Source of the DNA: Lycium barbarum
Taxonomy: Eukaryota; Streptophyta; Magnoliopsida; Solanales; Solanaceae
Direction of reading: 5' to 3'
Assembly: GCF_019175385.1 (NCBI RefSeq)
Contig: NC_083343.1
Span: 47,824,457 to 47,888,456, forward strand
DNA: 64,000 bases
This document shows, one piece after another, positions 1-64,000 of this stretch. Numbering within the stretch: position 1 is the first letter of the stretch; each line of letters starts with the position of its first letter. The translations under genes were made by a program, and so were the position numbers. The notes beneath the pieces are model-generated. The model was given only the letters and a program-made list of their open reading frames with translations. It was not told the origin of the DNA and made no database searches.

Positions 1-610
1 AGAAATGGGTCATTATTGAGTGAATAGTGACATAAATGAATGATAGTGGAATCGAACTATGAATATTGAAGTTTTGTGAGTACTAATACGTTATGAATGA
101 TGTTTATATCATGAAACAAGCATTAAATGCATGAAAACACAAGGATGAGCTAGAAGTAGAAATAAGGGAAAATTGGAGGAAAATGGTGGATTTTGCCAAA
201 CGCACGTAAATGACGATTGTCGATTATGATATTGCGAATAATATTATGAATATTGGGAGTTGATATAGAACGTGAGAAAAGTAGTATGAGCGAAGGAAGC
301 GTTGTCCGACTTCTCCTAGAATTAGCGACACGTTCTTATAGTCAGTTACTAATGATGATACGAATTCTCTTATGAAGGTAACGACGTGATATCGACGGAG
401 AACAAGTGAGCGATATCTTAGCTAAACGACCAAGGTATGTGAGGCTAGTCCTTCTTTCTAAAGGCATGAATCTTTTAACTTGAATCCCTATTTCTTTCGT
501 GAGTTCTTACATTCTAAGAAGTTAAAATCTTATACTTATGAATGTCTATATGAGATAAGTTATACGATATGATGACACTAGAATGATGATGATGTTATTC
601 CTTGCCTACA

Positions 611-702
611 CTCACCTTATGTACTAGTCCTTTCAAGGTGAGGCAGAATGTCCATGACGGTTCCATAATGTAATCGGGGGATCACGACCTTACGTCACCC
701 CA
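611..702 (+). other. LTR hairpins H1 and H2 (element A, 5' LTR)
   Basis: H1 pairs CTCACCTT (611-618) with AAGGTGAG (635-642). H2 pairs CGGGG (675-679) with CCCC (698-701) around the loop core GACCTTACGTCA. In this copy the last H2 base is mutated (CCCCA); the 3' LTR copy at 8232-8259 keeps CCCCG. Other LTRs keep the pairing with different bases, for example CGGAG/CTCCG. Confidence 0.6.
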
Positions 703-1130
703 ATAGAGTAAAGTTGATCATGAGTCAAATATACGTATTATGATAAGATAAGTATTTTATGATAAGCATATTACTATGAGAATTTACATTGAGCATGTCA
801 TGAGTATTTCACACCGGGCCTAGTTGGCCTGGCAGACACCGCTTCGGCGGGCGGCGATACGGATACACCACGACCTACGGGCGTGGGCAGACATCACTAG
901 TGGGCGGCATGAGATGGTACCCCGGACGCGGGAGGCCTGGACGCGGGCTAATATTATTGATTATCACACCGTTCCGACATGGACGGGCAGCTTGCATATG
1001 ATGCATACATGTTATGATGATGAGTAAGACAACATGCATTACTTCATATATGATTATCAGTCAGATTCAGTTGTCTCATATTGATGTTATCCTCATATTA
1101 CTGATGTTTCCTTTCATTATGTACGCTTCT

Positions 1131-1193
1131 CATACTCGGTACAATATTCGTACTGACGTCCTTTCTTCGGACGCTGTGTTCATGCCCACAGGT
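1131..1193 (+). other. LTR hairpins H3 and H4 with conserved GTACTGAC motif (element A, 5' LTR)
   Basis: A conserved CATACTCGGTAC...GTACTGAC block is followed by two short hairpins: GTCC (1158-1161) with GGAC (1169-1172), then CTGTG (1174-1178) with CACAG (1187-1191). The same arrangement with compensating stem changes occurs in the other LTR families of the window. Role unknown. The CACAG/GTAG context could also be read as a splice acceptor. Confidence 0.65.
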
Positions 1194-1604
1194 AGACAGG
1201 GAGGAGAGCTTGGCCCAGGTCCTCAGTAGCTGTCAGCTGTTAGATAGCACTCCATTGTTCGGAGGTGCTTATGGCTATTCTTTTGATGTACATTCATATA
1301 TGCATATTTTGGGCATGACGGAGTCTTGTTCCGTCCATGTATTCATTATGTTAGTAGAGGCTCGTAGATACGCAGTGTGGGTTAGATGGTACAAGAGGTT
1401 TTCATATGTATGTATATTATTTTGATGGCCGAGAGGCAAATGTATATAAAGTATTTATGTTTCGATTAAATATGATTTTTCCTACAATTGGTATGTAAAA
1501 TTGATAAAAGAGTATTAAATGAGCAAGATAAGTAGTAGAGTGAGCGGTGCTCGGTAACTAGCTCCGGGTACCCGTCGTGGCCCCTAGTTGGGTCGTGACA
1601 GAAG

Positions 1605-1616
1605 TGGTATCAGAGC
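1605..1616 (+). promoter_or_regulatory. Primer-binding site, element A
   Basis: TGGTATCAGAGC lies four bases after the LTR end. It matches the common plant primer-binding site complementary to the 3' end of initiator methionine tRNA, and fixes the 5' LTR boundary at 1600. Confidence 0.93.
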
Positions 1617-1658
1617 AGTTCGCCCTAGGAAGTGTCTACGAGCCGTGTCTAGTAGAGT

Positions 1659-1697
1659 CTTGTTTATGGTGTGTTGCGCGCCACACTAATAAACAAG
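1659..1697 (+). other. Leader hairpin with palindromic loop (candidate dimer-initiation site), element A
   Basis: Lower stem CTTGTTTAT (1659-1667) pairs with ATAAACAAG (1689-1697). Upper stem GTGTG (1669-1673) pairs with CACAC (1682-1686). The 8-nt loop is TT plus the palindrome GCGCGC (1676-1681). Three related elements in this window keep the same design with different stem and loop bases. The form resembles retroviral kissing-loop dimerisation hairpins; function is inferred. Confidence 0.7.
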
Positions 1698-1805
1698 AGG
1701 CTACAGGGCATTTAGGAAAATGACCATCTTTCTTCCCATGAGATCGTGCGATAGAGCCATGTCTAGGATTATATCATTCCTAAAAGTGCGTTATGGTTTC
1801 AGAAA

Positions 1806-3124
1806 ATGCCGCCGAAAGGAAAAGCTACAGCTGCCCAGAAAGGCAAAGCTTCGACAAAGAGGCAGGCGGAAAGAGAGCCTCCGACAAATGTAGAGGAAAG
1901 TGAATCGCAAAGTGAGGCCGTGCCCAATGTAGAAGAGCAGGGAGGAGCCTCAGCTCCGATTCCTCCACCGGATGCTTCGGTCAACAAGTGTCCGAGGCCA
2001 TACATTTATTGACGCAGTTGGTTGCCGCTCAGGCACAACGACAGAATGCGGGCCCAAGTGATCGTTCAACTAGTACAAGAGCCCGTGATTTCCTTACTCT
2101 AAATCCTCCAGAATTTTTCGGGTCGAAGCCGGATGAGGACCCACAAGGTTTTATCGATGAAATGCTGAGGACGCTAACACTTATGCATGCTTCTGAGACT
2201 GAATCTGTAGAGTTAGCCTCATATAGACATCGCGACGTGGCGGTACTATGGTATAAGAATTGGGTGATAACAAGAGGGGAGAATGCACCACCTCCCGTGT
2301 GGCAAGAGTTTGTAGATGCCTTTATTCGTCACTACTTGCCACCTGAAGTCCGCCGAGCACAAGCGGATAGGTTCTTGAATTTGAAACAAGGAAGCATGAG
2401 TGCCCGAGAGTATAGTATGCAATTCAACTCATTGGGCCGGTATGCTCCGACTATGGTGGCTGAGATGGGGGACCGAGTCTATAGATTTGTGAGTGGTTTA
2501 GGACCACACTTGTTCAGAGATTGCATGACAGCCTCTTTGCAAGACGGGATGGATATTTCCCGGATACAGGCCCATGCTCAGAACCTCGAGGAACGACAAC
2601 GACAGCAGAGAAGTGATCGTGAGGGTGACAGAAGACAAGGTAAGAGGGCTAGATCTATGGGGGAGAGCAGTGAGTACCGAGGGGGACCGAGACAGACATA
2701 TTCTAGGCACTCAGGTCAGTCAGTGACTAGTGCACCTCATAGATTCTCAGATAGGAGGGTTGACCATTTTTTTCAGTCAGGCCAGGGGCAGAGTTCGAGG
2801 GCCTCAGATTCGCAGTCTAGGGGAGACTTTAGCCAGAGGAGACCTCCAGTACCGCGGTGTATCCAGTGTGGCAAACTACATTCCAGACAGTGTCGTCAGG
2901 GTTCGGATGCTTGTTATGCTTGCGGGCAAGTCGGTCACATGATGAGAGATTGCCCCTCAGCGAGAGATAGAGCTGGGACTCAGCCTACAGGTTCAGCAGC
3001 GGGTTCTTCTTCAGCACGCCCAACAACACAGACTCCTCAGACTACAGCAGGTAGGGGCAGAGGTAGAGGGGGAGCATCTACTTCAGGTGCTGTTCAGCCC
3101 CGTGTGTATGCTTTAGCTGGGCGA
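1806..3124 (+). pseudogene. gag of element A (frameshifted)
   Basis: Gag is the capsid/nucleocapsid polyprotein that assembles the virus-like particle. The frame opens at 1806 (MPPKGKATAAQKGKA, the same opening style as gag of element D) and runs about 60 codons. It then shifts frame near 1980-1990, where QQVSEAIHLLTQLVAAQ lies in a different frame. The second frame continues to 3124 and holds the retrotransposon gag core (VELASYRHRDVAVLWYKNW; FLNLKQGSMSAREY) and, near its end, a CCHC zinc knuckle (CYACGQVGHMMRDC) followed by an Arg/Gly-rich tail. One indel therefore breaks an otherwise intact gag. The TAG at 3125-3127 separates it from pol. Confidence 0.9.
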
Positions 3125-6100
3125 TAGGATCTTGAGTCTTCCCTAGATGTTGTCACAGGTACCTTGACTATATTTTTTCGTGACGTATATGCTCTGATTG
3201 ATCCAGGTTCTACCTTCTCATATATTACTCCGTATATCGCTGATTGTGTTGGGGTAAGACCTGAGCCAAGTAAACCTTTCGAGGTATTCACTCCGGTTGG
3301 TGATCCTGTAATAGAGAGACAAGTATATCAGAACTGTGTAGTCATTATAGGTGATCGTCAGACAAGGGCTGATCTAATTGAACTTGAGATGATAGATTTT
3401 GACGTAATTATGGGTATGGACTGGTTAGCATCATGCTATGCTAATGTTTGTTGCCGGACAAAGGTAGTTCGATTCCAATTTCCGGGAGAGCCCATACTCG
3501 AGTGGAAGGGTAATACCGTTTCCCCAAAGGGTAGGTTTATTTCCTACCTTAAGGTGAGAAAGATGATAGCCAAGGGTTATATTTGTCATCTAGTTCGGGT
3601 TCATGACACGGAAGCGCAAATACCAACTTTCCAGTCTGTCCCGGTAGTGAATGAATTCCCAGATGTGTTTCCCGATGAGTTACCAGGCCTTCCTCCAGAA
3701 AGGGAGATCGACTTTGCTATTGATGTACTACCAGACACCGAGCCTATTTCTATTCCTCCATATCGAATGGCTCCAGCAGAACTGAAAGAGCTGAAAGCAC
3801 AACTAAAAGATTTACTTGAGAAGGGGTTTATAAGGCCTAGTTCCTCGCCATGGGGAGCACCAGTCCTGTTCGTAAGGAAGAAAGACGGATCTCTGCGAAT
3901 GTGCATCGACTACAGGCAGTTGAACAAGGTGACAATAAAGAATAAATACCCTCTTCCTAGAATTGACGACTTGTTCGATCAATTGCAAGGTGCTAAATGG
4001 TTCTCCAAGATAGATCTGAGATCGGGTTATCATCAGGTGAGAATTAGGGAAGCAGATATTCCCAAGACCGCCTTCAGGACAAGATATGGTCACTACGAGT
4101 TTCGAGTAATGTCGTTCGAGTTGACGAATGCCCCGGCGGTATTCATGAATTTAATGAATAATGTGTTCAGGCCGTTTTTGGATCTCTTTGTGATAGTGTT
4201 CATCGACGATATTTTGGTGTACTCTCGCACAGAGTTAGAACATGCAGATCATCTAAGAATTGTTCTTGGTGTTCTTCGAGATCGGGAATCGTATGCAAAG
4301 TTTTCGAAGTGCGAGTTTTGGCTAAACTCAGTGGAATTTCTAGGTCATGTTATTTCAGATAATGGTATCCGAGTCGACACTCAGAAAATAGAAGCTGTGA
4401 AGACTTGGCCAAGACCTACGACGCCTACAGAAGTTCGTAGTTTCCTTGGGTTAGCAGGATACTATAGAAGATTTGTAGAGGGCTTCTCATCTATTTCAGC
4501 CCCATTGACAAAGTTAACCCAGAAGTCGGCTAAATTCCAGTGGAGTGATGCCTGTGAGCGTAGCTTCCAAGAGCTGAAAAACAGGTTGACCTCAACGCCG
4601 GTGCTAACACTTCTAGAAGGATCAGATGGCTATGTAGTGTATTGTGACGCCTCCGGTGTGGGATTAGGATGTGTATTGATGCAGAATGGGAAAGTTATTG
4701 CATATGCTTCGAGACAGTTGCGAAAACATGAACAGAATTACCCCACTCATGATCTTGAGCTAGCTGCGGTCATTCATGCATTGAAAATATGGAGACACTA
4801 CTTATATGGTGTGCACGTGGACATCTATACGGATCACAAAAGCCTTCAATATATTTTCAAACAGAAGGAGTTGAACCTGCGGCAAAGGAGATGGTTAGAA
4901 TTACTGAAGGATTATGATGTGAACATTCTATATCATCCAGGGAAGGCGAATGTAGTAGCAGATGCACTTAGCCGCCGATCGATGGGTAGTTTATGTGGAG
5001 TTCCTTCGGAAAAGCGAGAAATGGTTCGTGAAGTCCATCAGTTAGCAAGTCTCGGCGTACAGCCCATTGATTCAGGAGATGCAGGTATTAGCGTCAATGA
5101 CCCCACAGTTTCATCATTGAATCTAGAAGTGAAGGAACGGCAATATGAAGATCCTCAGTTAAGCCACTATCGAGATCTATCTCAGGAAAAGGAAGAGTCT
5201 CCATTCGAAGTTTCCATAGAAGGGGTTCTTAGATATCGAGGCCGGCTATGTGTACCGAATGTGGCAAACTTGCGCCAACGGATTTTAGAGGAAGCACATT
5301 ATTCCCGGTATTCTATTCATCCAGGTGCAACCGAGATGTACCATGATCTCAAATTGGTATACTGGTGGGATGGCATGAAGCGAGACATAGCAGAATTTTT
5401 AGCACAGTGTCCAAATTGCCAGTAAGTGAAGGTCGAGCATCAAAAGCCAGGAGGGTTATTGCAAGCAATGGAAATTCCTACGTGGAAATGAGAAGAAATT
5501 AACATGGATTTTGTGGTAGGATTACCCCGTACGCGAGGGAAGTATGATTCTATATGGGTGATCGTGGATAGACTCACGAAAGCAGCTCATTTTCTCCCCG
5601 TTAGAACCACATATTCAGCGGAGGATTATGCTAAATTGTATCTCAAGGAGATTGTACGACTTCACGGTATTCCTTTGGCCATTATCACAGACAGAGGGGC
5701 ACAGTTCACAGCCAAGTTCTGGAAGTCCTTCCAAGAAGGTCTAGGTACCCAAGTTAAGCTCAGCACGGCGTTCCATCCGCAGACTGACGGACAAGCCGAG
5801 CGCACTATTCAGACCTTAGAGGATATGCTACGGGCATGTGTATTGGACTTTGGCGGTAATTGGGATGAGCATTTGACTCTTATTGAATTTGCCTATAATA
5901 ACAGCTATCATTCCAGCATTCAAATGGCCCCGTATGAAGCCTTATATGGAAGAAAATGCAGATCTCCAATTGGATGGTTTGAAACCGGAGAAGTACAATT
6001 GATAGGCCCCGACTTGATCCAACAAGCAGTTGAAAAGGTTAAAGTGATTCGAGACCGACTGTTAACAGCTCAAAGTCGCCAAAAGTCTTATGCAGATAAT

Positions 6101-6580
6101 CGCCGACGAGATTTGGAATTTCAAGTGGGCGATTGGGTGTTCCTGAAGGTATCGCCGATGAAGGGAGTGATGAGATTTGGCAAGAAGGGAAAGCTAAGTC
6201 CCAGATATATCAGACCCTACCAAATCATTCGCAAGGTGAGTCGAGTAGCCTATAAATTGGACTTGCCTTCAGAGCTCGAATCCGTGCATCCAGTATTCCA
6301 TGTTTCGATGCTCCGTAATTGTATTGGAGACCCAACAAGAATAGTTCCGGTTGATGATGTGCAAGTAACAGAGAAGCTAACATACGGGGAAATGCCCATT
6401 GCCATTTTGGATAGACAAGTACGAAGGCTTCGGAATAAAGAGGTTGCTTCAGTCAAAGTTCTATGGCGGAACAATAATCGGGAAGAAATGACTTGGGAAG
6501 CGGAGGAGAAGATGAAATCTATGTACCCCCATTTGTTCCAATCCCCAGAAGATATTCAAGATGAGACGTCGATGGTGTAA
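3125..6580 (+). pseudogene. pol of element A: protease, RT, RNase H, integrase, chromodomain (three stops)
   Basis: In frame with the second gag frame but interrupted by TAG at 3125-3127 (a Gln codon in the relatives), TAA at 5423-5425 and a TGA near 5489 (Trp in element B). Domains in order: aspartic protease (ALIDPGST, Asp near 3200); reverse transcriptase with FIDD at 4199-4210, the YxDD-type catalytic site; RNase H (VYCDASG, TDHKSLQ); integrase HHCC zinc region (ending CPNCQ at the second stop); DDE core (VDRLTKAAHF, ITDRGAQFT, Glu in DGQAERTIQTLE); and a C-terminal chromodomain (PIAILDRQVRRLRNK...MTWEAE). The usual FGLTNAPAAF segment of RT reads [10 protein letters not shown] here, an added missense change beside the active site. 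The chromodomain is presumed to direct integration into heterochromatin. Confidence 0.93.
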
Positions 6581-6748
6581 GGTATGTATGTTTTAGTTTT
6601 ATGTTTTTCGTCGTGTGTGGCCATAAATGTGTTGATATTGTGATATAGCCCTGTGAGGCGAAGATGTTGTGGGTTGTTGTAATGGAAAGGTAGTATCCAA
6701 TTTAAAAAGGAAACTCTGGAAAATTTTTTCCCGAATCCCCGATTGTCG

Positions 6749-6786
6749 AACATTCGAGGACGAATGTTCCAAAAGGGGGGGAAGAA
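6749..6786 (+). promoter_or_regulatory. Inverted repeat and polypurine tract, element A
   Basis: AACATTCG (6749-6756) and CGAATGTT (6761-6768) are perfect inverted copies separated by AGGA. They are followed by the purine run AAAAGGGGGGGAAGAA up to the LTR start TGTTACACC at 6787. The purine tract primes plus-strand DNA. The inverted repeat is also perfect in element D and partly kept in element B. Confidence 0.88.
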
Positions 6787-6929
6787 TGTTACACCTCGGA
6801 AGTTTCTCCGTACTTGTATAATGACTGGAATGATGAAAAGTTGAGTGAATGATGTTTTGTTAAGTCGGGAATGGCTAATTAAGAATTTTTGGAAATAAGA
6901 AAGTCGCGGAAAATTTTTCAGCCAGTGGT

Positions 6930-7190
6930 CGTATATGGCACTATACGGCCCGTAAAGTGATTTACGGACCGTATAGTGCAATCGTCCTCCAGCTTGTCAA
7001 AAAATCCCAACTTTCTGTAAATGTTGAATATGGTTAAATACGACCCAGTTTACGGCCTGTAAACCAGGTCGTAAACTACCATGTCCATCAGCCAAAACTT
7101 TCTATCTTTGAAATGGTTAAATACGACCACAGTGGACGGACCGTAAATCAAAATACGGTCCGTATATGGTGGTTTACGACCACTGTTCAT
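6930..7190 (+). repeat. Array of short palindromes (TACGGNCCGTA type) in U3 of element A
   Basis: About nine occurrences of ACGG(A/T/C)CCGTA, TACGGCCTGTA and half-sites such as TACGACC or GGTCGTA, mostly spaced 15 to 45 bases apart, lie just upstream of the TATA-like box. The same array occurs at 43066-43325 in the solo LTR. Candidate binding sites or hairpins; nothing here identifies the binding factor. Confidence 0.7.
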
Positions 7191-7225
7191 CCCGACAAGT
7201 TTTCATTAAAGATCAGAATTTTAAT

Positions 7226-7236
7226 TATTAAAAGGG
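7226..7236 (+). promoter_or_regulatory. TATA-like box, element A 3' LTR
   Basis: TTATTAAAAGGG lies immediately downstream of the U3 palindrome array, a usual position for an LTR promoter. The solo LTR of the same family has CATTAAAAGG in the equivalent place. Confidence 0.5.
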
Positions 7237-8999
7237 AACTTAAGCCCATTTCACGTCATTTTTCATCCAACACTTCAAGAAAACTCTAGAGTGTTCTTCA
7301 ACACTTCAACTCTAAGAATAGCAAGAAAATCCAAGGAAACCTAAGATTATCAACACCAAATTCATGAGAATAAGTGTAAGAACACATCAAAGGATCTTTT
7401 AAGTCAAGAAATTCCCAAGAAGGTGGAACTAGGGTTTTGGCTAATTGAAGTATTTCAACTTAAGGATTGTTCAACCATCCTCCAAGGTAATTTTCATGAT
7501 TATTCCATATTGTTTGAAGTATTGGAAATCTTAGACACTTGAAATGTAGAAGAATAGAGAAATGGGTCATTATTGAGTGAATAGTGACATAAATGAATGA
7601 TAGTGGAATCGAACTATGAATATTGAAGTTTTGTGAGTACTAATACGTTATAAATGATGTTTATATCATGAAACAAGCATTAAATGCATGAAAACGCAAG
7701 GATGAGCTAGAAGTAGAAATAAGGGAAAATTGAAGGAAAATGGTGGATTTTGCCAAACGCACGTAAATAACGATTGTCAATTATGATATTGCGAATAATA
7801 TTATGAATATTGGGAGTTGATATAGAACGTGAGAAAAGTAGTATGAGCGAAGGAAGCGTTATCCGACTTCTCCTAGAATTAGCGACACGTTCTTATAGTC
7901 AGTTACTAATGATGATACGAATTCTCTTATGAAGGTAACGACGTGATATCGACGGAGAACAAGTGAGCGATATCTTAGCTAAACGACCAAGGTATGTGAG
8001 GCTAGTCCTTCTTTCTAAAGGCATGAATCTTTTAACTTGAATCCCTATTTCTTTCGTGAGTTCTTACATTCTAAGACTTTAAAAGCTTATACTTATGAAT
8101 GTCTATATGAGATAAGTTATACGATATGATGACACTAGAATGATGATGATGTTATTCCTTGCCTACACTCACCTTATGTACTAGTACTTTCAAGGTGAGG
8201 CAGAATGTCCATGACGGTTCCATAAGGTAATCGGGGGATCACGACCTTACGTCACCCCGATAGAGTAAAGTTGATCATGAGTCAAATATACGCATTATGA
8301 TAAGATAAGTATTTTATGATAAGCATATTACTATGAGAATTTACATTGAGCATGTCATGAGTATTTCACACCGGGCCTAGTTGGCCGGGCAGACACCGCT
8401 TCGGCGGGCGGCGATACGGATACACCACGACCTACGGGCGTGGGCAGACACCACTAGTGGGCGGCATGAGATGGTACCCCGGACGCGGGCTAATATTATT
8501 GATTATCACACCGTTCCGACATGGACGGGAAGCTTGCATATGATGTATACATGTTATAATGATGAGTAAGACAACATGCATTACTTCATATATGATTATC
8601 AGTCAGATTCAGTTGTCTCATATTGATGGTATCCTCATATTACTGATGTTTCCTTTCATTATGTACGCCTCTCATACTCGGTACAATATTCGTACTGACG
8701 TCCTTTCTTCGAACGCTGTGTTCATGCCCACAGGTAGGCAGGGAGGAGAGCTTGGCCCAGGTCCTCAGTAGCTGTCAGCTGTTAGATAGCACTCCATTGT
8801 TCGGAGGTGCTTATGGCTATTCTTTTGATGTACATTCATATATGCATATTTTGGGCATGACGGAGTCTTGTTCCGTCCATGTATTCATTATGTTAGTAGA
8901 GGCTCGTAGATACGCAGTGTGGGTTAGATGGTCTCACAAGAGGTTTTCATATGTATGTATATTATTTTGATGGCCGAGAGGCAAATGTATATAAAGTAT

Positions 9000-9297
9000 C
9001 CATGCTAATGAAATAGGAAACATACCTTTCAATTGAATGACTTTAATTCAAAGCAATTCTCTCGTAGTGACAAAATTAACTGCTTGTTCGTGATCAAAGC
9101 ATTCGGTCAGAATCCGGGATGTCTTATCCTATGATTTAGCTCTACGGCACGATCTAAGATAAGAAAGAAGGTCAATTGTTCCTAAATGCCCTGCAGCCTC
9201 TTGTTTATAAGTGTGGCGCGCTTCACACCCATAAACAAGACTCTACTGGATAAGACTTAGCAGACAACCCCTAGGACGACCTGCTCTGATACCAACT
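9000..9297 (-). mobile_element. Leader of B-rev (minus strand) with primer-binding site and palindromic-loop hairpin
   Basis: Reads as an untranslated leader on the minus strand. The primer-binding site complement is GCTCTGATACCA at 9283-9294. The leader hairpin lies at 9200-9239, with outer stem CTTGTTTAT/ATAAACAAG, inner stem GTGTG/CACAC and loop AA plus the palindrome GCGCGC (9216-9221). The gag and pol that should lie further left are absent; the sequence joins the truncated 3' LTR of element A at about 9000. A deletion or rearrangement across two oppositely oriented elements is the simplest explanation. Confidence 0.82.
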
Positions 9298-9690
9298 TGT
9301 CATACCCCAATCCCGATAGGGCGTGACGGGCACCCGACCCTTACTTAGCGCCGAGCGAACCCGCTGGATCTCATTGTACTCATAATCCTTAAGTCATGAA
9401 CTAAAATGCATAGGGAAAGATTTTAACAAAAACATTCTTTTTATCTTTCTCGAATCAAATAAAATTTGTAATCATATAAATCTGTAAAGTGATGCATAAT
9501 GAATACATCGGCTAATATAGCCGCATACAAGACTGGCAGGCTAAATACGTGACTCTGTCTGCAAAGTCTGTAACATAAATCATTATACCATGACATGGAT
9601 ACTCTGACTCGGCAATACTCCGGAAAGAAATGGAGCTCGCCAATCCCTTTGGAACATCTTCTAGCAATGTCTTCTACTCATCTGTATGCA

Positions 9691-9757
9691 CCCGCGCGGC
9701 ATGAAACGCAGCGCCCACAAGAAGGGGCGTCAGTACAAATAATGTACCGAGTATGTA
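9691..9757 (-). other. LTR hairpins H3/H4 and GTACTGAC block (B-rev)
   Basis: On the minus strand: the GTACTGAC block, then H3 with GCCC/GGGC arms and H4 with CTGCG/CGCGG arms (one G-U pair). These stem sequences differ from element A but pair in the same places. Confidence 0.6.
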
Positions 9758-11505
9758 AGGCATGAGTAACAACATAATATAGATATGAAAAATAACAAGG
9801 AATAAGAGAGATAACCTATACATCTGAATGCCTCGTAGGGCGGATGTACTGCATGCTTACTCTTTAAAAAAACATTTTTATACATATACATAGTAACATG
9901 CCCGGCCATTAAGGCGCGGTGTGATATATAAATAGTAACATACCCGGCCATTAAGGCTCGGTGTTATCATCATTAGCCTGCGTCCAAGCCTCCCGCGTCC
10001 GGGGCAATATCATAACATGCCCACTGCAGTGGTGTGCACCTCTACGTGCTTGCCCGGCCGACTATAGCGCCGGGCGGTGTGAGAAAATACATACATATAT
10101 ATATATATATAGCATGCATAAGATCCCAATCAAAAGCCACAACTGTATCGGAGTAACGTAAGGTCGGTAGCCTGCGATTATATTATGGAATACTCATCGT
10201 CGCTTTGTCTCACCTTGAAGGAATAATTATTTTAAGGTGAGACTATCGATGAAGAATAGAATTAAGAGAAAACATAGAATAGGATCGTAAATCTCATTAG
10301 GCATCAATTCATATACTTTGGAAGATTTAGAAATAACGTCACCATCCATGAATAGATTGAGAAATCAATAAATAGCTCGACATTCTCATATCGTCATTGA
10401 AATCATAAACTTGAAACCTTTAAACATAAGATCGTTCTCATCATAGTCATCAAAATGATATTCTCACTTTTGACATCATCGTTGTCATTGAAAAACATAG
10501 CCTTTGCCGTTATCATAAGATCTCACATAATCACAACCTTTTATTTTGGAAAGTAGGAATACTTTGGAAAACATTTATGGAATATCAAAAAGGAAATCAT
10601 GCTTTGGAATCTGGGACATTTAAATTTTGATGACGAGGAAAATACGGAAACATTTATGAAACCATAACCTAAAGATCATGCCTTTGAAAGAAGGGGCGAG
10701 CCTTAACATACCTGAAGGATAATTTCTTGACTTCCAACTTACTTCTTGTCTTGCAATCCACTGAAGATTATTCGTAGCCTCGTAATGTACATATACAACC
10801 ATTCATACTATTATTAGAATCGTCATCATACGCTCAACTCGAAACTTTAATTAAAATCCTTTTAGGTTCTGTTGAAATTCGGGCAGCATTTCCTCTGTTT
10901 ATATGCCTCGCCCGAAATTCCAATTCAATAACCAACAACATCAACAACAATACCAATAGTCGTAATATCATTTCCAACACCAACATATGCCATAAAACAA
11001 CCCACACACTATTTTTCAAATTTCTCAACCAACCCACTTGTGATACAACTATTTAATAATCTTTACTTTCGTAAGGAAGTTGAAATTAATACCAACACAT
11101 CAATAACAACATCCTCAACATTCTACAAGATGATTATATACATATTTTATCCAAAATTTTCTTCAAACCTCAATCCATAATTCAACAACCTCAACACAAC
11201 AAAATATAACCTTTATTCTGGCAATTATTTCTTAATCCATGTTGATAAAGAAAGAAATTTAATGATTCATACCTTGTATTTACCAAAGTAACAAAATCTT
11301 CAATTTTTTCACTTGCTCTCAAGCTCCTCCAACTCCAAAATGAAATCATATTTGTGACTATGCGTTGCCCGGACTTCGATTAGTACTTGTAGCTTCAAAT
11401 TTCACTCAAATCCTCACTTTTATGTGGGATTTAAGGGCCCTTTTTCTTGCTGATTTTTCTGGAATGTTTTGTGACATTTCTGATGAAAACAATGGGGTTT
11501 TAACC

Positions 11506-11513
11506 CTTTTATA
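11506..11513 (-). promoter_or_regulatory. TATA box, B-rev LTR
   Basis: TATAAAAG on the minus strand, in the same context as the TATA boxes at 30163 and 39192 of element B. Confidence 0.55.
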
Positions 11514-12026
11514 GTGGGTGGGCGGACGGTACTGTAGCAGTACTATAGCTGTGCTGTTTCTGCGCGACAGTTCAGTTTGTAACGTCTATAATTCTCTACT
11601 CCGACGTCCTAACAACGAGCGATTTGTTGCATTACAAACTAAACTCGACGAACTTCATTTTAGGATTTTCACCTTAAAACTCCAACTATACATGGAGATA
11701 TACCCCTTCAAAGTTGACTAAAAATCCTTCCAGCATTTCTCAAATTTTCGTCGAACTTATTTTCTTCAATTTGCTCGATCTCGAAATATTCCGAAACTCT
11801 CCATACATGATATTAATCACTTATTATACTAATAATGTCCATGTTCTCGTGTTTCAAAATACTCTTTCCCGATTACGGCTTACGAGATCGTATTTCACCC
11901 TTTTTCTTCGTTGTTACGTACTTTCCATGGCTTGTGCCTTTCAAAACATCATGGGACATCTCCGATACTTCGTTGATACGGTGATGTACATGTCATGCTC
12001 ATGCTCTGAAAGTGCGGGGTGTAACA

Positions 12027-13649
12027 GCTTCTCCGTGGGCCCACTTGGAAGGCGGTGGAACCGACCTTCAAGGGGTATAAATACCCCCATTCCCCTCATT
12101 TTATCATCATTCTACACTCCCTTGACCTCTGGAAACCTCCATAAACATTTCTTAAACACTTATAGTACCTTAGATCAAGAATTTAACAAGATTACACTAA
12201 ACTAGTTCATGAAAAGTGATTGTTCTTGGTTCTACTTGATGTTGTGGTGAGTTCGGTCTTGAAGCAAGTTGTGTGAGTTGAAATTCTTCAAGTATAAGGT
12301 ATGTTCTTCATCTTGACTTTGATATTGAGTTGCTTTTGGAGGATTTTAATGGTTTAATGTGAAGAAAAACATAGTATAGAGGTCGTAGTTTGATATGTTG
12401 ATGGTGTTGACTTATGGGCTGATTTTCGAAGGAAGTCTTGGACGGATTTGTATCTGTTTGTAATGTAGTATCATGATTATGTTATTTTTGATGTTGTTAT
12501 TGATGTTTGGGAGCTGTTTTGGAATTGGTTGGAGTGGATAATATAGGAGAAATGCCGTCCGAATTCCGTTAATTAGCTAAGTTTGAGTGTGAAAGTGTTC
12601 CTATGGCCTGATTGTTGTATGAATCATCTTGGATGTAGATTTGCAGGCTCAGAAGGTAGATTTTGAGTGGCTAAGTAAGCAACAAGGTGTGTTAAGGCTG
12701 TCCCTTTCTTTCCTAAGGCATGATCCTATTGATATGAACTTTCACAAATGGTGTCCATAATGATTCCTCTCATAGAAATGCTAGAAGCTTACATTCTTGA
12801 TGTTCTTACGATATTATTGATATTGGTCTCACCTTATGATTATTGTTCTTTCAAGGTGAGATATGCTAATGATGTTAGCTGCATAATGGAAATCGGAGGT
12901 TTACAGACCTTATGTCACTCCGATGAATTTAGAAATGTGTTCTTAAGGAATGTTTTGTAAGACAAGAATAGTATGCTAGTTATGAGAAGATAGGCTTATG
13001 ATGCAACCAGGAATTGACTAAGGATTAGTTAATCAGGAAGAAATCTTAATGGCCTGGAAATGTGTTTATAAGTCTTATGAAATCATGTAGGCATTAACGG
13101 ATAAGTAATGATCATGAGAAGTGCATAGAATTCACCGATAGAGGTCTGGTTATGATGTTGATTATATTTACCACTGGTCTACGACCAGTTGGGTAGTTAT
13201 ACCATCGAGCTATGGCTGGTCGGGCAGTTATGTATTTACCAGCATGCTACGACTGGTTGGGCAGTTATTACCACCGAGCTACGGCCGGTTGGGCAGTTAC
13301 CACTGATCAGTCGGGCAGATGCGCTCTACCATCGGGCGATAATTGGATGGGCAGTTACCACCGTGCTCCGGCCAGTCGGGCAGTTACTACTGATCAGTTG
13401 GGCAGATAGCACCAGGATGATAAGTAGGTCAGAGACACGGTATTGTACATAGATGTAGTTAAGCATAGGAGAGTATAGAGAGACATACATGCTAGATTCT
13501 CATTGGTAAGTCAGAAACGCCAGGTTGATTCTTATCCTTGGCCTTATTCTGTCATTCGAGACATAGATGATGCGAGATATAGTTTGGTTTGCTTGGCCCT
13601 AGTGAGGTGCCGGGTGCTAATCACGCCTCACCCAGGCTGGGACATGACA
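12027..13649 (+). repeat. 5'-truncated LTR (+), solo or 3' LTR remnant
   Basis: LTR-like sequence with a TATA box (TATAAATA at 12076-12083), H1 (12828-12835 with 12853-12860), H2 (CGGAG 12894-12898 with CTCCG 12918-12922) and a typical end GGGACATGACA at 13649. No primer-binding site follows, so it is a 3' or solo LTR. Its left end is cut where B-rev begins (12026/12027), suggesting B-rev inserted into it and the left remainder was later deleted. Confidence 0.75.
13170..13410 (+). repeat. Degenerate tandem repeat (GGTTGGGCAGTTACCACCGAG-like units)
   Basis: Six or more imperfect units of about 30 to 45 bases built on TACGNCCGGTTGGGCAGTTA. Related GGCCGGGCA modules occur singly or in pairs in the LTRs of elements A, B and B-rev, so this looks like local amplification of a normal LTR module. 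Confidence 0.7.
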
Positions 13650-13706
13650 CCATTTAACGTTACTTTAATTAGGCTTCTTCTGTGAGTCTCAATTATGGTA
13701 TCTCAT
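13650..13706. other. Short unassigned segment between two LTR remnants
   Basis: Fifty-seven bases of AT-rich sequence between the end of the truncated LTR and the TGCCATGACCC start of the old minus-strand LTR. It may be flanking DNA of the oldest insertion. No feature seen. Confidence 0.4.
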
Positions 13707-13843
13707 TGCCATGACCCAATTCACGGGTCATGATGACTATTATATTATCCCTCGATTGGTGAATCATTCTAGATCATCAATCATTTTTAAAGAAATAAAA
13801 TGCGGAAATTAAGAACAATAAGAATACGACTTAACAGTCTTAA
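13707..13843 (-). repeat. Oldest LTR, piece 1 of 4
   Basis: Starts TGCCATGACCCAATTCACGG, a decayed form of the TGTCACGACCCAAATTCACGG start common in minus-oriented Solanaceae LTRs (from memory), and continues into an A-rich stretch with TGCGGAAATTAAGAACAATA. It stops at the Helitron insertion point. Continuation at 16422 is inferred from context. Confidence 0.6.
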
Positions 13844-16421
13844 TCTATCTATCCTATATTAAAAGCACGAAGAGCCTTAGAAATGTTGACTGAACTTTTT
13901 GCCCTTCATTAAAAGACTCTGCAAGAGACAAAATTGTAATTTACTAATTTCTTAATATTTAAGATTTAATAATTAACTAAATTTTATATATTAAATATTT
14001 ATGAAGTCACCTGAGTAATCTTTCCCACGTTGGATTCTTTATAGGTTCAGGAGTCTTTATGTCATTAAAACCTTTCAAAATTCATTCAACTTGATAAAAT
14101 TAGAAAACCAACACACAAGAACACGTTGCATCATTGGGTAGCAAGCATGAAATATCATTAATCTCCTACAAGTAATTCTTTACAAGTATGCCAATCATCC
14201 ATCTTGCTAAATGAATGTAGTAGTATTTCTTAGTTGTATTTTTCCTTCGTATTTTTTTTTTAAAAAATTAACATAATGATCAATGATGGTTGTGCTTGCG
14301 CTAGGGTTTTGTTGGGATTCTGATTAAGACTATTCTCGTCATAACTATAAGTTCATATAATAACAATCATGTTTTGATTTTTCTGCTTTTATGTAATAAG
14401 AGTTTAGTTTATTGGTATATTGTCTTCGTGTTGCATGTGTTGATTCGACTGTAATATCTTTGGACTAATTGTTGTTTTGCAATATTGTATATTTTTTTAA
14501 TCAACTATGTTACATACACGGAATTCAGTCCCGCTTGAGGTCTTAATCACATAAATTCTCTCTTAAATTCAAGAATTAATTTCATATATACATCTCAATT
14601 CTCAATTTCTGCGGGCGTGAATTAGGTGAACGTCTAAGCCAAAAAGTACAACAAAACATTGTAAACAACCAATCCAAGATAAATCTCAACTCTCTACTGC
14701 AACCATATTAAATTTCAAAGACTAATCAGTTGATATCTTCCCATACTTGATAACCATGATACGTTTTTATGTTCGCTCTTTTTAATATCGATCTTTTGTC
14801 CCTTACATAGATGTCACAATATTGCTCATTAAAGCTTCAGGAAATTTAAATATACTGATTTAAATTGGTAGTTTTATATTCAACCTAGAATGTGTCATAA
14901 ATTCTTTCCCGTCAAATAATTCTATACATAATATTATGATATTATTATTTAGTCATATTTTAATGACGCGGGTCGTTCGGGTTTTTACCTTTCTAAAAAT
15001 AGAGTTCATACTAGATAAAAAATAGTCATTTAACTATTTTCCTAATATTTATGAATAGTTATTTAATTATTTTCTAATATTTAGGACTTCAAAATCAACT
15101 ATATTCTGTGTATTAAATCCTTACTTATTTGAACTGGGAGTTATATTAAATCTAGCCCTTTCAATTCCTTTTAAGCATATTTTACCTAATATATATAGTG
15201 GGAGTTATAAAAGGCAGAGAAAATTCATTAAAATTAAGGAATCTTTGGGCATTATATTCCTTTCAAATATTTCGGTCTTGAGTGACAATTATGGAGCTAA
15301 TCCTTAATACAATTTTTTTTTTTTTTTAAGAAAAACTTCTAAATTGTAAAGGGGTTGAATTAAAAAGGTAACATTGGAATAAATCTCAAGTTGAATTAAT
15401 ATATTAACTGAGAAAATTGAGAATTTTTAGGGGTAAAGTTATATTACATTAGTTAAACGGGATCAACAATCATCATTCTAAATAAATAATCATTTAATTA
15501 TTTTTATAATATTTACGAGTTTGAAACTAACTACGTAATTATTTTATATTAAATCTTTCCTTATATTTGAACTATGTAGATTATCTTTTTGTCTCAATTT
15601 TTGTAGCACTGTTTCGGATTTTAAGAGTCAAACAAGTTTTTCTTTCACCGCGATGTTTTATATGCATTTTAAAAAAACTTGAGTTGTCAATTAGTGTGGT
15701 TTATATAGTACATAATATGTAATTTTCATATATGTAAATTTTATTTTAAAAAACTTAAAATTCTATGTTAAAACTTACGGTCTGAGAGGGTAGAGTGTAC
15801 GCAACCTTACCCCTACCATGGGAGGTAGAGAGACTACATTTCGATATAGATCAAACTTTTTTTTTTTTTTAAAATTAAGATATTCTAAAAATATACAACA
15901 TTGTTTCACTAATAATTCTAATAATATCTTAGCTTTCAAACGTTTTAAACTAAGTATAGTACTTATTTGGAATATTGAGCATAAATCAATAATAGACTTA
16001 GAAATTATCAATTATTCTGAAAAGATAATTTATGAGATCTTTACAAAAATTTAAATAATGATAAATTTAGCGGAATAAAAGGGGGTTAGCAAATTCTTTT
16101 TTACCTTTTAAAAAACAGATTACAGAGTAGACAAAATAGTCATTTAATTATTTTCCTCCAATTTAGGACTTTAAAATCAACTAATATTTTGCATAATAAA
16201 ACCAACAAATCATTTGTAAAATGCTACCAGGTAAGACACAAATATAATGAAATTCATCATATTTACATGTTCAGGAGGTGTTGCGTTAAAGAAATAACAT
16301 TTATTTCATGATTTTTAAAATGTTGCATTTGTTTTAACGTTAATTATTTCTTTTCAATATTTTTTTTATATATTTATTGCTTGACGCGATACACACGTGC
16401 AACACATGTATGCTAAACTAG
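13844..16421 (+). mobile_element. Non-autonomous Helitron
   Basis: The 5' end TCTATCTATCCTATATTAAA has the TC start and the CTATATTAAAAGCACGAAG style seen in plant Helitrons. The 3' end is CTAG (16418-16421), preceded about 10 bases upstream by a hairpin ACACGTG-CAA-CACATGT with one mismatch. Insertion is between A (13843) and T (16422), as expected for Helitrons, with no target duplication. The 2,578-base interior is AT-rich with no Rep/helicase frame, so movement would need another Helitron's protein. Rolling-circle transposition is family knowledge. Confidence 0.85.
15775..15862 (+). repeat. SINE-like fragment inside the Helitron (SolS/TS-like)
   Basis: Contains GGGTAGAGTGTACGCAACC and CCTTACCCCTACCATGGGAG followed by GTAGAGAGACTAC and a T-rich tail. 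These phrases resemble the conserved body of Solanaceae SINEs (SolS/TS). It is short and lacks a recognisable tRNA-related head, so it is a fragment at best. Identification is from memory. Confidence 0.45.
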
Positions 16422-16900
16422 TAATGTAAATAAGTGCGAAAAGGTAACTTAGTCTTTACAATCCAAAACCTGCTTTAACTTGTAAAAGAGCATCTTAATT
16501 AATTTTACAAGTTTTAAATACAGAATAATAACATCTGTTTTGAAGAAAACAAAAGACATAAATAAAATAGAGGGAGATCCAGGGTTGTTGATAGGACTGA
16601 TGGCTCACCCTGAAACCTCCAATGGGGCACCTTGGGAATCAGCCATGAGGCCTGAAAGTGGAACACGGATCGGTATTTGTACCCAAATAAAGTGCAACAA
16701 TTGTAGTATTAGTACAACCACTAGTACTGCATAGATATCATAGGTAGACAACGAAGGGAACACACATACATAATATAAAGATTGAACTTACGCACTAATT
16801 AAATAAATTCAACTTAACTTCTCCAATCATGCTCATTAGTTCATATTTCATACTAAGACAAGTAAGAACATACCACATAAGGAAGATAAGAGAATAGTGG
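16422..16900 (-). repeat. Oldest LTR, piece 2 of 4
   Basis: Non-coding AT-rich sequence with LTR-style phrases (ATTAGTACAACCACTAGTACTG; TATCATAGGTAGACAAC). It lies between the Helitron end and element C, and appears to continue at 46515 (GAATAGTGG joining to ATGAATGTATTC) once element C is removed. Confidence 0.5.
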
Positions 16901-18879
16901 TGTAACGACCCGTTTGGTCGTTATAGTCTTTTCGGCATTTTCGCCCGTTCCCGAGCATTGATTAGTTCACTTTTGACCCGAGGGGACCATTGGCATGCTT
17001 CCCTAAGTGTCTAGACCGGATTCGGGCAACTTTTGTGAAATATAGGCTTAAAGTGAAAAATAGTTGACCCAAAGTTGACTTTTGGGTAAACGAATCTTTT
17101 TCGGAATTCCGTCGATTCCGATAGGTCCGGATGGTCGTTTAAAACTTGTGGGTGTAATTGGTTTAGTTCCCAATGCACTCGGATGCATTTCGGGACTTGG
17201 GTTGGGAAATTGGAATTAAGGCATCGGGAGTTGACTCGGTCAACGAGGCCTCCGTTGAAAATTTCGAGGCCACGAGCGTGTTCGTAGTGTAATTTTGTAT
17301 GGGTTTGTGTGTATGGTTTGTGAGCAGATGGCCTTGTGAATGACCCGGGATTCCGATTGAAGACTTAGAAAAATATGGGGGATTCTAGTACCTGGTACCC
17401 GCAATGGCGGCACCAGTGCCGTCCCAGTGGCACCGCTGTTGTGGTATGTTGGCCGCTGGGGAGGCCATGTGTATTGCTGGCCATGCCGCTATGGCGGTCT
17501 TGAGGGCAGTGTAGCGGCGCCGCTACCGTCGTGGCGGTGACGGGTCAGGTAATTTCATTAAGTGTGATTTAAATAAGCCTTAGACCCTCATTATTTCCCA
17601 TTTCGAAATTAGAGCTTTGGGGAACAGTTCTTGGAGATATTTTGGAGACATTCTTGGAGGTAAATCTTGCCTAATCCTTTACTCTTCCTTAATCACAATC
17701 ATCTTAGATTTCCCCTTCCCTTTAACAATCCCTTAGTGATGGAATTTGAAGGAGGGTTTTGATGAACTTTTCCTTAGGCTCATGTATGAGGAAATTGATG
17801 ATGTTTATGTTAGATTTTGACTTATCCAAGCTTATTAATCATATATCTTCCACTTTTAGCGTTGAATTTCGGAATCGAAGACTTAGGGTTTATACCCAAT
17901 TTTAGGGTTTTGCTTGAAATCAGAAATTAGGCTAATATTTGAGTTAAATTAGCAATTAGTGGTTAGGTTATGATCACCTCGTACTTAATTTGGCATTTTG
18001 CTTCGGAATTTCCCATTTTGTCCTTGTGGGCCCTTTTCCCCAATTTATAGGGCTAGAGTTGACCTAATTTGAATATTAGCAATATTAGGATCATTCTTCA
18101 TGATTTCTAATCTAGAATTCGATCATGCTTAGACTACTTTGGTTTTGAGGTTCAGCGGCAAGGCAAGGCAAAGGAGTGAGTTGTTGGTGCTACGGTTCGG
18201 CCATCCAGGTAGGTTATGGCTTACCTTTGGTGAGACTTCGTATAGCGAAGCGCATATTTAGATTATATTATCGAAGACAGCATGTCAACCTTCGGGTATG
18301 AAGTCGGGTTGGATATTGCCTTAGGTTGCGCCCTGTTGTGTGTTGGGACTAGACACCCCGTTGTGTTGTGTTTGATTGTTTTACTGTGTTGGCTTGACGC
18401 CGCGAGTTGTTGATAGATATTGGATTCTGTTTATCGTCTTGATTATGATTTAGTTGGCATATATATTGTTGGCATACCCACTGTTGGTACTTGTGATTCG
18501 GTTATATTATTGGCATACCCACTGTTGGTATTTGTGATTCGAATATATTATTGGCGTACCCACTGTTGCTACTTATGATATTGAGCATGATTACACACTC
18601 TCATTTTCATGATACATTGTTGTGGCATTGATGACACTGACGAAACACTTGATGAGCTCGGCTCAGTTTTACTTGAGTGATGTGAGACTCCGATGTCTGA
18701 TGTTCATCCTGGAATCGTTGATTGAGTGAAATTGATATTTGAGAGAACTTTTTTACTTAAGTGACGTGAGAATCCGATGTCCGATATTCCTCCCGGAATC
18801 GTGGATTGCATGGCCGATATCCGATGTTATTTTCGGAATTGTTGTTAGTGCATGGACTCCGCGGGTCCCCCAGGGTGGT
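16901..18879 (+). repeat. 5' LTR of element C, first part
   Basis: Begins TGTAACGACCCG, as does the LTR at 61959. Interrupted after 18879 by element D, whose 5-base target GTGGT is 18875-18879. It contains a GC-rich palindrome cluster, a TATA-like TTTAAATAAG (17568-17577) and tandem GGCATACCCACTGTTGGTA repeats (18455-18575). Confidence 0.9.
17396..17545 (+). repeat. GC-rich cluster of GGCGG/CCGCC short palindromes in element C U3
   Basis: Repeated GCCGCTATGGCGG-type and GGCGCCGCTACC motifs in both orientations, directly upstream of the TATA-like box. The equivalent LTR at 62140-62280 has the same kind of cluster with different exact repeats. Confidence 0.65.
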
Positions 18880-21800
18880 TGTCACGACCCAAACCCCGTG
18901 GGCCGCGACTGGTACCCTAACTGGGTACCCATACGTACCTACCCGACCGAAATCGAATCATACAGATTTTTTTTTTTTTTTTTTAAAACAGAAGTACAGA
19001 AATAGGCCGGTACAAATACGGCACGCACGCTAGCATACATATATATACGTACATATACCTGAACACACAGACATTTACAAGTAAGCCGATAAGGCTAACA
19101 TACAGACGAAACCCGTAACCCACACATCTATCTACAGGCCTCTACAGACATACAGAATCATATGACGGGACAGGGCCCCGCCGTACCCAGAATATACAGA
19201 CATGCGGAGTACACAAAGACAGAAGGTATATACCAAAGATATATGCTCCGAGTCAAAGGAGCTCTTCAAGTAGCAGAGTCGGAAACCTACGCGGGCGGCG
19301 TATCACCTGGTGCGTCTGTACCTGCGGGCATGTAGCGCAGCCCCCGACGAACGGGGGTCAGTACGAAAAATGTACCGAGTATGTAAAGCAGAAACGTAAC
19401 AGATATAAACATAGTCCGAACTAGAATCACAGAAATATAACGGGCAAAATCATAAGTCAAACTAACGGACAGAGTTATGATCCAGACAGACATACAGAAT
19501 CGTGTTACACACAAATGAACAGAATTATAGTTCGGACAGACAGACGGAGTCATAATACGGACAGACGAGCAGAATCTGAATCCATACGGACATACAGAAG
19601 CAGAAGCCATACGGACATACAGAAATAGTTGTAACACAGACGGACAGACAGTAGTATGACGGACAGAATTATGCATGCAGAGTAGCACAGAGTCATACAA
19701 AATCATACAAAGGCGTGTGCTTTATAAATACAGATGGCACACGCATATATTCATACAGATCCCGGCCCTGTCTGGGGGCGCGGTAACAGAACCCGGCCCT
19801 CTTAGTACGGGACGCGGTGGACAGACAGAATCAAATCAGATCATATGCCATCCTGGCCGCCATCCCCATACACAGATCATACAGACATACAGATCCCGAC
19901 CCGTACGCCGAGGGACGCGGTGAACAATGCAGAGAAATATGCACGATAACAGAACCTGGCCCGGGTCGCAGTGAAAGAATGCATTGAGACAGACACGAAT
20001 CGATAAATGAGAAACCACCTACCTACAGACTCAACATACAGACTCGATCAATCAGAAGGGTGCCAAACGGCGAGCCAAAATCAGAATATCCAGATGGTAT
20101 GCATAGTACGCGCCTATATTCTAGTTGTGAAGGCACGACAGATTATGATCAGAATCAGATATCCAGATGCTCAGAAATCATTTGTATAAAATGCACAAAA
20201 TATACTTATCATACACAAAATAATAGTTCAGAAGTTTTTAGAGAAAATCGGACCAAAATGGAAGTAATTAAAATCGTATCGGGAGTATCGGGCCTTGTGG
20301 GCCCGCCTCGGACCAACTCGAGGTTATGTACGTAAATTACTGATGTTTGACCTTATGAGGTCACCCATACTCGTTCGGGAGTGTTCCGACTCCGTTTGGG
20401 GAAGTTTTGTACAAAATCTCACTTTAAGGCAATTTGTAAGAAAATAGGTTCAATTGAATTGAAGGAATTGGAGCGGTTTTCCGTCTCGAATTCCGGGGAA
20501 CGGAGTCGGACCTAAGGCTCGCGGCCGAGCCTACCACATCCAGAACATGCCTAGGAACGTAGAGAAGTGCTTCACATACCTCGATGGCGCCTTATGCTCG
20601 CTCGGCGTCAATCCAAATTTCGTCCAAAATCTGGAAATGGTCAAGTTTACCATTTGGTTAGTTCCACTCTTTCAATATTCTAACTTTACACATAATTGCC
20701 TACCGAAATTTCGGCAGCATTTCCTCTGTATATACGACATCCCCGAGACTTGGCTCGGCTTAATTTATCAACACAACAACCCAAAGATAACATCCAAACA
20801 ACAACAAACATCAATAGATACTAAATCATACACTATGGCATTATTAGCCATCTTTCGACATAACGAAACATCTTTCGTTTCAAACTTACACTTTCAAACC
20901 AAACTTATTATTTTCATATTCATTACCTATCGAAGTAATTCCAACATACGTCGGAGGCATATCTTATCATTTTCACACGATATACAAACATACCAACTTT
21001 CCATTAGAGCCACTACTTATCCAATTTTTCCAACCTTCAACATACAAGTTCATAAACACATTTTTCCATATTCCAAGTTCATCAACAATAATCATGATTC
21101 GTCTCTTGATACATTCATTTCCATTTTTTTTTTTTACATAAACATAACAAAGTTGCATACTTTCCTACAACAACTTGATAACCATTTTTCCAAGACAATA
21201 AAAATTGTTATCTTTCCATTCACTTCACCATAACTCAATTAGCATACAACCAAGATCAAATTCATATTCCATATCAAACCTAGCACCACACGGCCATCTC
21301 CCACACTTCCAATTTTTTTTTTACTAATTCATTCCACTTCCTTTCTAATAAAATTCCCATCATATTACAACTAGCTTACAACAAGAATTCAAGCCATTGA
21401 AATCATGCAATTGCATATACATTTTCGGCCAACACACCCTAAATTCCAACACACAAAATTTCCATGTTTTTCATTCATTCACACATACTACAACATACAT
21501 ATATCATTTTTAGCACAACAAAAGCATGAAATTCTCACCTTTCTTCAAGCCCTTCACTTGGAGATAAAAATTGTTTTCTTGCCACAATATTTATACCAAC
21601 TTGAAGAGGGCCTTGCACTTAGTCATAACCTCACAAGGGATGAATTTTTGAACCCAAGAATTGGCTCCAAAATTTTTTTCTTTCTTTTTCTTTTCTCCTC
21701 TTTCTCACCCGAAATGGCTCCTCTTTTTTTTTTGTTCTTGGCTTTTGTTTTGTTTCTTGAACCTTCTCAATACTTATCAATACATATATAATTCCCCATG

Positions 21801-22083
21801 GAATTTAATTATTCCATGGGCTTGGACTCCTTTGGCCGGTTGGGCCCCCTTAAGTTGGGCCTTTCTCCACTTATTTTTTTTGAACCCAAAATGGCTAGAT
21901 TTTGCAATTTATGGAACAAGTTCCCAAAATTCCAATTTTTGCCCTTGGCCACCTTTCGTAATTCTTATACCATTGACTTCATAACTCACACATTCACACC
22001 AAGTAGTGTCCAATTGTGGCCTTATTCATCAAAAGTCCATTTATCTTGAATTTTTCGAATAAACAAAAATGTCAGATGTAACA
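18880..22083 (-). repeat. 3' LTR of element D
   Basis: On the plus strand it runs from TGTCACGACCC to GATGTAACA, and the polypurine tract complement follows at 22084. Many frames of 60 to 228 codons in this LTR recur identically in the other copy; they lack similarity to known domains and are not called as genes. Confidence 0.97.
19322..19385 (-). other. LTR hairpins H3/H4 and GTACTGAC block (element D, 3' LTR)
   Basis: H4 arms CTGCG (19322-19326) and CGCAG (19336-19340). H3 arms CCCCCG (19341-19346) and CGGGGG (19352-19357). GTACTGAC motif on the minus strand follows. The identical copy in the 5' LTR is at 25586-25649. Confidence 0.68.
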
Positions 22084-22119
22084 TTCTTCCCCCCTTTAGA
22101 ACATTCGTCCTCGAATGTT
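22084..22119 (-). promoter_or_regulatory. Polypurine tract and inverted repeat, element D
   Basis: Minus-strand purine run complementary to TTCTTCCCCCCTTT beside the LTR, next to the perfect inverted repeat AACATTCG (22100-22107) and CGAATGTT (22112-22119). Same design as element A at 6749-6786. Confidence 0.88.
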
Positions 22120-23154
22120 AAATTGACCTTATGGGGCGCCATACCACTCCGGGAGGGTTCTCTTTATAGTCGTCCTTTGCTGATTTTCCGACATGGCTGC
22201 TATGCCAACATTATGGGGTAATTTTTCACATCACCGATTTAAATGCCTTCATAATATATCTTCTCGTACCCCACGCAATCGTCGAACCATAAGCTATATT
22301 CTTGTAACCGACGAACGTTTCCTAAACATCATAGTCCACCTCATTTCCTATTACACTCCTGAATTCCTACCGCATTTTCGTAATCCCACTTCATACCAGA
22401 CACTTCTTACCAACAGATTCAGGACTGGGATCGGACACGTCGAAGCATATCGGACGGATTCGTAATCGGAAGCAGACATGTTAAACTCTGGCGGATGGAT
22501 TCATAATCAAAAGAAGAGATACAGAAATATGTCAGACAGATCTAAGATCAGAGTCAGATGTATAAAAATGTATCGGACGGATTTCGAAATCGGAATCAGG
22601 CTTACAGAAATGTATCATACAGAGTCACACTTAGAATCAGACATGCGGAGATGTATCAGACAGATGCGTGACCAAAATTAGACGTACGGAGGCACACCAG
22701 ACGGATTTATATCCAGAGTCAGACATACAGAGGTGTGTCAGACAGATTCGTAATCAGGGTTAATCGTACAGAGATATGTCAGACAGAAACATATTCAGAA
22801 TCAATCATACAAATCGTCTTGGGTGTCGCTTATCGACTTTTTCAAGGATTCTGCTTATTTGCCCTTCTTATCTCTCTTCTTCCCTACCATCCATACACTC
22901 TTTCTTTTTACAACCATCGTTATACCAGACTAACTTATGAGGTAATTGGGCTTTCTCTATCCCCTGACAACATTCGGGTCGTCGCTAACTATTATCCAGA
23001 TTCGCTCAATTTTCCGAGCGGTATCGCACCTTTTCTTTTTGCCCATTTAATCCGCGTCGGACTGTGTGATTTTTGTAAAGGCTCTGATTACTCCACACAT
23101 TCTCCTTCAACTTTAGATTACCCCAAATTTTCATTTATATCAGTCATACCTACA
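22120..23154 (-). other. Non-coding interior of element D with tandem repeats
   Basis: No pol similarity in any frame. Positions about 22425-22815 hold roughly seven degenerate repeats of about 50 to 60 bases, each with a CAGACGGATTC / AATCAGAGTCAGACATAC / AGAGATGTATC pattern. The remainder is T- and C-rich on the plus strand. This segment takes the place of pol and may act as filler or carry packaging signals. Confidence 0.7.
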
Positions 23155-23285
23155 CTTGTGCAAAACTCTGCATTCCTTCCCAGGGGGTCACCCATCCCAG
23201 AATTGCTCTGGCCTGAGCACGCTTAACTCCGAAACTTTCATGCATTTCGACGCGTTAGGACGGATATAGTTTCGTCGATCGCCCC
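23155..23285 (-). ncRNA. 5S rRNA-derived segment inside element D
   Basis: On the minus strand this reads as a diverged plant 5S rRNA over its full length. The start is GGGGCGATC (23285 downward). The A-box region is GGAGTTAAGCGTGCTCAGG and the C-box region is GGGATGGGTGACC then CCTGGGAAG, ending near TTTTGCAC at about 23155. The best half (23175-23245) matches the 5S consensus, recalled from memory, at roughly three of four positions, with the internal promoter best kept. The 5' half is more diverged. Same strand as gag. Cassandra TRIM retrotransposons also carry 5S-derived sequence, but in their LTRs; here it is internal, between gag and polypurine tract. Unlikely to be a working rRNA gene. 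Confidence 0.75.
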
Positions 23286-23507
23286 GTACGACCTTTGTCA
23301 CGTAATTTTAGAGCAAATCGGGGTCTTCGCAAATTTTCGGAAAAATTTTGGTAGCGGGTCCCACCCCCGGCTAAGTCATACCATTACCATATTGCTTTTC
23401 TGAATCTCGGTATCCACCAAATTAACATTTATCTTACTATTTCTAGTACCCAGAAGTATGAGATCACGTGATTCAACAAAATACAAAATTATCCATACAT
23501 ACACTTC
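23286..23507 (-). other. Non-coding spacer between 5S-like segment and gag of element D
   Basis: Two hundred bases with phrases such as AAATCGGGGTCTTCGC and GTAGCGGGTCCCACCC but no frame or domain. It is the 3' untranslated part downstream of the gag stop. Confidence 0.55.
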
Positions 23508-24938
23508 TCAAAAAGGATTGGCTGGCGTACCTGGGCGTGCACTCGAAGACGCTCCTGGATCCTGCCGGCCGGTTAAAGCAAACACGCGGTTCGAAGGACC
23601 GCTGTAACCAGAAGCTGCACCTCGTCCTCTGCCACGACCCGCTGGCGCTGGTGCTGGTGCTGGTGCTCCTCGCCCCGCAGGGCGCATGGCTGCTGAAGGA
23701 GAAGATGAGCCTGCAACGGACCCAGCAGGCCGGGCTGAACCCGAACTGCCCTTAAGTGGGCACTCTCTGACTCGATGGTCTGGGCTCCCACAAAAATAAC
23801 AAGCGCCCGTAGCGCGGTAGCACTCCCCCGGGTGGGATCTCCCACAGTAAGAACACGGGGGTATGGGTGGCCTCGACTGACCGGGACCTCTGGAGCTCTG
23901 TCCTGCGAACTGTGGGGGCGTACTGTAGGCTGGCTGGGACGAGTACCTGTTACCCTGCCGCTGGGAAGGCTCGCCCTGGAACCCCTCTGAATACCCAGCC
24001 GATCTGGCCCTCTTAGGCCGGCCCCTGTCGTAACTCCTATCAGGCCGACGTTCCCTACGTCGGTCCTCCATGCCCTGGGCGTGTGCCTGTACCCGGGCTA
24101 CATGCATCCCTGGCTGAGCAGCCACGGCCAAACAACCATCAATCAGATAAGAGTCCAGTCCCATCACATACCTGTGCACCCTGTCGGCCATCTCAGCTAC
24201 TATGGTGGGTGCATACCTAGCCAGTGAATCGAACTCTAGGCTGTACTCGCGAACACTTCTACCATTCTGCCTCAAATTCAAGAACCGATCAACCCTAGCT
24301 CTTCGTAGCTCTGGTGGTAGAAAATGGTCCAGAAAGGCCTTAGTAAATTCGGCCCATACTGCTGCGGGCGCATCGGCACCCCTGGAGAGCTGCCAAGACT
24401 CATACCAATTTGCTGCCACCTCATACAATCGATACGAAGCCAACTCCACAGACTCAGTCGGCGAAGCCTTAATCAATCGCAGTGTGCTCTCCATCTTTCT
24501 GATGAACTCCTGGGGGTCCTCCTCAGATTTTGTCCCGGAGAATTCTGGAGGACTACATGTCAAAAACTCACGAGCCCTGGAGCTCTCATACCTGTCCGCA
24601 CGACCACCCCCAAATCCATGCCTGCGAACCTGTTCCGCCATTAGTGTGGTTAATAACTGAACCGCATCTCGCATGGCCCTACTTTCCGCCCCTGCCGGTG
24701 GAGCTGGAGGCTCGGGCGCTGGAACCTCAGGAGCTTGCGGTGGAGCCGTCTCCCGATTAGCAGCCCCTGCTGTTCTGATATCCTCTCGCGAAGGGGGTGT
24801 AACAGACCCAGACGACGGGGGCACATCCTCAAGTGCAGGCTGAACACTGGCCCTGGTAACCCTCGGGGCCTGGCTAGTCTCTCCTGCTTCAATCCTCGCC
24901 TTGCCCTTCTGGGCGGCTGTTGCCTTCCTCGGAGGCAT
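23508..24938 (-). CDS. gag of element D (intact, gag-only)
   Basis: A 476-codon uninterrupted gag starting MPPRKATAAQKGKARIEAG at 24938, the same opening as element A gag, which supports this start. An acidic/Pro-rich N-terminal region is followed by the retrotransposon gag core (ESRAMRDAVQLLTTLMAEQ; SVELASYRLYEVAANWYESW; FLNLRQNGRSVREYSLEFD). A cysteine/histidine region follows, with CSYCGRSHPGEC and the CCHC knuckle CYFCGSPDHRVREC, then a Gly/Arg/Ala/Pro-rich RNA-binding tail. It ends after FALTGRQDPGASSSARPGTP, which is where relatives continue into protease (LAGWQDLESSPDVV in B). The frame thus stops at the gag/protease border. Probably encodes a functional capsid/nucleocapsid; expression is unknown. 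Codon use is GC-richer than the neighbouring decayed gags, consistent with recent origin. Confidence 0.93.
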   Translation of the reverse strand: MPPRKATAAQKGKARIEAGETSQAPRVTRASVQPALEDVPPSSGSVTPPSREDIRTAGAANRETAPPQAPEVPAPEPPAPPAGAESRAMRDAVQLLTTLMAEQVRRHGFGGGRADRYESSRAREFLTCSPPEFSGTKSEEDPQEFIRKMESTLRLIKASPTESVELASYRLYEVAANWYESWQLSRGADAPAAVWAEFTKAFLDHFLPPELRRARVDRFLNLRQNGRSVREYSLEFDSLARYAPTIVAEMADRVHRYVMGLDSYLIDGCLAVAAQPGMHVARVQAHAQGMEDRRRERRPDRSYDRGRPKRARSAGYSEGFQGEPSQRQGNRYSSQPAYSTPPQFAGQSSRGPGQSRPPIPPCSYCGRSHPGECYRATGACYFCGSPDHRVRECPLKGSSGSARPAGSVAGSSSPSAAMRPAGRGAPAPAPAPAGRGRGRGAASGYSGPSNRVFALTGRQDPGASSSARPGTPANPF

Positions 24939-25045
24939 TGCTGAAACATAGCAGATCGTTAGGAGAGGATCATCCTACTAATACGGTTCTATCGCACGAT
25001 CTAAGAATCCAAAGAAGGGTAACATCCTAAATGCCCTGTAGTTTC

Positions 25046-25084
25046 CTGTTTATAGATGTGGTGCACAACACATCGATAAACAAG
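25046..25084 (-). other. Leader hairpin with palindromic loop (candidate dimer-initiation site), element D
   Basis: Minus-strand stem CTTGTTTAT with ATAAACAGG (one G-U pair), inner stem GATGTG with CACATC, and an 8-nt loop TT plus the palindrome GTGCAC (25061-25066 on the plus strand). Both stem and palindrome differ from element A (GTGTG/CACAC; GCGCGC) yet the form is the same. Confidence 0.72.
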
Positions 25085-25125
25085 ACTCTACTAGACACGG
25101 CCTGTAGACATACCGAGGACTAACC

Positions 25126-25137
25126 GCTCTGATACCA
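25126..25137 (-). promoter_or_regulatory. Primer-binding site, element D
   Basis: GCTCTGATACCA on the plus strand, complement of TGGTATCAGAGC, four bases from the LTR end at 25142. Initiator Met tRNA type, as in the related elements. Confidence 0.93.
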
Positions 25138-25141
25138 CTTT

Positions 25142-28100
25142 TGTCACGACCCAAACCCCGTGGGCCGCGACTGGTACCCTAACTGGGTACCCATACGTAC
25201 CTACCCGACCGAAATCGAATCATACAGATTTTTTTTTTTTTTTTTTTTAAAACAGAAGTACAGAAATAGGCCGGTACAAATACGGCACGCACGCTAGCAT
25301 ACATATATATACGTACATATACCTGAACACACAGACATTTACAAGTAAGCCGATAAGGCTAACATACAGACGAAACCCGTAACCCACACATCTATCTACA
25401 GGCCTCTACAGACATACAGAATCATATGACGGGACAGGGCCCCGCCGTACCCAGAATATACAGACATGCGGAGTACACAAAGACAGAAGGTATATACCAA
25501 AGATATATGCTCCGAGTCAAAGGAGCTCTTCAAGTAGCAGAGTCGGAAACCTACGCGGGCGGCGTATCACCTGGTGCGTCTGTACCTGCGGGCATGTAGC
25601 GCAGCCCCCGACGAACGGGGGTCAGTACGAAAAATGTACCGAGTATGTAAAGCAGAAACGTAACAGATATAAACATAGTCCGAACTAGAATCACAGAAAT
25701 ATAACGGGCAAAATCATAAGTCAAACTAACGGACAGAGTTATGATCCAGACAGACATACAGAATCGTGTTACACACAAATGAACAGAATTATAGTTCGGA
25801 CAGACAGACGGAGTCATAATACGGACAGACGAGCAGAATCTGAATCCATACGGACATACAGAAGCAGAAGCCATACGGACATACAGAAATAGTTGTAACA
25901 CAGACGGACAGACAGTAGTATGACGGACAGAATTATGCATGCAGAGTAGCACAGAGTCATACAAAATCATACAAAGGCGTGTGCTTTATAAATACAGATG
26001 GCACACGCATATATTCATACAGATCCCGGCCCTGTCTGGGGGCGCGGTAACAGAACCCGGCCCTCTTAGTACGGGACGCGGTGGACAGACAGAATCAAAT
26101 CAGATCATATGCCATCCTGGCCGCCATCCCCATACACAGATCATACAGACATACAGATCCCGACCCGTACGCCGAGGGACGCGGTGAACAATGCAGAGAA
26201 ATATGCACGATAACAGAACCTGGCCCGGGTCGCAGTGAAAGAATGCATTGAGACAGACACGAATCGATAAATGAGAAACCACCTACCTACAGACTCAACA
26301 TACAGACTCGATCAATCAGAAGGGTGCCAAACGGCGAGCCAAAATCAGAATATCCAGATGGTATGCATAGTACGCGCCTATATTCTAGTTGTGAAGGCAC
26401 GACAGATTATGATCAGAATCAGATATCCAGATGCTCAGAAATCATTTGTATAAAATGCACAAAATATACTTATCATACACAAAATAATAGTTCAGAAGTT
26501 TTTAGAGAAAATCGGACCAAAATGGAAGTAATTAAAATCGTATCGGGAGTATCGGGCCTTGTGGGCCCGCCTCGGACCAACTCGAGGTTATGTACGTAAA
26601 TTACTGATGTTTGACCTTATGAGGTCACCCATACTCGTTCGGGAGTGTTCCGACTCCGTTTGGGGAAGTTTTGTACAAAATCTCACTTTAAGGCAATTTG
26701 TAAGAAAATAGGTTCAATTGAATTGAAGGAATTGGAGCGGTTTTCCGTCTCGAATTCCGGGGAACGGAGTCGGACCTAAGGCTCGCGGCCGAGCCTACCA
26801 CATCCAGAACATGCCTAGGAACGTAGAGAAGTGCTTCACATACCTCGATGGCGCCTTATGCTCGCTCGGCGTCAATCCAAATTTCGTCCAAAATCTGGAA
26901 ATGGTCAAGTTTACCATTTGGTTAGTTCCACTCTTTCAATATTCTAACTTTACACATAATTGCCTACCGAAATTTCGGCAGCATTTCCTCTGTATATACG
27001 ACATCCCCGAGACTTGGCTCGGCTTAATTTATCAACACAACAACCCAAAGATAACATCCAAACAACAACAAACATCAATAGATACTAAATCATACACTAT
27101 GGCATTATTAGCCATCTTTCGACATAACGAAACATCTTTCGTTTCAAACTTACACTTTCAAACCAAACTTATTATTTTCATATTCATTACCTATCGAAGT
27201 AATTCCAACATACGTCGGAGGCATATCTTATCATTTTCACACGATATACAAACATACCAACTTTCCATTAGAGCCACTACTTATCCAATTTTTCCAACCT
27301 TCAACATACAAGTTCATAAACACATTTTTCCATATTCCAAGTTCATCAACAATAATCATGATTCGTCTCTTGATACATTCATTTCCATTTTTTTTTTTTA
27401 CATAAACATAACAAAGTTGCATACTTTCCTACAACAACTTGATAACCATTTTTCCAAGACAATAAAAATTGTTATCTTTCCATTCACTTCACCATAACTC
27501 AATTAGCATACAACCAAGATCAAATTCATATTCCATATCAAACCTAGCACCACACGGCCATCTCCCACACTTCCAATTTTTTTTTTACTAATTCATTCCA
27601 CTTCCTTTCTAATAAAATTCCCATCATATTACAACTAGCTTACAACAAGAATTCAAGCCATTGAAATCATGCAATTGCATATACATTTTCGGCCAACACA
27701 CCCTAAATTCCAACACACAAAATTTCCATGTTTTTCATTCATTCACACATACTACAACATACATATATCATTTTTAGCACAACAAAAGCATGAAATTCTC
27801 ACCTTTCTTCAAGCCCTTCACTTGGAGATAAAAATTGTTTTCTTGCCACAATATTTATACCAACTTGAAGAGGGCCTTGCACTTAGTCATAACCTCACAA
27901 GGGATGAATTTTTGAACCCAAGAATTGGCTCCAAAATTTTTTTCTTTCTTTTTCTTTTCTCCTCTTTCTCACCCGAAATGGCTCCTCTTTTTTTTTTGTT
28001 CTTGGCTTTTGTTTTGTTTCTTGAACCTTCTCAATACTTATCAATACATATATAATTCCCCATGGAATTTAATTATTCCATGGGCTTGGACTCCTTTGGC

Positions 28101-28347
28101 CGGTTGGGCCCCCTTAAGTTGGGCCTTTCTCCACTTATTTTTTTTGAACCCAAAATGGCTAGATTTTGCAATTTATGGAACAAGTTCCCAAAATTCCAAT
28201 TTTTGCCCTTGGCCACCTTTCGTAATTCTTATACCATTGACTTCATAACTCACACATTCACACCAAGTAGTGTCCAATTGTGGCCTTATTCATCAAAAGT
28301 CCATTTATCTTGAATTTTTCGAATAAACAAAAATGTCAGATGTAACA
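25142..28347 (-). repeat. 5' LTR of element D
   Basis: Starts TGTCACGACCC beside the primer-binding site and ends GATGTAACA at 28347, followed by the target copy GTGGT. Appears identical to 18880-22083 apart from two extra T in a poly-T run. Confidence 0.97.
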
Positions 28348-28352
28348 GTGGT

Positions 28353-29058
28353 GTCGGTGAGAACCCCCCATGGGAAATGATTCGGGGTCCTGTCTATCTG
28401 TTGGACAAAGATCCGGGACGGGTGGCACTTAGACTTCACCAGTCACATTGGGTTGTGCTACCGAGACATCGATATTTCCGTTCGGAGTACATGTGTACTC
28501 CTCGTTTGCATGGCATTTCATTGCATTCATACAATCATTGCATTGCATTGTATTGTGACATGATTGAGATGTTTGGTGTTGTATTTTGTCGTGGATTAGA
28601 TCAGATATATACAGATTGGCACATTGGGGATTAGATGCTTTACGTAGGTGATGACAGACATTTGGGATTGATTGTATTATCATGTACTTGTTGGTTTATT
28701 TGCTTAAATGCTTTATTAGCTGAATTGTGTTAACTATGCTTAGTCGGCCGATGATGCCTACTAGTACTGTTTTTTGCACTGACCTGCACTTGCTGCATTA
28801 TTTTATGAATGCAGAGTATCAGGTTGGATCCACTTCTGTGACACGTGGCTGATAGTCGCTTCAGCTCTATTCTCGAGTTTTCAGGGTGAGCATGGTCGTC
28901 CGCCGGCTTGAAGACTTCCTATCTTTATGTCCTATTTTGTCCAGAGACATAGACACTTATGTATTAGTATTTCGGATTGTATTATTTCTCTTTCCTTAGA
29001 TGCCTCTTCTATTATTCAGATCAGACCCTGGGGGTGTTGTTATTATTCCGCACTATTT

Positions 29059-29102
<44 letters not shown>

Positions 29103-29238
29103 TGAGACTTACGTATTTATTCCATTCCGTTGCTTAGTTTCTTTAATTTATGTATTTATTCTTTGTTGGGTTGAGGGTTCGCTTACCGAGGTAGGAAGGT
29201 AAGTGCCCGCAGGACTTAGGCAGAATTGGGTCGTTAGA
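28353..29238 (+). repeat. 5' LTR of element C, second part
   Basis: Resumes after the duplicated GTGGT and matches the 3' LTR at about 45610-46509. Contains a TA microsatellite (about 29060-29100, longer than its counterpart at 46343-46370), an H4-like hairpin CTGCAT (28793-28798) with ATGCAG (28809-28814), and ends in TCGTTAGA, a mutated form of TCGTGACA. Total C LTR length is about 2.87 kb. Confidence 0.88.
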
Positions 29239-29242
29239 AAGT

Positions 29243-29328
29243 TGGTATCAGAGCCCTAGGTTAACCGGTCTTTAATAAAATAGCGTGTCTAGTAGAGTCT
29301 CATGGATCGGTACGATGACCTCCGTACT
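29243..29328 (+). promoter_or_regulatory. Primer-binding site and leader hairpin, element C
   Basis: TGGTATCAGAGC at 29243-29254. The leader keeps the phrase GTGTCTAGTAGAGTCT and a hairpin GTACG (29310-29314) / CGTAC (29323-29327) with an 8-base loop whose last six bases GACCTC are not palindromic. It is one base from GAGCTC, perhaps a decayed loop. Confidence 0.7.
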
Positions 29329-29452
29329 TATCTACGGGAGGCTATAGGACATTTAGGAAATCTCACTTTCTTTTCATTCTTCATGCTACTTTATTCAATT
29401 TGGTATCTAGAAGGATCAAATTGGTATCTGACTCTCTTCTCTTTTCTCACAG

Positions 29453-29785
29453 ATGGCGAGGACTCGAGCTACGATAGCCCGAGGTCAGGTGCCAGAGCTC
29501 GCAGCTACGGCTGGCACCCGAGGGCGCACTCTAGCCAGGGGACGCGGCAGAGTGAGAGGCCGTGGGGCTGCCCTAGCTAGGGGCAGAGCTCCTACGATGG
29601 GACAGCGGCGAGAGAGGTCTCCATCTCCCGAGCCCAAGTATCAGCCGGGTAGAGACCAGGCCGCAGAGGATGGTGTGACCCCAGCACGAACAAAGACTGA
29701 GGTTACTTCTGACCAGGCTGTGCATGACACTATGGCCAGGATTCGACTTCACCTTGATGCCCAGTAGGCGGCTGCCGGTGTTACT
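29453..29785 (+). pseudogene. gag of element C, N-terminal part
   Basis: Opens MARTRATIARGQVPELAATA with an Arg/Gly/Ala-rich start, differing from the MPPKGK/MPPRK start of elements A and D. A TAG at 29765-29767 follows HLDAQ, then element B interrupts at 29785. Continues at 41133. Confidence 0.8.
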
Positions 29786-30162
29786 TGTTACACCTCGTAG
29801 TCTTGTACGTGAAACCTATTAGGCATTAGTTGTTTAAGTATAGACGTGGAGCATTTATCTTATGGTTACGAGGGTTTAAGTTCATATAATACGCTATGGA
29901 AGACTCTGGGACCAAGCAAATCAAGGAAGATAAGTTTGTCGAAAAATTGAAATAGGATTTTGAGTCAACTTTGGAGGGGTATATCTCCATGTATATTAGG
30001 ATTTTTAAGGTGTTTCAAAATCATAAAATGAAGTTCGTCGAGTCTAGTTTCTAATGCAACAAATCGCTCGTTGATAGGACATCGGAGTAGAGAATTATGG
30101 ACGTTACAAATTGAGCTGACAAATCCGAAACAGGGCTGCTACAGTACTGCCGACTTAGCCAC

Positions 30163-30170
30163 TATAAAAA
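30163..30170 (+). promoter_or_regulatory. TATA box, element B 5' LTR
   Basis: TATAAAAA in the context GCCACTATAAAAAGGGG. The 3' LTR has TATAAAAG at 39192-39199 in the same place. Confidence 0.6.
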
Positions 30171-30731
30171 GGGGTTAAAATCCCATTTTTCTTCATAAAA
30201 ACAATCCAAAACATTCCAGAAAATTCAGCACACAGGAGGGCTTTTGTACCACATAGAAGTGAGGATTTTGAGCAAATTTCAAGCTACGGAATATCAATCG
30301 AGGTCCGGACAACGCGTAGTCACGATTATAATTTCGTTTTGTGTTGGAATTAGCTTGGAAACAAAGTAAATGTTGAAGATATTGCTACTTTCGTGAATAT
30401 AAGGTATGAATCATTTAATCTCTTTATTACTACACCGTGCCGCTCTATAGTCCGCCGGGCATGGCGCGTTGATGCGCACACCACTGCAGTGGGCATGTTA
30501 TGATATTGCCCCGGACGCGGGCTAATGATGATAACACCGAGCCTTAATGGCCGGGCATGATTTTACATATATAACACCGAGCCTTACGGCCGGGCATGGA
30601 TACTATCTATTATATATATATAAATGATTTTATCATGCATTGTAGTTTGTGCTACTTCGAGATGTTCAGTTTTCCTTTGCCTATATTAATGTCACATTTT
30701 ATCTTAATTATGTTGTTACCCTCCTGCATTA

Positions 30732-30794
30732 CATACTCAGTACTTTTATCCGTACTCACGTTCCATTGCCCGGGACGCTGCATTTCGTGCTGCA
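30732..30794 (+). other. LTR hairpins H3/H4 and GTACT motif (element B, 5' LTR)
   Basis: CATACTCAGTAC...CCGTACT block, H3 arms GTTCC (30760-30764) with GGGAC (30772-30776), then H4 arms CTGCA with TGCAG. The 3' LTR copy lies at 40628-40692 (H4 CTGCA 40675-40679 with TGCAG 40688-40692). H4 here is CTGCA/TGCAG against CTGTG/CACAG in element A and CTGCG/CGCAG in D. Confidence 0.63.
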
Positions 30795-31233
30795 GGCTCT
30801 GACAGAATTATCGAGGAGCAACCGTAGTATGATTTTCCAGCTTCAGCGGTGTTAGCAAGTACCACTACCCCGGGCTTGCTATCTTTTGGGTACTTTTCTG
30901 TTAGTATAATATATGTTCATATGTATACTCTTAGAGGCTCATGGACATTGTGGGATATGTAAATATTATGTATGGCCTTGTTGGCCTTGTTTTGACTTCT
31001 TGACACTTTTCTGATAACCTTGTCGGCTTTATGAAATACTTTATGTTGTAGCGACCTTGCCGGTCCGTATATGTACATATGTGTTGAATTATCGAATATT
31101 TCTATGTTGGCCCTTTTCCGCGAGCAGATGTTCTTTGAGTTATGGTATGTGATGTCCAAGTAACGGTTAAGTCAGGTGACTCTCGGCCTATGCGTCGGAG
31201 CCTGTCATACTCCTCGTTGGGGGTGTGACAAAT

Positions 31234-31433
31234 TGGTATCAGAGCAGTTCAGTCCTAGGGATGTCCATGAGCCATGTCCAATAGAGTCCTGGTTATCGAT
31301 ATGTCATGCACCATATCTATAGCTAGGAGGCTACAGGACATTTAGGAAGATGCTTTTCTTCATGATCTAGATCGTGCGATAGAGCCAAGTTAAGAATACA
31401 ACTATCTAATCCTTCCGTGTTTAATTTTCAGCA
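31234..31433 (+). promoter_or_regulatory. Primer-binding site and leader of element B
   Basis: TGGTATCAGAGC at 31234-31245. Leader hairpin: inner stem GATATG (31298-31303) with CATATC (31312-31317), 8-nt loop TC plus ATGCAC, one base from the palindrome GTGCAC of element D. The outer stem is partly decayed. The following CTACAGGACATTTAGGAAGA and GATCGTGCGATAGAGCC phrases are shared with A and D. Confidence 0.75.
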
Positions 31434-32540
31434 ATACCTCTGAGGAAGAGGAAAGTCAGTAGTATATTGGGCACTGCTGGGGAAGGCCCGAGCCGAGTAC
31501 CGCCACCTGAGTTAGGGCATAGCGAGGCTCAGAGCGCTACCCCCTCGCATGCTAATTCTACTCCGTCAGGTCCAGAAGAGCAAGATAGGGCTCCAGACCC
31601 TCCGGCTCCTCAGCCTCTAGCTCCTCACCCCGCTGCTACAGAACAGGACTTGCGAGACGCAGTCCAGTTATTGACTAGATTGGTGACTGCTCAAACTCAG
31701 CGGCAGGCTGGCCTTCCGGATAGAGCTGTTAGTTCCCGTGTACGTGATTTTTATACCTTGGACCCTCCGGTGTTCACGGGGACAAACCCGAAGGATGACC
31801 CTCAGAATTTTATAGATCGAATGGGCCGCGCTTTGAGGGTAATGCATGCTTCTGACACAGAATCAGTGGAGCTAGCTTCTCATAGACTGTGGGATGTGGC
31901 CACGGTATGGTATAAGTCTTGGCAACAATCGAGGGGGCCGAACACACCTCCAGCAGTATGGTCGGAATTCACCAGAGCCTTTCTGGATCATTATCTGCTC
32001 GCTGAGGTTCGCAGAGCTAGAGCTGATGAATTTCTATTGCTTCGCCAGAATAATATGAGCGTTCGGGAATATAGTTTTAAGTTTAACTCTTTGGCTAGAT
32101 ACGCCCCGACGATGGTAGCTGAAATGGAAGATAGGGTACATCGTTTTGTGACAGGACTTGGGCCTCACTTGATTAAGAATTGTATGACGGCTTCATTACA
32201 GAGTGGTATGGATATTGCTCGTTTTCAGGCATACGCTTAAAATTTGGAGAACCTTGAACGCCGACAGCGTACTGAGCAAGACCCGAGTAGGGGCAGTTAT
32301 AAGCGGGCCAGGTCCGCAGGTTATTCAGGTGCTTATCAGGAAGATTATAGGCCCCATTCTTATAGAAGATCAGATCCTTCAGCGGTTAGTGCACCCTCCA
32401 GGTTCCAGAGGCAGCGTTATGACAGACCCACTTATTCTGGACCGAGTCGAAGCTCGAGAGCGTCAGTTCCTTCTTACAGAGGAGAATCTAGTCAGGCAAG
32501 GCCTCCCTTGCCCCGTTGTGACCAGTGCGGTGAAGGCCAC
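31434..32540 (+). pseudogene. gag of element B, first part
   Basis: The expected start codon at 31434-31436 reads ATA (then PLRKRKVSS), so the natural start is lost; the next ATG is at 31467. The gag core is recognisable (DLRDAVQLLTRLVTAQ; VELASHRLWDVATVWYKSW; LLRQNNMSVREYSFKFN). A TAA at 32238-32240 replaces a Gln codon (CAA). The frame then resumes to CDQCGEG, the first part of the cysteine region, where the solo LTR breaks it at 32540. Confidence 0.85.
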
Positions 32541-35500
32541 TGTCACGACCCAACCCCGTAGGCCGTGACTAGTGCCCGATCTGGGCACCCAAACACATTT
32601 ATCAAAAGCTATCTCAAATTTTATCTACAAATATATAGCAGAAGCCGACAAGGCTGTATTTCGAAGTTAGATAATTTCCAGAAAAATTTCGGCAGAGTTT
32701 CCTTTGTTTTACAGACTATCCAAAATAACCCTGCGCACAGAAAATACCAACAGAAGACCACACAGGGCCAACGAAGCAATATTTAAACATATGCAGAACG
32801 GCCGCCGCGGCGAATGGGATCGCCCAAACACAACATAAGCACACATCTGTATAGAAAAACCCCAACCCACAAACATGTCCACAGACCTCTAAACAGACCG
32901 ACATAATCATATGTCGGGACAGGGCCCCGCCGTACCCACGAACGAGAATATATATATACAGTAGTGACGGACTATACCAAAAGATGGGCTCTGGATAAGA
33001 GAGCACTCCAAATAGCAGAATAAGATCCTAAGCGGACGGATCAACAAACCTGTCGTCGGTACCTGCGCGGCATGAAAACGCAGCCCCCGAAGAAAGGGGG
33101 TCAGTACGAAATATGTACTGAATATGTAAAGCCTGAATTACAGAAACAAAATCATAACTGGTACAGAACGTACAGAAAGTAAACAGAAGACCCAAAGTAT
33201 CAGATACATATTTTCAAAACATGCAGAGTGCATACAGAAACATATGTCATATCAAATTCGGCCCCTACCAAGGGACTCGGCAGATAGAACGTGGCCACCC
33301 TCCCGACGCTGGTGCCACAACACAGAAGAATCAGAAAAGGGGGCATAACCCCGCATCATAATATGTCATATCAGATGGACATAGTAAATCATATCAGAAC
33401 AAGCGTACATGGCACAACATACTCCACAAACCCATGTACGCGTATACCTGCCCCCTCACATCGAGGCACGGCGAACAATGCAAAGGATCACGCTTGACAA
33501 CATATCCTGGCCCGGGCTCAGTGTGGGAACATTGGGGCATCCACGAATGGAGTAGTGAGAGACTAATGCAATTAAAATATCATAAATGTTTCCATAGACT
33601 CGATGAGGCATATCAAAGACAAACCGATCCAATGAAGTCGGAAGGGATCATAGTAAATGAGTTTCGAGTGTCAAAACAATTTATCAGACTTAATGGAATA
33701 TTTAAAACCATGTTTTTTAGGTAATGAGAATGGTAGTCAAAACATTTTGTTCAAATACCGTTCGAAAATAGGACTTAAGTACAATACGGGCAAAACCAGG
33801 AATAGTGGGCCCACCTCGGGACAAGCAAGGCGGTGGGCTCAAATTACATATTTTAAACATATGGGGTCACCTACAAAGGTTCTACGGACGTTCTATGGCT
33901 TTCCAAGTAGTTTAGGGAAAGTTTGCATGATTTTCAAGAATACAAACCAAAAGGGCTCAATCTTACTAAAGGAAAAAGCGAGATTTTCAATTGCGGTTCC
34001 GATGGGCAGAAAGTCTTTCGAGGCCCAAATCCGGTTCTAATACACTTAGGCATGCCAAAAGAAGGATCGGGTAGCTTTACATACTTTTTTGAGCTTTGCA
34101 CGCCTATCCAAGTTCACTCCCCGTTTCGTCGAAGATCTGCAAATGGTCACATTTACCAATTGTGAGTTATTGATGCCACGAATTCAACTTAACTCATATA
34201 TGTCTACCGAAATTTCGGCAGCACCTCCCCTATACATATAGCACCCCCGAGAATTCAACTCGGTTCAAAACCATCAACCACAACCCAACAACAAACATCA
34301 TCAACAACAACAATCACTATAAACGCAATATAACTTATTTAGCCATCTTTTCAATACAATGACATAACCTTCACTTTAACCTTAACTTTCCAACTAATCT
34401 CAATGATTTCACATTCATTATCAATCTAGATCACCACAACATAGTTTAGAAGCATTTCATATCGTTTCCTTAAATTATACACACGATATACATAATATAC
34501 AAACTTTCCGCCAAAGTCATAACGCATTCGAAACTTCTAATCTTTGACTTACATATTCATAACATGATTCCATCTTCCAAATTCATCAATACCCATCATA
34601 ATTTGCAACCTAATAACTTCATTTTCATAATGTCGTAAAATCATACTTAAGCGACATAAGTTTCTACATTCCATTTCAAAGCAAACTCATATTGTTTTAC
34701 TTTCATTTACATTGCAAACATCACAATAACACACTAATACACTAAGCAAACTTAATTCATTTCCATTCCACTCCAACACACCACACGGCCATGTGCTCTT
34801 TTTATCACTCCAACTCAATTCATTCCACTTTCATTTCCAATATGTATTTCATCACAATCACAACTAGAATATAACACAAATTCAACACATTATGGCTATA
34901 CAACATATACATACACACGGCCATACACTAATAACACACACCCACTTTGCAAACTTCCATTTCTCCATACAATCAACACATTTCTACATACTACAACACA
35001 AACAAGACTCCATAACACAATAATAAGGGATGAATTCTTACCTTCTTACTCAATCTTCTTCTCTTGACTATATGATCAAGTTGATGAACCAAGGGCTCCT
35101 TCCTCCAAGACAACTACACCAAGTTGAGAAGGGACCTTGAATTAGTAGGAATTCAACAAGAGAAAAAATTTTGGAGCAAGATTTTTGGTGGCTAATTTCT
35201 ATGGCCAAACCCGAAACCCCTTTGTTTTTTGCTCTTGCTTTGCCTTGCTTTGTTCTTTCTAATTTCTTGAACTTTCTTAAGGGTATGACTCATATAATTT
35301 TAACACATGGAAAGTTAATTAGGGCCATGGGTTTTGGCCATAGTTGGCCGGCCACCCTTCAAAATAATGGGCCTAATTTTTTTCTCATTTTACAAGCCCA
35401 AAGACTTGTGAATCAAATTTTTGTAATTCCCGAAACTAATTTTCAAAATTCCAAAGTTTCCCTTAGTCTCCCTCGACACTTCCACATTAATATTCTTTCA

Positions 35501-35600
35501 CAAACAACTCATGAGCTAAATGTAATCAATTATGACTTTATTTCATGCAAGTCAAGATTATTTCTAATTTTCCAAATGTGCGAAAACACGGGATATAACA
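32541..35600 (-). mobile_element. Solo LTR (minus) in gag of element B
   Basis: Runs from TGTCACGACCC to GGATATAACA, flanked by GCCAC at 32536-32540 and 35601-35605. No primer-binding site, interior or second LTR, so it is a product of LTR-LTR recombination. It is related to, but clearly diverged from, the LTR of element D (shared phrases AAATTTCGGCAGCA, ACGGCCAT). The H3/H4 block is at 33063-33128 with CTGCG/CGCAG and CCCCC/GGGGG. The 216-codon frame that crosses its right border is a chance chimera with gag. Confidence 0.93.
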
Positions 35601-35605
35601 GCCAC

Positions 35606-36344
35606 TCTGGCCAGTGCTGCCAAGGTATGGGGGTGTGTTACTCTTGTGGGCAGCATGGTCACGTTATGAGAAACTGTCCATCTCATGGTAGAGGAGGCCC
35701 GGCTCAGCCAACAGGTTCGATCGCAGGATCTTCATCTTCTGTTCGCCCTCCTGGACAAGGTTCTTCTCCATCCCCAGCAGGTAGAGGTAGGGGAAGAGGT
35801 CAGGTCTGCTTCCGGCAGTAACCAGAATCGTATTTATGCACTTGCAGGATGGCAGGATCTTGAGTCGTCTCCAGATGTTGTGACAGGTATTTTATCCATT
35901 TGTTCTTATTATGTCTATGCATTAATCGATCCGGGTTCCACGCTATCTTATATCACCCCTTATATTGCTGATAAGTACGGTATAAAGCCCGAATCTTTGT
36001 CCAAGCCTTTCTTGGTTTTTACTCCGGTCGGGGAACCTGTTATTGCAAGACGAATTTATCATAGGTGTGTGCTTACGATATGTGGTCGTGAAATATTTGT
36101 TGATCTAGTGGAGTTAGAAATGGTGGACTTTGATGCTATCATGGGAATGGATTGGCTAGCCTCTTGCTATGCCAATGTGGAATGTTGGTCCAAAACCGTG
36201 AAATTTCAGTTTCCGGGTGAACCAGTTCTTAAATGGATGGGCAATACCCCAGCACCAAAGGGTAGGTTTATTTCCTACCTTAAGGCATGAAAAATGATTT
36301 CCAAAGGTTATATTTATCATTTGGTTCGAGTTAGGAGCACTGAA
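35606..36344 (+). pseudogene. gag C-terminus and protease of element B
   Basis: Resumes with the CCHC zinc knuckle CYSCGQHGHVMRNC and an Arg/Gly-rich tail. A frameshift near 35810 is followed by YALAGWQDLESSPDVV and the aspartic protease with [18 protein letters not shown]. Later protease-linker motifs [20 protein letters not shown] and RFISYLKA match element A. TGA at 36288-36290 falls where the relative has an Arg codon. The coding match ends at HLVRVRSTEA (about 36344). Confidence 0.87.
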
Positions 36345-38576
36345 GCCGTTATGAACTAGCCTCGACCAACAACCGCTTCGGAAGTTCGAAATTTCTTGGG
36401 TCTTGCTGGATATTATCGAAGATTTGTAGAGGGATTTTCTTCTATAGCAGCTCCCCTTACAAAATTAACTCAGAAGGGGGCCAAGTTTCAATGGTCAGAA
36501 GCGTGCGAGCGGAGTTTCTACAAATTGAAAGATAAGTTGATATCTGCCCCTGTCCTCACCCTTCCAGAAGGCACCGAGGGTTACACTGTATACTGTGATG
36601 CGTCACGCACCGGCCTGGGTTGTGTGTTGATGCAAAATGGTAAGGTTACTGCTTATGCCTCCCGACAACTACGGAAACATGAGCAAAATTATCCAACCCA
36701 TGATCTAGAGCTGGCGGCAGTGATTCACGCTCTAAAGATATGGCGGAATTAGTTATATGGAGTTCATGTCAATATCTATACGGACCATAAAAGCCTTTAA
36801 TATATATTTAGGTAAAAGGAATTTAATTTGAGGTAACGAAGATGACTCGAATTACTAAAGGATTACGATGCTGAGATTTTATATCATCCCGACAAAGCTA
36901 ATGTTGTAGCTGGTGCCCTAAGTCGCAAATCAATGGGAAGTCTATTGTATGTGTCAGCAGAAAAATCTAAAATGACCAGAGAATTTCATCGCTTAGCAAA
37001 TTTGGGAGTTCGCTTACTAGATTCAGAAGACACTGGAGTTGCTTTACAGAATATATCCCAATCGACTCTTACCTCAGATGTAAAGACTCAACAGTATGAA
37101 GATCCAGTTTTAATTAACATTAAGGAAGGAGTGCAACAAAATAGAATCTCAACCTTCGAACTGGATTCAAATGGGTTCCTCAAACATTGAGGTTGTTTGT
37201 GCGTTCCAAATGTAACTGGGCTTCGAGACAGTATCATGTCAGAATTTCATTCCTCCCGGTATTCAATTCATCCCAGGTCCACCAAGATGTATCATGACCT
37301 CAAGGGCTTTTACTGGTGGAATGATACGAAGAAAGATATTGCTAACTTTGTAGCTCAATGCCCCACTTGCCAACAGGTGAAGGTCGAGAATCAGAAACTC
37401 GGTGGCTTATTACAAGAAATGGAGATCCCAACATGGAAGTGGGAAGTGATTAATATGGATTTTGTCACGGGATTGCCCCGTTCTCACCGCAGATTCGATT
37501 CTATTTGGGTGATTGTTGATAGGTTAACTAAATCAGCTCATTTCTTGCCAGTAAGAACTACCTATACTGCTGAAGACTATGCTAAGCTATATTTTAAGGA
37601 GATTGTGCGTCTTCATGGAATTCCGCTGTCAATTATTTCAGACAGAGGTGCACAGTTTACAGCAAGGTTCTGGAAATCTTTTCAGGAAAGTCTTGGTATT
37701 CGAGTAAATCTTAGTATGGCTTTCCATCCGCAGTCAGACGGGAAAGCTGAACGGACCATTCAGACCTTAGAAGATATGTTACGAGCTTGTGTACTGGATT
37801 TCCAAGGAAGTTGGGATGATCATTTTCCTTTGATAGAGTTTTCTTATAATAATAGCTATCATGCCAGTATCAAAATGGCTCCGTATGAAGCTCTTTATGG
37901 TAGGAAGTGTAGGTCTCCTGCCGGTTGGTTTGAAGTCGGAGAAGCAAACGTATTTGGGCCAGACCTTGTTCATCAGGCTATTGAAAAGGTAAAGCTTATT
38001 CAAGAATGATTGCGTACAGCTAAGAGTCGTCAGAAATCTTGTGCAGATGTACAACGGTGAGAATTAGAATTTCAAGTAGGTGATTGGGTGTTTTTGAAGA
38101 TATCACCTATGAAGGGTGTGATGCGGTTTGGTAAGAAAGGAAAACTTAATCCCCAATATATCGGACCTTATAAGATCATCCGAAGGGTAGGCCAGGTGGC
38201 TTATCAATTGGAGCTTCCATCAGAGCTACAAGTGGTTCATCCAGTTTTCCATGTGTCCATGCTTAGAAAGTGTATTGGAGATCCATCCAGAATCGTACCT
38301 GTTAACGATATACAAGTTAGAAAAAATCTAACATATGAGGAAGAACCAATTGCTATTCTCGATAGACAAGTGCGCAGACTCCGAAACAAAGACGTGGCTT
38401 CAGTGAAGGTTCTATGGAGGAGTAAAGATAGGGAAGAGATGACATGGGAAGCCGAAGAAGAAATGAAGTCCAAGTATCCCCATTTATTCCCCGTCATAGA
38501 TGATACTACTCCGAAAGAATTCTTGCAAGGTTCTGCTACATCCGCAAATCACTTACAAGGTAAAAGTTATATTTAA
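36345..38576 (+). pseudogene. RNase H, integrase and chromodomain of element B (RT catalytic region deleted)
   Basis: After about 36345 the match jumps from the linker just before RT to [19 protein letters not shown], downstream of the RT active site. About 780 bases present in element A (3615 to about 4394), including FIDD, are absent. RNase H ([27 protein letters not shown]) has several stops (TAG at 36750-36752 and others). Integrase shows the zinc region (IHPRSTKMYHDLKGFYWW, CPTCQ), DDE core (IVDRLTKSAHFLPV, ISDRGAQFTARFW, DGKAERTIQTLE) and chromodomain (PIAILDRQVRRLRNKDV, EEMTWEAEEEMKSKYPHLF). It cannot make RT. Confidence 0.9.
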
Positions 38577-38761
38577 ACCCCCATACGACTCAGTAAGATG
38601 AGAAATATTATTCTAATCATCGTGTGACCGTGTGTCATTGATTACAGTATCATGTAGGACTTGTGATTAGGACTTGTGACACGTAGGAGATTAGAGGTGC
38701 TCCAATCATGAGAGATACTTTACTAACGTTTCGTGGAAATTTTATTGACCCTCGGGTATCC

Positions 38762-38803
38762 GACATTCGAGGACGAAGGTTTTTGAAGGGGGGGGGGGGA
38801 GAA
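38762..38803 (+). promoter_or_regulatory. Polypurine tract and decayed inverted repeat, element B
   Basis: GACATTCG-AGGA-CGAAGGTT at 38762-38781 is a mutated copy of the inverted repeat seen in A and D. It is followed by TTTTGAAGGG and a G run up to the LTR at 38804. Confidence 0.78.
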
Positions 38804-40460
38804 TGTTACACCTCGTAGTCTTGTACGTGAAACCTATTAGGCGTTAGTTGTTTAAGTATAGACATGGAGCATTTATCTCATGGTTACGAGGGTTTAAGTT
38901 CATAAAATAAGCTATGGAAGACTCTGGGACCAAGCAAATCAAGGAAGATAAGTTTGTCGAAAAATTGAAATAGGATTTTGAGTCAAATTTGGAGGGGTAT
39001 ATCTCCATGTATATTAGGAGTTTTAAGGTTTTTCAAAATCCTAAAATGAAGTTCATCGAGTCTAGTTTCTAATGCAACAAACCGCTCGTCTATAGGACAT
39101 CGGAGTAGAGAATTATGGACGTTACAAACTGAGCTGACAAAGCAGAAACAGGGCTGCTACAGTACTGCTACAGTACTGCAAACTTAGCCACTATAAAAGG
39201 GGGTTAAAATCCCATTTTTCTTCATCAAAACTCCAAAACATTCCAGAAAATTCAGCACACAGGAGGGCTTTTGTACCACATAGAAGTGAGGATTTTGAGC
39301 AAATTTCAAGCTACGGAATATCAATCGAGGTCCGGACAACGCGTAGTCACGATTATAATTTCGTTTTGTGTTGGAATTAGCTTGGAAACAAAGTAAATGT
39401 TGAAGATATTGCTACTTTAGTGAATATAAGGTATGAATCATTGAATCTCTTTCTTTATTAACAATGATTAAGGAATATTTGCAAGAATAAAAGTTATAGT
39501 TTGTTGTGTTGATGTTGTTGGCTTATGGATTAAGGGTTGAAGAGAATTTTGGATGAAAGTATATATATTTATCTTGTATAATATTGAGGATGTTGTTGAT
39601 ATTGTTTGGGAGTTGTTTTGGTATTTGGAGGAAGTCGATGATATAGGGGAGATGCTGCCCAAATTTTCGTGACCCAAATTAGACTTCCATAAATTAGTGC
39701 TTATAAGTTGATGGAAATATGATGAAAGTGCGAATAAAGATGTGTTTCTCGATATATAGGTTCGGGTGAAGGGCAAGCGTCGGGGTAAGGAACTCTTTAT
39801 GTGGTGGCTTGACGGATAAGGTATGTAAGGTGTTTGTTTTCCTCTTTCTTTGGCACGAATTCAATTAGAATATAAACACAATCGTTCAATAAAAAATCCA
39901 CTCTATTCCCATGCTTTGTACTGCAAATCTTAATATCTCGTTATTTTAATGATTCCTAAGGTATTCTTTTATTTATCATCATCGATTACTTCTTTGGACT
40001 CGATACGAATTCCATAAGTTATTCGGAGGCTACCGACCTTATGTCACTCCGAAAGGCCAAGATCACATCATTGAATTATCATCCAAAATCAGCTCCAGGA
40101 TCAGGCTTTCCTTCCGCATCATGGAAGAAAAGCGGAAGTCCTCAGAACTTTGCGCTTTCCGTCCGCATCGCGAAAGGAATGCGGAGTCCTGCACAGTTTC
40201 TTTTTCTTCCGGTCCAGATCAATAATGGTATATACGTATGAATAAATGCATTGTATATATAAATGTATTGCACTATTTTACTACACCGTGCCGCTCTATA
40301 GTCCGCCGGGCATGGCACGTTGATGCGCACACCACTGCAGTGGGCATGTTATGATATTGCCCCGGACGCGGGCTAATGATGATAACACCGAGCCTTAATG
40401 GCCGGGCATGATTTTACATATATAACACCGAGCCTTACGGTCGGGCATGGATACTATCTG

Positions 40461-40522
<62 letters not shown>

Positions 40523-41127
40523 GATTTTATCATGCATTGTAGTTTGTGCTACTTCGAGATGTTCGATTTTCCTTTGCCTATATTAATGTCACATTTAATC
40601 TTAATTATGTTGTTACCCTCCTACCTTACATACTCAGTACTTTTATCCGTACTGACGTCCCATTGCCCGGGAAGCTGCATTTCGTGCTGCAGGCTCTGAC
40701 AGAATTATCGAGAAGCAACCGTAGTAGGATTTTCCAGCTTCAGCGGTGTTAGCAAGTACCACTACCCCGGGCTTGCTATCTTTTGGGTACTTTTCTGTTA
40801 GTATAATATATGTTCATATGTATACTCTTAGAGGCTCATGGACATTGTGGGATATGTAAATATTATATATGGCCTTGTCGGCCTTATTTTGGCTTCTTGA
40901 CACATTTCTGATAACCTTGTCGGCTTTATGAAATACTTTATGTTGTTGCGACCTTGCCGGTCCATATATGTACATATGTGTTGAATTATCGAATCTTTCT
41001 ATGTTGGCCCTTTTCCGCGAGCAGATATTCTTTGAGTTATGGTATGTAATGTCCAAGTAACGGTTAAGTCAGGTGACTCTCGGCCTACGGGTCGGAGCCT
41101 GTCATACTCCTCGTTGGGGGTGTGACA
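38804..41127 (+). repeat. 3' LTR of element B
   Basis: TGTTACACCTCGTAG to GGTGTGACA. Contains the 39461-40278 section missing from the 5' LTR, H2 (CGGAG 40024-40028 with CTCCG 40047-40051), a TA microsatellite of about 58 bases (40461-40519, far longer than in the 5' LTR) and the H3/H4 block. Confidence 0.93.
40461..40519. repeat. TA microsatellite
   Basis: About 29 TA units. The 5' LTR counterpart near 30611 has only a handful of units, so this grew after insertion. Confidence 0.9.
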
Positions 41128-41132
41128 TTACT

Positions 41133-42160
41133 ACTCCCGGCGGGGGTTCATAGACTAAGGTTGGTGCACAGACCCCTGAGCAGGGGCCTACACGGGCAGC
41201 ACATCCCGCTGTAGCTGTGGCTCCTCGCATTGATGTGATACCCGCCCCTAGTGAGGATATTAGGCCCATGGAGGGCGCTGTTATGACTGTTGCTGATCAG
41301 GACCTAGTTGGGAGGTTCAGAAATTTAGAGCCACCGAGATTCTCTGGTACTTCGTCTGAGGATGCCTATGAGTTTATTCTTGCTATCCATGAGTTGCTGC
41401 ACCGTTTGGGGATAGTGGAGACCTACGGCGTTGATTATGTGTCCTACCAATTTCGCAGAGACGCGAAGATGTGGTGGAGGTATTTCGTGGCGTGTAGACC
41501 TGAGGATTCTCCTCCTTTGACTTGGACTCAGCTCTATCGGGCCTTCCTTGAGAAGTATGTGCCCCGGTCCTTGAGAGAGGCGCGTACACCTTGAGTAGAG
41601 GGACTTTCTTTAACCCATTTTCTTTATCTGGTCCGTTATTCTACTTCGTTGATCCCTATTGAGGCTGATAGGATCAGGTGCTTTGTGGGAGGAATAGTGG
41701 GCTCTCTACAGATTCTTTGTCTTCAGATGGAGTCTATGGGGGCTTCCTTCCAGTCCATTATCGAGCATGCTTCTATGGTTGAGGGCGCTAAAGCCCGTGC
41801 TTTTGGTAGTGGTGACAAGAGGCCACGTCAGACTGGCAGTTTTGGGGGTTCTGGTTCGAGGGGCGCCGGTCAGTTTTCGAGGCCACCTCAGCCATATTTC
41901 GATCGTCCCGTACATTTAGCGTTACCAGATTCCTCTAGTGAGCCACCTAGGCAGAGAGCTCCTGAGAGTTCGTTCTCCAGACCAGTGGACAAGGCTGCTT
42001 CATCCGGGTCTTCAGCTTCCGTGTTTCAGCACTCGACTTCTCTTATCTATTTTTCCTGTGGGGAGGTTGGGCATGTTGTTCGGAGATGTCCCCGACCCAG
42101 GCTAGATTATCAGCCGCTAAGGACTCCTGTATCATCTGGTAGTCGAGGTGGGATTTCTTA
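41133..42160 (+). pseudogene. gag of element C, main part
   Basis: Continues after element B. Gag core: LVGRFRNLEPPRFSGTSSED, VDYVSYQFRRDAKMWWRYF, PPLTWTQLYRAFLEKYVP. A TGA at 41592-41594 and a local loss of residues follow. Further on are ADRIRCFVGGI and a zinc knuckle whose first Cys is Tyr (YFSCGEVGHVVRRC). This gag is a different subfamily from A, B and D, consistent with its different LTR and start. Confidence 0.83.
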
Positions 42161-42553
42161 GATAGGCGGTGCTTCGTCAGGCCACGGTACTTCCCATGGT
42201 TCTAGAGGTGGGTCCCAGCCAGCTAGAGGTGGTACTTAGGGTACGAGAGGGGGATCTTAGATTGGCATGATGGATTCCATTGTTACTCATTTCCTGGTAG
42301 ACCCGAGGCAGAGGCCTCAGATGCTGTGATCTCAGGTACCATTTCTGTCCGTCATGGAGCAGCATCTGCGTTATTTGATCCTGAATCCACTTATTCGTAT
42401 GTATCTACATTTCATGCCGTTGTTTGGGATTTGCCTTGTGAGAGCATAAATATACCTGTTCATGTGTCTACTCCGGTTAGAGAATCTGTGATTATTGGTC
42501 GAGTCTACCGATCTTGTTTGGTTACTTTTATGGGGTATGACACTTGTTTGGTA
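42161..42553 (+). pseudogene. Protease start of element C, cut by deletion
   Basis: Gly/Ser-rich linker with several stops, then GTISVRHGAASALFDPESTYSYVS, a protease motif in which the usual LFDPGST reads LFDPEST, and IIGRVYRSCLVTFMGYDTC. The pol match ends about 42553, where a GACTAG shared with the LTR marks the join to the 3' LTR interior. Confidence 0.78.
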
Positions 42554-42852
42554 TGACTAGCCACCTCGTTGTGTTGTGTTTGATTGTTTTACTGTGTTGG
42601 CATGACACCGCGAGTTTTTAATAGATATTGGATTCTGTTTATCGTCTTGATTATGATATAGTTGGCATACCCATTGTTGGTATTTGTACTTGGATATATT
42701 GTTGGCATACCCACTGTTGGTACTTGTGATTCAGTTATATTATTGGCATACCCACTGTCGGTATTTGTGATTCGAATATATTATTGGCGTACCCACTGTT
42801 GGTACTTGTGATGTTGAGCATGATTATTGATGTGATTCATGCACTGCACATA
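42554..42852 (+). repeat. 3' LTR of element C, first surviving part
   Basis: Starts in the middle of the LTR, equivalent to about 18350 of the 5' LTR (CGTTGTGTTGTGTTTGATTG). Carries four GGCATACCCACTGTTGGTA units against three in the 5' LTR. Ends at the solo LTR insertion (target ACATA). Confidence 0.87.
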
Positions 42853-45334
42853 TGTTACACCTCGAAAATTTCCCCGTGAACGTACAGCGAATAGACTAAC
42901 GAAGAATACGAGTATATGATGTTTTAATAAGAAGGGAACGACGTTTGACGACCCTGAGTAAGATTTCAAAGGCAATGGGAACAAGAGATAGGTTATGCTC
43001 CACAATGACTAATCATAGGTTTTGAAAAATGTGAAAAGTTGCAGATTTGCATTTTGGCCCAGTCGGTCATAAAATGAAACACGGACCGTAAAGTGTTATA
43101 CGGCCCGTGAACTACCATGCCGTATTTCAACATACAAAACTTCAACTTTCTGTCAAATGTTCAAATGGTTAATTACGACTTGGAATACGGACCGTAAATC
43201 GAAATACGGCCCGTAAACCGTGATCGTAAATCACCATGACCTCCAGCATACCTTTCTGGTTCTGTTATGCTTAAATACGACCCGTAAACTGGAATACGGA
43301 CCGTAAACTGGGTTTACGACCACTGTGCACTTCAACTACTGTTCATTCCGGATTAGATTATAAGTCATTAAAAGGAGACCCAAGCTCATTAAATTCATTT
43401 CATTTCCACGATATTTCTCTCTGGAAACCTCTAGAGTACTCTCAACTCTTCATTACAAGAAAATCAAAGGAAATCCATGATCAATAACACCAAATCCATG
43501 AGACAAAGTGTATGAAACCTAGCTAAGGTTCATCTCTCTCAAGAAAACCCAAAGAAAGTGAAGTAGGGTTTTGGTGCTAGAGGAGTAATTCCATTCAAGG
43601 CTTGTTCAACCATCATCTAAGGTAAGTTTCATGACTAAACCATGTTGTTTAAGGTATTGGAAGGTTAAGATACTTGAAATGTAAAAAGACATAGAAAATG
43701 GGCCATTCATGAGTGAATAGTGTCATGGTTGGATGGTAGTTGGGTTGAATCATGAATGTTAGAGTGTTGTGATTATGAATACGTTATAAACGACATTTGG
43801 GCCATGAAATAAGTATTATATATGAGGAAACACGGTAGTAAGCTATAACCACAAATGTGGAGAAATTGAAGAGAAATGGTGGATTGTGGTCAATGTATAT
43901 AAATGATGATTGTTGATTGCAATATTGTGAATGTTGTTGTGAGAGTGTGGGAGTTGATATAGAACATGGGAAAAAGTAGTATAAACAAAGGAAGTGCTGC
44001 CCAATTTTCCCTAGAAATAGTCACGTGTTCTTATAGTTGAATTAACTAACATTAGTGCGAATTCTCTCTTGAAGGTAGAAACGTAATATCGAAGGAGAAC
44101 AAGCAAGCGATAGCTTAGTTAAACGTCAAAGGTATGTGAGGCTAGTCCTTTCTTTCTAATGGCATGAATCTTCTAGCATGATTTTCCTTCCTCTTCATGA
44201 GTTCCTATATTCTGGAAAGCTAAAAGCCTATATCTATGAATGGCAATATAAGATAAGAGATATGATATGATATGATGATTCTATAATGATAATGATGTAA
44301 TTTATTGCTTACACTCACCTTATATGCTACTTCCTTCAAGGTGAGGCAGAATGTCAATAATTACTCCATAATGAAATCGGGGGATCACGACCTTACGTCA
44401 CCCCGATAAAAGTAAAGTTGTTCTTAAGCCTTATACATGTATTATGATAAGTATGTTACGATAAGCATATTATGATGAGCATGTATGATGATGATATAAC
44501 ACCGCGCCTATTTGGCCGGGCAGTCACCGCTAAGGCGGGTAGCTATACGGTACACCATGGCCAAATGGCATGGGCAGACACCACTAGTGGGCGACATGAG
44601 ATGATACCCTGGACGCGGGAGGCCTGGACGCAGGATAACGTTATGATTATCACACCGATCCGATATGGATGGGCAGCTTATATATTACTACACCGCACCT
44701 ATATGGGCGGGCAACTTATACATTATGCATATATGATATGATGGCGAGTATGAGTAAGACAGCATGACCTAATTCTTTTACACTTGACAGTCAGATATAG
44801 ATGTTCCATATTGATATTTCGTTTATGTTATTGTTCTATTTCATTATTTATGCCTCTCATACTCAGTACAATGTTCATACTGACGTCCGTTTTCTTTGGA
44901 CGCTGTGTTTATGCCCACAGGTAGACAGGGAGGAGAGCTCGACCCAGATCCGTAATAGCTGGCAGCTGATTGAAAGCACTCCTTTGTCCCGGAGGTGCTT
45001 GATTATTCTTTTGCGTATATAGTCATGTATATGTATTTTTGGGCATGACGGGGTCTTGTCCCGTCCTTATGTTCAGTACTCCAGTAGAGGCTCGTAGACG
45101 CGCAGTGTGGGTTAGATGGTCTCACGAGATGCTATTATATGTATATATTATTTTGATGGCCGAGAGGCATATGAATATAAAAGTAAGAATGTTTCCATAT
45201 GAAATATGATTTTCTTACCATTTGAGTATAAAAGTTGATAAAAGAGCATTAAATGAGAAAGATGAGTAGTAGAACGAGCGGTGCTCGGTGGCTAGCCCCG
45301 GGTACCCGTCACGGCACCTAGCTGGGTCGTGACA
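42853..45334 (+). mobile_element. Solo LTR (+) of the element A family in element C 3' LTR
   Basis: TGTTACACCTCG to GGTCGTGACA, flanked by ACATA at 42848-42852 and 45335-45339. About 2.48 kb. Clearly the same family as element A LTRs: the U3 palindrome array (43066-43325), TATA-like CATTAAAAGG, H1 44313-44345, H2 CGGGG/CCCCG 44378-44405, H3 GTCC 44885-44888 with GGAC 44898-44901, and H4 CTGTG/CACAG 44903-44920. It is diverged enough to be a separate, older insertion than element A. Confidence 0.93.
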
Positions 45335-45339
45335 ACATA

Positions 45340-46509
45340 CTCTTATTTTCATGATACATTGTTGTGGCATTGATGACACTGACGAAACACTTGATGAGCT
45401 GGGCTCAGTTTTACTTAAGTGATGTGCGAGTCCGATGTCCGATGTTCATCCCGGAATCGTTGATTGAGTGAAATTGATATTTGAGAGAACTCTTTTACTT
45501 GAGTAACATGAGATTCAGATGTCCGATGTTCATCCCGGAATCGTAGATTGCATGGCCGATATTCGATGTTATTTTCGGAATCGTTGTTAGTGCATGGACT
45601 CCGCGGGTCCCCAGGGTGGTGCCGGTGAGAAGCCCCCGTGGGCAAAGATCTGGGGTTCTGTCTGTCCGTTGGGCAAAGATCTGGGACATGTGACAGTTAG
45701 ACTTCGCGAGTCACGCTGGGTTGTGCTACCGAGACGTCGATATTCTTGTTCGGAATATATGTGTATACCTCATTTGCATGGCATTGCATTGCATTGCATT
45801 GCATTCATACCATCATTGCATTGCATTGCATTGCATTATGACATGATTGAGATGTTTGGTGTTGTATTGTGATGTGGATTGGATCGGATATATACAGATT
45901 GGAACATTGGGGATTAGATGCTTTATGTAGGTCATGACAGACATTTGGGATTGATTGTATTATCATGTACTTGTTGGTTTATTTGCTTATCTACTTTATT
46001 ATCTGAATTGTGTTAACTATGCTTAGTCCGCCGATGATGCCTACCAGTACTGTTGTTTGTACTGACTTGCACTTGCTGCATTCTTTTTTGAATACAGAGT
46101 ATCAGGTCGGATCCAGTTCTGTGACGCGTGCCTGATAGTCGCTTCAGCTCTATTCTCGAGTTTCTAGGGTGAGCATGACCGTTTGCCGCCTTGAAGACTT
46201 ACTGTATTTATGTCCTATTTTATCCAGAGGCATAGAAACTTATGTATTAGTATTCCGGATTGTATTATTTCTCTTTCCTTAGATTCTCTTGTATTATTCA
46301 GATCAGACCCTGGGGTGTTGTTATTATTTCGCACTATTCTACGATATATATATATATATATATATATATATCGTGAGACTTACGTATTTATTCCATTCCG
46401 TTGCTTAGTTTCATTAATTTATGTATTTATTCTTTGTTGGGTTGAGGGTTCGCTTACCGAGGCTACAAGGTAAGTGCCTGCACGACTTAGGCAGAATTGG
46501 GTCGTGACA
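45340..46509 (+). repeat. 3' LTR of element C, last part
   Basis: Continues from 42852 and matches 5' LTR segments 18600-18879 and 28353-29238. Contains a GCATT microsatellite (45776-45835, longer than at 28508), a TA microsatellite and the intact end GGTCGTGACA followed by AATGG. Confidence 0.88.
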
Positions 46510-46514
46510 AATGG

Positions 46515-46710
46515 ATGAATGTATTCATGAATGTAATGCATTGGCCAATATCAACCTGGTACACACATGCTAGCGGTCATTTTCCGCCTAGTGATGACCC
46601 ATTGGGGACTCACGAGGTCCATATACCCGTTACGGCGTGCAACCAGATCCTATGTTGTGGAGTGTGTTACGGTTCACTTTTACGCGGGTGCATAAACGCT
46701 ACTAAGAGGT
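46515..46710 (-). repeat. Oldest LTR, piece 3 of 4
   Basis: LTR-style phrases (GACCCATTGGGGACTCACGAGG; CGTTACGGCGTGCAACCAGATCC). The last resembles the GCGTGCAACCCGATCC repeats at 60820-60905, supporting the view that 46710 and 60816 were adjacent before Ogre-type sequence arrived. Confidence 0.5.
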
Positions 46711-48093
46711 TGTTGGTGCTCTAATTGGATTTCGTATTTTTAGAGTCGCCACCTAATTTTATAATAAAAATTAGGAAAACCGGGTAAAAATGGTTTATCA
46801 AACAAGAGAAAAATCCTTTTAAATCAGAGTTCGAGGTAAGGGTTCTGGTGATCCCCTAGGGAAGGTTTTAAACACACTAGAATTAAAGATCTATAAAATA
46901 CGGTTGACCGACGAGCTTTAACGTGTGATCATTGTAATTATTTGCTTAAAATATTTCCTTTTTCGCAAAAGTGTCATGCTTATCATAAATTCAAATTTTC
47001 GGCAAAAGTATCCCCTTTAAAAGGGGTTTTGGTTTCAAAATTAATATAAGGGTTCAACTCTCTTTAGTTCCAGACCAAGTCACACTCGGGATTTCTCCCG
47101 AGTAGAGTCGCTACTATTTTGGTCCTAAGGAGATGAGTTTAGATCTTATAAGTTTTTATTACTTATATATAAGAAAGTAAGTGGAGTATATCTCCTTTTT
47201 ATAGTATAAGTATATATAAAGAGTTTATTATATCCGTTTTAATTTCATTGAAGCTCAATTGGGTCAATCATATTCATACCAAAGCCAATTTACTCTCAAA
47301 TTGGTCCAAGTGTATTCACTTTTGTTTTTATCCTTAAAGTTTGGGCTTTTGGCCCAGATAATTCACTAAGTCTTTTGAAAGGGATTTTAAGTCCAATTTT
47401 TTTTTTTTTTTTTACGAAAAGTCCATTTAAAATTGAAGAAATCTGAATTTATTTAGAATCGCACAGAATCAGTCTAAACAACAAGAAACGTCCAAATCTA
47501 TCTAAGTCCAAATTGTTTAAGCTTTTACGAAGATCAATCCATTTTTCTAACTTATACTAGGCCTACGGCCCAAAATCAATTTGTTCTTTCCATTTTCTGC
47601 TGGGGCGTGAGGCCCAAATGATTTGTATTTTTTATCCCAAATATCCTTTTCAGTTAACTACACAATCAGTTCATTTTTATACTTGAAAAAATCTCGTAAA
47701 AAAACCAAGTTACTTATTTCATGCTTGTGTTAGAGATTAGCCAAGTTTGAAAATCGTTTGAGGTGACTTCCTAATAATACTAACATATTTCCTAAGTTCT
47801 AAACATATAAAGGGTTTAAATATTTGCAAATGTGTTTACATATACATACAAATAATACAAGTATATGAGTGCAATAAAAGAGGAAGGGCTAGGCTGGTGG
47901 CCTACGTAAGCCCACCGGTTGCCTATTTTCACCCATAGATGGGCCTTCAATATATTAGCTTCCCTTCATTATCGGACTCGATCAAAGAGAGGGGGTTGGG
48001 CATCTAGCCCAACAAGTTTTTAGTGGCAGAAAATAGCCTAAGTGGCCCATACGATTTCACATGCAACACAAAGGAGAAAATGGGGGTAATGGG
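46711..48093 (-). repeat. Ogre/Tat-type LTR fragment (minus)
   Basis: The plus strand reads AGAGTCGCCACCTAATTTT and AAAATTAGGAAAACCGG, the reverse complement of the terminal section of the Ogre-type LTR at 55540-55600, followed by GGGTTCTGGTGATCCCCTAG, the reverse of 53870-53890. It is therefore an oppositely oriented, truncated relative. Further right the match becomes weak. No coding. Confidence 0.65.
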
Positions 48094-49060
48094 TGTTGAC
48101 ACCTAATTTTCACCTCATAAAATGAGTATTCTAATTTTTAAATTCCTTGAGTCCAAGACGGAGTAAAGATGCCTTTTCAAATTTCAAAATTTAAAAATCC
48201 AGAGAAAATTGCAAAAATTTGACATTTAATTATTATTCTGTGAAATTACGACTTATTTATTTTCATAAATGTAAGTCAGAAAGAAAATGCGTATCCTACT
48301 CCTTCTAAATTCGAGAAATTCAACAATTGAAATGATGTACGAATTACGGTTCATTTTTTACCGCATTTTTCACATCCCTAAAAATTATCCGGAACTATAT
48401 CAACATTAGGCTCATTTTAAAACTAATTTTCTAAATTTGCGAGTTTTAAATTTTAAATTAGCCTAAAATAACTTTTTATTTTGTTATATGTGTGATTATA
48501 TTATTTAGTTATTAGTTGATTTAAATTAAGAGGTTGGGGAGGTTGCGCCTCCATGGCTATTTCACGACCATTTTGGCCGGATTTTTGAGGGGTTTTACCC
48601 TTCGTCTCATCTTATCATCATTCCAGGTTTAATTTCGTGATTTTGGTGAACAGTTGGGTTCAAATTGGATCGATTTAATGGGTTGTTGCTCGGGTCCTTG
48701 TGGGTTTTTGGTTTCCATGGGCGAGGTTTAAAACCTTTAGCCATCTTGTGCACCAAAGACCCTAAAAGTAGGGACTAGGGTAAAAACCTGTTTGAATTTG
48801 GGTACAATTTTGGGGTTTCTATCCCCTTTTAGTACTGTGTTTTTGTTATTTGTTTGTACTATATAATGACTAGGTGTCCTATTCGGTTATTCCCCTAAAA
48901 TTTAGGGATTTTGAATTAGGGTGTAGTACGAATTGGCTGGATTTTTGTTTGTTTGTATGATGTGTACAATATTTGAGTGGATAATAGTACTAATTGTACA
49001 ATTTTGCAACAAAAAATCCCTTATCCTATATCCTAAATTTCGAAATCTTTGAATATAGGA

Positions 49061-50015
49061 GGGGGGGGGGGGGGGGGGGGGGGGGGAGGGTGGAATTCTG
49101 TTTTGAGGTATCTTCCCTACCATTTTTACCCCTAGCTCACTGAATTTGCCTATAAATGGCATGTTTTGTTCATCATAAAGGAGGGACTTTTTTTCGGATA
49201 CCCTAGAAAATACTAGTATACTAGCCTATACATCACTATATTCCTACAATACACCATGGATATACTATAATATACAATATACAGTATACAATACTATAAA
49301 GAATACTAATAGACATTACTCTATAGCCGACACTACTAAAAAATACAAGTTATTTTTTGGAAAGTTGAAGAAAAGGTTTAAGGTCTTGTTTGGTGTTGAA
49401 GCTTTGGATCCCAATCTCCCCTTTGATCTTTTGGTTGCCCCATAGAAAGATACTAACCTATTCAAGCTTTTTTCATATTCATTATTTCAATTTGTCTGAT
49501 GCATTGTCTGCCTTTATGTGATTCTAAAATCATTTCAAGGTTTCATTTAAGGAACTGAATGTTTGTGTCTATTTATATGTGATTTTTTTCTTTTACCTAT
49601 TGGAACAAGTCTTGTTTAGCTACTTTTTCATTGAAAGTTTAAGGCTGCCATGATGTGATATGCGTGTAATGAAGTTTAAAAGGGAAAAGGGAGTATTCTT
49701 TAGCAATTAACCACTTAAGTATTAAGGTTTACTAGGTTAAAAATGAGTTAGATGTTCACTTTGGACCATACTTATTGCCTCATATGTTAGTTTTAAAGGC
49801 TAGATGGGTCCCTAATTTAGCTAACCAGTTTATTAGAAGGATTTGAATATCTTTGGTCTAGTGTGTGTATTAATCTTCCGCCTGAGTTATTGCTGATATG
49901 TTCTGATGAGAATGCCTTGGCCAGACAAGTCCTAAGTATCCCCCTTATCTACTATATCCTGTTGACCATCATTCAGATGAAAACTAGAGTCTACCCCCCC
50001 CCCCCCCCCCCCCCC
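49061..50015. repeat. Long G run and C run in the Ogre-type LTR
   Basis: 26 consecutive G at 49061-49086 and 22 C at 49994-50015, about 0.9 kb apart. Both downstream of, or close to, the TATA box at 49151. Lengths of such runs are prone to sequencing error. Confidence 0.85.
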
Positions 50016-53000
50016 TTCCTGTTGATCAGTTACTTAGTTTTGTTGTTGTGTTTTGAAAGGTTTATTGTTGGTTGTGAAAACAGGGTTGGGAAACTTGGTA
50101 AATGTTTGGATCTTGGAATAGACTATAAAGGTTGTTGTGAAGTTGAATATGATCTTAAAACCAGGAATTATTTCTTGTTTGAGATTTTGTGTTGCCTTAT
50201 TTGTTTTGAACTTGATCCAAACCTTGGCCTGCCATGCTCGAGTTTATCTTCATAATCTGAGATTGATGTCTTTCCTATTTGTCATATAAACTTGTAAAAA
50301 TGGTTTCAAATCTTCTTTTAAAACTGGTATGTTGAAGACTCTCCTTTTCCTTTTCTAAAAACTATCTACTTGAACCTAGAATGTTGACATGGAAACTCTG
50401 TTAGCTCCAAGAATCTTTAAAAGGTATTTTTGACTTTCTTGTTCTTGACTCTGTGACTTTACAAGATTTAGGAGAAGGGTTATCTTGTGGCTATTACTTA
50501 TTTGACTTACATTGTGAACTGTCCTTAATCCTGTCAATTGTTAGAAGTCTAAAACATGACCCCCTTTGACTTTACCTATTTAAACTATAAGACTAATAAG
50601 TGACATATTTGTTTAAAATAAGGGCATTAATGACCTGTGACTTGCCTTGTTAGTTCATTTCTTCTTTTAGGTAATTTAAAGTCTGAATACTGTATGGATG
50701 TTGATTCTGTTACTCTTGAGGATTTTTCTAAGAGGAATAATGGAATAGGAAGTATGAGGAGGTTGTCTTCATTGGCTGGTTTGTGATTTGCATTTAATAG
50801 CGGCATTGCTCATAGTCTGCTTGGTTTCCTTGGTATAACTTTGTTATCTAAATGGACTAACTATAGGAGGCATGAAATTTAATCTAATGATAAGTTCAGG
50901 ATTCCTTTCCCTATCATTTCTATATGTATGATTGTTGAATCTTGTTTCCTATGCTTACTGTTGAACTATTCTATGCTTTAATAAACCAAGACTAAACTAA
51001 AAGGAGATTAACATGAGCTTCTTCGTTCACCATATGAATATTTAGCCATATATGTGCTTTGATACATTATCATTCAACTTAGGATTAGGTATTATGTACC
51101 TTGTTCCCTTGATTATGGCCTTTAGACTAGATACTTAGCCTTTCCCTGCTTGAATTTCCAGTTGTTGTGAGCTGCATCTACACTTTACATCTTCATTTTT
51201 TGGTTGTCTTTGCATTATGGAGAACTGACTTGAAATTAAAACAATGTTTTGACCTTCCCTTCTGTTATGTTTAAACTAATTGACTGTTAAGGCATCTTAA
51301 GTTGGTTTTGGAATCAAACTTGTAGGATTTATAACCTGAGGATCTATTGTACTTACAGAACCTACATCCTATCTGTCATTTTGACCTGCTTCCTAGTTTT
51401 AAAATTGAATTTTTGATTAAATCTTCCTGCCTGAGGCTATAATGTAAAAGTTGGATCTTTAATATAATGGAAAAATTGAGGCTAAGTGGGCTTTAAGGAA
51501 GCAGATATAACACTTGCATAGTTGTGCCCATCTTGTTGTTTGTTTGGGAGTTTCTGAGGTTCTCCTATATGTGATTCCTACTCTTGCTTGCTTGTTTGAG
51601 CTAAAATATGCTTGACACTCCCTTGTTTGACCTAGGATAAGTGGTATCAACCTTTTCTAGTTATGATTTGGACTTCCATGGATTTGTAACTATTCTTATA
51701 TGAGTTTTCTGTCATTTGTGACTTTATTGACCGCATTTGAGTCACGTTTGCACCCAGGGCAGGTTTATGTCCCCTTCATCTTATCATGGACTTGTTGATT
51801 ACCCATTGCATTCTCTGTTTAACCTTACATTTGTGTGAAACTTATGAGCTTGAACTCTGAGTACAAATTGTCATTTTGAAGTCCTGGCAATGCTTTCTAT
51901 GTGACTGCCTATATAAAATAATCTTTGTATTTAACTGAGATCCTTTATGACTTGGGAATCATTTGTAAACCTATGCTCTGAATTTACTTATTACTTGGAT
52001 TGTTTTTAAGTTAAAATTGACGTAAGATGACTTTGTATCTTAAAACCTGCTTCTGTGACCCTTTGATCAGTGGTAAGTAGGTTCAGAAAAAGGTTTCTTG
52101 CATTTGTTCAGCTTCCTATCAACACTTTATCCCCTCTTAATTGATGATTTCCCCTAGAAATTTTAGGAACTAGGACTCCAAGTAGGATGATCATGACCTA
52201 TACCTTGTTTCTTTCCCTTCTTTCTTCCCCATCTCTTAATCTTGTGCTACTTTGCTTCTCTACCCCCTCCACTGTTAATATTACTTGCTTTATTACCTAA
52301 AAGATGTGCTATGCCCTCTTGGTTATACTATGGCTGTTTTCAGAAGTTGTAACACTTGACATGACTGGCCTTGCTTAAAAACTACTTGATTTTCTTCCTC
52401 TTGCATTAGTCAAGTCTTCCTGTGGCATTCCTGTTTTAAGTGTATTGATAATTGGTTTTGACTTTGCATATTATAGAATTTTTACTTGCTTGTTTAGCCT
52501 TAATTGGCAGTGAAATACTCAATTGTGAGATGTTGGGGATTTCTGGGAAAAAACTTGAGGCTTTTATCTGATTTGTGTGTGGTGTTTTAGAGTCAATGAC
52601 AAATGAGTATATAGTATATTAGCAAGTGTATATGGAGGGTATGTCCTTCAAAGGGTTTTGCTCTTCATTTTAGAAAGTATGCCGGTGGTATATCATGTAT
52701 ACCACAGCCTTTGACCCTTAGAAAATTGAGAAAAAGAATAAATCTTTGGGCCTACTGCTTGGGCCCGTCACTCACATTTTGTACTTAGCTTAATATCACT
52801 ATTGTTTTAGGGGCCTATCTCACATTTCTAATAGTTGGGCCACCTCACTACTTGATGCTGCTAGCTATCACGTACGGGTCTGGCCCAACAGAGTTGTAAT
52901 TCATTATTTCGCATTGTAATAGTTATTATACCTCTTTATTTTTGTACTTAGCTTAATTTGTGGATGTATACTAATGTTAAACTTACCCTTTGCATTTTAT

Positions 53001-53957
53001 ATCTCTCAAAACCCAGTGGTGGGTTTCCACGAGTCCCACCAATGTGTATAGATGGAGTCTACAAAATGGAGCACAATCTGGAGCAAACGTTGGACCCGAG
53101 GAACCAAAAGTGCATATTTACTTCTCTATTTGGGCTTGGTCAGCCCAGATTCTCTATCTTTTCTAATTATGCATTTCAAATTATTATTTGCAAATTATCA
53201 TGCCTATTGGAACCCTTAATGGATTGCTATATTTTAAAAGTCGCTAAAAAATGAGTTTGCCACACACTTTGAGACGATAATGTAAATTGTAACTGATTTG
53301 ATCACAAGGACCAAAACTGCCATTTTCGTAAAAGTGAGGACTGATTTTGACACTTGTGAAACTTGTGGGCTGATAATATGTGGACTGATTTGAACCGAAT
53401 ATTCAAACTTGTGGGACTAGTTATGATTGAAGGACTTGGGCTAACGATAAAATTTGACTTAAACTTAAAAAAGGAAAAGTTGGACTATACATATATATAC
53501 TATATAGGCTATAATAATATACCTAACCTATTTTCTTAAAACTATTTTCCTATGCTTTAACCGCTTTTCAAAAAATTATTTTTTGGGTGGACTTACGTAG
53601 AGTCCTACTTAGGCTAAGAGCCTTTGGGTATTAGCCTACGTGTTCTAGTCCGATACCCTAAAACACCCAATTTTGGGCAAAACTCTACCACTTTTGATTC
53701 TTGAAAAGAGGTATTTTTTTGCATCAAAGACTAATTTTTATTTGCGGAAGTGTGAAATACAAACTATTTTTATCACAACCAGTATATATCTATTTAGACA
53801 CACTATTAGAACCCGTAGATAAGCCACAATTGAGCGGATCCTTAATACCGGGGTGCCTAACACCTTCCTCGGGGGATCACTAGAACCCTTACCTAGACTC
53901 TGTGTAGATTAGGTTTCTTTTAAAATAATCATAAAATAAATGTTTTAAATGAACCCT

Positions 53958-55535
53958 GGGAAAATACATAACCCCCCCCCCCCCCCAACGTATACTCGGA
54001 TTAATTATGACACACCCAACCTTTGCGGGCGACCTATTACCCCCCTGGCCTTATTTTGTCTATATTTTTGTACTATTTTCGACTGACGTGGCGCAATCAA
54101 AATTTGATGCCCAGTTGCACAGTGGAGAGTGTGCAACACTCTCCGCCACATTGACGCCACGTCAGTGCCACTTTTCCTTTTTTTTTTTATTTGATTTTTC
54201 TTTTATTAATTATATTTACACTAATTAACCTCTAATTAACCATTAAACCCTCAATTAATTTTTTCTTCATCACTAAACCCTTCTTCTTCTTCTTCTTCTT
54301 CTTCTTCTTCTTCTTCTTCTTCTTCTTCTTCTTCTTCATTTCAAGAAATCCATCAACCCATTTTCTTCCTCTATTAACACACACACATTCAACCCATTTT
54401 CTTCCTTCATTAACACACACACACATTCAACCCATTTTCTTTCTCCATTAACAACACACATTCAACCCATTTTCTTCTTCCATTAACACACACACATTCA
54501 ATTTCTTTCATCAATCATAAATATCTTTTCAAGAAATCAACCAAACCATATTCTTCCTCCATTAACACACACACATTCAACCCATTTTCTTCCTCCATTC
54601 ACACACACACATTCAACCCATTTAATCATCAATCATAAAGAGCTTATTTTCAAGAAACATTCAACCCATTTTCTTCCTCCATTAACACACATATTCAATT
54701 TCATCATAAACCCCCCTTCTTCTTCTTCTTCTTCTTCTTCTTCTTCTTCTTCTTCTTCTTCATTTCAGGCCGCCCCTCCCCCCACCCAAAACTCTAGATT
54801 GTACAATTTCTTCATTTTCCTGCTGTTGCAGCTGCCCCCCCCCCCCCCCCAAACCCGCTGCTCTTGCCCCACCCATTTGAAGAAATTGCTATTGACACCC
54901 ATTTGAAGAAATTGCCATTTGAAGGACAAACTGTGCAATTTCTTCCTTTCTGGGCTATGTTCAATCATGGACTAGAATTTAACAACAATGGAAATTTTTG
55001 TTTGTTAAATTTCATGGAAATTGTCCAACCCGCTCCTCTTGCCATTTGTTAAATTTCATGAAAATTCATGGGGAATGGAATTTAACAACAATGTAGAAAT
55101 TGCACAAACTGGGCTATGTTCAATCATAGCAATGTCGGTGGCGGCGGTATGGTGGTGGCGACGGCAGTGGTGTGGCGGCGGCGGAGGTGGTTGAGGAGAA
55201 AGAAGAAGAAAGAGAAAAAGGAGAAAGAAGAAGAAAGAGAAAAATAAATTGCAATTAATAGCTTTAACAATTGAAATGTGGAAGAAAGGGAGGGTGGGGG
55301 TGGGTGAGAGGATAAAATATAAATATATTTTTAAAAATTATTTTTTATTAAAATATAAAAACTATTTTTACTGCTTTCACTCGCTATTAATTTTTTTTGG
55401 TGTCACGTCAGTCGAAAATGGTACAAAAATACAGAAAAAATAAGGCCAGGGGGGTAATAGGTCGCCCGCAAAGGTTGGGTGCATCATAATTAATCCGAGT
55501 ATACGTTGGGGGGGGAGGGGTTTATGTATTTTCCC
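53958..55535. mobile_element. Mutator-type MITE with long terminal inverted repeats
   Basis: About 135-base terminal inverted repeats (53958 to about 54092; about 55400 to 55535) begin GGGAAAATACATAA, then a C run, then AACGTATACTCGGATTAATT, with few mismatches. Flanked by the 10-base direct repeat AATGAACCCT (53948-53957; 55536-55545). Long inverted repeats with a 9 to 11-base target duplication are the mark of Mutator-like elements. The 1,578-base interior has no transposase frame, only microsatellites and minisatellites, so it is non-autonomous. Confidence 0.9.
54281..54761. repeat. TTC microsatellites and CATTCAACCCATTTTCTTCC minisatellite inside the MITE
   Basis: TTC repeats at 54281-54337 and 54717-54761 flank about eight degenerate units of roughly 35 to 40 bases built on CATTAACACACACACATTCA plus ACCCATTTTCTTCC. 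A 16-C run lies at 54835-54850. Confidence 0.9.
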
Positions 55536-55738
55536 AATGAACCCTTTCGACTCGGTTTTTCCTAATTTCCTGAAAATTAGGTGGTGACTCTTAAATAAGT
55601 CCATTTAGAGTACCATTATGTAGAAGTATATTTTTTCCTTTTTCCAGTACGATTGACAACCGTACTTCCCGGGGACACTTTCCTTTTTAAATGAGGCAAG
55701 TGCAAATACGAATCGGAAAAAATACGACACGCTGCAGA

Positions 55739-55756
55739 TGGCGACTCTGCTGGGGA
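55739..55756 (+). promoter_or_regulatory. Primer-binding site of the Ogre-type element
   Basis: TGGCGACTCTGCTGGGGA, two bases after the LTR end. Ogre elements are known to use an Arg tRNA primer and similar sites; the exact tRNA was not checked. It differs from the Met-type sites of the other elements. Confidence 0.78.
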
Positions 55757-56520
55757 CAATCTAAGGTTCTAACCATAATGGTTCTAATTATTTGTGTGTT
55801 TGTATGATATAAATTGTTTAAGTGATATAAATTATTTATGTGTTTAAATTTCCGCAAAATATAACTGTAATTCATGCATGCATACTCCGCCACTCCTGGC
55901 ATTTATTTTATATTTTTCTAAAGGATGATGACGTGGGATGAGCTGCGGTCATACCTTCACTAAAAAACCTTTAATACATTCTTTAGAGGACTCTAAGGTC
56001 GAGTGGACATGCGGTTATCCTACAACCTTAGAGAGCCCACCCCTAGCTTGTCCGCTTGGGTAACTTGTGTCATTCGCTTGAAAATCACTCTAGAATAATT
56101 AGCGTAGAGCAAAGCCAAATCCCTACTGATATAGCGCATACTGACCGTAGAACGGTTTGGGTATTCAAACCTACCTGAATCGGACAGGAAAGACACCCTA
56201 CTGTGTTCAGATGGTGTAAAAACCTGAAGACACTACATCCCACTATTGTCTATTTGGAAGCATTATTGTGCCAAGTGTGAAATAAATTGTTGTTCCTGGG
56301 GGCGGGGGACTAACAGTGTCTTATCTTGCAGATGTCTCCTGATGTGCAGTTTGATATGGTTGTGGGCCACCACCAGGTTTAGTGATATGGTGGAAAGGTT
56401 TGACTAATGATTAGAAGAAAGAAATAAAGAGTTGTGTGGGGGCATCTGTCTTCATTAATGGATATGATAGGGGATCCAGGTTAGCTACAGATCATTACCA
56501 GTTATTGGGACAACGATAGA
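55757..56520 (+). other. Untranslated leader of the Ogre-type element
   Basis: No convincing frame. A possible splice acceptor TTATCTTGCAG lies at about 56319-56331 just before an ATG, but no donor was identified. Confidence 0.5.
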
Positions 56521-59215
56521 ATGGTGTTCAGATTTGGAGAAATAGAGATGACTCCCACTTTAGAAGAAATTAGAGATGTCCTGGAAAGTGTAGGAAGTGC
56601 TATCAGATCCAAAAAGAAATTAGCCCAAAATATCCTGATCCCTCACAAACCTACCCCAAAAGAAATCAAAGTCATGTTTGCTGTCAACAAAGTTGATTGG
56701 GCGCAGGGACCGACAATAGCCTTTAGGGAGTTATATGGGAGGTATTCATCCAAACAGGGGTACGAGAATCACATCCTTGAGTTTTCCTCACCCCAATCCT
56801 GGGAAGCCAATCAAACACTAGGCTTTATAACTTGCCTATTGGGGACCATGGTATTTCCACAAAATGCCTCTCTAGCTATTGATAGCCGAGTTGTTTTTGT
56901 TGCCCATGCTGTTCTTAGGGGAGTCACAACAAGTGGGCTCACCAAATATTTTGACATCATCCCCATTATCCTACTAGACATATACCGAGCTTTGGGAGAA
57001 TGCCGCGACCATTAATACTACTTCCAAGGTTGCAATCTCTTAGTCCAATGGTGGATACTTAAGAATTTAGATAGGAACGACTTACCCACCCACCGAGATC
57101 CAGCCCTGAGAAAGGATGACTTGGGAGTCGCTGCCATGCCTTGTGGGGTTCGAGATAAAAAAGGATAGGCTAACATCTTTTACAGACTGAGAGAAGAATA
57201 TATCAAGTGGAGGGTACCTGATTTTCACTCCAAGACTATATGTGTTAATACGGCCATATCTACCACTTATGGGCATTAGGGGAATCAAACCTTACGCACC
57301 CTTGAGAGTTCTTAGACAGTTTGGTATGAGACAGGTTATTCCGAATGTGGGTAATATGAGAGAGTTTGTACGAGATTATGAAGAAGGTCGCATCGAGGGA
57401 ATAAAAGATGCTCAGAAAGATTGGAAGAATGTGATAAAGGAAGATAAGTGGGATAAGGATCCATCCAATCCAAGCCATGTTGAAAATTACTATGAGTGGC
57501 TTAGGGATGAATTAGCTGATACTGCCACTCCAGGAACATATTTGTACAAATTTCCAGAGGATAGGGAAACCGCGAATGCAATTCAAGTTAGAAGAATGAA
57601 ACGACTAATAGAAGGAAGAGAAATAGATCATCAAGCAAAAATAGAATATGATCAAAAGATAATTGAGAGTTTGACAAACGAGGCAGATGCTTCATTAAAG
57701 AGTTTGGAATGGCTTGACACTTTTGTTAAGGAAGCCATAGATTTGGGGACATCATTGGATGACGGTCAGAGGGGTCAATGGATCGGGATAGCATTGATGC
57801 CAGCCCGTGTAACCATTCAGATTTCCCTTCGAAGGGACGAGATGATAGAGAGCAGATTTCTCTCCGTGGAGTGGACTTTTTCTGATTATTGCATTTACTT
57901 TAAAAGCCTTGTAATCCCACTTGGAAAAATATCATTAATGAAAAGCACCGGGGATTTTATCTTTGGGAACAATACATTTATTCTACATATGGCACAATTT
58001 TGCTTCATACGCTAGTAGCCTTGGAGCAATGAGGTATAGGAAAGCGAATTATATATTGCCTAAATGCTTACTTGATATAACTGCTTAGTGTGAAAATCAT
58101 ATATATTGTCGAAACTCTTGATTAGTCCACATTCCGGTCACTACCCAAAAGAAAAACCAAAAAAAATAACCATCAAAACCAATTTAGCTCCACTTTTAAA
58201 AGGTTGATTTGCTAATAGGAAATAGAGAGTCTAGACAGCATGAGTGCAACTTCGCCTTACGTTAACCTAGTCAATGACGACGAGAACATGGAAGCAACAA
58301 GTGAGAAAACCTGGCAATGGGACGATAGAATGGCCCTAGCCACTGCTAGAATGAAAGAGGTTGTACAAACCACTAAGGCGGCCAATGAGAAAATGTAAGA
58401 AGTAGAAACTCTCCTAGCTTATGTTGAGGAACTAACAAAGCAACACCCTGCCAATCGGGTAAAATAGGGAAAGGCACCTGAAGCACCACTTGGGAGTTAT
58501 GTCCCACTCAGTCAACAAGAAGGGCTTGACCCCATACCCTATGGAAATGACGAACTACTTATCCACAATATAAGCCTATGGAGACCCGCACGAATCTCAG
58601 CTCGAGGAACCTCCAGTTTTGTGTACAATTGTTCTTAAGGGCACAAGATCACACAATTGGGGTATACCAGTAGAGCTGTCAAAACAAGAACTCTTGGAGA
58701 CTTTGGGAAGCATTGGAGTGTACGCATAAAGCCCAAATCTGTTGCCACAATGCGCTTCTTCTATGATTTACAGAAAATGTCTCTGCCACTGAAGTTAGTC
58801 AGGACATACCGCCAATGAGTGTGGAGCATTGGAAAGAAAGCTCATCTAATGGATTGATCAAGGGAGAATTAGCCAACTGTGGGGGCCCCACTCTCTCCTG
58901 ACTCATGACCTAGGAAGAAACCACCAAGAACGGATATCAAAGGTTAGGTTCTGGAGGAGCGACTTTTCCAAATTCGAAGAGTCGTACGCCAGGATCCACT
59001 TCCTATTATGTAGCGTGAAAAAAGATAAGGGTAGTCCCACAAACCTATCAAGGTCACCCAGGATCTCCGAAAGAAAGGGTTTGTGTGTATCACCATGGCC
59101 GCCCCGGCCATGACATTGAAGAATGTGTGAATTTCAAGCTGGAGCTGGAACGCCTCGTGAATGAAGGTTATGTTTGGATCTTCGCGGGAGGACAAGAATA
59201 GAAGATGAAGATGAA
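56521..59215 (+). pseudogene. ORF1/gag region of the Ogre-type element, decayed
   Basis: Frame 56521-57015 opens MVFRFGEIEMTPTLEEIRDV, a phrase typical of Ogre/Tat gag-like proteins in Solanaceae and of plant mobile domain proteins. It ends at TAA after RALGECRDH, followed by decayed YYFQGCNLLVQWWI. A frameshift leads to 57242-58015 (GIRGIKPYAPLRVLRQFG; VENYYEWLRDELAD; Lys/Glu-rich coiled region). A third stretch from about 58240 (SATSPYVNLVNDDENMEAT) contains several stops and ends with YHHGRPGHDIEECVNFKLEL (about 59088-59150), the usual end of Ogre gag, and an Asp/Glu-rich tail near 59215. Protease, RT and integrase are absent. Domain names are from memory. Confidence 0.72.
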
Positions 59216-59755
59216 GAAGACAATGAAGATCTACTTAGTATGGTTGGGTAGAAAAACATAAGTATCCCTTTACTGCTTTCAATAAGATTGAGTATCCCTT
59301 TCCCTTTTTATGTAAATGGAACCACACCGACCTGATGTCCCGTTGGGGATACGTAGGAAGCCTATATAAGGCCTGGTCAGGGTATAAAAACTAAGTTTCG
59401 AGTAGCGTAGAAAACTAAGTTTCTGAACTACGGATGGACTTGATTTCCCTTTGGTGGGATACGTAGGCAGTCTATTTAAGACTCGGTCCTTTCATAAAAG
59501 CCTAAAATCCCCCTTAGTATAGGATGGGTAGAAGCAAATCAGCCATACAAACTAGTTACCAAAAATCGGTATTCCCAAAAATACAAAAATACCAAAGTAC
59601 GATTGGAATATGAATCAATCAAGAAGTTGAAACAAAATATATGATTCTATGTGCTATAAACTGCAAAAAAACGTGATATTTTGTGTTTTGTGCTTAAACC
59701 TAACGCTAACTTGGGAGCTTTTGAGTTGTTTTCTCTTATAGACAGAGGTTGATTC
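59216..59755 (+). other. Decayed interior downstream of Ogre-type gag
   Basis: Non-coding, with the repeated phrase GATACGTAGG(A/C)AG followed by CCTATATAAGGCCTGGTC / TCTATTTAAGACTCGGTC, typical of Ogre interiors. It gives way to B-type LTR sequence at about 59756; the border is approximate. Confidence 0.5.
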
Positions 59756-60698
59756 GCTGGCACCAGTTACTCGATCAAAAGCTGCCGCAGCGTCCATAAA
59801 TAAATCGTAATCAATATCAATAAAGAGAGATCCATACCTTATTCTTGCTAGAACCGCAATATCTTCAATAGCTACTTTGAATCCAAGCCAAAATCCACCA
59901 CAAAACGATACTATAATCGCAACTACACGTTATCCGGGCCTAAATCCAGAGATTTCACTTGATTCGGGATAAAATTTAGTGGACAGAAGTTAGGGGAACT
60001 TTCCAGAAGATTAGGGAGAGTATTAGGGGTGGGTTGGGTGAAAAATGAGGGGTAAATCCCCTTTTATAAGGTTCTAGAGTCGGTTTCCACCGACTCAGAT
60101 TTTGCCCTTCACGTTCGCATCCTTGGGTCGCATTCACGAAGGGTTATTTAGTCCTCCTCTTTGCGTTCACAACCCCTGGTTCACGTTCACGAAGGGTTAA
60201 TCCCTGCTCTGGCGGCCTAACATGTAATGTCCATAACTCTCTACTCCGATGTGATATCGACGGGCGGTTTTTTGCATTGGAAACTAGACTTCATGAACTT
60301 CAATTTAGGCTTTTGCTTTACTTCAAAAATCCTCATACACTAAAATATATTCTTTATATTCTTTCTCTAAATTGGACAAAAATTTCTGTCCAAAATTCCG
60401 CCAAATTTTTTTCAAAGTTTTGACAAACTTATTTTCTTTGATTTGCTTGGTCCCGGAATCTTCCGAAACTCTCCATACATGATATTTATCATTAATCATA
60501 CTTGCTAATGGTCATGTCCTTTGGTTCCAAGGTTGTCCTTCTCGGTTACGACTTACGGGATTGTGATTCATCCTTTACTTCATTGTTACGTATTTCCCAT
60601 GACTTGTACCTTTTAAAACATCATGGGACGTCTATGATGCTCCAATAATATGGTGAAATACATGGCGTACTCATGCTCTAAAAGTGCAAGGTGTAACA
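59756..60698 (-). repeat. B-type LTR fragment (minus)
   Basis: The right end GTGCAAGGTGTAACA at 60698 and the preceding 600 bases (CTCTCCATACATGATATT, ACTCATGCTCTAAAAGTGC) match the right part of B-rev (11790-12026). The sense 5' end of the LTR is complete, but it is cut at its other end. Left border approximate. Confidence 0.7.
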
Positions 60699-60815
60699 AT
60701 ATTATCGAAACAATAAAATCATTTTGACTTATAAAAAATGCATATTTCACTCTGTTTGATATCCGAAGATTTTGGGTAATTAAAATAAATTGTGGGAGGT
60801 AAAAAATTAGGTGTC
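60699..60815 (-). repeat. Small Ogre-type LTR end (minus)
   Basis: Ends GGTAAAAAATTAGGTGTCAA, the reverse complement of a TTGACACCTAATTTTTTACC LTR start like the one at 48094. Possibly the other end of the fragment at 46711-48093, separated by later insertions. Confidence 0.5.
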
Positions 60816-61834
60816 AATAGCGTGCAACCCAATCCCTAAATTGTATATGTTTCGGAGTGCAACCCGATCCATAAATTGTATATGTTGCTGCGTGCAACCC
60901 GATCCCATATATCATCACAAATATGTAACCTTGATCTTATCTTTTCCGGCCTTAAAGACCATCTCATATCTCCTGTTCCATGACTTATCCATCAAATATG
61001 GCTATCATAGCCCACACATGCAACAACCATATCAACCTAGTAGATTTATCGCCACAACCATGCCCATAGGCCTAACACGCATTCCCCATCTCACTACATT
61101 ACTTTACATTAACTACCTGAACATTACATCGATACCCACTCAAGTGCTCATTATAGTCACTAAGGTGGGATCCCTTATACGCCCAATACCCATTCAATAT
61201 TTATAAACTATATACTCCCTCCAATCAGAATTGAAAGAGTAAACCGTAACCTACCTCGAGGCTAAACAGGAGCCACGAACCCTCAAGCCAAGGCCTTTCC
61301 TTTCCGGAGTGCTTCCGAATGATAAAATCTATAGATTATGAATTCTACGTTAAAATACACATCTATGGATACCCCGGGCACAAACCAAATATCCATTTCT
61401 TTCATAAAATACGCTACAAACTCGCTTGCACACTCGGAATTCTGAAAAGAAGTCATCTTGACCCCGTGTTAACCAAGGTCAATTCCAAATCCTAAAACTT
61501 TCAATATCCCAACTAACGACCCAAAGCACACCCGAACACCTCGGGACCATAACCAATGACTTAAGTAAGTTATAAATGACATTCCGAACCTTGTGGAATC
61601 GACGAAACATCAAAAATGATGAAATTACCCCCGACGTTGAATTGGTCAAACCTTTCCAATTATTTAACTAAAAAATCCATAAAATCACGAAAACCAATCC
61701 AAAACTCGCCCGATTGCCTCAGGGACCGAGCCACCCATCCATGCAAGTCATAAACATTGAAATAAAACTACAAGGAGGGAAATTTAGGGAGAAAGAGATT
61801 AAAAAAACTAAAATGACCGAATGGATCGTTACAT
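60816..61834 (-). repeat. Oldest LTR, piece 4 of 4
   Basis: Three GTGCAACCC(A/G)ATCC units (60820-60905), then LTR-like non-coding sequence ending GAATGGATCGTTACA, the reverse of a TGTAACGATCC start. The polypurine side follows at 61835, so this is the 3' LTR of a minus-oriented element. Joining to 46710 is inferred. Confidence 0.55.
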
Positions 61835-61958
61835 TAGATATCAATCAAAAAAACATTCATCCTCGAATAGAGAAAGGAAACAAGGGAAAGGAAGCTGAAT
61901 CGATAAAAAACTGGGTATCTACTCCGCATATTTATCTCGGTCTCCTATGTAGCCTCTT
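61835..61958 (-). other. Short interior remnant next to the oldest LTR
   Basis: Contains ACATTCATCCTCGAAT, a decayed form of the inverted repeat found beside the polypurine tracts of A, B and D. Cut by the insertion starting at 61959. Confidence 0.5.
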
Positions 61959-64000
61959 TGTAACGACCCATTTCGTCGTTACTGTGAAATTCTAAGCAAG
62001 GCGACAACTATGGAGCTTAACGATATCTCCACCTTCTCACATCTTGGATACCCTGCAAGCCAAACCAAGATTATCGTGCGTATCACATAAGCAATAGAAG
62101 TGTGAGCAAACAAATAGAGCTAGGCCTCTACACCGATCGCGTGGGCGCTACAGCGGTGCCGCATTGGCGGTATACCAACCGCCGTAGCGGTAACTGCATG
62201 TGAATGCTCAACCGCCATAGCAGCGTGTTGGCTGCCCTGGCGGTACCGCTGCTGCGGTACACCTACCGCCGGGGCAGTTTTGCACAGTGAATTCCACCTA
62301 TTTAAGTGATATTTCAGAAATTGACTTCATTTCTTAAAACCCTAGAGAGTCCAGCCGCCTTTGGAGTAATTTTGGAGCCAAAAATGATACTTCCTTGGGA
62401 AAGGTTATTTCCCTAACCTCTTTCATCCATTCTCCCCACATTGATTCTCATTAAGGATCCTTATCTAGAGTCACAAATAGGAATCTCAAATCTCTTAAGT
62501 TCCAAAACGATGAACCCTTGTCCTTCTTGATATAAAGTCCTTGCAATATTTTCCTATGCCCATCATCATAACATGATTTCCCAACCTAATCCTTCACCGA
62601 CCCCATTAAAATACCTATGGGTCTCTATTTTAGATCTTGAAAATGGGTTTCTTGAAACAAGCCTAAAATGGCAATGTGACCAAACTAGTGACTTGGATAT
62701 GGTCATGAATGTCCTAAATAAGGGTTGATTGACCAACTAGCGTTGTGATAGTGAAATTTTAGGTAGGATAAAATTCCATATCTACCTTAGCAATTTCGAA
62801 GTCCTTAAAAAAGGGCCCTAAAGGTGAATGCTACTCATGGGCCTCTTGGTTGTCTCCGAGCTTTTCATATGGATTATGAGGTGGTGATAAATTGAGTTGT
62901 CATCGGATGTTTGTGGCACCCGCTCGGCCATGAGGTAGGTTACGGCTTTTCTTTCGGTAGACTCCGGTTAGTTTTTCGTATTGTTGTGTAGAAGAAATGG
63001 AGAATGAATGTATAGGAATTTGGAGATATGGGATGGAATCTTAGGATTGTATTGTTATGTGTGACATGTTTGTTCGAGCTCTGTCCTGTAACTCCTTAGG
63101 TATTGATGTGACCTTGTTGATTATCGGTGGATTTATGTGACTTGGGAGTAGCAGACGGAATCTAGTTATACCTATCGATGAGATTATTGTAGTGAATCTA
63201 AGCGCTAGCTGGAAATATAAAATGAATCACGGTAGTGAATGATGTCCTAATTAAATGGTGACGAGTGACTCGAGTGTAGGGTGAGATTCTTATCCTAAGC
63301 AATTATGCTGATTAGGGAAATGGTAATACCGTATGTTAAATGATTGACTTGATGTGTGTTAGGGCTAGCCACACCGTTATGTCTGTTTGATTGTTCAATT
63401 GTGTTGCCTTGATGCCATGTGTAGTCGGTAGATATCAAATGTTGCTTGTTGTCCTGGTTCGGATAGGATTGACATACCCGTTGTTGGTATTTGTACTTGG
63501 ATATATTATGGGCGTACCCACTATTGGTACTTGCGTCTTTGATATATGTTGGCATACCTACTGTTGGTATTGTGATGTGATACGTTGTTGACATAACCAT
63601 TGTGCTATTTGTGATATTGAGCTCGACTATTGGTGATTGGCATATGCATTGCACACATTCTCTCATATTTATCATGCATGGCAGATATCCGGTGATGATC
63701 CGGTATCATTGATGAGAAAAACTGATATTTGATAAACTCTTTTACTTGAGTGATTGTGAAAAGGTCGATGTCCGAAGATCCATTCAGAAATCGTTGTTTC
63801 TATGAAACTGACACTTGATAAACTCTTTTACTTAAGTGAGTGTGAGGAGGCCGTTGTCCAAGGTTCAATTTCAGAATCGTTGATTTATGAAACTGATATT
63901 TGACAACTCTTTTGAGTGATTGTGAGGAGGCCGATATCCGGTGGTTATATTCGGGCATCGTTGTTGCATGGCCAATTCCGATGTTATTCCGAAATCGATT
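61959..64000 (+). repeat. LTR of an element C relative (runs off the window)
   Basis: TGTAACGACCCATTTCGTCG start as in element C at 16901. GGCGG/CCGCC palindrome cluster at 62140-62280, TATA-like CTATTTAAG at 62298-62306 and four GGCATACC(C)ACTGTTGGTA units at 63465-63610. Diverged from element C, so an independent insertion. Its right end and interior are outside. Confidence 0.85.

Follow-up and report, generated by a model that had tools for sequence, protein, structure and literature searches.

What does a hairpin with a self-complementary loop do between the primer-binding site (PBS) and gag of a retrotransposon leader? The question arises in the window, by which we mean the whole stretch of DNA analysed (64,000 nucleotides from a genome of 1.67 Gb). 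A 67-68-nt hairpin between the PBS and gag is common to all five leaders in the window, and each time its start lies some 40 nt 3' of the first base of the PBS, which is a perfect TGGTATCAGAGC. Rechecking the coordinates bore out the hairpin positions and loop readings of an earlier note on this DNA for all five leaders. The extent it gave was right for the upper part, but the real structure is longer, covering the 67-68 nt listed here:

1645..1711, plus strand: hairpin of the element A leader; loop TTGCGCGC at 1674-1681, palindrome at 1676-1681; PBS at 1605-1616
9186..9253, minus strand: hairpin of the B-rev leader; loop AAGCGCGC at 9216-9223, palindrome at 9216-9221; PBS start at 9294 (minus)
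25031..25098, minus strand: hairpin of the element D leader; loop TTGTGCAC at 25061-25068, palindrome at 25061-25066; PBS start at 25137 (minus)
29285..29352, plus strand: hairpin of the element C leader; loop ATGACCTC at 29315-29322, two of three symmetric pairs; PBS start at 29243
31274..31341, plus strand: hairpin of the element B leader; loop TCATGCAC at 31304-31311, two of three symmetric pairs; PBS start at 31234

The loops read TT plus GCGCGC in A, AA plus GCGCGC in B-rev, TT plus GTGCAC in D, TC plus ATGCAC in B, and ATGACCTC in C, so that three of the five hold a perfect palindrome. The C loop had been called not palindromic; it is indeed imperfect, but it keeps two of the three symmetric pairs, and leader L179, which resembles C by eye, has the perfect palindrome GAGCTC. 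From base to tip the fold consists of a 6-bp base (shorter in B-rev), a 1x1 loop, 3-4 bp, a 2x2 loop, about 10 bp, a 6-bp apical stem and the 8-nt loop. Fold z-scores of the hairpin range from -2.65 to -5.23 across the five leaders. The whole-leader folds of A and D are not unusual (z of -0.80 and -1.60); only the hairpin stands out. When the five leaders are aligned, 96.9% of the pair cells are standard and eight of the 26 pairs are changed on both sides, while at most 55.4% of cells pair in slid controls. A motif flanking the hairpin on its 3' side occurs five times in the window at up to three mismatches, against 0.18 expected. No Rfam family matched the window above its gathering score.

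The elements carrying these leaders belong to the Ty3/gypsy group, and Lycium, Solanum, and Nicotiana account for nearly all named relatives of their gag, Juglans for one. Two of them, A and D, are described by the following features:

1988..6580, plus strand: ORFs of element A for gag, for PR-RT-RNaseH and for integrase with chromodomain
18879..28347, minus strand: the whole of element D, with LTRs at about 18879-22083 and 25141-28347, 3.2 kb each
23508..24938, minus strand: gag ORF of D, 476 aa, with Retrotrans_gag and zinc knuckle domain matches

Element A has the PR-RT-RNaseH-INT order with an integrase chromodomain by which plant Ty3/gypsy chromoviruses are recognized, with a Chromo match (E=3.6e-5, 24.1 bits) slightly below the 25.1-bit cut-off. 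Our guess is that these chromovirus-type elements fall in the Tekay/Del clade. The two LTRs of D are 99.94% identical over 3.2 kb; its 3.06-kb interior holds a single gag ORF and no match to pol, and a 5-bp GTGGT duplication is visible by eye at its ends. Its sequence marks D as very young and gag-only. LTR identities taken from BLAST pieces are 99.94% for D, 97.3% for A, about 95-98% for B and about 86-93% for C, and by coordinates D lies inside the 5' LTR of C and B inside its interior. Loops are perfect in D and A, which are younger, and imperfect in the older B and C. An A-like LTR stretch, either a solo LTR or a fragment, is also present at 43438-45334 inside the 3' LTR of C. At 54336-54702 there is an imperfect short repeat array of ACACAC and CCATTTTCTTCC-type units with no relation to the elements seen.

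Very probably, the hairpin serves the genomic RNA of chromovirus-type Ty3/gypsy elements of plants as a kissing-loop dimer-initiation element, working like SL1 of HIV-1. Two genomic RNAs would meet loop to loop and form six Watson-Crick pairs in a kissing complex. The Gag nucleocapsid would bind the conserved purine-rich AG/RG internal loop and stabilize the loosely joined RNAs as a dimer, the form that would be packaged and copied. The sequences show the structure and its self-complementary loop; dimerization and packaging are what we infer from them. Since D is young and gag-only and keeps both hairpin and palindrome, it fits a cis-acting signal, one that may have functioned in the recent past on enzymes that a different element provided.

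To avoid selection by the hairpin itself, leaders were collected with the LTR end and PBS as the sole criterion. The pattern TGACA-N4-TGGTATCAGAGC has 30,637 sites in the genome, its backwards control has none, and the first 100 sites listed became the first set, all on contig C1 (0.55-21.1 Mb) of one species. A second set of 52 further leaders, mostly from rarer families, came from a narrower pattern on contig C1 (1,869 sites, 100 listed). There, 18 of 30 automatic loci were already in the first set and 40 of the 70 remaining listed places were added, the last 20 of these 40 hand-picked in favor of less common linkers. The 44 model matches beyond the first set are 38 second-set leaders, the five of the window, and L060, which was included for its different loop, noticed by eye. 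Many copies are closely related and inflate the raw counts, and kinship is addressed only by the tree and the flank clusters described below.

The hairpin is nearly universal in the first set. Its structure model is matched by 90 of the 100 leaders at E<=1e-9, and seven more have a related hairpin with a 9-nt loop, which brings either form to 97. No hairpin can be recognized in the other three: L064 and L079 seem to be truncated or to have lost sequence by deletion, and L120 seems to belong to a different type of element. The last six of the eight loop bases form a perfect palindrome in 78 of the 90, compared with at most 33 of 89 in any other 6-base frame occupied in over 60 rows. All seven 9-nt-loop leaders of the first set have one as well (TGATCA in four, TGGCCA in three). 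A caller blind to the loop letters found a palindrome in 73 of the 100 leaders, below the model-based 78 plus 7 because it missed or misplaced some loops. On 2000 mononucleotide-shuffled leaders it made 1831 hairpin calls, of which 84 were palindromic. One 33-nt form of the hairpin has 6,332 exact copies in the genome.

Among the rarer families the palindrome is less regular. The model is matched by 38 of the 52 second-set leaders, 12 belong to the third clade with the 9-nt loop, and L183 and L210 are neither. Sixteen of 37 8-nt loops are perfect and the other 21 keep two of the three symmetric pairs; the third clade has the palindrome in 11 of 12, and the blind caller found one in 19 of the 52. 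Leaders of the A family drawn by a longer PBS pattern, L060 among them, have perfect loops in 25 of 28. For both sets, L060, and the window together, leaving out L222 as its loop reads 7 nt, there are 133 8-nt loops: 98 perfect, 31 with two of three pairs, four with one, and none without any. The perfect ones are GTGCAC (43), GCGCGC (38), GACGTC (11), GGCGCC (3), GAGCTC (2), and GCCGGC (1), the last count resting on the hand-added L060. The third clade, sorted by eye among the model misses and searched for the two words TGATCA and TGGCCA, has these in 15 and three of its 19 leaders, respectively, and neither in one; two of the three TGGCCA leaders (L156 and L157) are near-identical neighbors. 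Eight different palindromes are thus found at one structural place. Outside these counts, L183 has TAGCCGGC in a hairpin-like place and is possibly another GCCGGC family.

The loop sequence changes and its self-complementarity is retained. Covariation in a larger alignment was the check set by the earlier note, and it was found. The symmetric loop pairs of the first set are 96.3% standard. At the second loop pair the 89 distinct rows of the 90-leader alignment have UA in 40, CG in 36, AU in six, and GC in one, and at the central pair GC in 77 and CG in six. Two of the three loop pairs covary; double changes fill 50 cells, where shuffles average 13.9, and none of 500 shuffles reached this count or the loop covariation score. 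The bare count of two covarying pairs is unremarkable, being reached by 205 of the 500. When the loop alone was slid by -2 columns (two pairs), 90.4% of cells still paired, but only two double-change cells were seen against 50. In the stem, where G-U pairs are present, 10 of the 26 pairs are changed on both sides. The whole structure has 12 such pairs against a shuffle mean of 8.0, a number reached by 10 of 500 shuffles.

Kinship was addressed with a FastTree tree from which the columns of the apical stem and loop were excluded, as were the 27 other A-pattern leaders. The minimum number of changes among Watson-Crick states is eight at pair 2 and three at pair 3, rough figures given that the tree uses about 120 short-leader columns with branch support unused. 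When first-set leaders were clustered by their flanks, the palindrome was the majority loop in nine of nine clusters at 20% distance, 20 of 22 at 15%, and 39 of 45 at 10%.

Could the hairpin instead be a packaging signal that Gag binds and reads as a monomer, with the stems and internal loop mattering and the palindrome incidental? We consider this unlikely. The stems and the 2x2 internal loop of AG opposite RG are highly conserved (A62 in 88, G63 in 86, and G108 in 87 of 90 leaders), the gag-only element D retains the hairpin, and the 21 imperfect loops among the 37 from rarer families would all suit such a signal. It leaves the excess of symmetric double changes in the loop unexplained, as well as the eight palindromes at one place.

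The imperfect loops may reflect decay or tolerance. The earlier note expected palindromic loops in intact copies; the youngest, gag-intact D is perfect, but the second set falls short with its 16 of 37. Out of 26 stem cells, 2.11 are unpaired with imperfect loops (n=35) and 1.19 with perfect ones (n=98; one-sided p=0.0014), and 23 of the 35 imperfect loops differ from a palindrome by a single C-to-T or G-to-A change. Against pure decay, ATGCAC recurs in five leaders (B of the window, L185-L187, and L223), which indicates that either self-complementarity need not be perfect in every case or these loops use only the TGCA core, with which one subfamily may get by.

A role mainly in the control of leader translation or splicing, by a scanning block, a ribosome shunt, or an intron whose removal takes the hairpin from the gag mRNA, is quite improbable as the full explanation. 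The stretches that bear on it are as follows:

1797-1808, element A: splice-acceptor-like stretch, pyrimidines plus CAG
24936-24946, element D, minus strand: splice-acceptor-like stretch, pyrimidines plus CAG
31425-31436, element B: splice-acceptor-like stretch, pyrimidines plus CAG
29445-29455, element C: splice-acceptor-like stretch, pyrimidines plus CAG
31261-31284, element B: short ORF (ATG to TAG) ending inside the hairpin base
25091-25111, element D, minus strand: short ORF (ATG to TAG) ending inside the hairpin base

T[TC](N)CAG followed by ATG within 5 nt is present in 72 of the 152 sampled leaders and in 80 of 3040 shuffles, with kinship uncorrected, and a short ORF ends at the hairpin base in B and D, which is reminiscent of ribosome-shunt leaders. 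The ATG of that ORF is absent by eye in A, B-rev, and C, and either role accounts for the stem but not for the self-complementary loop. Translation or splicing could coexist with dimerization. The hairpin may lie in an intron, in which case unspliced RNA alone would carry it. In A, C, and D the acceptor-like stretch immediately precedes the start of gag, and B has it at the corresponding position; some 20-25 nt upstream of it, a CTRAY-like candidate branch sequence is visible by eye.

It is very unlikely that the palindrome acts at the DNA level, as a symmetric double-stranded site bound by a dimeric protein of the host, such as a transcription factor, or as a cruciform. Dimeric proteins do typically bind six-base palindromes and GACGTC resembles a bZIP site, but one sequence would then be expected, and instead unrelated palindromes alternate while an RNA-type stem with G-U pairs stays. 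Equally hard to credit is shared ancestry with mutation alone, where one ancestral palindrome undergoes symmetric methyl-CpG decay; two CpG transitions do convert GCGCGC to GTGCAC and the single transition steps of most imperfect loops agree with it, yet GACGTC, GAGCTC, GGCGCC, GCCGGC, TGATCA, and TGGCCA are unreachable from GCGCGC by CpG decay and the tree requires at least eight changes at pair 2 and at least three at pair 3.

The chemistry of the loop bears on the dimer-initiation reading. All 120 loops with a Watson-Crick central pair have G-C or C-G there, and all 115 with a Watson-Crick outer pair have G-C. Of 90 rows, 72 have T at position 82 and 62 at position 83, the two bases 5' of the palindrome, and the 8-nt loop has no unpaired base 3' of the palindrome. 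According to the available part of a review, the HIV-1 kissing complex depends critically on its two central G-C pairs (PMC5874298); contrary to this rule, the third-clade TGATCA has central A-U pairs. As the hexamers differ between families, pairing should favor RNAs of the same family. The computed hexamer duplex energy is lowest for identical hexamers in all eight rows, though the GTGCAC/GCGCGC duplex is close (-6.6 vs -7.9 and -10.9 kcal/mol). We suggest only tentatively that the hexamer might be a family-specific code, eight mutually mismatched palindromes by which RNAs would dimerize, recombine, and be packaged mainly with their own kind. Gag-only elements like D might then stay mobile by keeping code and hairpin.

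In HIV-1, SL1 has a purine-rich internal loop bound by nucleocapsid and a loop built as 2+6+1, as is the 9-nt loop of the third clade. Hexamers are shared. As the earlier note stated, GCGCGC and GTGCAC are the palindromes of HIV-1 dimer initiation (GCGCGC and GUGCAC in the RNA), and HIV-1 GUGCGC is also among the plant loops (two of 133), as judged from the portions of two papers available to us (PMC5874298, PMC7357161). The main plant clade differs in that its loop has 8 nt and its palindrome adjoins the closing pair, and the flanking purines that SL1 in the strict sense would have are not conserved in the plant loops. There are eight palindromes in the plant elements against three in HIV-1, and the likeness is drawn without a claim of sequence homology.

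Ty1 is a copia-type element. Its SL1a-SL3a interaction is also a kissing-loop model for LTR-retrotransposon RNA dimerization, but one with two different complementary loops where the plant leaders have one self-complementary loop (PMC5454406, in part). Closer in kind is Ty3, a Ty3/gypsy element whose DS/PAL6 (CUGCAG) sits atop a short hairpin near the 5' end. According to the accessible text, that site (nt 391-396) lies among palindromes of the GAG ORF rather than in a PBS-gag leader and is a single palindrome with a sequence other than those of the plant loops (PMC11381356). For barley BARE, a plant LTR retrotransposon, conserved dimerization and packaging signals are mentioned, but it is a copia element and the main text has no use of kissing, hairpin or palindrom, and the part available gives no covariation for the signals (PMC3735527). 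The consulted portion of a 2025 review of host factors of plant LTR retrotransposons has no use of "dimeriz" (PMC12786077). In the partly available literature searched, we found no description of a dimer-initiation hairpin in plant Ty3/gypsy elements, the BARE mention being the only plant case, and no paper contained two or more of four sequence words.

Outside the source genome, pattern scans gave 14 loci in viral contigs, with no protein relative found and no hairpin seen in those matches that were folded, and 0 and 21 loci in other genome contigs. Model R1 had no credible match in these 35 viral and genome-contig loci (best E 0.095).

In many plants, Ty3/gypsy elements account for a large part of the genome, and the pairing and packaging of their RNA genomes seems hardly studied. 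The sampled hairpins are a natural mutagenesis series, with eight palindromes in one structural frame, and genome dimerization of a plant retrotransposon becomes directly testable with short RNAs. The likeness to SL1 suggests an HIV-like solution used far beyond retroviruses, by descent or convergence. In the GACGTC family (L100, L110, L147, L181, L188, L194, and others) the predicted fold closes to a GACG tetraloop; a GACG-type tetraloop is described for kissing in murine leukemia and sarcoma virus in the available part of one paper (PMC7357161).
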